Shown: positions 1-64,000 of the stretch, one piece after another
How positions within the stretch are numbered: the first letter of the stretch is position 1
Layout: the number at the start of each line of letters is the position of its first letter
NCBI GenBank assembly: GCA_963922205.1
Contig: CAWUHX010000079.1
Span: forward strand, 186,001 to 250,000
Direction: 5' to 3'
Origin: Romanomermis culicivorax
Lineage: Eukaryota > Nematoda > Enoplea > Mermithida > Mermithidae
DNA length: 64,000 nt
The notes under the pieces: model-generated
What the model was told of the DNA's origin: nothing
The model's database searches: none
The model's input: only the letters and a program-made list of their open reading frames with translations
Program-made: the position numbers and the translations under genes

Positions 1-1097
1 GACATAAGGCTAACAGAGTTGGGCCTTCTCAGCTAATCCATACTTTTATGAACACCGTTTTTTTTCCGACATTCCCACAAGAGATGCATCGAAATGGATT
101 ACTGTAGAGACGTTTTATTCGCTGCAACAATGACTTATCCACATAAGGACCAAAGATAAAATACGAAAACATGTTATCATCATGTGTTTTGAGGGTATAG
201 ATTTTTGAAACAAATTATATGTAATGAGGCGTCTCGTTAGTGTTAAGTATCCCTGATGCAAATGAATTATTTTTTCGCTCTCTATAAGGTTTCATCAGCA
301 AAAGCTAATGGTTCACCAATTTTGAAAATGCCACTGCAAAGATATAACTAATTTATTCACCATCGAAAAGATATTTCGATGGCTAAGCAAATATGTGGTG
401 AGGCCAAGACGCTCAGGTACTTGCTTTTCACGGTAGTAATTTAAAGAATTGCAAGAAAAAACAACTTTTCTTTCTCGATTTTATGCATCTACAGCGTTTG
501 AGAAACCTATCGTACATTTTTATCTCATGAAAACGCCGAAAACAAAAATGTCTTCTGTGGCTTCTATGCTACTAGTTATGGACGTCCCAGAAGTACACCG
601 ACAGCCTTTTGCCTTCATAAAACGTTCCAGTTGACATACTCACTCACAACTATGAATGCCCGGCCAGCCACTCACAAGCGCGTGGCAAGCAAGCCACAAG
701 TATTTAGACAAGCAACCCACCAGTGCCACGCTTGCCAAATTGGCACTTTTAACAAGCGACCCACGAGCAAAAAACACGTCACTTGTGATCTGTACTGTAT
801 TCGCATTTGAAAACTTCAGTAAATCGAATTCCATAGTAGTACTGAACAATTTCTATAGAAACTCCGTCATTTTTAAAATCGTTTTGTATGGTGATCTCAA
901 ACAGGTTGAAAATTTAAAGTAACAAATGGACGACACGTTTTTCCTTATAATACGAGTCCTATAAGTCACCGAACATAATTAATTTAATTATTCTCAAAAA
1001 AGTCGAAAAATTACAAGACAAAAATACCATAATGGGGAAAACAAAAAAAGCCGATAATTTTCAAGCACCATCAAGAACCATACGGCCGACCACTATT
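1..1097. other. No gene recognised; AT-rich flank downstream of CDK1
   Basis: I see only short open frames with no family resemblance and no convincing element ends. This is the region 3' of the CDK1 stop codon at 1098-1100. I found no AATAAA on the minus strand close behind that stop, so the end of the transcript is not defined. Confidence 0.5.
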
Positions 1098-4000
1098 TCA
1101 ATCCACAGATTTGATTATAGCCGCTGGTAGAACATTTTTATTTAAATCGTCGAAATATGGGTGATTTATGATCGCTTTCGAACTGATGCGATAGGCGGGA
1201 TCGTAAATCAACATTTTCTAGAAAATCGCCATTTTTGCTACATAACTACCTCTAGTTTCATATAAATATTTATACTTGTAACAGATCAAAGCCATTTTCG
1301 TCGAGATTTTTGACCGATTGTCGCAATTTATTATCTTTCCATTGGGGGAAGCTTGGTTTATAATCGGGTAATTGAGAAACGCCTTTCCAATTTTCCTCGC
1401 AGGGTGTGCCCAAAATTCTGCAAAATTCACGGATGTCGGGTGGAAAGTTCTCGCCATAGAAATATTCCATACCATACATGCAACTAGAGAGAACCCAAGT
1501 GCAGATTTAGGGGGGGCGGTTTAGGGTGAGCACCCCCACCCTGAAAAAAATTTCTGGATCCACCACAGAGGGAACCCCTCAGAAATCGTCCGCCATAAGG
1601 TTAGCCATTGGGCGACCCCCCAAGATTTTCCAATCCTATGGCTACCCATATGGTATCCATAGGGACCCCCATACGTTTGGTCAGAAAAATGCTGAAAAAT
1701 GTCAATTTCTAAACAAAAATGATCAAAAACGTCCAATTTCCCCACGCTTCGCGCCATGAATACATTTTTTACAGTTTGTTTAGACAAAAATTAATAGTTT
1801 TCGCAGCGTTTTTTGAACTGGAAAAAAAATCGATTGTTTATCCTTCAGGAACCCCACACCTAAAACTTTGTGGAATCACGGATTCTCGGCCCCGAAGAAC
1901 TCCCCTAACCCACCAGACCTCGGCGCCTCGTTACATGAATGTTCCATACCTGAAAATCCTAAACATTTGATCGATCTCCGAATCGCCGTGGAATAATGGT
2001 CTCTTGGTAGCCATTTCGGCGAAAATGCAGCCTTAACAATTATAAGTTCAAATATTCCAAAAAACATAAATTATACTCCATTTATCTTGAAACAAAAATC
2101 TTTTGTTCAAATTTATGAAAGGCTCGTTGACTCTATTCAATAAATTTTTCCTCCATGATATAGAATCCTTGATGATCAGTGATCACCCTTTTGAATGATT
2201 CCATAAAATTTATTTAATGATCTCTAGTAAGGGTGAATTTGCCGAAACTTCCACCGCTGAATCGATCATTTAAAATACAACGGAGTATAGCAGGAATTTA
2301 AAAAATTCCTACGTATAAATTACAGAGAAAAAACATCGGATTTTCACCTAAAGTAGAAATTTTAGAAGTCACATAAAAATAAACTGTAAAATACAAATTT
2401 CGAACCATTTGAACTATTAATAGTCATTGAGAGAGAAAAACCAATAATCAAATATACTGACTCAGAAATTAACGGCAAGAATTTTCCAGGAGGGCCTTAG
2501 ACCATCAGGGGAATCAGTGAAAAAAAACCAAAAAAGTGCTCCATGCGGATTATCATATATAATATCTAGTTATTAAAAAAGTAGTCCCAGGTACTAGGTT
2601 TACCTCCTATCCCTACGTGCATCCATAATATGACTTTTAGCTCAATTAACATTTTTCTCCGAGTAGCGTCATATAGAAGGTGGCCCAAAAAACGGCCAGC
2701 CTAAAATGGTTTTCCCACAGTAAACAGAGCAGATCAGATGTTATTCTTCTTTGCGTTCGATAGTAAAATTACTCTAGCATCATGTGTACTAGATTTATGC
2801 GTGCCGGGCAACAATAGAATAATCGGTATACATTGAGGAAAACCACTCACTTTTGTTGTATGTAACGGGGACCTGAGGTTTGGGGGGTGGCCGGGTGGGT
2901 GACTTTTTTGGGGTCGTGGGTCGCTGATTCCCAAAATTTTAGGGGAGGGGTCCCTGAAGGGTAAAAAATTCGATTTTTTCACCAAAAACGTCCAAGTTCA
3001 AAAAATGATAATTTTTGTCAACAAAACCATAAAAATAATCCCATTCAAGTAATAATCACATTCATGGCGAGGAGCGCCATGAATGTGATTATTACTTGAA
3101 TGACGTTTTTGTTTAAAAAATTGACATTGCTCATCAAAAATTGACATTCTTCAGTATTTTTTCGATAAAAAGTATGGGTTTCCCTATGACGACCATATGG
3201 CTAGCCATAGGATTGGAAAATATGGGGGAGGTCGCCCAATGGCTAGAAATTTATGGCCTGCGATTTCTGGAGGCTCCCATAGCACTTCCACCCAATTACA
3301 TGTGTCTTTTTAAAAATCATTTTTTGACGGATTCCAGAAAAATCTAAGAATTCAATCGAAAATACCTAAAATCTCTAATTATTAAGGGAAAACGCTCCAC
3401 GGGATTATTACTTGGAAAATCTGATTTGAATATTCTTTAAAACTAACTCCGGATCGTTCTGCAGCTCTAAAGTAAAAAAGTATTGGAGTCTTAAGAAAAT
3501 TGCAGATTTTTTCAGAAACGGCACTTTTGCTATCAAATTTTGCGGTTTTAGGTCAGAAAACGGACGCCTTCTGTTCAGTCCGTTCAGTTTCTCGATGTTT
3601 TGAAACATTTCCACTGCAAGCATACATAGTTACAGTCCGATGCTGGAGATTCCTTGATTTTGAGAGAAATGATGTAATAACCGACACGGAAAAGCAGTGG
3701 TTTGCGACAAATGAGTACAGCTCGCAGTGTACCGGAGATCAAGAAACATTTTCAAAGCGATAGAGTAGAGTAGATAGGCCACTTAATGAACTCTACCTGA
3801 ACGCTTAAGCTTGATCGGCTGAAGTACAACAGGCCTTTTTAAGCAGGATATTTTTTGAAAAACTGAACGCTAAAATTTGAATTTACCTACGGACCAAATA
3901 TCGACGGGCATAGAATAACGTTGCGATCCTAAAAGAACTTCAGGAGCCCGATACCACAGTGTAACAATCTACAATAAAATAAGCTTCTTGCTGAAAATTA

Positions 4001-5279
4001 TCATAATAGGGGCAATAATTTCTTCTAAATTATGCACTTAAAATTAACATAATAATTTGAATTTTCAGACGAGTTTGGTTTACAAAATAAAGAATTATGT
4101 AGTCAAGTTACTTCATGTGTGTAAACCCTGACTGGGATACCAATCGCGCGCGCCAAACCAAAATCGGCCAACTTGATCACACCTTTACTATCGATCAATA
4201 AATTTTGAGGCCTAAGGCGAACATTGAATATCAGAAACGATTTTAGGACAAATTGGAATGATTCACTTCAAATCACGATGTAGAATTCGCCGACGATGAC
4301 AAAAATATAACGCTTCACTGATTTGGTAGAGATAACTCTAAAAAATCAATCTAATACTAGTTCGTATCGACTCAAGAAAACGTAACAAACCTTAACAAGC
4401 ATTTTATCCATATATTCGTTGTCCGGTATAGTGTCGATGTACTTTTTTAAATCCATGGACAAAAATTCAAATATCAGATGTAAACTTTTCTCTTCTAAAA
4501 TAACATCTTCTAGCCTAAAACGACGAATCTCTAAAACATACATAAGAAGATTTAAAAAACATTTTCGTCAAAGTACTTGACGACATTAGGATGCCTTAAT
4601 TCTTTAAGGAGCGAAATTTCGCGTATAGCCGTCGACGGCACGCCTTCTTCCTCGGATTCGAGTCGAATTTTTTTCAGCGCGACCAATTTTCCTGTAGATT
4701 TTTGCCGGGCTTTGTATACAACGCCGTACGTTCCTTCAAAAATAAATTCTATTTAGAAAATAAATTTTCGCAGAATTTAAGATTGTCGTTAAAAACCACG
4801 AATTTTAGGGCAATTTAATCGGCCAAATATGAATCGCTAAGCGAGCATTAACGTTACAAAATATTCAGATTCGTTTCCATTTGCCTGATACTTCGTTTCA
4901 ATTTGACAGAGACATGCATAGCAAAAATTTTCCAAGGGGGGTACCCGGACTTTTCCATCAAGAGGGGTGGCGGTGAGTGAGTAAGAAACAAAAACCAAAA
5001 AGAGAGCCCCAAGCATGTTGTTCACACAAAGGACGCATAAAAATAATGAAAAAACCTGCCTTCAAGAAAGTTCAGGAGGGAGTCTGAAAGTTTCTTGGGC
5101 CAGGGGTATGCAGGGACTGAGGCAGGGGGGTGTGCAGGGACTGAGGTAGGGGGGTGTGCAGGGACTGAGGTAGGAGGTTTTGCCCCTGTTCCCCTATCCG
5201 TCACGAAAATGAAATTTAGACCTTCGCCGATTTTTTCCAATTTTACAAAGTCGTCCAAAGTCGGATTTTCAGCCGGCAT
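1098..5279 (-). CDS. CDK1: Cyclin-dependent kinase 1 (cdc2), nine coding exons
   Basis: Mitotic serine/threonine kinase that works with cyclins A and B. Exons, 5' to 3' on the minus strand: 5279-5222, 4733-4577, 4514-4391, 4337-4267, 4211-4112, 3968-3887, 2031-1950, 1417-1276 and 1217-1098. They sum to 936 nt (311 residues plus stop), every junction keeps phase, and every intron is GT-AG. Visible motifs are the glycine loop IGEGTYG with inhibitory T21 and Y22, catalytic lysine K40, PSTAIRE at 52-58, [11 protein letters not shown] typical of CDK1 rather than CDK2, HRDLKPQN with D135, DFG with D153, activation threonine T168 in VYTHE, and APE at 178-180. The ATG exon begins at about 5295 after an AG acceptor, so a 5' non-coding exon probably lies further right. 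Two MITEs sit in its introns. The C-terminus ([16 protein letters not shown]) is not conserved. Confidence 0.95.
1473..1941. mobile_element. CATACATGTAA-type MITE inside CDK1 intron, abutting a splice donor
   Basis: Non-autonomous hAT-like element of about 469 bp. Its ends are CATACATGCAA and TTACATGAATG, degenerate versions of the perfect CATACATGTAA inverted repeat in sister copies at 26007 and 49456. It is flanked by an exact 8-bp duplication, TTCCATAC, at 1465-1472 and 1942-1949. Read on the minus strand that duplication is GTATGGAA, which is also the 5' splice site after the exon ending at 1950. Small frames such as [10 protein letters not shown] in this family are sequence by-products. 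Confidence 0.85.
2856..3310. mobile_element. CATACATGTAA-type MITE, degenerate copy, in CDK1 intron
   Basis: Same internal blocks as the other copies (C/G-rich ends, ccatatggctagccatagg, ggcgcttcgcgcc-like segment), inverted relative to the copy at 1473. Ends have decayed (tgtatgtaacg and attacatgtg) and no clean duplication is visible. It lies in the large CDK1 intron 2032-3886. Confidence 0.7.
3043..3101. repeat. Perfect 27-bp inverted repeat with 5-nt loop
   Basis: Arms 3043-3069 and 3075-3101 are exact reverse complements around the loop aggag at 3070-3074. It lies inside the MITE at 2856-3310, where sister copies have only a single short ggcgcttcgcgcc segment, so one half appears to have been duplicated in inverted orientation. 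Confidence 0.85.
5110..5180. repeat. 24-bp minisatellite, about three copies, in CDK1 first coding intron
   Basis: Unit gcagggactgaggyaggg plus gggtgt repeats in tandem about three times, the last copy degenerate. It lies in the intron between the ATG exon (5279-5222) and the exon starting at 4733. The open frames through it (PTSVPAHP on the minus strand) are a by-product of the repeat. Confidence 0.8.
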
Positions 5280-5295
5280 AGCTTCGTCGTCAAGG

Positions 5296-6239
5296 CTAAA
5301 AAACAGAAAATATTCAACGATATTGAAAGGAAAGAGCAAGAAAATGAACAACCGAAAATGTGTCAAGAACTAATTTTGAATCTATGACTCAGCAGACTTA
5401 ACGAAACGTCAATGCTCTTTTTGGTCGACGACAGAGCTGAATGTAAACGAACTCAGCAGCAATTATGAACACGTATTTGTCTCCCATGCTATACAGAGTA
5501 TCTTACATTACCACTACTAACTAACGTATTTTTCAAAAACACGTCACAGAACTAAAATGTGTTAGTTGTACTCCACGCGAATATAATATTCTAGCTATGT
5601 TTTCAGCTGTAATCGACGCAAAGCCGGCCTAAGGTTTTGTCAACCCAAAATTCAAGAAGACATCATTTCAAAGTCAAAGATTTGAAAGTTCAAATTTCAA
5701 AATAACATAAACAACATAACAATATAAATTATATCCAATAACACATAATCAACGATGTTTTCATAGTTTTTGAACGCGAAAATTTACGTTTATAACGTTC
5801 GGAAAACTTCAAGTGAGAAAAAAAAATTGTGAAGATGAAAAATCTCAATTTTCGTCGAAAATTCGGACTAAATAACCTAAGGTTAACGATTAAAAGACGA
5901 GATGAGGTAGTACCTTATGGTTCAAATACAACTGAAAGGTTATTAATGGAAGCAGACATGGTAACGGTCGCGCTTGACAAAAAATAATATCACTCATCAT
6001 GGTTATGAAGACCGCGAAACGTTTTTTGTGCCAAACGATGGTTTTTGACACAAAAGATTCGAGCGCTTGCTTCAAATGATACAAGGTTCTTAACCGGTCA
6101 AAGACTGAATTTCCTTGATATTTGGGTACGCATTTTAGGAGCTGAAAGTGTAAAATTTTCTAGGCGATTGGGACCGAACATGAACTGTTCCTATTCGGCC
6201 GAAGCAAGAGCAAATTTATGTCCAATGGTATATTTGTAT
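5296..6239. other. Region upstream of CDK1; no coding feature recognised
   Basis: It should contain the CDK1 5' non-coding exon and promoter because an AG acceptor precedes the ATG exon at 5295. I could not pick out a TATA box, a transcription start or another gene. Confidence 0.4.
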
Positions 6240-6680
6240 CATACATGTAACGGGGCCTCGATGTCTGGCGGGGGGGGGGGGGGGTCGGGCGACTTTTTTT
6301 GGCCGGGCGTCAGTAATTCCTAAAATTTTGCGGGGAGGGGTCTCTCAAGGAAAAAAATTCGATTTTTTCAAGAAAAAAGTCCGAAAAATATTTCAAAAAA
6401 TAGCAATTTTTTCTAAAAAGATTGAAAAAATATATTTATGGCGCGAGGCGGCCAGAAAATTCAATTTTTGACTATTTTTTGTTCAAAATCGTCATTTTTC
6501 ATCAAAAATTGACATATTTCAGTTTTTTTCGACAAAAAGTATGGAGGTTCCTACGGCTACCATGTAGCTAGCCATAGGATTGGAAAATCCTGGGGGGCGG
6601 TCGCCCAATGGCTAGCCATGTGGTCGATGATTTCTGGGGGGGGAGGGTTCCCATAGCACTTCCTCTCAATTACATGTATG
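6240..6680. mobile_element. CATACATGTAA-type MITE (hAT-like)
   Basis: Ends are CATACATGTAA and TTACATGTATG (perfect 11-bp inverted repeat). Flanks ATTTGTAT (6232-6239) and ATTTGTGT (6681-6688) form an 8-bp target duplication with one mismatch. It contains a poly-G run near the left end and the internal blocks shared with the copies at 1473, 2856, 26007, 27593 and 49456. Confidence 0.85.
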
Positions 6681-8198
6681 ATTTGTGTGCAACTTTTAAT
6701 TTCGTCTTTATCGAAGTTCTAATTCTACCAGACATTTTCTTTCTTTACATCTTTATTAGAAAGAAATTCGTAATGAAAAACGAAAGAAAAAAATGAAAAA
6801 TTCGTTATTCCCTTTCTTAATAAATTTTTTTTCTTGATGTTTCCATGTGAATTGAATACCCTTTTCTCGGTCAGTTTTTCTCACCCAACTCGTTCAGTGT
6901 CGTAACTTAAATTTTTTATCAAACTATCAATTTTTTATCAAATTTTTTATCAACCAAAAAATTTTCCTCGAGGCTTTCCGATGGTGGGTTTTTGTATGCC
7001 CAAACTTTTCTGGGTTTTTGAGACATTAAAAATACTTTTTGGCCTTATTTTTTTCTTTCAAGAAATCCCTTTAACCCAACTATATTGATTGAATTTTATT
7101 TGAATAGTATGGTTATGACCCAAATTATACCTGATTAGGGCTGTTTGCACATTTCGTATGACACCTTCTAGCTTTTATGTATGATATAATACAGATCAAA
7201 TAGAATTATAATGTCATTTTCGACAAAAATCAGTCAAACAAGAAGCTTTATCAGCCATAATTAATTGTTTTCTAGTTCAACAGAATCATGACTATGAATC
7301 AATAATAGCCTACAAGCATTGCGATAAGATTTTCGGATAGAAATCATGAAATTTTTGGTACACGCTGTCATCACTGAAAGGTTATTTTGTACAAGATGTT
7401 AGCTCATCAGCTTTGCACGGTAAATTATTCAGCAAAGTAAAGCAACGTTTCAAAAACCCGCCGGAAGAGACTACATCGTTGTATACGAAAAAAATACTGA
7501 GTAATTTTCAATATCTTTCTAAATTGGTACTAGTTTACAACGGGAATATTGTTGGTACCTTGAAGTGTTTGCTTTTGTTCTCCACTCAAATTCGAATGAC
7601 ACAAAAAATGTCAAAGCCGGAAAGGTATCTAAAAACTCAAAAGTCGAAAATTTGAAAAGTGGGTTTTTAAACACAACTATAAATAGGGAGGGGATTAGAT
7701 GGAGGTTCCCCCAACATTTCGTAGGTAAAGTTGTGGACAACCCTCTCCCCAAACTTCCAGGTGTCTACAGCTAACCTCAAGACGGAAATCGAAGGAAAAT
7801 ACCCATTTTTTGTCGAAAATGACTTTTTAGAGCGAAAATCAGTTAAAGTATACGATAAATTTTTAGCGTTTTGCGCAGAAATAAATGCTTAGTATCGCTT
7901 TTTAAACATGCCTGTAAGAGGTCTGACCAGTTGGGTAAACGACAAAGCCACTTTTTAGGGAAGGAGTAGCCAACATTTCAAAGTTAAGAAAGAAACGTTT
8001 TATGCCAAAAGTTTGATAAAAATCCTAATTAAAGCAACGTTTAAATTTAATGTATATTAATTTTTTGTAGAAATCGTGCCCAACCTAGTTTTCAGCTAAC
8101 CGTGTCAATGAGATAAAAAAACTGTGCAAGAAAATGCAAGAAATTCAGGACGACTCAAAAAGAAATGGAATGCCGAAACTATTGTTCAGGAAGTTCAT
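6681..8198. other. No gene recognised; AT-rich spacer
   Basis: Only short frames without recognisable motifs. No element termini or RNA gene seen. Confidence 0.4.
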
Positions 8199-8636
8199 CA
8201 TAGGCGTAGTCAGGATATTTTCCTATGGGGTGCACTGGAAAATTTTTACCCACTAGATATATATAGTAACAATGTTGCAACAAAGTGTCAAGTAAATTGG
8301 GCAGCAATTAAGCTGTTGTCAGATAGATTGTAATTTACAACGTTTTATTTCAGTTAAATATGACGAGACACTTGTGCAAGAATGTTTAATATGTATCATC
8401 AGAAGAGTCAATCTTACTGGCAACCTTGAAATAGTATGAAATAACAGCAAATCCGACGCTCGCTTTGTTGTTGTTTCACAAAAGATCCGAGGCCGAGCCA
8501 GCAATAGGATAGTGAATGTTCTCTCAGGCGTTACAATGGTGACTTGATCTGATAGCTTGGCAAAAAATGTTCAAAACTTTCATTCAGCCTAAGGGGTGCA
8601 ATTGCACTCACTCCACCCCATATCGCTACGCCCATG
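8199..8636. mobile_element. hAT-type MITE with CATAGGCGTAG ends
   Basis: Left end CATAGGCGTAGTCAGGATA and right end (reverse complement) CATGGGCGTAGCGATATGG. Flanking octamers AAGTTCAT (8191-8198) and AAGTTCAC (8637-8644) match at seven of eight positions. At 438 bp with no coding capacity, it is non-autonomous. Confidence 0.8.
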
Positions 8637-8802
8637 AAGTTCACATTGATTCAATTTTCGACTACGAATATCTATAATGTAAAGACTAGAGAAAATAAAG
8701 TCAAAAATTGTGCAAATTTTTGATCCAACGATATCGATTTTTCTATCAATTCAACACAAAGAGTAAGAATTCCAATTTTAAATCCGAATCTAATTGAAAA
8801 AA

Positions 8803-9987
8803 CGGCACTTGTGTAGTTTAGGGGGTACGGAATTTTTTTTCTCAAAATTTTCCCAAATTTGAATATTTCCGACTAAAATGAGGATGCTGATTACGAATAT
8901 GTCAATGGTTTTCCCTAAAACCAAATATTTTGACTGGGAACAGGGTGTCCTGTGACAAAAATTTTTTTCCAGATTTGTATATCTTTGATTGCATGTTACA
9001 GGTAAATCGATGATGCTGATCACGAATAATGCCAGTAGATGTCATACTATCAAATATGTTGACTATGTGGTTTGCATTTTTATCAGCCTGTAGTTTGGTG
9101 ATGCTGTGTAGCATAGCTTCCAAAATTGGCATTTTTTGGGGAATTATGACGGGATCGATCTTTTCCATTGAAATTTGGTAAATCGATTAAACATAAATTA
9201 TGTCACACGTATATATTGTAATATACCGATAAAAAGCAGCTCGTGCATAAGAAACGTTTGTTTGTCAATTTAGTAAGCCCATAAGTAAAATAAAATCAGA
9301 ATATCCGAAATTGATAAATGACTACGACTGAAAAACGAATCTTTCTGAATTGAACACTGTTTTCTGCAATCACGGCCAACGGAACAACACCAAATGACAC
9401 CATCGATCCCCGGTTTATTTTCTAACCGCATTTCATTATATCCCACACAGTTTCCATCGCAGACCATAACACGTTTCAAAAGACCGTGGTCTTGTGCCCA
9501 TCTAGTAGCTTCGGGAACTGTTGCCGTGACCAAATATAAATTTTTGAGCCGAAAGTCAAAAAGATCGGGGAAAGCACATAACATTGGCCATATTAAAAAT
9601 AGAACAACAAAACGACGAAATAATGCACACTACACTCACTCGAAGTTAATTATTGACTATTGTAATTTTGTAAAGTGTAAACTGATGGTTTTTATACAAT
9701 AAAATATAGGTTGATAAAAATTCAAACCTCACAGCAAATATTTCCTGGTCAATATATTTGATAGCACGGTGAACCACTGGCATATTCGTAATCAGCATCA
9801 TCGATACTCGTAACATAATCAAATTTGAAAAAAATTGCCATAGGACACCCTGTTTCCAGTCAAAATATTCGCTTTTAGGGAAAACCATTGACATATTCGT
9901 AATCAGCATAATCATTTTAGTCGGAAATATGCAAATTTGAGAAAATTTTGGAAAAAATTCCGTACCCCCTACACTGCACAAGTGCCG
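8803..9987. mobile_element. Long-inverted-repeat element carrying a Merlin-like transposase fragment
   Basis: The ends CGGCACTTGTG and CACAAGTGCCG are the outer parts of diverged inverted arms of about 240 bp. The left arm is roughly 8803-9045 and the right arm 9745-9987; both contain gggggtacggaatttttt, ttttagggaaaacc and attcgtaatcagca in opposite orientation. Between them lies a minus-strand frame resembling the N-terminal zinc ribbon of ISXO2/IS1595 (Merlin) transposases. No clear target duplication is readable because both flanks are A-rich. Confidence 0.7.
9270..9584 (-). pseudogene. Merlin/ISXO2-like transposase N-terminal fragment
   Basis: 104 residues. The pattern ATRWAQDHGLL, then C-x3-C, MRLE, a DG-x-W-x-C segment, CRK, SIQKDSFFSRSHLS and an LILFYLWAY end matches what is expected of the amino-terminal zinc-binding part of the IS1595/ISXO2-like family, whose eukaryotic members are Merlin transposons. 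The DDE catalytic part is absent from this element, so it cannot supply transposase. Family assignment is by motif recognition only. Confidence 0.6.
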
Positions 9988-10259
9988 AAAAAACAGTATT
10001 CAGAATTTCCTCTGATTTATCAGTCATTGAAAGCCTATAAAGTTTGATGGGGTCGAAACTTTCCAAATTACGGTCGAAACTGGCATTTTTGGACTCCTCA
10101 AGATGCCAGCTATCCAGATCAGTTCGAAAATCCGGGCGCTGATGGCATTCAGGAACTCATTTAAATAAAATCTGCACACATCTCACATAGTCCTTGTCAC
10201 TACAGAAAAATCCTACCTGCTTCAAGAATCGAACATGGTCCACCAGCCTATGGATTTAA

Positions 10260-10553
10260 CATACCTGTAGTTGGGTGACCCCCCCAGCTTGGCCAACCAT
10301 ATACCCAACCTCCCCCCCCCCCGTTTGGAAAAAATTAAAAAAATTTGCAAAAAAGTGTAAGGTAAAGTGGGGTGACTCTGATCAGGGGCGACTTTGATCA
10401 GAGTATAGCATTTGAAAACTATTTGAGATCAGCAGGTCATTTTTGCTGTGCTGTGTAGACAACCTGAAAAATTTCGACTTTTTCCGACCGCCTCCCCCCA
10501 AATTTTGGATTTACTACCCCCCCCCCCCACCTGGTCGGAGGTCTAACAGGTAT
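10260..10553. mobile_element. CATACCTGTA-type MITE with nested foldback fragment
   Basis: Starts CATACCTGTAG and ends AACAGGTATG with the C-rich/G-rich internal blocks (cttggccaacc, ctggtcggaggt) of this family. Its middle (about 10367-10480) is interrupted by a ggtaaagtggggtga fragment related to the foldback repeat at 12137-12318. Flanking octamers do not match. Confidence 0.6.
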
Positions 10554-10650
10554 GCTTGATACTATTTTAACTAACGATTTCATTTGGAAGAGCACCTGTA
10601 CTTGGGGGGGGACCACTCCCAACTTGGCCAACCATATAAGGTAAAATGGG

Positions 10651-12136
10651 CAGGGTTGGCAAAAACCAAACTTTTGAAATTTGGATTTTTTGGGTTTTCT
10701 TTGGTTTTTTTCTGGTTTAATTTTTTAGTGTTTGGAACATCAAGATAAATATGTAAAAAATGCTGGAAGCTCCCCCTATCATCTTAGACTAGTTAGGGTG
10801 CTATAAATGGCGGCTAGAAGTATTAATCTTATCAGAAGTGTCACTACTTTATGCTATAGGAAATTGCTATTATAGCAATAAAAATATAGTAATAGCGGGT
10901 ACCCAAGGAAGAAAAGATGAGTGGAGAACATAAGAGAATTAAAAATTGAACAGAGCATGCGATATGTAAAGGAGAAATTAAACAAAAAAGAGGAAAAAAG
11001 ACAAATAAAGGGAAATATACAATAACGTCATGTACATAACGTAATCAAAACTCATAAGAAATCAACCAAAAAATTGTATCAATGCATCACATATATAAAT
11101 ATGCATAGGAAAGCTGAAATGACACAACTTTTAAGAATACTGTTTTTGATAAGAGGGTTTCAAATTGATAGATTATAACACACAAACTGCAGTTGAAAAT
11201 CACACAGAGACATTTCAGATGTTTCCAAATTATTGCTTTTCAAACGTGTCTGCGAGCTACTACTACAGCAACTGGCTTTTATTGTATATACTAGTCTCGA
11301 CTCTCGCTTGCATAATGGATACGTAGCCTATCGATTGAATTATACATATTTTGTGTACGATTTTTTTCTACTTAGTAGTAACTCTTTGTTAGCCTAAAGT
11401 ATGCAGTCATTGAATTGAAAATATTGAACATATGGGGTTCAATCAAGCCTAACACATACCTGTAAGACCTCCGACCAGTTGGGGGGGGGGGGGGGGTAAA
11501 TCCGAAATTTTGGGGGGGGGGGGTAGAAAAAAGTCGAAATTTTTCCCAAAAAAGGCCAAAAAAACATACACTTTTTTGAAAATTTTTTTAATTTTTTCCA
11601 AACTGGGGGGGGGTTGGGGGGGGGGGAAATGATTTTGGGTACAGGGTTGGCCAAGTTGGGGGGTGGGTCCCCCCCAACCCCTCCCCCCCAAGTACAGGTA
11701 TGGCTTAACAGCTCTCAATAAAATTTTATTATTGTTGTCTCCTTTATATTTTAAAATTTCGAGCCAATAAAATTGAAAATCTTAGTGTAACAATAAATTC
11801 GAAATACTCAATCATATTTTATAAAATTTTGATGATGATATCGATCAATGGATGTCATCCCATATGGTATGAATAATAGCAAACTGGACTCATGTACTAA
11901 ATGTGTGCTTGCATGATGGATACATAAAATATCGACTTTTTTCTACTTTTTATTGAAGTCAGTTCAACCAAATTAATTGTTTTGTTGATTTAGATAGACA
12001 CCAATACATGTCTAGCAGATCGAGTATTGTGAAAAAGCAGTTTTTCAGTGATTTTAGAAAAAAACCAAAAAACCAAATATTTCCCAATTTTTAGGTTTTT
12101 TTAAAAAACCAAAAAACCAAAGCCTTGCCAACCCTG
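10651..12136. mobile_element. hAT element, non-autonomous, CAGGGTTGGCAA ends
   Basis: Left end CAGGGTTGGCAAAAACCAAA and right end TTGCCAACCCTG are classic hAT termini. Flanks AAAATGGG (10643-10650) and AAAGTGGG (12137-12144) form an 8-bp duplication with one mismatch. The subterminal zones are rich in ggttttt/aaaaacc repeats. It is inserted in the foldback repeat and itself hosts the MITE at 11455-11702. No transposase frame. Confidence 0.8.
11455..11702. mobile_element. CATACCTGTA-type MITE, intact, 248 bp
   Basis: Inverted ends CATACCTGTA and TACAGGTATG. Flanks GCCTAACA (11447-11454) and GCTTAACA (11703-11710) match at seven of eight. Rich in long G runs on both halves. It is nested in the hAT element 10651-12136. 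This is the best reference copy of the family seen also at 10260, 33969 and 37317. Confidence 0.85.
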
Positions 12137-12318
12137 AAAGTGGGGTGACTTTGATCAGAGTATGGCATTTGATAACTATTTGAGATCAGCAGGGCATTTT
12201 TATTGCGTAGACAATCCCTGCTGTGTGGTTGTCTACACAGCATAAATGACCCGCTGATCTCAAATAGTTATTTATCAAATGCCATGCTCTGATCAAAGTC
12301 GCCCCACTTTACCTTACC
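12137..12318. repeat. Near-perfect foldback (hairpin) element fragment
   Basis: The sequence runs agtggggtgactttgatca to a centre near 12229 and back as tgatcaaagtcgccccactt. The other tip of the element is left of the hAT insertion at about 10637-10650 (aaggtaaaatggg). A shorter related piece lies at about 10367-10480. The arms are diverged but almost the whole segment can pair. It lies inside a split CATACCTGTA-type MITE whose right end is at 12424. Confidence 0.7.
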
Positions 12319-13126
12319 CAACCCCCCCCCCAGTTTGGAGAAAATAAAAAAAATTTGCAAAAAGTGTATGTTTTTTGGTCTTTTTTCGACCCCCCCCCAA
12401 CTGGTCGGAGGTCTTACAGGTATGAAGCTCCTGAGCCTAAGGAAAATTTTAAAGGAAAAATAAATGTCTACTAGTCACAAAAATCCATGTTCAAAATTAA
12501 TAAACAACACAACTCATAACAATAATTAGCCTGAAGGCCGGGAATCGACTTATAAAATTTAGCCGTTTGCTGCAACGATACTAATACACTGTCCGCAGAG
12601 ATCTGGTTCGCGCCCGGGTCTACGAGTAATCAATATCATAAAATTGACTCGGCGCGGAGCATTGAAAATTTTTTGAATTTTCAGCCCCTAAAACGTTCAA
12701 AAATGAAAGAAATTTCATGTTTGATCAGCCGAAAATTTTGTTTCAATTGGCACAAACGCTCAAAATTTTTTGTGCCATTCCGGAATTTTTTGTGCCAAAA
12801 AACCATGTTTTAGCACAAAAAAACGCTGTCGAAGACGCAGACGCCGATTTTTTCGTTAAAACTACAGTAATAGCATACATTTGTACACCTTCAAATTCAC
12901 GCCCAAGTACAACTATATAAAAGTGGACTTGCGAGCCGAATTCTATTATCATTAAACGTCAATGCCACCCAGCCAAGAGAATTTTTTGAAAACGCCAATA
13001 AGACTATAAAGTTCACTACACTACTCCACCAATAAAACAGGAAAGAAATGCATAACAGAAACGCTAATTTAACAATTTCACGTTGTAATAACAAAAAGCA
13101 GTGCAAAATTTGGTGTTCTTAATGTA

Positions 13127-16100
13127 TTAATGATGCTCGTAGTTCCAACGCTTCCAATTTTCGTGCAAAAATATGTTTTTCTCCTTCGGCGTTATGAACT
13201 TGTAGGTCATGTAGGCACTAGAAAGTGCCATGTAAAGCATGACGTAGATAATTATCCGATAAAGTACACTATCTTTCTCTGTACGAAGATAGCTCGGCAT
13301 ACCATTGTCCGCCTGCGAAAAAAATGATTACGCAGATCAGACAACAACATAGGGAGTACGCGGGTTATTAATCCTACCAGAAGTTTTATAGAACATTTAC
13401 TACTCTGAGAAACATAGCCCACTATGGTCTATTTTCTCAAATGAGCGGTGGAAAAAAATGTTCATTCCATTAAAGCCGGTCAAATTTCATAAAAATGGTG
13501 TGGAAAATGTTGAAAGTGCATGCAGTGTACTTGAAGCAATAGTCTACAAAAAAGCGTATTCGGTGAAAGAAATTCAGAAAGAGCAAAAACATTACGAAAG
13601 TGAACAACATTATTCCTTTAGTTTTGAATCCGGGCTGCCTATTTTCAGCTTGAGATGTGCATATTTTTTGCTGCTTTGTAAGAATTTATGAAGAGCGGCT
13701 GATTTCAATAGTCTGTTTTTTATAAGATGCTTCCAAATAGAAAAGTGACACAAATCAGTACTGTCGTCAAACTCGTTTACATAGGGCTCATATTGTAAAA
13801 TTTTTCACTCGAAAAATTGTTAAAAGTTAGCTCAGTATGCTCAGAAATTTCCAGATCTATATGATATACCACTTGCTTTCCACTTTTATTATTTAGAAGC
13901 ATTTCAATTCAAGAAAAACAGACTGTAGGTATCTATTTAGTTTTCTAGCTAGTTGATGACACTAAAGAAGACCCCAGGTAAATGATAATACATGCTTAGC
14001 AGCTATAGTGCGTTCAGACCTCCCCCTTATGACATGCTGACGAGCAAAAAAGTCACACGGTACTATCCTCCAAAAATCATGGATTTACCCTCTATCAAAA
14101 TTACTTACCTTGTGGATGTATGATGCAGATGGAAAAATAAAATCAGTAATAACCAGAAACAAACAGCACAAAAAGTGTAAAGAAATTGAATAATCAAAAA
14201 TAACATAAGAAAAAAATAAAAAAGCAATTATTATTTCATAGTTCTATGATTTGGTGTAAAAGGACTGAAGTTTGCTAGCATGCATAGCTAACCTCCAATA
14301 TTTTTGGGGGCAAAAATTCTACAGTGAAAACTTAGTTTAAACGATTTTTCTGACAGAACTAATTTTAAACGCTTTTAAATGGAGGAGCGTTTACATATTA
14401 TGAAGTGGAATTCAGAAAAAATCGTGAGATTACACTACTTTATCTCTTGAACAAATCACGAAATTAATGACCTATTCTGAAATTTCTTGATAGATAGCGG
14501 TCATCAATATATGTTTAACTTTGATCGTTTGATATTTTAAACAATGAAGGTCGTATGTACGAAGCCCAGTCAAACTCGAGATTTTTATTTTTCAGGATCG
14601 AGTCGAGTAATACTTTCTAGCGCGAACATACAAACATAAATAAATAAACCACTTGTTGAAATTTATTAGAAATTATTACCGAAAGGAATAGCTGTGTAAT
14701 ACCACCTAACCACGAAAGCAGGTGAAAAAGTCAGCAGATGACGTTGGCACACATTTTCGATTTTCGGGTATTGTCGAACCTGCAACTAAATGCTTCATGA
14801 AAATGAGAATTGTACCGCTGCGGCTTATAAGCTTCAGATTTCTTTCCTCAACTAGTACATTTACAGTACTTTCTTATGTTAAAGTATCCTAAAAAAATCA
14901 GCATTAAATGCTGAGCAACATTTTCACGGCAAATCACAATTTTTACGGTGAAAAGCGTTTCATGTAAAATCATGAACATTAATTAACACGAATATGATTG
15001 CTACTAAGTCTTGACAATTTCCAACTTTTTATCTCGTTTCAAATTGAGCTCTCAATTAATAACAATTAAATCGGCCGTTTTTCATAATAGGTTCAAGCGA
15101 TATCCTTATGAATAATCACAATAAGTGAGTCACTAATTTTATTTTGAAGTTTTCTTTGTTCAGTCTGAAAACGTCGAACATATGAACTTCAAACATATGA
15201 CACAAAAATAATTTGTAAATCGATTAATTCGGAACCGCTGAGAAATTTGGAGCTTTATCACGCATTTGTCTGGAAAACGAGAAACTCCGTGACTAGTGTC
15301 ATTTGATCCGGCACATGCAGCCATGAACTGTCTAATTGTTACAGTAGAGTACAGAACTTCACATCCTTGCTGTATATACTACAAAAAAACGAGTAGGTGA
15401 ACAAATTCAAACGGTATAAGTTATTTCAGATGTGGCACAATGATCGTAACGTTTATCCAAAAATTAGCGTGAAATTGTTTAAGAGTTTTGTAAGATTATA
15501 ATTGTTTCATTATTGTCCTCAATTTCGGTGTTTTCATTTGGCGTTCATTTAGAGTTTACCTGGCACAACTTTACCTGTTTACCTGGCAAAACTTATTGAG
15601 TGAGATGAGCTTATTGTGATGAATAGTTTTGAAGTTTTATGTTGATAGATATCGAGAAACAGTAAAAATTGCTGTTCAGGATTCCAAGTATTTGTTTTAA
15701 TTCTAACCGGTAACTGAAAACAAATGATTCTTCAATAGATTCAAAGAAAGAGTTATCAGAGCGAATATATCACGTATATGAGATTAAACGAAGAAAATGA
15801 ATATCTAGAAAGGCAGAAAAACATCCTCATTTTTGTATGCATGTTCTAGTATACTTAGGGGCTAGCAGGATTAGAACCTCGGGTTGAGGTAACCTGAAGT
15901 TACTGCTGACCTGCTTTCGTGCATACGGATTAGATTCAACTCGAGATTTAAGTGACACTTTAGCTCAACATGGATAAGGCCCTAAACCTTACTTGAAACC
16001 AATACTGTAGCACCTTCATGCGATATTTCTTGTCAATCTTGTGCTCCCGGAGTAACCCGTTTTTCGGATTGATGTAATTACTTTCGACGAGCCATTTCAT

Positions 16101-19100
16101 CACTTCCGGCCCTTTTTCTTCTTCCCACAAGCCTCGGTAAGGGTAAGGGTATTTTCGACCGTTCCATTCGACGAATGTTCTGGGCGTCGGCGGTACCGCT
16201 TCCACAGGAATATTGGTTTGCTGTTCTTTGGCGCCTAAGAAAATAGTTCCAAATATTAGGAATGCTTTCGCCTCGTTCCGTAGGGATGAATCTACAGCTA
16301 TTTGCATTTGAATTACATCTTCATGGCAATATGCGATGACGAACAGAGTTTTCGTGAAAAATCATTAATTAGATGCGATTTCTAATGCACATAAATGAAA
16401 ATGAAAACAGATTCAACATATCAACCATCTATTCCCTCTTACTAGCGAGTGGGAAAATCAAGAAGCTATGATAGAAATGAACTGATTTTTGACTAAAAAA
16501 CTTCAAAAATCGGGCAACCAACGGAAAAATTTGATATTTCAACCAGCAAACAAACCAATGCCTAAATTGCTCAATTAAGATCGTTTAACAATAATAATAA
16601 TAATAATCATAATCACAATAATAATGATAACAATTAATAATGATAATAATAATAATAATAAGATTTAATAGTGTTTCGCAAACGGACACTATTAAACTAC
16701 AAAAAACTTTTCATGACTTCTGTTACCTATAACATGTGAGAGGGAATGAATAGCTGATTTTAATGTCTGTTTTGTAACGTTTAGCTACGGTCGATTTCGC
16801 TTAACAAGTTTTTTCAAGCATCAAATGACTTTTCGAACTAACGTAAAACTTATGTTTACTTGGGATACTGCAAAATATCAGGGTTATTTCTTATTTTTTA
16901 TATTTTTAAACGGGATGAACTTCAACCAAGCTATTTTCTGGCGGAAAATAATATGAAGTGATTCCGAAGACAAAAACTTCCCGTTATTTTCGTAGAACAC
17001 CGAAAAATTTTCAACGCATCCATACGAAGAAAACTCTCTCCCCAATACTTCCTGAGACCATAGGGCTCTAAACTTGAATCCATTTTGATAACTGACAGCA
17101 TGAAAACGGAGCAAAATCAGATTTCCATTACCAAGAAAGTCTAAACCTCTAGAAAGGTACAGAGGTTCAGAAGCGAAGTTGCATCAACGACTTTTATACT
17201 CCATTCCTTTTCAAATGAGCTTCTGAATACAAGTCAACATTTTCTTCTATCAATTTGCAGTTCTGACTGCTACAGTCAATCTGATGAAAAAAGCGGCCAC
17301 CAACACAGGTTGTTTTGAACATCTTGTTTTTTTTCCGAGTGTCATCTGGAAAAAAGACTATAGGAGTGGTTCAGAGACGGCTCTAGCGGTTGAGTGGCGG
17401 GTTCTACCAGTTGAGATGTATACAGGGTGTCAGAAAAACCAATTGATTTCTGTCTATCAAGCTATAAGAGACTATTTACCCCTTTATTCGAAAGCCTGTC
17501 CAGAATATTAAATTACGCATACGGTAAACATGCAGGTGTGTACGCCATGCTGCATCCCAAAAATCAATTGATTGAGGAACAAACGAAACAGGTCACTGGG
17601 CAAGATTTGGAGAAAAATTGGTGCAACATTTAAAGAAAAACATGACTGTTTTCGCAAATCAAATTAGCTCCGTAACAGGGTTTTTATTGACACGAGTCCC
17701 ATTAGCACGGCCGCTAGCTTTCCTTAATTTGTATTACTTTTCCTTAGCACGACTAAAATTTTCATTAGCATAGGCCCAACTTCATTAGCACCGTGCTAAA
17801 AAAAGAATCATGCTCCATAAGAAAATTTCTTGGAAAATAATTTTGCCATTCTATAGAGCCATGACTTTGATTATGCATGCATTGAGCCAGAGAATATCGG
17901 GTCGGATCGAGTCAGGCAGTAAAAATACCGAGTCAGGTCAGAGACCTCTGACTCAATTCATAGCAAACTGGGTCATGGGTCAAAAAAAGTTATGTTCAGT
18001 CCATGAAGTGTAACACAAGCACATATTCGTCATGTAACATGATTGTTTATTATTGAATTTTTTAGTGCAAATGACCATTGGAAATAAGAAATGACTTATC
18101 TTTTTGCTTTTAAATACCAGTTGCTATTTTGAGAAACGAGGAAAAAAACAAGAGAAAGAGAAATGAGAAATAAAAGAAACATTTCCCTTATTCAAGGAAA
18201 AAACCAAAATCAAATGATCTACGTTCATTGAAAATATATCAGAAAACTTGAAATGATAGCCAAAAATGATATGCCCCACTTGTCTATGGAAAAAATGTTT
18301 TTTGGAATTTCATTTTTTTGCTTGATCTCAAAAAGTACTCATTGAAAACTTTCTCTCAGGTAGAAGACTAATTGTTGTCTCCTTTTTATTAAATACTTGT
18401 AAATTGAAGAATGACCAAAATTGGTACCACATTGTTTACACGAAGGTTTCACTATAGAACTTTTTGGTCCGAATGTTGTTAAAGCTTAGGCGAGTAAGCA
18501 CACGATCCGGCCCTACACGGACCAACAGATACGCGTGAAAATGTGCTTGCTTTATAGATTTATCAATAAATTTGATTTTTAGTTTATATGTTTATAATTT
18601 CTGAGGGTCATATTTCATTCCTTGTAGGAACGCTCAATTCGAAACAGTATTTTATCTCGCACGGTTTTTGGCACCATATCATTGCTTCTAACATGATACT
18701 GTTGAACAATTCTACGTATATTAGGGACATTGAACGATTTTTAAGCATACTTTTTCAGCAGGTGAAGGCTAAAAATTATTCATCATCAGACTGTCCCATG
18801 GAGAGGGGTATGACGTGGATATTACCCCCACATAAAGTCCTAAAACTTAATCACTGAATGCATAATTTTGAGACAAAATGAAATGTTTTGTGGACATTTA
18901 GCTACACTACCCCCGCAAATTTTCAACTTTACCCCTACCTGAAAAATGTGACCTTGGGGACCTCTGTTCCTCACCTATTGTGCCATAATGCATTGAAGGA
19001 AAAAATCATATTGTCATTACATTCTACGTTTTCGTAATCACAAATAACCAAAAATGACCTAAGATTAACACTTTCTCAGTAAATAATCACATACCAGGCT

Positions 19101-20030
19101 GATTAATGCAAGAGTTGCTATTGAAAATATATTATCGATCATGACTCGCCCAAAAAATCATACGCCGATATTAAAAAAAAATTAATTATCAGCAACTACA
19201 TCGATCATTCACTACTCCCCCCATTGGCTACCTTCAGTGAAAAACAGCGGAGAAAATTTTATTTTTTGAAATACATGTAATAATGACTGAATTTGAATCT
19301 CGAATGTAGAATAAGATTTTTTTTTCTTTTAACAGTGAAAATGATCAACTGAATTCTTCGACCCGTGACCCGTAATGCACAGAGATATTCTTGATAACGG
19401 TTCGGGTCGGACGAAGAGTCCTATTCCCCTTTCAGGTCGGGTAGGGTCAGAAAATATCAGGTAGTATCGGGTAGCATACCGGGTCAAAAAGTCCTATACG
19501 TCCTTAACTTTAATCAGGCTAAAGAAAGCCAGGGTTTGGATTTTTTGGATTTTGGTGTAACCGAAAACTTTCTAGAAGTCCTCGGTGTACCGGTCTTAGA
19601 GGCAACTCCTGAACCCATTTCGTTGTTTAGAGGTGTTTGGTGCAACCAGGTTCAAGTCTGGAATAGGCGAATATTATATGTTTAACACATTTATGCAAAT
19701 TTTAGTCCAAACAAAGCACAAAATGTGGAATTAGTGCTCTTTCAGAATTTACACCTGAGATTATTATTTTCCTAAATTCCTACGATAGTACCTACCCAAC
19801 ATGATATAATAACGTTGATGCGGTTCGTCGAATTTCACTAAATTCGTTCCATAATAGTGTTTTCCGTCCGGATCTAAATCGTCTTTACCGTGTGTCGCCG
19901 GTGATTTGTCATTTTGACGATGATGATGGTCGGCTACGCCGGCCGCAGAAAATAATCGTGACGACAATCGATTCAGGCTATAAATTGATCGACAGGTTAT
20001 AAGCGCGGATAGATTTAAATGTTCAAGCAT
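13127..20030 (-). CDS. COX7A-like mitochondrial protein with long N-terminal region, three exons
   Basis: Exons on the minus strand: 20030-19796 (donor GTAGGT), 16234-15993 (acceptor CTTAG, donor GTAAGG) and 13312-13127 (acceptor CGCAG, stop TAA at 13127-13129). Phases agree at both junctions and the total is 220 residues. The N-terminus is basic and serine/leucine rich (LNRLSSRLFSAAG), fitting a mitochondrial import signal. The last exon, joined to QYWFQ, gives the cytochrome c oxidase subunit 7A pattern: FQ-DNG-P-x-L, then D-x2-LYR and one membrane span (about VLYRIIIYVMLYMALSSAYM). Usual COX7A precursors are about 80-115 residues, so the first two exons add roughly 140 residues (WNGRKYPYPYRGLWEEEKGPE) that I do not recognise. 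The role, complex IV assembly or supercomplex association, is inferred from the C-terminus alone. Confidence 0.65.
13313..15992. other. Intron of the COX7A-like gene; no further gene seen
   Basis: AT-rich intron sequence with a few short frames that lack recognisable motifs, and no clear element ends. Confidence 0.4.
16588..16663. repeat. AAT/ATA microsatellite
   Basis: Imperfect run of aat/ata triplets with interspersed tca and tga units, typical of slippage in an AT-rich intron. Confidence 0.85.
17676..17804. mobile_element. hAT-like MITE remnant with TTAGCAC subterminal repeats
   Basis: Begins CAGGGTTTTTATTGACACGA and ends with ccgtgctaaaaaaag. In between cattagcac, ccttagcac, cattagcat and cattagcaccgtgctaa recur. 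The same words occur at 52076-52556, including gacacgagtcccat against ggcacgagtcccat. The right CCCTG terminus is lost and no duplication is readable. Confidence 0.55.
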
Positions 20031-20910
20031 CTGGAAAAATAGAATAAAAAAACTGCAGTTTTTATTGCCCCATTGTTCTTTAATTACTCACCCTACTCCC
20101 TTCAGTAACTCCTTATATGTGGTTATTTTTACTCGATGATCTTTCTCAGCCAAAAATTAAGATACCTACAAGGCATTTCTGACTTGACTTTTTCTTGAAG
20201 AAAAAATCCGAAGTTTGAACATTTCCTCATTTCACGGCATACAAGTCCCAAAAGAAACGAAACTTCTGCAAGGGTCAGCCATGTTGCTAACCCAGGTCAG
20301 GATCCATTTCAAACCCCCCAAGAACATGTTATCTATCGTTTCGGGAAATTTTTTAGTCGGATATATTTCGATGTAGAAACGTCGTCTCTCATATCAGCGA
20401 GCTTTATCGAACATGATTTTTCGGTTTGTAGCCACATGCGCCGATTTCATTAGCGCTTTCCCACTTGGGTCCTGGCCAATTGCGTCATTGTTATATGCGC
20501 ACTGCATTTGCACCATGTGTATAATGCGCCAGCTGCATTTGCGCTTTTTGGAAATGCGCTGCCTTTGAGCTCAACTTCATAAAAAATGATGCGCCTGTAA
20601 ATACGTAAAAAGGTGACAATGGGCAGAAATTTACAAAATTTCTCTGCGGCGTCTCCATTTCTTCAGACTTCTACTTTGTTCGTCATGTTTAATTTTCGTT
20701 ATTTTCCTAGCTATTTTTCATTATATCTTTTCATGATCTTGTGCCTTTGTAACTTCGGAAACAGGGCACGAGGGCAGTAAACAGTTTTTCTAAATTTTAA
20801 TTCATTTAAAGAGTCAAAATGATAAAATCTGGAAATTCTTGTAATAATGATTTTTGAAGTGATAGTGAACAAAGTAATATTTCAATGAGAGCAGTCTTTC
20901 TTTACACAGC

Positions 20911-20993
20911 TCAATTTTTTCGTTTCTCCAAATACGGCGGCTGATCGATAAATGAAGCCACCAAAGCCGCAAGCAGGTCCAACTTTTTGCATC
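20911..20993 (-). CDS. Possible orphan terminal exon (26 residues)
   Basis: After a good acceptor (GTTTCAG) an open stretch encodes CKKLDLLAALVASFIDQPPY and six more residues before TGA at 20911-20913. Composition looks protein-like, but the parent gene is unknown. It lies between two minus-strand genes and does not join in phase to an obvious donor of the coiled-coil gene. Confidence 0.3.
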
Positions 20994-21782
20994 CTGAAAC
21001 ATTCAATGAAAAAGATTACAAGAAGTAGATTATCACCCGCTTTTTAAGTTATGCGTACTGTTTTACAAATTACAGAATGACGATGATTTACAATTCAGTG
21101 GCTTTGTGACAAGTTTGTCTGTATGACTGTCACATAATTTACAATACTCCAGGTTTTTGCCTAGCTTGGGTGGTCTTCATTACTGCATTATGTGTAGGTA
21201 CTAAGCATGTATTCCATTTCGTACGCCGTTTTCATAGCACAATAGGCATCATGACGCAAATGAAAAGTGGCGCAATTCCCAATTGCGCAGTTGGATCGGC
21301 GCAATATGCAAAAGCACAAATGAAAACGGCGCAATACCCCGATTTTTCATTTATTTCCTACAGAAACTCTCTGGCATAATTAATAACTGTTGGTTGCCGT
21401 GAGGAATCCAATGCACTAAAACATACATGATTTCAGAATTCGTTTTTAGAGATCATCCCGAGTGAGAAAAGAGTGTCATTTCGTTTCAACTTTATCATTG
21501 AATCATTGCCGAAAACCTAAATATCATTGCCGAAAAACGACTGCGCACTCAAGAGTCAATATCCCAGCAAAAATTCATTCCAAAATAACGTGCGTAATAA
21601 CTAGCAGTTCATCATATGAAACACAAATTTAACAGTTTTACATATACATAATATCAAAAAATACAAAAAACGAAAACTACGGAGAATGTAACATAAAAAG
21701 TTGACTTATTCGAGCTTTCGAATCTGATAACATTGCTAAACATGGATCATAAATATTTATAAATTTTAAAAGATTAAAAACT

Positions 21783-24241
21783 TCAAGTCAACATCGATTG
21801 AACGCTGGTCGCCAAATTGGATAATAAAGTTTGTAAAAGTTCGTTTTTGGCTTTCGATTCTTGTAATTCCTGTTCAACTTGATTTGCTTTCGACAATTGC
21901 ACGGTCAAAATATTTTCCCTTTCTTTCAATTGATCGGTTAAAATGGTCAATCGATCGCATTGCATTTTATAGACTTCCAAAGATTCGCTTTTAGACCGAT
22001 ATTCGCTATGAATTTCTGACATTTCTTCGCACGTATGCTGAGAAGCAAAACATAATTTTTGATTTTTAAACAACACAATATCTACATAATGTCCAGCAGT
22101 TTTCCAGAGCAAAATTCATACTTTTTAATTTTTTTTTCATTAATTTTGAGATAGGCCTTTTAGTAACATGGAATAATGAAAAAAAAGTATTTCTATAGGA
22201 GTAAAAATTAGTCTTGTCATTCTACAGTGCTGCTATTAAATCTAAGAAATGAACCAAAATGTTTGATTAAGTCAGCTTCGCTGTTTAATGTAAAAGATTT
22301 TCCTCATATAGAAAGAGACATAAAAAGCTGTATTTCTGGCTTGAAAATTTGGCATTTACTTTACGAAAAATATCGTACTTTATTTTCGCTGGCTAGTATG
22401 AATTTTCTAAAATCGCGTCGCACTTCAATCATGTATTTTAGAAATTTGAATCCAAAATTATTATTGACAGTGAAGAATAAGATCTTAATAAAAAATAGCG
22501 TTTTTCTAATGAGTATAACAAATTATTTTTATTAGATTGTAATCTTGAGTAAAATGTTTCTGCAAGCTGAAAAATATTTCAACCTTGAAGTACAAGGTAT
22601 TAGTTACATATATGTAATAAGAGCTAAAAAACTAAATGCAAAAAAATTTTAAAAATGCAGCAGCTTGTATTTTACAAGCCAATTTTTCTACAAAAAATAT
22701 ATGCATGTACTACTTTCCTTTAAAGAAGAAACTGTCGAAATAACTAACTCAAGATAAAACAGCAAAGTTTCCTAAAACTTAGTCGATCAATTAACTGCCA
22801 AAAGAAATGTAGTCTATAGTATAATTTTAGTCATCACGATATATGCATATAAAAGATTCCGATCGAAGGAATGAGAAAAATATTCAAAACGGGTAATTGC
22901 GTAAAATGTCAAACGATACCTGCAAAAATCGGGTAACTGCTTCAGAAACCAGAATGAAATTCCATGACTTTTCCAGGTTCTGTGAACAGTCTGTATCTGA
23001 ATGTTAGGAGAATAATCACCTGATACTGGTCTTTCATTTCTTGGATTTCTTTCTGAAGTCGGCTAATTTGTTCTTCTTTATTAGTAATCAACCAATTCAA
23101 TCGATTTTTCTCTTTGTCGCATAAAGTATGATCGTTAACGAAAGAGGTACCGCGTGAAAGACCCAAACTATTCATTGGCAGTGCTGAAAGTCGACCTGAA
23201 ACGGAAAAAATCGACGGAATTATCATTTGAACTTTAGGATTTCTGAGAAATGAAAATCGACAAAAAGAATTTTCGATTCAGAATCCAATGAAAGTATGTC
23301 AATTTGTTACGTCATAAGTTTCCTTACCTGGTGGCGAATAACAGCCTGACGCTGATAAGTTATTGCCTGGCGTTTTAACTATATCGACGATCATTTCGCA
23401 ATCACTACTACTGCCGGCCGCAGATTGGCCGCCGGCGGACATTGGCGACGATTTAATGACGGCATTTTTCTTTATTTCGTCTTCTAATTTTGCTTTTAGT
23501 TCGACATTTTCACGATTTTTGGAATTCAAATTTTCTTTCAAGCGTTTATTTTCTGTAGACAAAGTTTGCAATTCGATTCTTGATTTTTTGTACTTTTCGG
23601 CCTGGCTGGCTAAGTCGATGACTAATTTATGCCGGACGCTTTCCAGAGCTTTGCAATGAATACAGTTAAGGATACTGAAAAGAACCGTAATAAAAAATAA
23701 AACAATTACTTTCAATTTTCAATTCAATGTATAAAGTTTTTATTTTTCAAAAATTCTAAAACTCAAAATTTTCGATTTTTTTTGTAAACTTATTTGGTGT
23801 ACATAACTCTCAAAAATTCGGTTAATGTTCGGCAAACTTACGCTTCTTTTGCTTCTTGCGCCTTCTTCTGATCCGTTTCTTGAAGTAAAGCTTGATATTT
23901 TCGATCTAAATCTTTATACTTTAAATTTTTTGTCTTCAATTGGTCGCGTGCCAACTTTTGCTGATACAACCACCTTTTTTCAACTTTTTTCCAACACGAA
24001 ACGTAATGATTGAACGAACCGGCCAAAGAAGCCGTATCTTGTATCAATTGCTGACGGTAAAGCGCATACGATCGCCGAACGTTGTTAACCGTGGATTTTT
24101 GTTCTTGCAGTCTTGATTGTAAAAGCGCTAAGGAATCCCCTAAAATCTTTCCATTCTTCCGACGCTCACATTTTAAAACTTGGATCGTTCGATTTTGTCT
24201 GTCAAGTAAGTCGCGAGCTTTTTCAACTTGTCTTTCCATAC
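21783..24241 (-). CDS. Coiled-coil protein, four exons, family not recognised
   Basis: Exons on the minus strand: 24241-23842, 23674-23328, 23195-23020 and 22037-21783. Each junction has GT-AG borders, including a textbook GTAAGT donor at 23841, and phases agree. From the first ATG in the first exon the product is 391 residues; upstream coding exons cannot be excluded because that exon opens after an AG acceptor. It is mostly heptad-rich helix in three stretches (about 1-130, 135-200 and 270-390). A low-complexity Ser/Gly/Ala linker (SPMSAGGQSAAGSSSDCE) and a Pro-Ser segment separate the second and third. There is no signal peptide or membrane span. A structural, centrosomal or cytoskeletal role would fit, but nothing in the sequence identifies it. 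Confidence 0.75.
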
Positions 24242-24310
24242 CTGTCAACTTTAAAAAAGAAAAATCATATTCTTTACAAGGTGTAAATGACTGAAAAGTA
24301 TACTGTGAGC

Positions 24311-25154
24311 CAGGCCTGTATACAAGGGGGTTGAGGGCATACATGCACATAGATGGGGGAGAGCCCGTGGATTATCCCCGGACTGGGCCTTAGGCCAGGG
24401 ATTAACTGTCAGTCAATTTTGGCCAACCAGTCTTCAGCTGTACAATCAGTGGTTGCATACATGCACACGGTTAGGGGTCCCAGGGTATAGAAAATGACCA
24501 AAATTGGTCCCTTAGTAATTTTTTTTCCATACATCAGGTTCAGGTATATAAGTTTTTTACTTTAAAATGAAATTTTATTGCCTTTTGTATAAATAATTAC
24601 TCAACAAAGTTGTTTGGTGACATTAATCATAAACTGTGTTTTAAATTGATCTTTTTTGTAACCTAATTTTTTCAGAATGTTTGTTGCATTTTACTTTGCC
24701 AAATTTTGGGCCTATAGTAAATTTTTGCCAAATTTTTGGCCTATAGTAAACTTTTGCCAAATTTTTTAGGGTAGGGTAAATCCATACCCTGTGTGCATGT
24801 ATGAGTGGTTTCTTTGCTCCATTATCGACAAATCGATATTCACAATGAACATTAAAAGTATCAGTCAGTAGAAATAACTGAATATCATGTTGGTATCCTA
24901 AATAGACTGTACTTTTATAAAATTAGGAAACAAATTTGCTACCCAACGATGTTGGGATTTATCCCCGGCCTGAAACTGGTAACATGCACATGTATGGTTG
25001 ACGGGCCATGGCCCCCCAAATGTTTCATGTGTTAAAAAAAAGGCAAAGATACCTTTGGTTTTTTTCTTCAAGAAAAAGTCAGAAATGCCCATTTTACAGT
25101 AAATTAAGTGAAAAAAATGTGTGCCCCTCGAAAAAATTCCTGGCTACAGGCCTG
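24311..25154. mobile_element. hAT-type element, CAGGCCTGTA ends, interrupted
   Basis: Ends CAGGCCTGTATACAAGGGGG and TACAGGCCTG. Flanks CTGTGAGC (24303-24310) and CTGAGAGC (25155-25162) match at seven of eight positions. The MITE 24456-24803 is inserted in it. No coding capacity. It lies just upstream of the first recognised exon of the coiled-coil gene. Confidence 0.75.
24456..24803. mobile_element. Deletion-derivative MITE of the 7-kb hAT element
   Basis: 348 bp with ends CATACATGCACACGG and GTGTGCATGTATG. Its left end matches the right end of the 7-kb element at 29167-36185 (ggtcccagggta, atgaccaaaattgg). Its right end matches the left end of that element (agggtagggtaaatccatac, ggcctatagtaaa). 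It is therefore an internally deleted copy in inverted orientation. Flanks AGTGGTTG (24448-24455) and AGTGGTTT (24804-24811) form the 8-bp duplication. Confidence 0.9.
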
Positions 25155-25598
25155 CTGAGAGCGATATATTTATAGCGAAATAATTTTCCGAAGTAATCTG
25201 GATTTATTATCGAAAAATCCGAACGATAATTTCATATTACGTTTTATTGAACTTATTACAGATTAGCAGTGTTTTTTGATTTAAAAACGTAATGTGCATT
25301 ACGGCCCAACTTTCATAACCTACTAATCTACTTATAAAACGTATATACCAGAGGATGCACTTCCTCGGCCTTGTACGTCGAAATGTTTTTTCGCATTTGT
25401 GGAAAGAGTCCGAATTTTGTTTCACATAATATGCAAAAAAAGGTGACATAGAGGACATGATAGAAAATCGCAGCTTTTCCGCCAAATAGATGATTCCGGC
25501 GAATTTTTTGGCGAAGCGAGATTCGAAATCAAAAGGTGCATTTAAGAAGGTCAAAACCTCAAAATTTTTCAGCGCTTCCCACCGATTTTGATTATGGA

Positions 25599-25757
25599 CA
25601 GGGCCGTGCACAAGGGGGGGGGGGCGGGGACCGGCCGCCCCCCCCCCATTGAGGCAGTATGCAAACAGTGTATCCGCGTAAGATCAACATTTTCTGGGGC
25701 TATTCAGTGAAAAAATCTAGTCCGCCCCCCATGGAAAAATCCTGCGCACGGCCCTGA
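25599..25757. mobile_element. hAT-type MITE with CAGGGCCGTGC ends
   Basis: 159 bp, ends CAGGGCCGTGCACAAGG and GCGCACGGCCCTG, exact 8-bp duplication ATTATGGA (25591-25598 and 25758-25765). Relatives at 32727-33714 and 54654-54781. Confidence 0.9.
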
Positions 25758-26006
25758 TTATGGACTATTGTAATCCCTATTTGCTGTTATCAAGCTCAGA
25801 TGCAGCCGTTGGCATGTCTACTTCACTAATAATTTAAAATTTAATAATTTTCATCGTGTAAAATATCTCATACCGCTTTCTAATATAATCTCTGTGCTCA
25901 AATATTAGTAAGATAATAACGATTAATTCCCACATGTTTTTCCCGGCTCGGAGATTTTTGAATTTCCTGAACATAAATTTATTCGCGTTTGAATAATGAT
26001 TGAAAC

Positions 26007-26447
26007 CATACATGTAATTGGGGGGGAGTGCTATGGGAACCCCCCCCCACCCCCAGAAATCGTCGACCATATGGCTAGCCATTGGGCGACCCCCCCAGGA
26101 TTTTCCAATCCTATGGCTAGCCATATGGTAGCCCTAGGGACCCCCATAGTTTTAGTCGGAGTAATACTGAAAAATGTCATTTTTTCCATGAAAAATGTCA
26201 ATTTTTGAACAAAAAATGGTCAAAAACGTCAATTTTCTCGGCGCTTCGCGCCATAACTACATATTTCATCATTTTTCAGACAAAAATTACTACTTTTTAA
26301 ACCGTTTTTCGGACATTTTTCATGGAAAAAATCGAATTTTTTTCCTTCCGGGACCCCTCCCCCCAAAATTTTGGGAATTACTGACCCCCGGCCCCAATAA
26401 AGTGTTCCAACCCCCCCCCCAGACCTCGGAGCTCCGTTACATGTATG
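26007..26447. mobile_element. CATACATGTAA-type MITE, best copy
   Basis: 441 bp with perfect inverted ends CATACATGTAA and TTACATGTATG and an exact duplication ATTGAAAC (25999-26006, 26448-26455). The small frames inside, rich in proline from C runs, are not genes. Confidence 0.93.
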
Positions 26448-26455
26448 ATTGAAAC

Positions 26456-27592
26456 ATCATAAATTATTTAACATAATATTTTCTGTTTTGGCCAAATTTA
26501 TGGAACACTGTTAACTTTGAAAACATCAGCCCATTGCTCAGGCGTGAACATCATTCTAGAATGAAAAAATTAATACTCAAATCTAGTAATACGTATTGGA
26601 AAGATTCATTTTCCAGCGTTGTAGAGTATCGAAATTCAAAAACTTTGCCGCGAGGGAGCATAAATTAAACATAGGTCACAACTCTTCAACTCTGACTGAT
26701 CATTGAGATGTCAGCCGTTAAATTTTGAGCAATTTATGTTTTTTATGTATCGGATGATTTGAGTTTTTGACACATTCTTGACGTAACCTGACGTATATAG
26801 GACTATAAAATTGTCGTCTTTTATTCATTTTTATAAATGATTAAAGATGTGCATATGCTCATGAATAATCGATGTTTAATTTGTCGGCGTCAAGTTTCGA
26901 AAATAATTACTGATGATAATTATCTACTGAACTAAACCATACTCAAACCGCAAATAACTTTCAACAATTTTTTCAATGATAAACTAAATGAAGTTAGTAA
27001 ATTTAATAACAAACGAAGAGCCGCGATACAGTCCTTCGCAAAAAAAACGAATCAAAGCTCACTACTGAACTTGTCACTGATACTGATAGTCAAAAAACAT
27101 TTGCCTGCACCAGAAACGAGTGCTCCCAGTGAACAACTATTCAGTGGCGCAAGTTAAATTTACGGTCCTAGCAGAAATCGTTTAAAAGTTTCTAACAGTT
27201 GAAAAGTTACTATTCGTCAAGTATAATTTGGATATTCTTGGCTCGAAATTTCTATAAGTATCGATGCAAACTGAAGTGGATAAAGTTATCATTATGACAA
27301 GACATCAGTCTTCGACAACATCGGATGCGAATCCAGAAAATTGCAGTGATCGGATCCGGATCCATAAGACAAGTCGGATATAGGCGTCATCAGATCTATG
27401 TCCGGATATCCGTCAAATCTCAATCTTTTTCAGTCTAGAATGTTGTTTTCACTGTTTTTCAATGCATAAATTCACGGTCAAAACGTATGGAAAACTGCAA
27501 GCGAGAAAGAAACTGTGAAGTTACTGGCAAATCTTTACTTAAAGATTAAAAACAGATGGGGTACTTGGTAAAAGCTTCAATGTTAATGGGTT
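26456..27592. other. No gene recognised; old repeat-like sequence
   Basis: AT-rich. The stretch around 27340-27420 has ggatccggatcc/gtccggatatcc words, and 27050-27250 resembles the segment at 51330-51560, both reminiscent of decayed hAT sequence. No frame worth annotating. Confidence 0.4.
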
Positions 27593-28014
27593 CATACATG
27601 TAACAGAGCCCCGAGGTCTGGGGGGCGGGCCACTTTTTTTCGGACCGGAGGTCAGTAATTCCCAAAATTTTGGGGAGAGGGGTCTTTGAAGGAAAAAATC
27701 GATTTTTTCTCGGAAAAAGTAGGAAAAATAGCTCAAAAAATGGTAATCTTTTTTCTAAAAAGACCGAAAAAATATATTAATGGCGCGAAGCGCCGAGAAA
27801 GTTGACGTTTTTGACCATTTTTGGTTTAAAAATTGACATTTTTCATCAAAAAATTGACATTTTTCGGTATTTTTTCGACCAGAAGTATGGGGGTCCCAAC
27901 GGCTACCATATGGCTAGCCATAGGATTGGAAAATCCTTGGGAGCGAACCCCCATTGGCTAGCCATATGGTCGACGATTTCTGGGGGGGGGGGGTTTCCAT
28001 AGCACTCCCCCCAA
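27593..28014. mobile_element. CATACATGTAA-type MITE, right end lost
   Basis: Starts CATACATGTAACAGAG at 27593 and carries the internal blocks of the family. The right end stops at ccccccaat, where the terminal tacatgtatg is replaced by catacctgggc, so no duplication can be read. Confidence 0.7.
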
Positions 28015-29676
28015 TCATACCTGGGCAAAGCAAATTTTGTACGTATAGCTACCCGGGCGAAATTTCTTTATATTGTTTGTCATTTTTCAAAAAAGTTGTT
28101 TCAATATTTTTCATATGTGCTTTTTCACTCCAAAATGCTCAATGATCTTTTATATGCCCGCTTTCGAGCTTGTTTTGCATCCTAATGTTCCGTTAGTCAG
28201 TAGTTTGTATACATTAGGGGCGAAAATAAAGATTTTGAATTTTAGGTCAGATAAGGCTGAATAGAACAGAATCAACAACAATCTGAAGCGCAATAATCCG
28301 GATTTCCTACAAGCTCGACAACGGACATTTCTATTGACGGCATAACTCATGGGTTAGCGGAAACAGATATGCTGAGTGCCGCGCCTAATATACAATAATA
28401 ACTGTTACATTCATAAACAGCTTAAAGATCTAGAGCTATTCAAAAAATCTTTCTTAAATAAGACCTATACCCACAATTTTTTCTACATTCTCAAAATTCT
28501 TCTCGAAATACACGACTTGAGGAAAAAAAGGTGCAAAGAATGGGTTGAATGCAGTGTGTTTTTTCTGCACCGGGCTTTCTGCACAGTGCAGAAAAGTCAA
28601 AAAAAGTTTCTGCAATGCGGTTTTCTCCTGTTATCACAGTTTTTCACCAGGGCCTTTTTTCCAAAGGAGAAGGGGTCAAAGTTTGTTCCCCCATTTTCCC
28701 GGAGTCGTTTTTCGCTTAAAAATGCTCTTAGATGCTTTATTTATGCATTTTTGAGCTTTTTCAAACATTTTGCTGTTTTTTAGAGCCTTTAATTCATTAA
28801 AATTGAGGAGACATTTGAAATTTTTGAATTTGATGGAAGTCTAATCTACTAGTATTGTGGAACAAATTTCCCAGCAAACTATCCAAGCGCATAATGACGT
28901 TGAATTACATGAGAAATCGACGGTCAACTTCTCTATGATGACAAGTGAGAGCCCAAAAAAGACATTGATCTCTCTGGCGCGCAGCGCTGGAAAAATTTTT
29001 TGGGTATTGATTGACATTTGCGACACTGGAAAATCAGTTTTCTGAACATTTATTTCAAGAATTAGGTTCGAATTTTGTGTTTAAAAGTCGTAATTTCTAG
29101 CATTTATATTTGAAAAATTTTAAAACCGGTAATTTATTCGCAAACTCTCATGAACTTGGCCGAAAACATACATGCACACAGGGTATGGATTTACCCTACC
29201 CTAAAAAATTTGGCAGAAGTTTACTATAGGCCAAAAATTTGGCAAAAGTTTACTATAGGCCTAAAATTTGGCAATGTAAAATGCAACAAACATTAAGAAT
29301 ATTCTTGTAAAAAATTTGTTCAAGCCAATGAGGCCCTGTATTAGCTGAATAGTCACTCTTGATGGACAGCTTTTAGGGCAAAAAACCAAATTTGGTCAAA
29401 ACATTGTTTTAAATTTACATGAATTTTGTGCACAAAGTGAAAATTTTTGTATAAATAACCCAGTATTGCCCAAAATCACACATGATTTAAAATTATCTAC
29501 TGACAGCATTTATCAAAAACTTCAGTCTACAGAATTTTAAAATGTGCAATCATAGTGATTTAAATCAAGGGAGAAGAAAGTGCAATTTTTAATGGAAAAA
29601 ATAAATGATAAGGCAAATTTGTTAATACTGCTGGTAAAATTTCTAACTACAAGCTGATACAAAAATATTTTTATTT

Positions 29677-32215
29677 TTAAAATATTGTGCTTGATGGTAA
29701 ATAGACATAATTTTCATTTTCAGTTTCCTCCAAATCTATTCCATTTGGTCGCTTCTTCTTTTGGGCTGTGGCATCATCAGTTCTTAGGTGATTTTCGCTC
29801 ACCCACACTTTTGCATATTTTGCTGCATTAAATTTTTCAATCTCATTGGGACCATTAATTCTAAGACGAAGCAGATCATCAAGCTTATTGCTCTGGAGCC
29901 GTGCTCTTCTTGCTGTTTGGATGTGGTTCATGATCGAAAACCCCCATTCGGCATCTGCACTTCCCATTGGTAGAACCAGTGCCAATTTGATAAGCTTCGA
30001 TATGTCCTCACCCCAGCCAATAGAATCTGAATTTAGATATGCTGCCAAAAATAAATGGCCTGCACACCTTGGAAACGGCAGAATTCTTCTGTTGCAATAA
30101 TCTTGACCAATACTTGTGTCCATTGTGCTGTTGTGGTCTGTGGGTCCAAGCCAAATTTTTCTGCCAAAGCCTGAATGTCCTCTATGCCATAGAACAGTAC
30201 CTGCGCTTCCTTTTTGGCAACTTTTCAGGAACAAGAATGTCAAAGTTTTTAAGATCACCTTCTGGAAAATAACTTTTTAGTTGATCAATGATGGCATTTA
30301 AGAATTGGGAATGATAAGTGTCCAACTTTGGAACTCGTTCTCTTGTGTCTGATTCTAGTTCCACTGTTTGCCACTGAATACTGGCTGATCAATCATAATT
30401 GTCCAATGAACATTTTCGAGCTGTTTGGCTTTCTGAACATACAACATGCATCAGGTAGTAGGCAAGGAAGCTACCATCTGTTGATTTTAAGCTTTCAAAT
30501 CTATCAATTAGATTGTCCTTGTATTCCTCAGCCTCAATAAGGACGCCACTTTGTTGCTGCAAGCGTTTTGACCAATGTGCTAGCATTAACAGGACATCAC
30601 AAGTAAATTGTAAGGCCAACAAAAAATTGTTGTTCTTTAATTTTTGCGACAAACCTTTTGCTTCATTACGAGTTAAATTATTGAAGCTTCGATCAACAGA
30701 AATGGCATCTAAGTCCGTAACAACCAAATACCAGGTATTGTTGATGCTCTTTAGGGCATTAAATTCAGATGAAATCCAGCATGTTTCAAAAATATAAGTA
30801 AGTTCCAGCATGCTAATGTCAAGGGCACTGGCGAGTGTACGTAGATGGGATTTTCTCTTGTGACCATGGCGGTTATAGAAATTGTGAAGGCCATTAACTG
30901 TGGACTCAAAGCTTACATAGTAGGGTACTGATTCTATAGCTGCTCGTATTGCAAGGTGTAATTTATGGGCCATGCAATGGATCCCATAGACACTATTTGA
31001 AGCCCAATCACTGACCAGCTTTTTCAAGCCATTATATTTTCCTAGCATTACAGCCGCCCCGTCTGAAGCAAATCCTCGGAGGTTGGCCTGATGAAAACAA
31101 TAAATTGTTATACAGGGTGAGATGAAAAAGGGAAGGAGTGATTTTTGAGTGTATTTATTGCTAAAACATAATTGAAAACTGTTAAAAATCAAGGAAAAAG
31201 TGGAATAAACTGATTTCCAGCATTTTTATTAGCAGATCAGTGGAATTTTATTGTGTGTAAAAATTGTGTGATTTCACTAGTTCTTTCACATATATTGGTT
31301 TGAAAAGCATCAAAAAATCAAGAATTGGTTAATCTGAACTAAGAAACTAGCAACCGAAATTAGGAAATCAGGCAACCAAGTGAACCAAAATTTTTAAAAC
31401 TGGGAATTGGCCAGGATCAAAACCATTGTGCAGCACTGTCAAGTGGGTACATACCTTTAGATAGCGAGCAAATCCATATTTCTCTTTTTCAAATTCCTCG
31501 AGCAAAGCTCTCAACAGTCCATTGGCAGATTTGTCAGCTTTCAGTTCAATTAATTTATAAAAGTAAACAACAGGGGCATTGAATTCCAGTGCCTGAAAGT
31601 ATGTTATTAAGTAATGATTTTGACTGGCATCTGTTGCACTGTCCACAATAAGTGAAACTGGACTTTGCTTTTCTGTCAAATGTTGTAACAGGGCATCATG
31701 CATCTGCGTACTAAATTGATGTGACCGTGCGAGATGCTGACATCCGATCATAATGATGATAACCAAGGAAAACGCCATTGGCTTCTTGAAGTTTAACAAC
31801 TTTTGGGTGTGACATGAAAGCCAAATTGACCTTGGTCTCAACATAAACAGTAGGTATCATTCTCATGGTAACAGCATTTTGTCCCTTTTCTTCCAGTTTG
31901 TTTTGCTTTTGAATCTGCTAGAACTGCTGGGGTAGTTCATTTTTTGCTGCCTCCTGGAGCTTTGAGATGACAATTTGATGTTGGCTGAGCCCAGCATGTT
32001 CGCTAATTTTTTGATGATTGTGCTTGTAAGAGGCTTTCAATGTTGGACCAGCCAGTGCAGGACAGTATCAATTGTCTAGCCTAAGCTTGTCATAATATTT
32101 GTGGCACAAACTACACTGATACTGCGACTGTGTTGGGTCTTGAGCATTTGGAAGATACTCAAACCAGACGCGGTTACTTTCAATTGTTTTCGGTGGCAAA
32201 AGGTTACCTTCTTAA
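29677..32215 (-). pseudogene. hAT transposase (KIAA1586-like), decayed
   Basis: Exon-like pieces: about 32215-31850 with a CSLCHKYYDKL zinc-finger-like segment, 31844-31455, 31089-30389 and 30258-29677. The central piece has GFASDGAAVMLGKYNGL followed by GIHCMAHKLHLA, the hAT RNase H-fold signature. The last piece has the C-terminal dimerisation segment (LALVLPMGSADAEWGFS, then RRARLQSNKLDDLLRLRING). Donors such as AAG/GTATGT at 31455 and acceptor CATCAG at 31090 are intact. In-frame stops after KLRLDN and NELPQQF and a frame change near 30380-30260 mark it as non-functional. The overall layout recalls the DUF4371/KIAA1586 group of hAT-derived genes. Confidence 0.75.
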
Positions 32216-32726
32216 AAAAATAAGTTTAGTAAAAACTTTATGTGTAATCAGTGATCTGGCATGGACCATATGATGCACAATGCACATGAGATAAAGCAGA
32301 AATAAATGTTTTACTTTGATGATGGTCAATTTGCCTAAGTCAATCTGGATTGAAATAAGCAGTTGTTTCCCATTCCCTTTCAGGGACACGTCGTGTCATA
32401 TGAACTGCAGTTTGGTCAGCTGGTTTGATTGCCTGCTCATTTTGACCTAAAAATGTGAGAGTGTTACTCAGTTTTTTTTAAGTTTCACATTCATATTAAC
32501 AGTATAAATTTACCCTGTGTCGATAGATCATCTGGAGCATTAATAATGGTGCATATATCATTCATTTTTTGAAGGTTAATTTCTGTTTGTATTGCCTTGT
32601 GGACTTTTTGACTTTTAATGCTATTATAAATATCTGGCTCAAGTCGACTGCTGCATTGAGCGATTTCCATTGTCTCTACTTCAATGCTGTCACAATAGTG
32701 TTTTCTGACTGATCCAGTAATATCAA

Positions 32727-33714
32727 CATGGCCGTGCGCAAGGGGGGCGGGGGGGCGGCCGCCCCCCCCCCCATTGAGGCAGTAACTCTAAACCGAAAAC
32801 ATGCATTTTGGTGGACTTTAAAAGGTCAAAATCTCAAAATTTTTCGGCGCTTCGCACCAGTCATGGGTATAGTTATAACTATATTCTATCAGGCGCGGCC
32901 ATTAGCATATCTACTTCGACTTACTAATTAATGATCAACAGTTTCTATCAATCAAGTTAGCTCGTTTCATTTTCTAATCGTTTACACTCAATTATGTTGC
33001 CGAAAATAGAGATTTTTCATCAAGTCTCTCAATTTTTTCTCTCGATGATTGGAATTTTTTTAACGTTTGCAATCTGAACTTTTGCATTTATTGAAGGTGG
33101 AAATTGAAGACATTACTCTAGAACGCGATTTCAAAACATTTGTTCACGAATTATCTGATGGAGACATTTATTTTTCAGCATTTTAGAATACAAAAACCCG
33201 AAAATTTTTCCGGCGCTACGCGCCGGAATGGGAGGCAAATTACGCTTCATAGGTCTGATTTTAACTTATTTTCTAACGTTATGAAAGTTCATTTTCCAGC
33301 GTTTTAGAAAGTGAAAATCAAGAAATTTTTCTGGCGCTCGGTGCTGGACCATTCTATAGAACACCAATATATTCTTCATGAGCTCATTTTGACTAACATA
33401 ACCAGAATTTTCTCAATTTTTTCCTCATTTTTGCAGGTTTCTGACTACAAATACAACTAAATGCTTGGGTATGCTCCTAAAATGCATAAAAAAGGATCCG
33501 TAGCCACATTATAAGCGTTTTTAAAAATGTGGGAAATTTTTGGAAAATGAGGAAAAAAATTTTGGGTCCAGTTCTCATGTGGAAAAAATCTTAGAGAAAA
33601 AAAAATGGTGATGCACACAGTATATCCGTGTAAGATCAACATTTTCTGGGGCTATTCAGTGAAAAAATCTAGTCCGCCCCCCCCCCCCATGAAAAAATCC
33701 TGCGCTCGGCCCTG
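32727..33714. mobile_element. hAT-type MITE with CAGGGCCGTGC ends, inserted in the lamin-tail module
   Basis: Ends CATGGCCGTGCGCAAGG and CGCTCGGCCCTG. Flanks AATATCAA (32719-32726) and AACATCAA (33715-33722) match at seven of eight. Unlike the 128-159 bp relatives it carries about 850 bp of interior containing ggcgcttcgc/ggcgctacgcgccgg blocks shared with the CAGTG-ended elements. Confidence 0.8.
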
Positions 33715-33968
33715 AACATCAACTATATGGTTTTCCAAAATAAAATGTGTTCCTGTACAATCGTTATCGCTACCAGGTGTTAGCTTGCCTAATTTGAATT
33801 TTTCAGGCATTATTGGTGCCATTTCTATTGTACAGCGGCTCAATGAATAATACGATTCAAGATGAGCTGGAATGTCAAATTCACGCACCACATAGTTTCT
33901 GTTAGCCAGTGCCGGAGTGATTTCCTCAAAGATATCACAGTTTTCAGCAGCAGAACGACGGCCATAAA

Positions 33969-35171
33969 CATACCTGTAAGACCTTCGACCAGTTGGGAGG
34001 GGGTAAATCCGAAATTTTGGGGGGGAGTAGGAAAAAGTCGAAATTTTTCCCAAAAAAGGTCAAAAAACATACACTTTTTGAAAATTTTTTTAATTTTTTC
34101 CAAACTGGGGGTGGGGTTGGGGGCAGTGTTTTTTTTTTTTAGCCAAATGGCCTATTTTGGCTAAAAAAATTTTGGTTTGGCTAAAAAATTTTTAGAGGTT
34201 TTAGACAAATGGCTAAAAAAAATTCGAGTACTCTTTGTTCGTAAAAATTGTATCAATGACAAGAAAACATATTGTATCAATGACAAGAAAACTCCATTAT
34301 ATTTGCCTGTCATAACAGCTGCTCCATCAGAGGTGAACATGAAAATTTTTTTTTATCAATGCCAACCATTGTAACCCATTTGTCGATCGCTTCGGCGATT
34401 GAGGACGCATCACACTTTTCTATTTCATGTTCCAAATTTTTCTCCGTCCATCAGACACTCAACATTGCACACATTCAGGTAAATCAATAGTAACTTAGAA
34501 CTACTGACATTGGTTGACTCATCAATGTGAATACAAACAGCGGAGGATCGTTTAAAAATTTCAAATTGTTCGTTTTTTACGGACTGGTTCAAAGCCGAAA
34601 TGATTTTTTAGGTCGAATACAAAGATCGATGCTTGCCTGATAGCTTTAAACTTTTTCTCCTCCTTCTCCAGACATATTTCCATCTGTTTTGCAGCTACTC
34701 AAGGCGCGGTCAATGTCAATATCACACAACAAATGAATAAAGTCCACTTTATTTATACTCATTTCTTTCTGTAGAGATGCCAACACATTTATCATAAGAC
34801 CAACGGTTTGTTTTGAAGCCTTTTTGTTTGCTGTTATCACAGCTTTTTGGAAAAAGTTAGCTTGTTATCAGATATTTATATCAGCATTTCAAAATTTGGA
34901 ACAAAAATAATCGTTTTGTTCCTGAAGTGATAACATAACTCTTGAAAACACCTTATATAACCTGTTTAATATTTAAAAAACAATCAGTGTATCACGTTTG
35001 GGCGAAATGAAAATTTTAGCTTTTGGCTAAAAAAATTTTAGTCGTTTTAGCTATTTGGCTAAAGACATCGTGCTAAAAAAAAAAACAGTGGTTGGGGGGG
35101 CAAATGATTTTGGGTACAGGGTTGGCCAAGTTGGGGGGGGGGTCCCCCCAACCCCCCCAAGTACAGGTATG
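33969..35171. mobile_element. CATACCTGTA-type MITE, split by a hAT MITE
   Basis: Ends CATACCTGTAAGACC and TACAGGTATG, exact duplication GCCATAAA (33961-33968, 35172-35179). Its own length is about 228 bp once the nested element 34124-35090 and one copy of that element's duplication are removed. It interrupts the lamin-tail reading frame. Confidence 0.9.
34124..35090. mobile_element. hAT-type MITE with TTTGGCTA subterminal repeats
   Basis: 967 bp, ends CAGTGTTTTTTTTTTTTAGC and GCTAAAAAAAAAAACAGTG, exact duplication GTTGGGGG (34116-34123, 35091-35098). Words ttggcta/tagccaa recur about eight times within 120 bp of the ends. No transposase is apparent. Confidence 0.9.
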
Positions 35172-37316
35172 GCCATAAACAACAATGTCAATTAATGATT
35201 GTTTGAGCAACTGTTTGATTTGACTGTCAACTTTGATGTATGGCATCTGTTCTGTTAGCTTTATTTCAGGAGGTCCATCAGCTTGGTATAACAAAAGCAC
35301 AGCATGGGGGTGGATATTAGCATTTGAAAAAAACTGAATAATGTTGGTGTTCTGGTAAATTTTAACCGATATGTCACTAATGGACTGTCGACTTTCAAGT
35401 TGGCATTTAGATCTAACCCACCAAACACAAAGAATCCGCCTGTAATACCAGAATTCCACAAGTTTGCCACTAATTCAATAGTAGGACCTTTTGCTCCTTG
35501 CTGATATGCCGACAAAATGACAATTTTATAGCCCCGAAGACTGTAATCTTGCAGCTGGATTGTGCTTGTTGTGCCAGGTTGGATTCTATAAGCAATCAAT
35601 TCAATGAATTCTCTTTTTTCGGGTTTTGTTGGGTCGTCACTGTTAATTTCATTGATTACAACAGTCTCAGGCTTTCCATAATTGAATATAATTAACAATA
35701 ATGGAATTATTATTAGAAAAATTTTCAGCATCATGACTATACTGCCAATATTATCAGAAATAATAGAGCAAAAATAAAAATGTATAACAAACTTTCTATG
35801 TGGTATAATTGGTGTTAAAACAACCTTGCTTTGGATTAAAATTGGGTTGGCCTATTATTTGAGAGAAAAAAGTTGTGCGGCAGCTTAGATAGTGTTGTTT
35901 GGACCAATTTTTAAAAAACATTGTTTGTATTCCAGTTATGCTGTCGTCACAAGCTTATTTACCACATATAATTTGAAAAGATTAGATTACAGGAAAAATG
36001 ATCAATGAGTTTATTATTGACGTCAGCAACCAACCAACTTTGTCAAGTTATTATTCATACGAAAGCAATAAAATTTCAGTTTAAAGTAAAAAAATTACTA
36101 TACACCGGTTTTCTGGAAAAAATTACTATATGACCAATTTTGGTCATTTTCCATACCCTGGGACCCCTGACCGTGTGCATGTATGGCCGAAAAGATATGA
36201 GTAAGAAGAGTTGAAGTTTCGGAAAACTACTTTCACGAAGCTTTTCGATTAATTTTATGTTAAAAAAGGAATAATCGTTTCAAAAAGTTTACAGACTTGA
36301 CATATTGATCTTTCTCAAAAAATGTGTGACGGAAAAAATGTGAATCTTCATTAAATATGAAGATAAAATGTTGAAGATTACCAATTAAAACATAAGATAA
36401 TACGTTTAAGATGATGAAAACTATTAAAGATTAAATGATAAGTGGGGATAGACATGCTAGAAGCTACCACTGAGCTGGGAAATAAATAATAATGCTTAGT
36501 AACGTTATAGCCGGCGCGAAGTGCCCGAAAATTTCAAGATTATGACCTGCTAAAATGCACACTTTTCTATATCCGATGTGATCAAACTCACGACTCAAAA
36601 AATTCTGCACCAGTGCAGAAATTACCTAAAAAAATTCTGCACGAAGCCTAAAAGTCTGCACTGTGTAGAAAAAAACAGTGGCTGAATGTAAGATTTTTGC
36701 ACACAGCAACCAAATTTTGGGCTAAAAAATTTTAGGCAAAAGCTAGTTTTCTTGTATTTCATTCGATTCGAGTCAGTTTTAGGCTTTTAAAATCCAGTCT
36801 TCTGAATTTTAGAGAGAAAATGAAAAAGTTGGTACGAGTAACTTGTTCGGTGCCTGGCGCCGAGATTTTAATATTCTAAAACGCTGGAAAGTGAATCAAC
36901 TTTTATTTCCTAGACAGAAGATTTAATGAAATTTTTCAATGAATTTTCAGTTGGGCATACTATGTACAATCCAAAAACTAGCAAAGCAACCAATAATTTC
37001 GATTCTTCAACCAGCAAGGATTTCTACTTGGACCAGAAATGTTTTAATCACACAAAATTCAAAAAATTTTTTAAAGATCACAAACATTTTTTGTGAAAAT
37101 AACCAAGAAAAATCTTGCTTTTTGTCAAATTCGCCAAAAACAATACAAGATTAAACATTCATCCATAAAATGTTGATAATTAAAAGCTATAAGCATTAGC
37201 TAGAATAACATTTTCTAACCACACACTAGACTAATATAGAAAAATTATAAATGAATTGAAATCCGGCGCGAACGCGAATTATTTTCCATTTTATAACGGA
37301 TAAAAATACATTTCCG

Positions 37317-37440
37317 GCGTTACCTGTAATTGGGTGGGGGGGGCTGGGGGACAGACCTCCCAACTGGGCCAACCTTGTACCCAACCCCCTCCCAGACTTG
37401 AAAAAACGGGTTTATCCTCCCGGTCAGACCTCTTACAGGT
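37317..37440. mobile_element. CATACCTGTA-type MITE, short degenerate copy
   Basis: Ends ttacctgtaattggg and cttacaggtatt with the family's internal cttggccaacc-like and ggtcagacct blocks. ATTTCCGG flanks both sides, suggesting an 8-bp duplication. Confidence 0.65.
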
Positions 37441-37608
37441 ATTATTTCCGGGCAGGATACCTATAACCTAATCAAAAGGGCAATCAGGTTCAAGTTGCAC
37501 TGTGCAACTTGACAGAAAAATTTTGGTTGCACAACCCGAAATTTGTTTGCTGTGTGCAAAAAAAGCCTGTTGCTTGCAGTTGCTGTGTGCAAAAAGGCCT
37601 GCTTACAG

Positions 37609-39534
37609 CACTGTTTTTTTTCTGCGCAGTGCAGACTTTTTAGGCTTCGTGCAGAATTTTTTTTGGTGATTTCTGCACTGGTGCAGAATTTTGAGTCGTG
37701 TGTTTTGTTTGATCACATCGAACACAGAAAAGATGCATTTTGGTGCATTTTAGAAGGTCATAATCTCAAAATTTTTCTTCGGGCCGGTCATACCTTTAAT
37801 AAGCATTATTATTTATTTCCTAGCTCAGGCGCGGCTTCTAACATGTCTACCTTCACTTACCATTTAATCTTCAATAGTTTCTATCATTTTAAACGTATTA
37901 TCTCATGTTTTCATAGATAATCTTCAATATTTTATCTTGATATTAAATGAAGATTCACATTTTTTCCTTGACACATTTTTTTTAGAAAAGTCTATACGTC
38001 AAGTCTCTGAACGTTTTGAAGCAATTATTCCTTTCTTAATGTAAAATCAATTCAAAAGCTTCACGCAAGTAGTTTTTGTAAATATATTCCCTTCTTACTC
38101 ATATCTTTTCGGCCAAGTTTATGAGCGTTTGGGAATAAATTACTGGTTTTAAAATTTTTCAAATAATAAAACTCTAAGAATAACGATTACACTAAAAATT
38201 ATAAACTCTAAAAAAAATAAACTCTAAAATAACACAAAATTCGAATCTAATTTTTGAAATATATGTTTGGAAAATTGATTTTCCAGCATCGCAGAAAACC
38301 AAAAAAATTTAAGCGAAGCGCCGGAAAGATCAACATCTTTTTTGGGCTCTCACTTGTCATCATAGAGGACTTGACCATCGGTTTCTCATGTAATCCAAGA
38401 AAAAATTCAAAAAACCGCAGTGCAGAATTCAGAAATTTTTTTTGACCTTTCTGCACTGAGCAGATAGACCCACCGTTTTTTTTCCACGAACTTTTTTCCA
38501 CAAATGTGGAAAGGAGTCAAATTTTTTTCCACATGTGGAAAAAAAATTTTTCTCTTAAAATCCTCGTTTTTTGGCTTAAAAATGCTCACAGACGCTTTAT
38601 CGCACTGTTTTTGAGCTTTTTCAAGCCTTCCGGTGTTTTTAGAGAAGTTAATACATTAAAATTGGAGAAAAAATTGAAATGTTCGACTTAAAAGCCTAAT
38701 CTACAAGCATTGTTGAACAAATTTTCTAGCAAACTATCCAAGAGCATAATGGACTTGAATTACACAAGAAATCAATGGTCAAGTCCTCTATGATGACAAG
38801 TGAAAGAAGCCCGAAAAAGATGGTATTCTTTCCGGTGCCAAGCGCCGGAAAATTTTTTGGGTATATTGACATTCTGGAATGCTGGAAAATCAATTTTCCG
38901 AACATTTATTTCAAGAATCAGATTCCAATTTTGTGTTTAAGAGTCGTAATTTCTAGAATTTTACTTGAAAAATTTTAAAATCTGTAATTTATTTGTAAAC
39001 TCTCATGAACTTGGTCGAAAATATATGAGTAAGAAGAGTATAAATTTCCGAAAGATATTTCCAAGAAGCTTTTGAATTGATTTTACGTTAGCAAAGAAAT
39101 AATCGCATCATAAATCATAGAGACTTGACGTGTATATTGATCTTTCTCAAAAGGAAAAAATGCGAATCTTCATTAAATATTAAGTATGATAAAATGTTGA
39201 AGATTACCAATTAAAACATGAGATACTACGTTTAAGATGATGAAAACTATTATAGATTAAGTGATAAATGAAGGTAGACATGATGAAAGCCGCGCCTGAG
39301 CTACTTAATGAATAATGAAAAATATTAAAGTTTTTTTTGATTTTTGAAAATTTTGAGATTTGGACCTCCTAAAATGCACCAAAATGCATCTTTTCAATAT
39401 GGAAACCCCAAATTTTTCTTCCACATTTGTGGAAAGACCTCAAAAATTTTTTCCACATTCCAGATTTTTTTTCCACATTATAGTGCAAATGTGGAAAAAA
39501 ACAGTGGATAGACCGGAGCAGAAAAAAAACACTG
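37609..39534. mobile_element. hAT-type MITE with CTGCAC subterminal repeats
   Basis: Ends CACTGTTTTTTTTCTGCGCAG and GAGCAGAAAAAAAACACTG, exact duplication GCTTACAG (37601-37608, 39535-39542). Contains the nested element 38471-39506. The subterminal CTGCAC/GTGCAG words and interior match the element split at 28552-36680. Confidence 0.88.
38471..39506. mobile_element. hAT-type MITE with TTCCACA subterminal repeats
   Basis: 1036 bp, ends CACCGTTTTTTTTCCACG and GTGGAAAAAAACAGTG, exact duplication GATAGACC (38463-38470, 39507-39514). About ten ttccaca/tgtggaa words lie in the two subterminal zones. The interior, with the atgatgacaagtgaaag and gccggaaaattttttgg blocks, is shared with the CTGCAC and TTTGTACA families although the ends are not. 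Confidence 0.88.
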
Positions 39535-40391
39535 GCTTACAGATACATCTTACAAGTATGGACCACTGTTTTTTTTTCCACGAACTTTTTTCCACAAATG
39601 TGGAAAGGGGTCAAATTTTTTTTCCACATGTGGAAAAAAATTTTTTTCGTCTTCAAATCCTCGTTTTTTAGCTTAAAAATGCTCACAGACACTTTATCGC
39701 ACAGTTTTTGAGCTTTTTCAAGCCTTCCAGTGTTTTCAGAGAAGTTAATTCATTAAAATTGAAGAAAAAATTGAAATGTTCGACTTAAAAGCCTAGCCTA
39801 CAAGCATTGTTGAACAAATTTTCTAGCAAACTATCCAAGGGCAAAATTGACTTGAATTACACAAGAAATCAATGGTCAAGCCCTCTATGATGACAAGTGA
39901 AAGCCCAAAAAAGATGGTAATCTTTCCGGCGCCAAGCGCCGGAAAATTTTTTGGGTATATTGACATTCTGAGATGCTGGAAAATCAATTTTCCGAACATT
40001 TATTTCTAGAATTAGATTCCAATTTTGTGTTCAACAGTCGTAATTTCTAGAATTTTACTTGAAAAATTTTAAAATCTGTAATTTATTTGTAAACTCTCAT
40101 GAACTTGATCGAAAATATATGAGTAAGAAGAGTATAAATTTCCGAAAGATATTTCCATGAAGCTTTTGAATTGATTTTGCGTTAGCAAAGAAATAATCGC
40201 ATCATAAATCATAGAGACTTGACGTATTGGTCTTTCTCAAAAGGAAAAAAATACGAATCTTCCTTAAATATTATGATAAAACATTGAAGATTACCAATTA
40301 AAACATGAGATACTACGTTTAAGATGATGAAAACTATTATAGATTGAGTGATAAATGAAGGTAGACATGATAAAAGCCGCGCCTGAGCTAC

Positions 40392-42545
40392 GGTATTACT
40401 GCGTCTGGTTCACACCCACCCTATAGCGTTAGCAACGTAAAAGGTACCTACAGTAAATGTAGTAGCATGTTGACGTCATACAATAAACGCAAAGACTTGC
40501 GCATCGCGTTGTTTGCGCTCGAAATTCAAACCGGCTATTCGGTTACGCACGCGATGAGGAATATTTAGTCAACCTTTGACCCGAGTGACCTAAACACTAA
40601 CTTTACGAGTATAATGCTTGCATTATATTTTGAAGAATAAAGAACAAAGTAAATACTATGTTGTGCTGTGTTAAATCGAGTTTGGGACCAGTGATCCTGC
40701 GAATAACCAGTGGTCAACCGAGTGACCAATGGTCACTCAAATCAACGAACATTTTTTTATGGAAAATCAGCCCATTAACTGGCAATTTGAATGTTATCTA
40801 ATATTCACTCAAGATTGGTGCCCACAGGTCATCCGAGTGACCAGACCAGCTGACTGACCACTGGTCAATCAACTCGGCTTACCTTTTCTTTGGTGGAGAA
40901 TTAGCCTATAACTTCCGTTTTGTGGCTAGTGATCATCTAAGTGACCACACCTGGTGAGTAGCCAGTGGTCACTCAAATCAGAAGACGTTTTTTCTTATGG
41001 ATAGCACTACAAACACACAGACTAATTTTGAATAAAAGCAGACTATGATTTACTTCTAATTATTTTCGTGACTCGACTGATGTGTATTTGCATTTTTGCT
41101 CATCTATCGCGTTTTTAAAGTTTTTCTTATCTAATTTGTTTGTCTCTGTTTCATTTATGCTTGCTCATTTTTTTGAAATGCTTATTTTCTAGCTTATTTC
41201 TCATATTTCCAACACATTTTCCACGGCTCATAAATTTCAACTTTTATTCAAATAAACATGCTAAATTGCAAAATTTATCACATATGTAATGTTTACTGCG
41301 GCTATGCTTGCCTAATCTCACGTATGATTTGGCAAAATGGATGAGTAGGGTACGATGAGTATGATCATGAGTAGCAGTACGATATAATTCTCCAGCACAA
41401 TTCTGTTTCAGACGTAAAGTTCGATTTCCCAACTGTCCAACCGCAGGTAAGTTCGGTAGAAGACCATTAGCTATCGCAAAATTGCTGGCAGATTCTTCTG
41501 AGATGCAAATAGTGGCAATTTCAATAATATTGGGGTCTGTGCCCAGCAGAGCCATTTTGATGATATAGACAGCAAACAAAAGCAAAAACATCGGAAAACG
41601 ACAACAATAAACTAGAACTGTGAAGTTTTTACAGTAAATGAGCTACAATAGTTTGATTTTTAGGTTTACACACTTATTCGATTGAATACCAACAAAAACT
41701 CAAGATACCTATCATATATATACAGTAACCGATTTTAAACCAATAAACTTCAAAATGAGACAGAGTAATCGGGTGACCTGAGGGAGTGGTCACTCGGATG
41801 ACCCTGGTTATCCGCCAAAAAAAGGCTTGCCAAGTTGATTGACGACTGGTCACTCAAATGGTCTGGTCACTTGTATGACCCGCAGTCTGCTTTTATTAAA
41901 AATAATGGTGTATTTTTAGTACCATTCATAAGAGAAAACGTCTTTTGATTTGAGTGAGCACTGGCCACTCATCAGGTGTGGTCACTAGGATGATCACTAG
42001 CCACAAAACGGAAGTTATAGGCTAATTCTCCCCCAAAGAAAAGGTTTGCCGAGTTGATTGACCAGTGGTCAGTCAGCTGGTCTGGTCACTCGGATGCTGG
42101 GCACCAATCTTGAGTGATTACTAGGTAACATTCAAATTGCCAGTTGATGGGTTAATTTTTCATCTATAAAATGTTCGTTGATTTGAGTGACCATTGGTCA
42201 CTCGGTTGAGCACTGGTCATGCACAGTATCACTGGTCCCAAACTCGATTTAACACAGCACAACATAGTATTTACTTTGTTCTTTATTCTTCAAAATATAA
42301 CGCAAGCATTATACTCGTAAAGTTAGTGTTTAGGTCACTCGGGTCAAAGGTTGACTAAATTTTCCTCATCGCGTCCAAAATCGCGATGCGTAACCGAATA
42401 GCTGCTTTGAATTTCGCGCGCAAACAATGCGATGCGCAAGTATTTGCGTTTCTTGTATGACGTCAACATGCTACTACGTTTACTGTAGGTATCTTTTACG
42501 TTGCTAACACTATAGGATGGGTGTGAACCAGACGCAGTAATACCC
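40392..42545. mobile_element. Element with about 650-bp inverted repeats and TGACCANTGGTCA palindromes
   Basis: Ends GGTATTACTGCGTCTGG and its complement CCAGACGCAGTAATACCC; exact 8-bp duplication TGAGCTAC (40384-40391, 42546-42553). Left arm about 40392-41045, right arm about 41886-42545, roughly 90 percent alike by eye. The arms carry many gaccantggtc and cgagtgacc/ggtcactcg words and one tgacgtca each. The 840-bp centre holds one minus-strand frame (41244-41591). Superfamily is uncertain: 8-bp duplication and GG start would fit Merlin or a P-like group. Confidence 0.85.
41244..41591 (-). pseudogene. Small frame in long-inverted-repeat element, possible transposase remnant
   Basis: 115 codons. 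After a hydrophobic start it reads ISEESASNFAIANGLLP, vaguely like the segment preceding the zinc ribbon of ISXO2/Merlin transposases (compare ATRWAQDHGLL at 9270-9584). The expected CxxC pairs and the catalytic domain are absent. It could equally be a captured host exon. Confidence 0.3.
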
Positions 42546-42750
42546 TGAGCTACTTAATAAATAATGATGATTATTAATGTTATAGCCGGCGCGGAGCGCC
42601 GGAAAATTTTGAGATTTGGACCTCCTAAAATGCACCAAAATGCAACTTTTCAATATGAAAACCCCAAATTTTTTTCCACATTTGTGGAAAGACCTCAAAA
42701 ATTTTTTCCACATTCCACATTTTTTTCCACATTATAGTGCAAATGTGGAA

Positions 42751-44262
42751 GAGCTTTAAATTTTTTTAGCAAATTCATCAATTTTAGGCGTGAGCAACCG
42801 AAAATTTCTCCATGCAAGAAAGTTTTTACCCCGACCCAAGTTGCACACTGCAGTGAAATCTTGCCCGCGGAAAAAAACGAATTTGAAAGAAAATTAAAAA
42901 CTTACTTCTCTTTGGAGAATTGTAGTATCAGCAATAATTGACAGCAGAACTAAGCTATTCACCAAGGTGCGTCAAAAGAAGCCATCTGCTCTCTCCTTTT
43001 CAATCCCCTGTTCGCTTCTCAGTTCTCTCTCTCATCATTAGTCGTCTTTTGGTCTTTGATTGGGAATTCAGTATACAGTAAACTAACAATTATTTCAAAC
43101 TAACGTACCTGTGTTGCAAAAATCAAATATCGACAACCTGACCTGATCAGGATCAAAGGAAACTTTCAGCGTCCTTTTTGTTGCTCACCGACGGAAATTT
43201 TCTTCATTGATTACAGTGATAAGCGTATTAGTTTTTTTCCATATTGAGCATACTTTCATGGGACCGCTGCAATATGAATGGGGTTTAATGGAGTTGGAGT
43301 TCAATAGAGAGTCCAAAAAGGGAACATACGAACAAAAATTTTTTTTAATTGAAGATCATGAAAATTGTAAGTTGCGAACAATGATCCTGGGAGAGTTATT
43401 CCAAGCCAAATGTCCGATTTTGACCAAATTTTATATACATGTCACCCACAGAGAACATTTTCCGTGTATTGTCCAAAATATGCGGGAGCCACAAGCCTTT
43501 TTTGTGGAGCCTACTTTTGTCAAGAATTTCCAACTGATAAAATAATTATTATCTCCCTGCAAATCTATAGCCCGAAGTTCGAAAAATAGTAGTCTTGAAT
43601 ACTTGTCTGCCGCGATTCCAGATGCACTATTCAAGAAACCAGAATCAAGTGGTGTAAAACGGCCATGCAAGCGAGCAGTCGATAATTCAGTCACGAAATT
43701 CGGTCAAAAGCTGAGACGGTCCGGCGGGGACTCCTCGACAACCTGATCAGTCTATCTGGTATATTTTACTACACGGTAGAAGTAAAAAAAATATTTTATT
43801 CATAAGGTATGGCCAAGTAAATGTAGAAATAGTAGAATTTACAAATCCATCATAATTGCCGGCCCTGATTGTTTTTCTTTCAATCGTTTAGTAAGGGTAA
43901 ATTTCGGTTCTTCTGTAAAAAAAAGCAAATACAATATGGACTTAAAGAAATTGATAAAACGGGCCATGGAACCAAGTTACTTTGAACAGTGAACAATTTC
44001 GAACATAAATATGCCATTGGTTCGACGAGACTCAGCCGATCTTTAACGCTTGTTTCGTAGAACTTCACTAAAATTTAACGGTCTCTGGTATATAAAAAGC
44101 TTGTAAACCGAGAAATGACCAAAATGTTTTACACACAGGCTTCCAAAAATCATTAAATTTTAGTTGAGCAATTTTCAGTCTTATTTGATGTATAGTTAAG
44201 AGAAAATCGTGAAAATATAAAATGGTATTTGCATGCCACTGTTATTATTTACAAGCATTTAA
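42751..44262. other. Spacer with one unassigned plus-strand frame
   Basis: A plus-strand frame at 43207-43545 encodes 112 residues with fairly even composition (GPLQYEWGLMELEFNRESKK and FYIHVTHREHFPCIVQNMRE). I do not recognise the family and see no splice partners. The stretch 42780-42900 contains gttgcac/tgcaag words resembling 37480-37600, probably element debris. Confidence 0.3.
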
Positions 44263-47200
44263 GACAGAATTTTTCTAAGATTCGACCGAGGTTGTGATAA
44301 GTAAAAAATTATTCATACCTCGGAAAAACATATTTCGTACAGTTCTTTGCGCTGAACAACATGCCAGTATTCGTTTGATCTAAAAATCAAAATTCCTCTT
44401 GCAACATCAATCCAAAGGTTCAAATTTTTTGCAATTTTTGAAATTTTAGGTCACAATCATTGAAGGCCTATAAGTAATCAGGTATGCAATGTCGATCAAT
44501 AAAACTTTGTCAGGGAATGTAACAATGTAAAGTGTATATACACGACACATAGATATATGTAGCATCAAAATTATGGTTTACACTACACTTTAAATTCCAA
44601 TTTTCAGCAGTTATCAATCACTCAAATTCACTCATTTTTGTACCCCATAAAGTCAAATAATGGGTGTCATTGATTAAACTCCACTATGTTGTGGCCGGAT
44701 CCCTTGGCCACATACCCACAAAGTTTTATCAAAATAAAAAAATATTGAGTGTGCCACAGTGAAACAGGTAGAAGCCATTTTTGAATCAAATTATAAATTT
44801 TCTTTTCAAAAATACAGTCATTCACCAAAAAATCTAATAATCCAACTAAAACTTTCATGCATTGCAGGCTGACATCTTGAGTATACTATATACCCATAAG
44901 GTTTGGTCATAATATCATTATCCCTTACATGGGAAATTACACAAAGTTGAAGGCATTCTTGGTATTGTTGAAAAAACTTCCGGTGCAAAATGTTGTTCCA
45001 TTTAGTTGGAGTATTATTAATTTTAGTTCAAATCGACTACATTGCAGCAACAGTATGAGGCTACATACCAACCAACTTGCATCAAAACTATTGATACCCA
45101 TCCTATATTGAAAAACTAGAAAACTATGTTCTTTTGGTCAAGTATAAGATGAAAGATTGTTCAAATTTTAAACAAAAACTGAAAAACTCTGGATCATTTT
45201 CAGATCATAAGAGCTCAACATAAAATCGACTTGAATCTGATAGAAAGATTTGCTCTAAATCAGTTGACATTTTTAAAGAGACAGATCTACATACTAATTA
45301 ATGAAACAATTATTCAAAACAATTTGTTTTCAGTAGTTCACTTTCATATCCTAAGTGAGGATCATACATCACTGGATCCTCATTGGGTTCTTCTTCATCT
45401 TCAACACCACATTCTCCTTTCAGGTTGCTACTATAAAATGTAGTAGGTTCTTCCCGACAACAACTGGCTTACCTAGCCCAAAAATAGAGTAATTTTTTGT
45501 GGTGTGAGGAAGTCAGATCTGACAAAAGATGGGTTCCTCCTCATTTCTTAAGCCACATCTTCAGCATTGATCTTTTGAAGATATACAATGGCACTGTTGT
45601 ATTTTTCCAGCAAATATTGACATTGTTTTTCCGTCAAGGGATGACATATCTTATGCTTATTTGAAGCCCAACCTTTTTCCACAACATTGAATGAGCCAGC
45701 TTCATAATACAATTGAAGAGCGTCTTGAACTTCAGGTAAGCCAGGGGTCAGTTGAACACTTTCTAGTGTTCTACTATAGCTCTGTATTACCATATCACCT
45801 AAACTTGTTCGCTGTGGCATTAGCTTGTGGTTACCCAAAGTAAGATGCGGCAACAAGTTGTGATGAAGTACAAATATCTTTACACAGCCTTCTTCAGGGC
45901 AGTTGAATGTACCATTTTCCATTTTATCAGTGGCAGCTGGATGATCTCCAGATTCTTCTTCAAAGTTGCTGATTGTGATTTCTGGATCAATATCAATCCA
46001 GAACTTGGATGTTTGGAGGGGTGCAACCTATGGCTGGTTTTCATGAATAACATGATGGATTTAAAGCTTGTTGGTAACTGTTCGAACTTCAATATTTTCA
46101 TCTTGAATATGCTTCCAGTACCAACCTTGTAAGCTATAGTTGCCTTGATTTCAGTACGTGTGAACTGGAAATTGAAGTAGCTCCTGATACCAAATGCTTT
46201 AAGATCCATCTTTTTGTGTGGGATTTTGAGATTGCCAATGATGAGTGATGTTCCCTTGACTGTTCCATTTTCCATTTCCATGTGTCGTGGCACACATGAT
46301 GAATTCTTCAGCAGTTGTACATTGATTGTTTCCATCTATAAACAGTCGAAGTTGCCTTTTTTTTAGTGCAGTAATTCAGTCACACATGGGACTTCGGCAG
46401 ATTGAGGTTCAGAGAATTTCCATTTCTTGATAGTCACACCTGTTTTCTGAGATATTGTTGGCACCATGAGCAAGGCTGGGGAGGTACGAAAACATCCAGC
46501 ATTGTCAGATCGCACAAAAACCGCATTGATTGCGGGTTGCTCTGTCTTGTGAAGGCGAATTGAAAACATGGACAAATGTGTGGTGGTGTAGTGTCCACTT
46601 TTCATCACAAGGACATATGTGCAGTGTCATAGCAAACCGCACTTACAAAACCAGCTTGACTGATCTTCCAGTCCACTGGAAGGCAGAAATTTCATTGTCC
46701 AATCAAGATTCATTCATCTTCTGAAGGTTGCCAATGGTGTCTTTCCATGCTTCATTTGGTGCATTGATCTAAGCTGGTGTTGATGCCATTCAATATATTA
46801 CTGATACTTTCATCAGCTAAATACTCAGCTTCAACTTTATCAGTTGAGTTTGCGAATTCGAATTGAGTCACTGCCTCTTCGATGTCTTAAAGTGTCTTCT
46901 TTAATTGCTCACAATTGTCACATTTCATGTCACAAATGTGATCTGTTCATTTCTCCTGTAACTTTGCATGTATTGGATCACAAAGAGCATGCCATGAACA
47001 GTGATCAGAAATATGGGATTTTGGCTTTATGTGGAGTCACAAATCACCTTTTAAATAAAATTTTGCTTCTTTAAGCTTTGATTTAGTTTCTTGTGTCCAT
47101 GTGGGTCCGATTTATCTGAGAAAGATCCAAAAAGTTTATGTTGGTTCACTACTTTATCAGTTTCCGCTAAAAATTTGAACAATCATTCATCTTATAGTTA

Positions 47201-48064
47201 CTAAAATAACATATTTTTCTAGTTTTCTAAAATACAATGGGTGTCAATACTTTTGGTGCAAGTTGGTTGGTATGTAGCCACATACTGTCGCAGCAATATT
47301 TTTTTGAACTAGAATTAATAATACAACTAAATGGAACAACAATTTGCACCTGAAGTTTTATCAACAATATCAAGAATGCCTCTAACTTTGTGTAATTTCC
47401 CGTGTAAGGGATAATGATATTATGACCAAACCTTATGGGTATATAGACAACATGTCAGCCTTCAATACTTAGAAGCTTTAGTTGGATTATTAGAATTTTG
47501 GGTGAATGACTGCATTTTTTAACAAAAAATTTTATAAGTTTGTTCAAAAATGGCTTCCACTGTGGCACACTCAATGGTTTTTTATTTTCGAAAAACTTTG
47601 TGGGTATGTGGCCAAGGGGTCCGGCCATAACATAGTGGAGTTTAATCAATGACACTCATTATTTGACTTTACAGGGTACAAAAATGTGTGAATTTGAGTC
47701 ACTGATAACCGCTTAAAATTTGAATTTCAAGTGTAGTCTAAACTATAATTTTGATGCTACATATATCTACATGTGTCATGCATATACACGAAACATTGTT
47801 ACATTCACTGACAAAGTTTTATTGATCGATATTCCATACCTGATTACTTATAGTGCTTCAATGATTGTGACTTGAAATTTCAAAAATTGCAAAAAATTTG
47901 AACCTTTGGATTGATGTTACAAAACGAATTTGAATTTTTAGATCAAACAAACACTGGCATGTTGTTCAGCACAAAAAACTGTACAAGTATGTATTTTTGA
48001 AGTATGATTAATTTTTTACTTATCATACTTACAGGCCTCCATTGATTCTTAGAGAAATTGTGTC
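44263..48064. mobile_element. Kolobok-like element: TTAA flanks, long inverted repeats, decayed gene
   Basis: TTAA at 44259-44262 and 48065-48068 flanks inverted ends GACAGAATTTTTCTAAGA and TCTTAGAGAAATTGTGTC. The inverted arms are long, about 44263-45200 and 47110-48064, with shared blocks such as ccatattgtggc-like, cttggccacatacccacaaa and agttttattgatcgat. Between them lies a minus-strand pseudogene (45548-47060). TTAA target plus long inverted repeats is the Kolobok/piggyBac pattern; no DDD motif set is readable, so the superfamily is inferred. Confidence 0.75.
45548..47060 (-). pseudogene. Decayed transposon protein with SDNAGC motif and C2H2 finger
   Basis: Recognisable pieces in order: SWHALCDPIHAKLQEK with a CDMKCDNCEQL segment (about 46985-46880), MTLHICPCDEKWT (about 46630), VRSDNAGCF followed by KWKFSEPQSAE (46520-46380), and near the end FNCPEEGCVKIF-x-L-x3-LLPHL, a C2H2 finger, then KGWASNK. 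I know this combination from a large set of uncharacterised multicopy proteins in cnidarians and other invertebrates; I infer that it is the gene of this element. Several in-frame stops and frame changes make it non-functional. Confidence 0.6.
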
Positions 48065-49211
48065 TTAAGGAAAAATAGAGTATATATCGTATAAATAGAT
48101 ATAAATACAGTGAACAATAGAGATGTATTGGGTCTAAAATTTTAAGAATATCCCGTTCGGGTCTAGGTCTGGGTCCAAAATTTTAGGAATATCGGGTACG
48201 GGTCCCGGTCCAAAATTTGAATATCGGGTCAGGGTCCAATTTCGGGTCCAAAATTTTTAAGAATGTCTGGTCCAGATATGGATCCAGCAAAATAGTCAGG
48301 TAATTTCGGGTCTCATTTCAGGTCCGGGTCCATTATATTTTTCAACATGCCATTATGTGTGACATTATTCTGAAATGATTTCTGAGAGATTCAACCTACT
48401 GTTCTATTGACCTATGATAAGTTGGAAATTAATCGTATCTGAAAATGAGATATTTTGAGTGGTTTTATATGCTGAGTATTGTGACAGCATATATACGGCG
48501 CAAAAGTCGAAATTTGCATACCTACAGCACTCCAAAAGTTGGGCATCCTACATTTTTTGGCATTCTTCAGTCTCTATGCCTGTTTAGAAATATAAATCTT
48601 CAAACGTTCATCATATGCAATAGGTATGAAAGAAATTTCCTGAAATCTTACTCTCTTAAGTGTCAAAAATGAAGTCGAAATAACCTGAACGAGTCATTTG
48701 AAGCTTTTTTGGCACCCTCCTATAAGATGCCGCGGAATTTTTCCTCTATTTCCATAGCCACTAGTGCCCAAGACATTGTGTTAAAATTTAAATAAGGTTT
48801 GTATACCCTTTTGGGAGCTGTAGATGTCTGCACACCTTGAAAATTGATACAAAGATGCTGTTTGCTGCCATTAAATATGCCATCAACGAGATGCAGGAAA
48901 CATTAAAAACGTTCATTGACATAACTCTTGCGTTTTCCTGTAAAGGAACGTCAGAATGGCTCAATCTCTCAACCTTAATAAAAAAATTAAAATTTTGTTG
49001 ATTTTTTATTTGAAGCATGTCATTCAGCAAATATCAAAGCTAGATGAATCAAAATTTATCCAGCTTTGAAGCCACATTTTTTTCTTATTTATTATATAGG
49101 TGATGGCAAATCCTGTTTTCTCAAAACTTTTTGGCTGGGAATTCAATTAGATTTAAAAATATAATTGAATGTGTGCAAAAAAATTTTGAAATCCTACGGT
49201 TTGGTTGAGAC

Positions 49212-50701
49212 CAGGGCTTTTTTTGTACATGACCCATTTGTACATGTACAAACGGTAGCCGATATTTCATTTGTACAATTTGTACATAGCAAAAATATGT
49301 AAAATAAGTAACCTGTGTTCCTCTACGTCATGGCCAAAGACTAATAACCAAATCAGTGTAATTTTCAAATTTTATTGATAACTCAAAAAGTGCTGTTAAT
49401 TCATTAAAATTGAGAAAAAAATTAAAATTTTCGAGTTTCAAGTCTAATTTACAAGCATACATGTAATTGCGGGGGAAGTGCTATGGGAACCCCCCTCCCC
49501 CACAAATCGTCGACCATATGGCTGGCCATTGGGCGACCGCCCCCCCAGGATTTTCCAATCCTATGGCTAGCCATAGGGACCCCCATACTTTTGGCAGGAA
49601 AAATGTCAATTTTTTGATGAAAAACGTCAATTTTAGAACAAAAAATGGTCAAAAACGTCCATTTTCTCAGCGCTTCGCGCCATGAATACATTTTTTATCA
49701 TTTTTTAGACAAAAATTACTATTTTATGAACTATTTTTCGGACTTTTTTCGTAAAAAATCGAATTTTTTCCTTGAGAGACCCCTCCCCCTAAAATTTTGG
49801 GAATTACTGACCCCCGGCCCCAAAAAAGTGGCCCAACCCCCCCCCCCCCCCAGACCTCGTGGCTCCGTTACATGTATGTTTACAAGCATTGTGGAACAAA
49901 TCTTGTAGAAAACTATCCAATAGCATATTGACTTTGCATTAGATGATAAATTGATGGTTAAGTCCTCTATGATGACAAATAAAAGCTCAAAAAAGATGTC
50001 AAACTTTCCGGCCCAAAGCACGGGAAAAATTTTTTGTGCATTGACATTCGGCAACGCTGGAAAATCATTTTTTCAAACATTTATTTCAAGAATTAGATAC
50101 GAATTTTGTGTTCAAAAGTCGTAGTTTTTAGAATTTTATCATCTGAAAAATTTTGAAAACAGTAATTTATCCGTTAACTTGCATGAACTTGGCTGAAAAG
50201 ATATGACTGGAAGAGTAGAAATTTCCGAAGGCTACTCCCATGAAGCTTTCGAACTGATTTTATGCTAAGAAAGGAATAATCGCTTTGAAAAGTTTAGAGA
50301 CTTGACGTATTGATCTTCCTCAAAAAATGTTTCAAGGAAAACCTACGAATCTTTATCAAATATCAAGATAAAATATTGGATTACCGCTTAGAACATGAGA
50401 TAATACGTTTGAGATGATGACAACAATGATACATTAAATGATAGGTGAACGTAGACATTCTGAAAGTTGCGTCTGAGCTGGGTAATACATAATGATGATT
50501 ATTAAAGTTATAACCGGCGCGAAGCGCCGGAAAATTTTGAGATTATGAACTTCTAAAATGCACCAAAATACATATTTTCTGTACCTTATCTCCAAAATCG
50601 TCTTCCCTAAATGGGAAAGAGCCGTTTGTACATGTACAAATGACTACTCCAATTTCGTTTGCCCCATAAAATTTTCATTTGCCTCCGGCAAAAAAACACT
50701 G
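49212..50701. mobile_element. hAT-type MITE with TTTGTACA subterminal repeats
   Basis: Ends CAGGGCTTTTTTTGTACATG and GGCAAAAAAACACTG, exact duplication GTTGAGAC (49204-49211, 50702-50709). Six or more tttgtaca/tgtacaaa words lie near the ends. The interior matches the CTGCAC and TTCCACA families. A CATACATGTAA MITE is nested at 49456-49878. Confidence 0.9.
49456..49878. mobile_element. CATACATGTAA-type MITE, intact, 423 bp
   Basis: Perfect inverted ends CATACATGTAA and TTACATGTATG with exact duplication TTTACAAG (49448-49455, 49879-49886). Confidence 0.92.
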
Positions 50702-52075
50702 GTTGAGACACAATAAACAGATTCGAGCCACTCATCTCTCATGAAATATTGGTGAGTAAGCATCTCTATAATTTAATTCTTAATCCTTAGATTAATATTA
50801 TAAATAAAAATCAAGATTGAAAAGACGACGACTACAAGAAAAACACCCGAAAAACTATTTATGAAATATAACTTTGGTGCTGTAGATTTTAAATCTAAGT
50901 CAGTCTCAAGATGATCTAAACAATTAAGTGTTGATTTGTTACTTATTATATTTCATTAGTTAATTGATGTGTCATCACATTCCTTAACAGGGGTATTTGT
51001 TTTCAGCTGAATTACTATGTTATACATCAGACCCGAATCAGAATTGTGACAATTTTGTCGGGTCCGGGTCCAAAATTTTAAAAATTTTGGGTCCGGGTCC
51101 GGGTCCAAAATTTTGAGAATATCGGATCAGGGTCCAACAAAATGGTCGGGTAATTTCGGGTCTCATTCCGGGTCCGGGTACGCGATACATCTCTCGTGAA
51201 CAAAGTATTTTTTGTATTGTCTGCTTGATAATATATATTTATTTGTAGAATTGATAGAATATTGAAATATATATTGAGAAGATGAAAAGAATTTTAAATA
51301 TTGAAGAGTTTTATCACCTAAATCAAACTTTGCTAATGAACCCGCAATTGATAGCCAGAAAGCTTGTCTGCACCAGCAACAATTATCCCCTCTGAATATT
51401 ATTCAGTTGTGCTGGTCAAATTTATGATCCTACCAGAAATTGTTTGAAGGGTGATACTATTGAAAAATTATTGTTTGTCAGGTTATCTGTCATTGGCTTG
51501 AAATTTACGTGGAACCTAATGCGAACTGAAATGGATAAAGGTCTAATTATGACCGGACCTTAATCTTTGACATGAGCAGATCGGGATCCAGACTCAAAAA
51601 TTCGGTTCGACATATCCGGATCGGATCCAAATACAAAAAATTTGGTTCAGCAGATCCAGATCGGTTCTGATCCCGATCCAAAAATTTAGGCGGATATCCA
51701 CGGATCCGTATTCAGCCAGATATCCAGTCCATCCCTAAAAAGAACCTGCTAAAAGTTTATTTTTGAATTTATTACAAAAATGTGAATAGAATCATGTATT
51801 CAAATTTAGTGAAGCGGTACACTTCCATCACCTATCATCGTAATTAGTGATGTGCGTCGGATATCCGGACGGATATTTTTAAAAACGTATATTCGGATGT
51901 GAAAAAACATGCGGGGTATTTTCACTGTTCGAAAAAAAGTAAAGGTTACTGAGAAGTTAGGTGCCACATTATTACACGAAATTTCAGCAACAAAACAACA
52001 AAAGGTTCAAATTATATAAGTGTATATACTGTTCATATACTATTCACTGCATCATATATTATATCACTATGTTTT

Positions 52076-52556
52076 TTTCGGCACGAGTCCCATAAGCATT
52101 CATGCTCATGAAAAAATATTTCATTAGCACAGTTAGCACTGTTAACAAATAATACTCCGTTGGTGTCAAACTTATATGTGAGTTTGTCAATTCTGATAAC
52201 ATGCTTTTATTATATTGACTCATGAAATTATACTTGATATTGATACTTTTAAAAGGAATAAAACTCTCATCTGATTCTAATTACATCAGTTCATCCTTAC
52301 ATTATGTGCTTGATTATAATTAGTTGGCCGAGAAGTTAATATTCAGTAGTTAGTTGGACGTAATACTATTAGGAATCGCTAAATTCACATTCTGTTTCGA
52401 TAAACGTTTACATCTTTCCATTGTATTTCGAACTATTTGTGAAAACGGCGATTTTGGATTTTTCACCACAATTTTCTGATATTCTCAACTTTCTTCTCGA
52501 ACTTTTTTCGAAAAGTTCTAACTTTCAGTCATTAGCACCGCGCTAAAAAAACCCTG
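52076..52556. mobile_element. hAT-like MITE with TTAGCAC subterminal repeats
   Basis: Left zone tttttttcggcacgagtccc with cattagcacagttagcac, right end cattagcaccgcgctaaaaa followed by aaccctg. The left CAGGG appears lost. Partner of the remnant at 17676-17804. Confidence 0.6.
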
Positions 52557-52931
52557 CTATATGTACACGTTACATCACATTTGGCATACTAAACCAATCT
52601 TGAGAATCCTACTGCAAAAGCGTTGTATAAATTTATTTTAACAGTGACTAATGCAGTCCGTCTTCGATTAAGAAGCATAAAAAAAGATTATATAAAGTTC
52701 TCTTTACTTTGAAATGCAAAGGACATTGGACAATTGAAGTTCAAAATGTGGTTTAAAAGTAACTTTTCCTGAAAAGTCATCAAGTTCCTAGAAGTCAGAT
52801 TTTACCGGAGCCGTCGGATTCAACGATTCCAAATACAAGATGCGGATTCAACATCAACTCCAATATGTTGCTGTATCTTCGGAAATTCAAGAGAGACGTA
52901 AGAAAAGCAGGTCAATTTTTTAGAATCTATC

Positions 52932-53111
52932 CAGGGTTTTTTCCGCACCGGTCGTTCCGCATGCATCTTGCGGAAATCGGCCAGAAAAATTTCCGCACCA
53001 CCGTTATAAACCACTAAAAACATTAAAGAATTTCTGTTCCGTGCGGAAAACTCTTAAAAAATTTTCCGCACGACCCCAAAAAGATCCGCACTGTGCGGAA
53101 AAAAATCCCTG
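52932..53111. mobile_element. 180-bp hAT MITE with CCGCAC subterminal repeats
   Basis: Ends CAGGGTTTTTTCCGCACC and GTGCGGAAAAAAATCCCTG, exact duplication AATCTATC (52924-52931, 53112-53119). Eight or so ttccgcac/gtgcggaa words within 180 bp; almost the whole element consists of T-tract plus these words. Confidence 0.92.
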
Positions 53112-53546
53112 AATCTATCCATCGAAAAGCTTTTTCACTTTTGACTAAAAATGAGAAGAAAAAAATATGAAAAAGCTATACTTTTCCTATAAGTGCTGCC
53201 TGAGATATTGCAGTTTAAAAAAGTAACATATTTTTATAACAATCACGGTTAACGTAAATATAACACGAAAAGTTATTGCACCTATTGAATATTAAAATGT
53301 AGTATTGTAGTTAACCCAGTGTATCATTACTATGTGACTTCTTTTTACCTCTGTGCAAACAACATTAGAAATAGCCAGATATGTCCGGATATCCGAAGGT
53401 GCAAAAAACACGGACATCCGGATACGAAAATTTCTCCAGGGCACATCACTAATAGTGAAGCTGCATAATCAGATAAGTCGAAAATTTTTTCGATTTCATT
53501 TCAGGGAGTGATCGCCTTCGCCTCATTCCCTCTACTCATATATATA

Positions 53547-54289
53547 CAGGGTGGTGAGCCAAAAAAAGGCGACCGGTACTGACTTTCATACAGCTTTCAA
53601 ACGGGTGAAGCTTTTTCATGCGGTTATTTGGTGTCAATAAATAAAACATCTAGCATAAAAACCGCAAAGTTTTTGCTCAAATATTGACTGACAAGAATCA
53701 AAATTACTAAACGTCGACTTTTGCTAATAAATATTTAAAAAATCTACAAAAATTTACAAAATCAACATGTTTTACAGCAGATAAGTGCAATAGATTCAAT
53801 CATAAGAACCGTATAACAGCTGTAAGAGAGCCGTTATAGTTTGTCCTACTTTCGGTTTCACCAATAATTTCAATTGTTTTTCGATCTGGTTAATGACAGA
53901 ATTGATTTTGATTTTTTTCCAATCTCAAAACAAAAGCTCTTGATCTTGGCGAAATTTCGCCCATATTGAAAAAAGAACTTTCTGACTTTAAATTACGTGT
54001 AACTTACAAATCTGGGTGATTTTCAAAGTATTATTATCTGTAAGTAGCTTTAAAAAGCTATTTTTCCTAATAGGACAGCTTTTACTTTGATTTCACAACT
54101 TTTACTTTTTGAAAAATGACCACTTTTACTAAATTTCTGTTTGTGCAGTAACCATAAAAGCTAAGAGCATAAAACTTGGTCCTTTTAACAAAGACAAACA
54201 GGCCATTCTAATGCAGCATTCCGCATCATAGCTTCATCCGTTCGAAAGTTATGGAAGTCAGCAATAGTCGTCTTTTTTGGCTCACCCTG
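53547..54289. mobile_element. Mariner-like MITE (TA flanks, CAGGGTG ends)
   Basis: Inverted ends CAGGGTGGTGAGCCAAAAAA and TTTTTTGGCTCACCCTG, flanked by TA on both sides. Arms can be followed for about 60 bp (cggtactgactttcatac against cattgctgacttccataac-like). 743 bp with no transposase. The TA target and CAGGGTG start are typical of Tc1/mariner derivatives. Confidence 0.8.
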
Positions 54290-54653
54290 TATGTATATAT
54301 ATCGTGTATATGTACATGTATGCTGATACATATACCTGTACCAGACCCGTAACCAGGATATGCCTGCACGGGCCCGTAACCAGGAACTTTCTTTCAGGAG
54401 AGGAATTCCCAAAATTTTCAACATAGACGAAACTCGACTAGTGAGGTCGTGTAGCTACTGAATGTCATACTTAGAGGTTCAGAATGGCGCGCCTAAGAGC
54501 CTCCTGGTGGGACCTGGAGTGAAGCCCAAAACTAAATCGACATAATTTTGGCTACTTAAGGCTCGAAAAATCTTCGAAAATGGATAGTTAAAACGGATAA
54601 TTTAGACTACTCATGATCAAAATTTATCTTTGAATTGGTACTAGACTATGAAT

Positions 54654-54781
54654 CAGGGCCGTGCGCAGGATTTTTTCATGGGGAGGGGCGGACTATATTT
54701 TTTTACTGAATAGCCCCAGAAAATGTCGATCTTACGCGGATATACTGTGTGCATACTGCCCCCCGCTCGTGCACAGCCTTG
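54654..54781. mobile_element. hAT-type MITE with CAGGGCCGTGC ends, 128 bp
   Basis: Ends CAGGGCCGTGCGCAGG and GTGCACAGCCTTG, exact duplication CTATGAAT (54646-54653, 54782-54789). Inverted relative to the copy at 25599-25757. Confidence 0.88.
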
Positions 54782-54839
54782 CTATGAATAAAATCATATA
54801 TTCAAATAAACAAAACGGTATATCTCTATCGCTTATCAT

Positions 54840-55190
54840 TACATTCTGATATATAATGAAGCTGCACACCATTTTTTCGGGAAAATTTTTCCCCTATGAA
54901 AACCATACCCAAAATCTTTTTCCTCACTCCAAAAATATTCCACATTGTTAAAAACGTTTATAATGTGACCACAAATATTTTTTCTGCATTTTTGGAGCAT
55001 ATTACCCAAACATTCTAATGTTCAAGGAATCAGTAATCTGCAAAAATGAGAAAAAATGGAGAAAATTTCAATCAGGTGAGTCACATTGAGCTGATGAACG
55101 ATACATTGGTTTAATGCTCTACAACAGTCGAAAGCATTTTAATGATAGGTTTCTCATGAATTCACCTGCTATTAACGTTTGTGTGAGTAG
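54840..55190. other. Repeat debris between the MITE and the Polinton
   Basis: Matches, in reverse orientation, interior sequence of the element at 32727-33714 (around 33340-33640; ttttggagcatattacccaa). No gene. Confidence 0.5.
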
Positions 55191-55827
55191 TATAGAGGGG
55201 GGGGCCTGAGCGTAAAAAGCTCCCCGGCCCATGCAAAAGATAGGCGTTGGACTTGGAAAAAAAATCACAACCTCCCCGACACACAAAACATAGCCGACCT
55301 TCCGCCGACTACTATGACGTCATTTTTCCGGCTGGAAAAAAGCATGACGTCACACCTAGGCTAGAAAGAAAAAAGTTGCCGAAACTTGGCCCACCCACAT
55401 CTCCATCAAAACTCGAGATAATGTGACATATATGGTACTTTTCGGAATCAGCTCAATGAGACCTATCGATTGGTACCCAACACGACCCATTTAGGACAAA
55501 AGCCCAAATTTTGTGCAAGGGGTTCTGAAAATTTCAATTGGTGTGAGCTCTACCATTTATGTTATTTGCTAATATGCATCGCCGCCACCGTCGCCCGTTG
55601 GGGGTGGGGGAGGGAAGTTCGCCTAGCTAATAAAGCTGAAGCTGTCGCTTCAAGCTTTACATAGCTAGCCTAAATAGGAAAGTCATGCTATATATCAACA
55701 GGAAATGTGTACTCATTTGCACTGATCACAAGATCAGTCCCAGCGCCAGCCGCGAGGAGGCTAGTACACATCTGGCGCCAATACCTTCATAGAAAGTACC
55801 CACAATACCTGTTTTTTTTTGTTTTTT
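55191..55827. other. Putative Polinton terminal region with paired TGACGTCA sites
   Basis: No coding sequence. Two perfect CRE/ATF palindromes TGACGTCA lie at 55315-55322 and 55345-55352, 22 bp apart, in a GC-richer segment. By analogy with Polinton layout this should include a terminal inverted repeat, but its copy is not in the window. Confidence 0.4.
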
Positions 55828-56007
55828 CTACTTTTTCCTAGTATAGTTGTGATCCCAAGTGGATTCTTTCTTCATCAGCCTTTTCGTTCTTTTAATTGGT
55901 GAAGGATCAGCACCCAATTCTCTATATCTTCCAGCTTGAACATATCTACACACAGCATAATGCACAGAATGCATAGGAATTTTCCCACATAAGTTGCAAG
56001 GCTCCAT
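55828..56007 (-). CDS. Small zinc-binding protein of the Polinton, 59 residues
   Basis: Starts at the ATG complementary to 56005-56007 and stops at TAG 55828-55830. It begins MEPCNLCGKI with C4 and C7, followed by a HYAVC segment (H16, C20), forming a plausible CxxC...HxxxC zinc site. The rest is strongly basic (PIKRTKRLMKKES). A TATAAATATA sequence at 56041-56050 lies 34 bp upstream. It is the last gene of the left-hand end. I do not recognise a family; a DNA-binding or regulatory role would fit but is inference. Confidence 0.55.
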   Translation of the reverse strand: MEPCNLCGKIPMHSVHYAVCRYVQAGRYRELGADPSPIKRTKRLMKKESTWDHNYTRKK

Positions 56008-56099
56008 TGCAGAGAATGAATGTTTGAGCTTTCTATATGATATATTTATACCAGTGGGTAGTACTGTAATTGAAATATACTAACACTTGCTCATCAAGT

Positions 56100-56612
56100 T
56101 CAAAAATTGACAAGTAACTCTTTGAAGTTCTTCTCCAGTTCCCCGTAGGTCTTTGCTCCTGTAATAATAATTTTACCATTGTGAAAAATCAATGCACATA
56201 AGCCTTGCTTGTTAATTGTATATTTAAGTGCAGGAAATAATTCAGGAGAATAATCACATTGACCCCTATGAGTGTTATAGAATTCCTCAACATTTATACA
56301 GTGATCTAGGGCATATGACCCAACAACATTGCACATTTTAAATTTCCTGGGTCTTGGCTGATAACCGAGTTTGAGCAGTATTTCTGCTGCATAATCTATA
56401 CTTTTCACAGCCTGCTGAATTGCTTTAATGCCCACGCATATGAGCTTCCCATTTTCGTACAATAGTAGACAACATTTTGGATCATGGAGGTGCCAAATCA
56501 GTGACCTGAATTTTCCCATAGCCAGTTTAGAGCCATCCAATTTTTTAACAAGTGAGTCCAAATTGAGTCGACAGCCAAGTTCAGCTGTGATAGTAATGTT
56601 TTGTACTTGCAT
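56100..56612 (-). CDS. TATA-binding protein (TBP) homologue encoded by the Polinton
   Basis: 170 residues, consisting of only the TBP core saddle with no N-terminal extension. Two direct repeats are clear: VQN-x-T-x-ELGCRLNLDSL at 3-21 and MCNVVGSY at 93-100. The DNA-contacting Asn residues are kept (N5, N95). Of the four aromatic residues that kink TATA DNA, three are Phe (F35, F126, F143) and one is Tyr (Y52). The stirrup segments are YENGKLICVG and FHNGKIIITGAK, and YSPELFPAL keeps part of the TFIIB contact surface. The basic helix between the repeats is much less basic than in cellular TBP, suggesting altered TFIIA/NC2 contacts. The start lies 2 nt after the minor capsid stop with no TATAAAAGTTG of its own, so it may share that transcript. 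The intact frame contrasts with its broken neighbours. Proposed role: recognising the element's own TATA motifs. Confidence 0.88.
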   Translation of the reverse strand: MQVQNITITAELGCRLNLDSLVKKLDGSKLAMGKFRSLIWHLHDPKCCLLLYENGKLICVGIKAIQQAVKSIDYAAEILLKLGYQPRPRKFKMCNVVGSYALDHCINVEEFYNTHRGQCDYSPELFPALKYTINKQGLCALIFHNGKIIITGAKTYGELEKNFKELLVNF

Positions 56613-56614
56613 TT

Positions 56615-57379
56615 TTAGAATAAACTTCGCCTTCTAAAGTGTAACTTCACAATTGTTTTACCAGTGACAAATTTTATAGGTTTGTTTTGATCTGTTCTAA
56701 TTGAAATTTCGATAGAATCGATATCTTTTACGAGTACAGGCAAGTAGTGAGGAGCTATATATATCTTATCTATTATGTCACCAAAAGCTCCCTCTATATT
56801 AACAATACGGAGGAGGGGGGCTAAAATATCACCAGCAATCTGTTGTTCAATGATGTTACAATAAACATACATAGTTTCGAGACCAGCCTTCATATAAGCA
56901 GGGTGTGCAGCAGCAATTTTCAATTTTTCAGATGAAGTTGTTTCTAGTTGTGATTTCTCAAAGCCCAACAGGTAGAGTAAAGGATCACTTAATTTTATGC
57001 TCTTTATTCTAGTCAAGTTCACTTTCAGGACAACTGCTCTGGCTAATCTCCTGTATGAAAATTTGATAAACTCATTATATGGAACTTTTTCCTGTTCACT
57101 CAACAACCTGATTGATTGTTGAATAGCTTCAATTAAGTCTATTACAGATTCATACCTTGTAGAAGGTACTTTTAGTAATTGCCTAGTATTGGTCTGAAGA
57201 TCATAAAATTTTATTACACTATCACTAGGTGTTATATTGAACCACGTATTTGGGTAGATGAATTCACAACCTTGCAAAATCAATCTATGAGGCAACCTGA
57301 TACTAAAATTTGAAGCCGAGTTACTCGGATCGCTCTGAGCATTGCTCGGTAATGTTACATAAAACTGTGAAAAATCCAT
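56615..57379 (-). CDS. Polinton minor capsid (penton-like) protein
   Basis: 254 residues from the ATG at 57379; an upstream in-frame ATG at 57394 lies only 12 bp from the TATA motif and is less likely to be transcribed. The N-terminus FYVTLPSNA, followed by SNFSIRLPHRL and YPNTWFNI, is the signature of the Polinton minor capsid family, thought to form the vertex penton with a jelly-roll fold. Compared with my expectation of that family, a few residues seem missing between ILQG and CEFIYP. The C-terminus is basic (KLHFRRRSLF). Its gene follows the protease and precedes TBP by 2 nt. The frame is open throughout. Confidence 0.85.
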   Translation of the reverse strand: MDFSQFYVTLPSNAQSDPSNSASNFSIRLPHRLILQGCEFIYPNTWFNITPSDSVIKFYDLQTNTRQLLKVPSTRYESVIDLIEAIQQSIRLLSEQEKVPYNEFIKFSYRRLARAVVLKVNLTRIKSIKLSDPLLYLLGFEKSQLETTSSEKLKIAAAHPAYMKAGLETMYVYCNIIEQQIAGDILAPLLRIVNIEGAFGDIIDKIYIAPHYLPVLVKDIDSIEISIRTDQNKPIKFVTGKTIVKLHFRRRSLF

Positions 57380-57406
57380 TTTTTGATATGTCATTATGGT
57401 AGAAAC

Positions 57407-57417
57407 TAACTTTTATA
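57407..57417 (-). promoter_or_regulatory. TATA motif (TATAAAAGTTA) for minor capsid gene
   Basis: One mismatch. Includes the distal stop of the protease frame. ATG 28 bp downstream at 57379. Confidence 0.7.
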
Positions 57418-57907
57418 TTCTGTTGAGCTGTTCAAATAAAAATGCATCATCATATATGGGAGTATTTGTTCTAAAGAGACTGTTGATGAAGCCAGTGACA
57501 AATTCATCAGCATAGCTTTGTTCCAAACTAGCAGCAATATCCCTCATTCTTATACCTCTGACTGCCTACACAAGAAAGTATACACATAACTGACCACATG
57601 TAGCAGTCAGGTACTGTTGAACACATTTGGTATTGCACTTGTAAGAAGTAGATATAGTCTTGATGTAATTCCTAAGCTGTTGAGGTGGTCCCAGGCCGTA
57701 ACTGTCAAAATAACAACATGCATGTTTTTTATTGACAAACAGAGCTACCCAGTGTGAACCAGGTTCATCCTGCTCATCCAGATTTACAACCAATGCTGCA
57801 GGTACAGTGTCAAGAGGTGGTAAACAGTCTATAGGAAATACCCCACTGAAGATTTGTCTGAGAGATTGATCTCTATTGATCAAGATGTAGATTTCAGAGG
57901 TATTCAT
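57413..57907 (-). pseudogene. Adenain-type cysteine protease with one in-frame stop
   Basis: Maturation protease of the adenovirus C5 type. The triad is visible: H52 in GSHWVALF, D68 in YFDSYG and C104 in CGQLC, with Gln98/99 upstream as the oxyanion residue. The start ATG overlaps the capsid stop (ATGA). A TAG at 57566-57568, right after the segment CVYFLV, ends the frame at 113 residues. The same frame then continues with family-like sequence to TAA at 57413-57415, where that stop is part of the next TATA motif. The triad lies before the stop, but the lost C-terminal helix region is normally needed for folding. Confidence 0.85.
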
Positions 57908-59205
57908 GCAGTATAGTCATTAAAGACGTGTCTATTTTTATCAATCATAATCAAATTGTCAAATTCTGCATAAACAATAACTTCTATACCTGCGTCAGGT
58001 ATCCTATCAGCAAATGTCAATTCGATACTTGTGGAACCATCTCTAATCAAGTCCCAATGTCCACTATCATCTTCGTCAGGTGTAAAATCGAAGGCAAAGT
58101 AGCACTGTCCATTTTTAAAATTAAGTCTGCTAATTCCATTCCCTTTGTTATCTTTAGCCATGTCTAGAGTTTCAAAGCGCTGATCATACACTCGAATATA
58201 TTTGTTGTTGGCGAAATCAAGACTTAATGGTGTCACTGGAAAAGCTTGACCACCAGAGATGACCTTGACTTCACTTATACTGTAACATTTAAAATTGAAT
58301 GGAGATTTTTTTATTTCTCCACGATATGCATCCGCATTGACACATGCTATAATCATCGTACGTGGCAACTGACCAGTGAATAGAGTATTCAGAGGTGTAG
58401 ATTGTGTTGTACTAGCAATATGAAGATTCACCATTTGGACTCATCTAATTGGGTACTTTACTGATGTCTTTAACATTGCTTTTTCCAGAGCCAATCCAAC
58501 ACTGTCGAGAACTTCAACTTTCCTGATGAAGAGCTTCATCTGGGAAACTTCCAATTTTGCATTTTCTGCATCACCAGCTGGGCACTGTAATACAAATGGA
58601 TTACTATTGCAAATCAATTCCAGTTTGAGCTCAGTATTGCTGAGTAAATATCGATCTTGCATTAGAAGATCAATATGAAGAGGAGCTGTTATTTCAACTG
58701 TTTGACCATTTTCAAAGTATTTTACTCTATCTTTAAAGCCCTGGCAATCAGCAGTATCTATTTTAGGACCAGCTTCCATAGTATACAAAGAAGACTGTAA
58801 GTGACTATTTTTAGCATCAAACCCAAAATTTAAATCAGTTTCAAAGAATGCTCTGTAGGCATACTTATCCCCACTATCATGAATGAGACGACCATTCAGG
58901 AAGAGCTTCACTTGTCGGAAAAATGCTTTACCAATCAGGTTGATAGGTGCAATTACTGGTGCAGCTCCACCAGCAGGAACAGTGTAAGTAATTTTCAAGG
59001 TCATGTACAGATAATTTTTGCTAAGCTGAATCATGTGAGGATCTGGAGGTATACGAAATTCGTATGGACCATCATTAGTGATAGGATTTATCGGGTTAAC
59101 TTCATCCCAGTAGCCTCGTTTAATTACTACTTGTGTGGGAGGAACAGTGAAAAAGTCCAATTCAGACTTTGTACTAATACTAGAAATTGTATCAATTAGA
59201 GCCAT
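57904..59205 (-). pseudogene. Polinton major capsid protein with one in-frame stop
   Basis: Hexon-like double jelly-roll capsid protein. Start chosen at MALIDT (59205), 40 bp after TATAAAAGTTG, rather than the upstream in-frame ATG at 59247, which overlaps the motif. Typical segments: DFFTVPPTQVVI, GPYEFRIPPDP, FFRQVKLFLNGRLI and YAYRAFFETDLNF. A TGA at 58441-58443 follows VKYPIR, a conserved junction, and the same frame continues with FTGQLPRTMIIACVN to TGA 57904-57906. Total span 434 codons, the normal size of the family. The stop splits it near the boundary of the two jelly rolls. A CGA to TGA transition would explain it. The start overlaps the end of the pX-like gene by 14 nt. Confidence 0.9.
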
Positions 59206-59614
59206 GTTTCCTTCTCTTTTTCTTTGAGAATATATCATTTTTCTCAACTTTTATACCTTTTGGTCTAGTCCCCAAGCCTCTCCCAGTGTGCAGGGCATCT
59301 CCAGCACTGTGAGCCAACTTGGAGAGTGCTGCTCGGCCATGTTCTTCTAGAGACTCTTTAATAGATCGACCTTCTGCTAAATCTCCAGCAATATGTGCAC
59401 ATGTAGATAGCGCTTGCTTACCAATATGGCCAGCAGCTGACTTAATAACAGGAATGGCCATTCTGAATAATGATCTAAAGAAGCTTCCTAGACCTGCTCC
59501 ACGTTGATAGGGTGTGCCTTTGAAGCCTTTGAAACCATAGCCAGTTTGTTCAGCTTGTTCAGTATAGTACTGAAGCCAAGTTGCATAATCTTCCGGATTA
59601 AAGTATTGTCTCAT
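59192..59614 (-). CDS. pX-like basic virion core protein
   Basis: 140 residues. The N-terminal YGFKGFKG and QRGAGLGSFFRSLFRMAIP motifs are typical of the small capsid-associated protein found just upstream of the Polinton major capsid gene, similar to adenovirus pX/pVI-type peptides with an amphipathic, possibly membrane-active segment. The GxG sites look like adenain cleavage targets. The middle is Ala-rich helix, the end strongly basic (FSKKKRRKHGSN). The codons ATA AAA GTT GAG (IKVE, about 59244-59255) also form the TATA motif of the capsid gene. The frame is open. Confidence 0.75.
   Translation of the reverse strand: MRQYFNPEDYATWLQYYTEQAEQTGYGFKGFKGTPYQRGAGLGSFFRSLFRMAIPVIKSAAGHIGKQALSTCAHIAGDLAEGRSIKESLEEHGRAALSKLAHSAGDALHTGRGLGTRPKGIKVEKNDIFSKKKRRKHGSN
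59245..59255 (-). promoter_or_regulatory. TATA motif (TATAAAAGTTG) for major capsid gene
   Basis: Exact consensus inside the pX-like coding sequence. Capsid ATG 40 bp downstream. Confidence 0.75.
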
Positions 59615-59644
59615 CTTTATAAATTTACAAAATACTGTAAATTA

Positions 59645-59655
59645 CAACTTTTATG
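59645..59655 (-). promoter_or_regulatory. TATA motif (CATAAAAGTTG) for pX-like gene
   Basis: One mismatch. It overlaps the stop of the upstream gene. ATG 31 bp downstream. Confidence 0.65.
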
Positions 59656-60379
59656 CTTTTCCAAATTCTAACCATCTAGGACTTGGTGTGATGCTTTTGG
59701 GTGCCTTAATTTTTTTACCATCTATGGGTCCACTCGGGGAAGCAAATGTTTCATCACTTTCACTTCCAACATTTAGCCTCGACTTATTTACAAAAAGATC
59801 TCGAGGCACATTCTCCTTTAAGAGGTTCTTTACAAACAATTCTGACCCTATTGATTGCTGGCGCCTCGGACCAACTCTCGCCACATCAGAAATCAAATCA
59901 ACAATGTTGGTTCCACTTATTTTGGTGCCTTTCAGAATCATTTCTCCTTTATCCGACCACTCCATGTGTGGATTATCTTTAGCATAATCATATAACATTT
60001 TAGCTTGACTATGCCACTTTTTTGGTACAATTTTCATGGTTTTTTCATACAGCACATCTTTTCTCGGGGTCACATCAACAGTGCTTTCAGCAGTGTCTGG
60101 CTTTTTTTGCTTTGGTGTTATTTCTTCCAAATCAGGAATGGGGTGTTCTGCAACAGGTTCACTAACAGTCAACTCATAAGGTCTGGTTTGATCCTGCATA
60201 GCCTACCTATATCTGTGCAACACTTGATTGTATAAGATTATCTTTCTGTCAGAGGGCAATGACTTATTAGTTAAAATGTCATTCATTTCTTTATCCAAAG
60301 CAGTCATTACATTAGCTGCTATGTCTTCCCTATGACCAATGTCATGCGGTACAAGAATCATTTTATTTGTATGCATCAT
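59651..60379 (-). pseudogene. Polinton virion-associated protein, one in-frame stop near N-terminus
   Basis: Family known only as a hypothetical protein beside the Polinton capsid genes. Starts at ATG 60379 overlapping the TGA of the H1-like gene, with MILVPHDI and an ILYNQVLHRYR segment. A TAG at 60203-60205 follows. The frame continues from 60199 as a 182-residue stretch ending LEFGKA. Its central part NPHMEWSDKGEMILKGTKI, then SGTNIVDLISDV, corresponds to the conserved W-x-x-GEI-x-x-G-x-x-IPGSNIVDLVND block of the family. Its TAA stop lies within CATAAAAGTTG (59645-59655). Function unknown; a capsid or scaffold role is assumed from its neighbours. Translation could also restart at 60199. 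Confidence 0.75.
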
Positions 60380-60720
60380 CTTTTTATAATTGCATCAGCT
60401 AGTAATTGTCCAGCTATTCCTAAGATTGGTGCCAACAATACAGGCAAAAATTCACCTTTTTGTTCTAGAATGTCTCGTCTTTTGCTGAGACTTGTTTTCT
60501 CATCTGCTAATACTCGTAAATGTCCCTTGTGGGAACTTAATTAATTCAAGGTATTTTTGTCAACTTTTATATTGCCTTCGAGGAAGTTGAGTATACATTC
60601 ACACAAACAAAGTATCAGTTCATGATCAGCGGTGCTAATAATAGCTTTACGTTGCTTGGGTTTAGCCTTAGCTAGTACCCTAATGTAATCAATATTATGT
60701 CTAAGATGATCACAAGGCAT
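60376..60720 (-). pseudogene. H1-like basic protein, one in-frame stop
   Basis: Starts MPCDHLRHNIDYI at 60720, 26 bp after TATAAAAGTTG. The NIDYIRVLAKAKPKQRKAI and DHELILCLCECILNFLEGN segments match the small conserved Polinton protein usually of about 100-130 residues. A TAA at 60541-60543 cuts it after 59 residues. The frame then continues with a basic stretch (LADEKTSLSKRRDILEQKG) and a hydrophobic end (FLPVLLAPILGIAG) to TGA 60376-60378. The exact motif TATAAAAGTTG also occurs inside the coding part (60561-60571, codons for IKVD). Confidence 0.8.
60561..60571 (-). promoter_or_regulatory. Intragenic TATA motif (TATAAAAGTTG) in H1-like gene
   Basis: Exact consensus read as codons for IKV. 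The next gene starts 182 bp downstream at 60379, further than usual, so this could be a promoter or chance. Confidence 0.4.
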
Positions 60721-60745
60721 TTTGACTATAAAACTCAAGAATAGA

Positions 60746-60756
60746 CAACTTTTATA
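60746..60756 (-). promoter_or_regulatory. TATA motif (TATAAAAGTTG) for H1-like gene
   Basis: Exact consensus. Its TAA is the stop codon of the ATPase. ATG 26 bp downstream. Confidence 0.75.
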
Positions 60757-61375
60757 CTTTTGGCACATATATCGTGGAAAATTTTGAGAAAATATCAGCT
60801 CTGAGTCTAAGTTTATCAGGTGTTGTTTGAGAAAGATCAACAATTATATAACTGTATGGTTTAAACGTGGCATCTTCGAAGGACTCGAGAAAGTACTTTA
60901 CTTTATCAGGAAACAATTGTCTAGCCAAAGTTTTTACTTGGAGCCTATCTGCAGGATTTTTCATCAAAACAAGGTACTCTGCATTTATTCTAGATGTTTT
61001 TAGACCCTCGAAGAAAACATTTTGAACAATGTGTATCACAGACACATTCATGTGATGACATCCACGAGTAAAAAGAATGTCCAGGTGCTTATTTTTAGCC
61101 ATTTCCTGCATGAGATCATCTAGTATAACAAGTTGGGGTGCAGGACTGAGCTCTCTTATCAAGTTCATGTCAGGTAATCCCTGATAGAAGTTGACTCTGC
61201 CAGACAAGTCATTGTAGACTGGCTGCTTCTCACTAAAGAACCAGTGAATATGTTCAGGAACGGGTTCAATCAAGTACTTCACATTTAGTACTAAATTCTT
61301 TACAAAGGTTGTTTTACCCGCTTTTGTAGGGCCAGCAACAATACATGCAAAGGGGTGATTAAATTTTATAGCCAT
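60752..61375 (-). CDS. Genome-packaging ATPase (FtsK/HerA type)
   Basis: 207 residues from MAIKF at 61375, chosen because it lies 21 bp after TATAAAAGTTG; an in-frame ATG at 61417 would precede the promoter. Walker A GPTKAGKT at 15-22, Walker B LVILDDLM with D86/D87, and FTRGCHHMNVSVI plus VQN as the sensor region. It is an A32-like ATPase expected to pump DNA into capsids. The frame ends YVPKV, and its TAA (60752-60754) is part of the following TATA motif. No internal stop, full length for the family. Confidence 0.92.
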   Translation of the reverse strand: MAIKFNHPFACIVAGPTKAGKTTFVKNLVLNVKYLIEPVPEHIHWFFSEKQPVYNDLSGRVNFYQGLPDMNLIRELSPAPQLVILDDLMQEMAKNKHLDILFTRGCHHMNVSVIHIVQNVFFEGLKTSRINAEYLVLMKNPADRLQVKTLARQLFPDKVKYFLESFEDATFKPYSYIIVDLSQTTPDKLRLRADIFSKFSTIYVPKV

Positions 61376-61395
61376 GTTTTTTTTCAATAGATTCT

Positions 61396-61406
61396 CAACT
61401 TTTATA
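61396..61406 (-). promoter_or_regulatory. TATA motif (TATAAAAGTTG) for packaging ATPase
   Basis: Exact consensus, 21 bp before the chosen ATG at 61375. Confidence 0.75.
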
Positions 61407-61419
61407 ACATGCAACATGC

Positions 61420-61526
61420 TGGAAATACCAGCAATTGTGCTTTGATTTTTTTTTTTTTAATTTTTTTCTTGTCTTTTTTTTATTACAATATTTACTCACA
61501 ATTATTACAATATTAATAGGGTATAT
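61420..61526. other. Poly-T/pyrimidine tract between ATPase and upstream gene
   Basis: Long T runs on the plus strand (A runs on the coding strand), including more than ten consecutive T at about 61447-61459. No frame. Confidence 0.6.
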
Positions 61527-61844
61527 CTATACCTTCATCATTATATTTTTGTAAGCCTCTGGTGTAAGATTCATCCAGATCTCAAAAAGAAGGGGTCCAG
61601 CACTACAAGTTTTCATCAAACCCTCTAGTGCCTTGGCAAAATGCCAAAACCCAGTCAGTTTTCTCTTACCCGTATGATGATCCAGCTCATTGGCCACTTT
61701 AGCCAAAATCTTCCATTCACGCTTGTAGCCATCATTTATTCGATCCCAAAAATATGAGGCATATCTGGCCACATCTTTTTGAGTATAAGGTCTTTTGAGA
61801 AAAGTGCCCATACTCAGTGCAACATTTAAAAAAATACCTTCCAT
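61527..61844 (-). CDS. Polinton protein of unknown function, 105 residues
   Basis: Starts MEGIFLNVAL at 61844 after TATATAAGTTG (61907-61917, 63 bp upstream). Composition is mixed with Trp and aromatic residues (YASYFWDRINDGYKREWKI), without signal peptide, zinc site or membrane span. It lies between the zinc-ribbon gene and the ATPase. I do not recognise it. Confidence 0.6.
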   Translation of the reverse strand: MEGIFLNVALSMGTFLKRPYTQKDVARYASYFWDRINDGYKREWKILAKVANELDHHTGKRKLTGFWHFAKALEGLMKTCSAGPLLFEIWMNLTPEAYKNIMMKV

Positions 61845-61906
61845 TTTGAAAAAGTGACTAAACTGTAGAAGGAAAAGTTTGAAGACTGAAGACTAAGGAG
61901 AATTTA

Positions 61907-61917
61907 CAACTTATATA
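61907..61917 (-). promoter_or_regulatory. TATA motif (TATATAAGTTG) for the 105-residue protein
   Basis: One mismatch to the consensus. ATG 63 bp downstream. Confidence 0.55.
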
Positions 61918-61956
61918 CATAAAAAATGTTACAGAATACTTGCAAATCCCATTTCA

Positions 61957-62232
61957 CTAGTTTACTGTAGGCTTCAAGATGAGTGCCTGTCTATCAGCTA
62001 ACTGTTTCTTTAGTACAGCGGTGCCAGCTTCCTGCAATGCCTTATTGTATTCCAGACATTTTGGGCATATTTCAATAGTAAAGAATGTTTTGCCCTGAGA
62101 CAACTGGAAACACTCCCGTTCAGAGCTGTTCTTTTGACAAAAGTAACACAGTTCAATCATTAAGGGATACATCGCTCTTGGCAAGTTTCGAGCGCAGAGT
62201 TGAATAGGAGCTTTAACTTTTTTTGACTCCAT
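61957..62232 (-). CDS. Zinc-ribbon-like Polinton protein, 91 residues
   Basis: Two CxxC pairs (C29-x2-C32 in CYFCQ and C56-x2-C59 in ICPKC) separated by 23 residues form a likely zinc ribbon, with additional C13 and C41. Basic N-terminus MESKKVK, helical C-terminus. Upstream is TATACAAGCAA (62267-62277), a weak relative of the common motif. A regulatory or nucleic-acid-binding role is possible but unproven. Confidence 0.65.
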   Translation of the reverse strand: MESKKVKAPIQLCARNLPRAMYPLMIELCYFCQKNSSERECFQLSQGKTFFTIEICPKCLEYNKALQEAGTAVLKKQLADRQALILKPTVN

Positions 62233-62343
62233 TCTAGTTAATCAAATGATTTAAATAATTTTGAAGTTGCTTGTATACTGAAATGTCAGGCACAGGTAAA
62301 AATTTTTAGACCTGCAAATCATTGTTTAGTTTTCGTACTGTAG

Positions 62344-63396
62344 CTATAGTTTTATCAAATCTGTCACCCAACTATTGAATTTATCTGGGTGACCCTTCCA
62401 TTTAACAAAGTATTCAGTTTTCCCAGCCCTTTTTCTCTTTCAGATAATCTTTTCTATAATGCAGACGTCTGTAATCTCATCAACTTTCTGTAATTCTGGC
62501 TCATAATATACACCCTGTATGACTTCTCCCAGCTGATCTTCTATTGTATATACAGGAGGATATCTAGCTTTTTGCTCATGAATCACAAAAACTTTATCAC
62601 TCCAATTGGGAGTGTAACCCTTCTCAAAAGTCCTTTTGACTTTGCTTATGCGTACCTTGTCACCAGGGACCAGTTTAAATTGTACACTAGACTTACATTT
62701 CCTGAAAAGCTTTTCAACAATTTCAGCTTTATTCTCATCAGTAACATCAATGGGAGCAACACCTATGGTCCTATGCCTAGTCGAGTTGTAAGAGTTTAGC
62801 AGGTGGGGTAGAATGTTTAGGTAGTTGTATGTATTATTTTGAGTAAAATGACGCCACATTCTTTCCTTTAAAGTTCTATTGAACCGCTCAACAATGCTAG
62901 CCTTAGTTTCACTAGCAGTTATGAAAAAACTAATGCCAAGTATCTTTAATAAGGCCTGGAAGGCTTTGTTTGTAAACTCTGTACCAGCATCAGTCTGTAT
63001 TTTTTGTGGCTTTCTGCCAGATTTCAAAATTGTTTGGAAGGCATGCAAAATAGATGATGTATTTTTATTTTTCAAGGGTACAGGCCATGCAAATTTTGAC
63101 AGGACATCTATAGAATTTAAAAGAAATTTGTATCCATCATTTTGCCTGGCAAGTGAACTGAGGTCTGCAAGATCCATTTGCCACTGTTCATCAATATCAG
63201 TAACTAGAACATTATTCCTGGGGTAATGGCGCCTAGCATACTTGTGTACAGTATAGGTTGGCTGTTTTTGTAACCATTCCTTAACCAAATGCAGGGTGAC
63301 CCTGGGATTACTAGATTTTGCCTGTCGTAACAGGCTCTGAACACCACAATACCCTGTGCTTGGGTTAAAGTATATGCTTTCAATGAGCTTATCCAT
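62344..63396 (-). pseudogene. Polinton integrase with chromodomain, one in-frame stop
   Basis: Retroviral-type DDE integrase. Catalytic D75 (WQMDLADL), D136 (IQTDAGTEF) and E170 (ASIVERFNR) have D-x60-D-x33-E spacing. N-terminal GYCGVQSLLRQA and the EQWQMDLADL entry are typical of Polintons. The frame ends at TGA 62440-62442 after 318 residues. In the same frame the sequence continues RAGKTEYFVKWKGHPDKFNS and W to TAG 62344-62346, the core of a chromodomain, so the stop removes most of that domain. CGA to TGA would explain it. The catalytic core is intact; chromatin targeting would be lost. A GTATAAATAAAAGTT motif ends 24 bp upstream. Confidence 0.92.
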
Positions 63397-63419
63397 TTTT
63401 CTTAAGCATGCTGCTGTAA

Positions 63420-63434
63420 AACTTTTATTTATAC
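63420..63434 (-). promoter_or_regulatory. TATA motif (GTATAAATAAAAGTT) for integrase gene
   Basis: Contains ATAAAAGTT. It overlaps the stop codon of the preceding gene. Integrase ATG 24 bp downstream. Confidence 0.6.
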
Positions 63435-63644
63435 ATCTGCAATATTGAATCTGACACTTTTTGTACTAGTCCCAGGTTTTTTTGAGAACAGGTTTTCTAA
63501 ATATCGTCTCAACAATTTCAATAGAGTCAGTATTGTTAGTACAGCCAAAAGAGCCACACAATACCATATCTCAGTAAAAACTGTTTTCCTATTATGCCTT
63601 TCCAGGCAAGCTAGAAAATGTTCAATAGTGTGGTTAGCATCCAT
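63429..63644 (-). CDS. Single-span membrane peptide, 71 residues
   Basis: Start chosen at MDANHTIEH (63644), 26 bp after TATAAAAATTG (63670-63680); an in-frame ATG at 63710 lies upstream of that motif. One hydrophobic helix at about 28-45 (YCVALLAVLTILTLLKLL) follows a polar N-terminus, then a basic tail (KPGTSTKSVRFN). Stop TAA 63429-63431 is next to the integrase promoter. Function unknown. Confidence 0.6.
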   Translation of the reverse strand: MDANHTIEHFLACLERHNRKTVFTEIWYCVALLAVLTILTLLKLLRRYLENLFSKKPGTSTKSVRFNIADV

Positions 63645-63669
63645 GTTTTTTTCATTATAGAGAGCCAGC

Positions 63670-63680
63670 CAATTTTTATA
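63670..63680 (-). promoter_or_regulatory. TATA motif (TATAAAAATTG) for membrane peptide gene
   Basis: One mismatch to TATAAAAGTTG. ATG 26 bp downstream. Confidence 0.6.
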
Positions 63681-63710
63681 GCCAGCAATACATAAAAAAC
63701 ACCCAATCAA

Positions 63711-64000
63711 TTTTCAAAGAGAGTCAGTTGTTGTTTATTTACCTAAACTTTATTGATTGAAAACCTTCCCACTACATGAAACATTTTATGTAGATGAAAA
63801 GATGGTTAAGTCTGGCACATTTTTCCACTAGTGAAAGTAGCAAAGAGATCAAATTTAAAGAGCAGTGAGGTACAGTATTAGAAGCTCAAGTGATTCACAT
63901 GCTCATTGTTGTGAATCAAGGCTAGCTAAAAGGCAAGAAATACTTTTATACAAAGATAGTTGAGAAAATGACTCATAAGGTGACTGCTTGTCTAAAGAAA
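63711..64000. other. Non-coding stretch with TATA motif and polyadenylation signals
   Basis: On the minus strand TATAAAAGTA lies at 63941-63950 and AATAAA at 63749-63754 and 63734-63739, about 190 bp further. No frame longer than about 15 codons starts in between. It could be a short non-coding transcript of the element or the 3' end of a gene beginning beyond the window. Confidence 0.35.

Follow-up and report, generated by a model that had tools for sequence, protein, structure and literature searches.

Eukaryotic transcription is built on one common platform, the TATA-binding protein (TBP). Large viruses, many of which have their own RNA polymerase, are known to encode TBPs as well. The locus described here, in the nematode Romanomermis culicivorax, raises the question of whether a Polinton-like element encodes a TBP of its own and, if so, which promoters that protein would serve. 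The window, that is, the whole stretch of DNA that was analysed, comprises 64,000 nucleotides of contig CAWUHX010000079.1, and all positions are counted from its first letter. We think it probable that the element gene encodes a TBP that serves the element's own TATAAAAGTTGA-type promoters through host TFIIB and RNA polymerase II while sparing host TFIID. What the analysis shows is the family of the protein, its predicted fold, the genes around it, where the motif occurs and which residues have changed; its DNA binding, partners, freedom from regulators and timing we infer.

A diverged TBP gene

The only TBP-like frame within the 64-kb window is the following.

56100..56612, minus strand: TBP gene, ATG to TGA, 170 amino acids, both repeats (Pfam PF00352, predicted model, PDB matches)

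The Pfam TBP family PF00352 matched the frame in two stretches at 124.7 bits (E 1.4e-36), compared to a curated cut-off of 22.9 bits. Human TBP from the PDB aligned with residues 2-165 free of gaps (E about 1e-27), and identity was 33% to human, 32% to yeast and 28% to Pyrococcus TBP. All 44 PDB matches at E <= 0.001 were named TBP or were TBP-containing entries, and the predicted model had the saddle fold with a pLDDT of 92.5. Profile search and structure prediction thus bear out the initial annotation, which had read a 170-residue frame with both TBP repeats from the letters. The match is beyond chance, by E-value and by simulation, and the frame encodes a real, strongly diverged TBP within a Polinton-like gene array.

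The surrounding element

Between about 63.4 and 55.8 kb the minus strand holds a one-directional array of genes, in the order integrase, two small frames, ATPase, several small frames, major capsid, protease, 259-aa gene, TBP and a 59-aa frame.

62440..63396, minus strand: rve-type integrase, 318 aa (PF00665, 44.1 bits, cut-off 32.6)
61957..62232, minus strand: 91-aa frame whose two CxxC pairs resemble a zinc ribbon by eye; without a Pfam match
60752..61417, minus strand: A32-type packaging ATPase (PF04665, 29.3 bits, cut-off 22.8)
60541..60720, minus strand: 59-aa frame (MPCDHL...) preceded by a TATA motif (frame list, motif position)
59651..60199, minus strand: 182-aa frame without family match
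59192..59614, minus strand: 140-aa frame, basic and glycine-rich, without family match
57904..59205, minus strand: major capsid gene, putative double-jelly-roll type (75% identity to P0001; weak PF21738)
57566..57907, minus strand: adenain-type protease, N-terminal part (PF00770, 21.6 bits, cut-off 21.3)
56615..57394, minus strand: 259-aa frame in the minor-capsid (penton) position, putative penton by position
55828..56007, minus strand: 59-aa Cys/His frame downstream of TBP, without a Pfam match; TATAAATA lies 43 nt upstream of its ATG
55186..55191, plus strand: candidate left end AGTAGT, beyond TBP, the hexamer of vertebrate Maverick ends

With integrase, A32-type ATPase, adenain-type protease and capsid gene, the gene set is that of a Polinton-like element. 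The capsid was 75% identical over 436 columns to the metagenomic protein P0001 and had 134 relatives among public proteins (120 of them listed). The PF21738 score was 13.1 bits on its C-terminal piece, 24.2 on P0001 and 25.7 on P0060, none of which reaches the cut-off of 27; the relatives P0002 and P0117 gave no PF21738 match at 0.01, and a PDB search with the capsid sequence found no match. One in-frame stop (58441-58443) breaks the capsid frame, and the protease frame continues beyond an in-frame stop, with the PF00770 match covering only the N-terminal part. Stops had been claimed in five neighbours of the TBP gene; we find them in two, the major capsid and the protease, and the figure of five was not reproduced. 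The 259-aa frame had no match in a Pfam search, and its single-sequence fold reached a pLDDT of only 36.6. In the ATPase, an internal ATG at 61375, downstream of a TATA motif, is a likely start. The other long frames of the window had no Pfam match above cut-off.

The limits of the element are less sharply marked. AGTAGT is the commonest end motif of vertebrate Mavericks (PMC8097293); it occurs 29 times in the window against 17 expected and is weak alone as an end marker. Among the 25 longest of 78 terminal inverted repeat candidates between 50000 and 64000 there was no convincing pair; the element's other end lies beyond the window. Protein-primed DNA polymerase B was not seen among the listed frames; the window stops 604 nt past the integrase frame, and the polymerase gene may lie outside it.

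Within this array the TBP gene is a resident. Its ATG lies 2 nt past the stop of the 259-aa penton-position gene, its GC3 is 0.35 as compared to 0.28-0.37 in nine other element frames, and it shares the CpG depletion of its surroundings; for these reasons we assign it to the element. The observed/expected CpG ratio is 0.07-0.57 in 500-base bins of 56001-64000, where TpG/CpA is raised, climbs to 0.5-0.9 between 54 and 56 kb, and is about 0.7-1.3 in most other 2-kb bins of the window. Loss of CpG with raised TpG/CpA suggests long methylation of the element.

Elsewhere in the window, further CpG-poor stretches (0.34-0.56) lie at 10001-12000, 30001-32000, 34001-36000 and 44001-48000, and are perhaps other aged mobile elements. 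The ORFs at 29677-31844 resemble a broken transposase by eye and have no Pfam match above cut-off.

Conserved and altered surfaces of the TBP

The residues named in the initial annotation align as proposed: N5 and N95 correspond to yeast N69 and N159, F35, F126 and F143 to yeast F99, F190 and F207, and Y52 to yeast F116, the fourth phenylalanine position; the PELFP block is also present. The kinking set therefore consists of both asparagines and three of four phenylalanines, with tyrosine at the fourth. Nine of the 14 intercalating, hydrogen-bonding and groove positions examined are kept (N69, N159, T215, L114, L205, V161, F99, F190 and F207, in yeast numbering), and three more carry the conservative changes V122I, V213I and F116Y. 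ASFV B263R and apicomplexan TBPs likewise have three of the four phenylalanines (PMC5825884).

The two lobes differ in their identity to yeast TBP, 26% in the N lobe and 39% in the C lobe. The C lobe retains the DNA contacts N159, V161, F190, L205, F207 and T215, with Ile at V213, whereas the N lobe carries F116Y, V71T, T124V and V122I. The TFIIB-stirrup residues E188 and L189 are retained, and E186 is Ser. E186S and the contact changes V71T and T124V could weaken binding or the recruitment of TFIIB.

The N lobe also carries a regulatory surface. In yeast TBP, Mot1, TAF1-type regulators and Kap114 make use of a patch that consists of R90, N91, R137, R141 and K145 (PMC10491584). The element TBP has R90D, N91G, R137D and R141E and keeps K145; Q158C is a further change listed with this patch. 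With about 73% of N-lobe positions unlike those of yeast TBP, four changes in five are no enrichment, and only the three charge reversals are noteworthy; archaeal TBP likewise is without the patch's four basic residues. Loss of most N-lobe residues gripped by Mot1, TAF1 and the importin Kap114 may free the protein from these brakes.

The same changes bear on a first rival reading, that the protein is a decoy: instead of driving element genes, it would bind to promoters or to the host's TFIIB and so reduce transcription of the host. V71T, T124V and E186S, with the lost basic surface residues, make a partly active, dominant-negative TBP possible, but the saddle is well preserved and such a protein would silence the element's own TATA motifs too; we consider a decoy unlikely.

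A TATA motif ahead of element genes

Sites related to one TATA-containing motif precede several genes of the array.

61395..61406, minus strand: TATAAAAGTTGA motif, 31 nt upstream of the ATPase start at 61375
60745..60756, minus strand: TATAAAAGTTGT motif, 36 nt upstream of ATG 60720
60560..60571, minus strand: TATAAAAGTTGA motif heading the ATG-less open stretch 60379-60571 (HKGHLRVLADEKTSL...), next ATG 68 nt on
59244..59255, minus strand: TATAAAAGTTGA motif, 50 nt before the capsid ATG at 59205, with an in-frame ATG also at 17 nt
57406..57417, minus strand: TATAAAAGTT motif; the penton-position gene has its first ATG 23 nt downstream
56667..56678, minus strand: TATAAAATTTGT, which departs from the motif at two positions, within the upstream gene and 66 nt ahead of the TBP start

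The 12-base TATAAAAGTTGA has three exact copies in the window, all inside the element. Exact TATAAAAGTT occurs five times in the 64 kb with both strands counted, and all five copies are on the element's coding strand; this restriction of the exact 10-mer to strand and element is independent of how starts were chosen. With two mismatches allowed, TATAAAAGTTGA matched at 39 sites where 20 were expected, and 12 of the 39 fall within the element on its minus strand (55.8-63.8 kb). TATAAA or TATATAA occurs 15 times on the coding strand and three times on the other strand of the 8 kb.

Of 13 starts, 6 had the motif 27-90 nt upstream at up to two mismatches. The corresponding rate was 0.63% for 4000 control positions elsewhere and 0.75% for the opposite strand's 134 ATGs; the site of the penton-position gene, at 23 nt, is too close for the bracket and is uncounted. 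The P values for the motif are too kind, since the consensus was derived from the sites tested and the ATPase and 60720 starts were chosen after the motif had been seen. A test with plain TATAAA/TATATAA, which predates the motif, found 6 of 12 starts. With the rest of the window as background P was about 1e-5, and with the element's own coding strand it was weaker, 0.001-0.002. Transcription begins about 30 nt past a TATA box, and if it does so here a leader would hardly fit behind the sites at 23-31 nt; in the penton-position gene another in-frame ATG follows the first after 15 nt. Beyond the TATA box the motif carries a conserved extension, GTTGA. Because TATAAAAG is a strong site for ordinary TBP as well, the motif is no proof that the element TBP is used.

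A role for the protein at the element's own promoters had been suggested from the outset. It gains indirect support, since a shared TATAAAAGTTGA-type motif precedes several element genes; that it directs host polymerase there is a part we infer. The protein would bind TATAAAAGTTGA-type TATA elements ahead of element genes, bend the DNA as cellular TBP does, and recruit host TFIIB and then RNA polymerase II, so that transcription of element genes would be raised without use of host TFIID. In the simplest account it would be a second TBP for these promoters, which may add to the host's TBP or take its place. With its regulator patch lost, it might act beyond the control of Mot1 and TAF1.

A second rival holds that the protein is not a plain TBP and is instead a stage-specific initiator which needs more element proteins, like the TBP mimics of herpesvirus late genes, of which KSHV ORF24 is described as one. 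The conserved GTTGA extension would suit such an initiator, and the small Cys-rich frames at 55828-56007 and 61957-62232 might supply its partners, but neither has a Pfam match; we give this reading a low probability, level with that of the decoy. Still less credible is a role in replication or packaging, as a bender of DNA at the element's ends: TBP does bend DNA strongly, but the matching motifs precede genes and none lies at an end.

Selection, age and origin

Simulated neutral decay of a human TBP coding sequence to 33% identity, started from random codons and with indels uncounted, gave a mean of 6.5 stops and no stop-free frame in 300 runs, a result that speaks to the amount of divergence and not to the present copy. 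The TBP was held by selection for most of its divergence. The present element copy is old and decayed: an in-frame stop interrupts both the capsid and the protease frame, and CpG is low. As the frames of the penton-position gene, the ATPase and the integrase have stayed open as well, an open TBP frame is not strong evidence that the gene works today, and the evidence for the TBP comes from one copy in a decayed element.

Relatives were sought by searches that rely on short exact matches, which distant orthologues may escape. Whole-protein search yielded 39 candidates and none at E <= 1e-3, and search with the C-terminal half returned two proteins at 35% and 33% identity. Viral contigs searched with the single TBP sequence gave none; searched with a cellular-TBP alignment they gave 11 loci, ten of them at 23-26% in the best segment and most with archaeal-type motifs by eye. 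Phage records held no match to the TBP or to P0001. The whole-protein, C-terminal-half and viral-contig searches found no TBP orthologue in another Polinton. The gene context in other Polintons was sought in viral contigs, for which the queries were the capsid, the penton-position protein, an alignment of capsids, P0117, P0003 and a capsid DNA pattern, and in genome contigs with the pattern. The loci of the pattern (three in viral and three in genome contigs) held no capsid relative; one of them, L003, had a weak protease match (E 0.005).

Among the viral loci, L012 (9971-10699 of a 174-kb viral contig; PF00352 E 3.3e-30) encodes a TBP whose C lobe is of eukaryotic type and is followed by a long C-terminal extension, and L016 comes from a near-identical large viral contig. 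In L013 (7489-8031 of a 17-kb viral contig) the TBP is split, with its two repeats in separate frames or separate genes.

Trees of 16 and 15 TBPs placed the element TBP on the eukaryotic side (81/80 and 79/64), on a branch of 2.2-2.6, where human, yeast and Arabidopsis lie 0.1-0.3 apart; L009 (the same protein as L008), L016 (near-identical to L012) and L013 (frame in two pieces) were omitted. None of five groupings compared was rejected at 0.05, among them those with L012 (p-AU 0.32), the archaeal set, canonical eukaryotes and P0121/P0122. The TBP could have been captured from a host long ago, or another virus could be its source. At 33% identity to human TBP and with so long a branch, it is not a recent retrocopy of a canonical TBP. 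That the gene is a roleless passenger, a host TBP retrocopy that landed in the element, accords with its intronless frame but is very improbable given 33% identity without gap or stop, a neutral expectation of stops in every run, the branch length, and a start 2 nt past the neighbour's stop.

Comparison with known systems

The element TBP shares with the cellular TBPs of human, yeast and Arabidopsis the two repeats, the saddle fold, a gap-free alignment to human and most DNA contacts. It differs in its 33% identity, in Y at F116, V71T and T124V, in an altered N-lobe patch with three charges reversed, and in being encoded in a virus-like element. Giant-virus TBPs (Nucleocytoviricota such as Heterosigma akashiwo virus and mimiviruses; ASFV B263R) are likewise virus-encoded proteins of this fold, but identity was 17-21% in the two top rows of a viral structure search. 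Giant viruses that bear a TBP are known to encode their own RNA polymerase, whereas the portion of the element that the window covers showed no sign of one.

Mirusviruses and the mirus-like elements integrated in Cymbomonas also place a TBP in a virus or integrated element: two reports put it in 59% of mirusvirus genomes (PMC10132985) and sporadically in the Cymbomonas elements (PMC10675990). Mirusviruses differ in their HK97-type capsid and large genomes, and are without Polinton capsid or packaging genes. With Polintons, Mavericks and adintoviruses the element shares the rve integrase, A32-type ATPase, adenain-type protease and a capsid gene of putative double-jelly-roll type. The premise that standard Polinton gene sets are without TBP fits the core set of vertebrate Mavericks as given in PMC8097293, where further accessory genes are unlisted. 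KSHV ORF24, compared by description, is also a viral TBP-type protein steering host RNA polymerase II to viral promoters, but it is a mimic domain, whereas the element has a full two-repeat TBP. No Polinton TBP was reported in the main-text portions of the literature found, including PMC10120064, PMC8097293, PMC11071308, PMC4028283, PMC12220804, PMC7786948 and PMC11464507. New here is a known TBP family in a kind of element for which this literature reports none, together with a testable promoter set.

We advance more tentatively, as somewhat doubtful, the wider reading that a Polinton lineage has a private form of initiation on host RNA polymerase II, in which a captured TBP with an altered N lobe and charge-reversed patch is paired with an extended TATAAAAGTTGA TATA before capsid, packaging and other genes, outside the control of TFIID, Mot1 and TAF1. 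If the proposed role is true, this would be a small integrating virus that works on the host polymerase with its own TBP and matching TATA promoters. It would offer a simple natural test of how far one protein can shift promoter choice from host to parasite, and would show which TBP surfaces serve initiation and which serve only control. Polintons, whose expression is little known, would gain a concrete promoter signature for searches.
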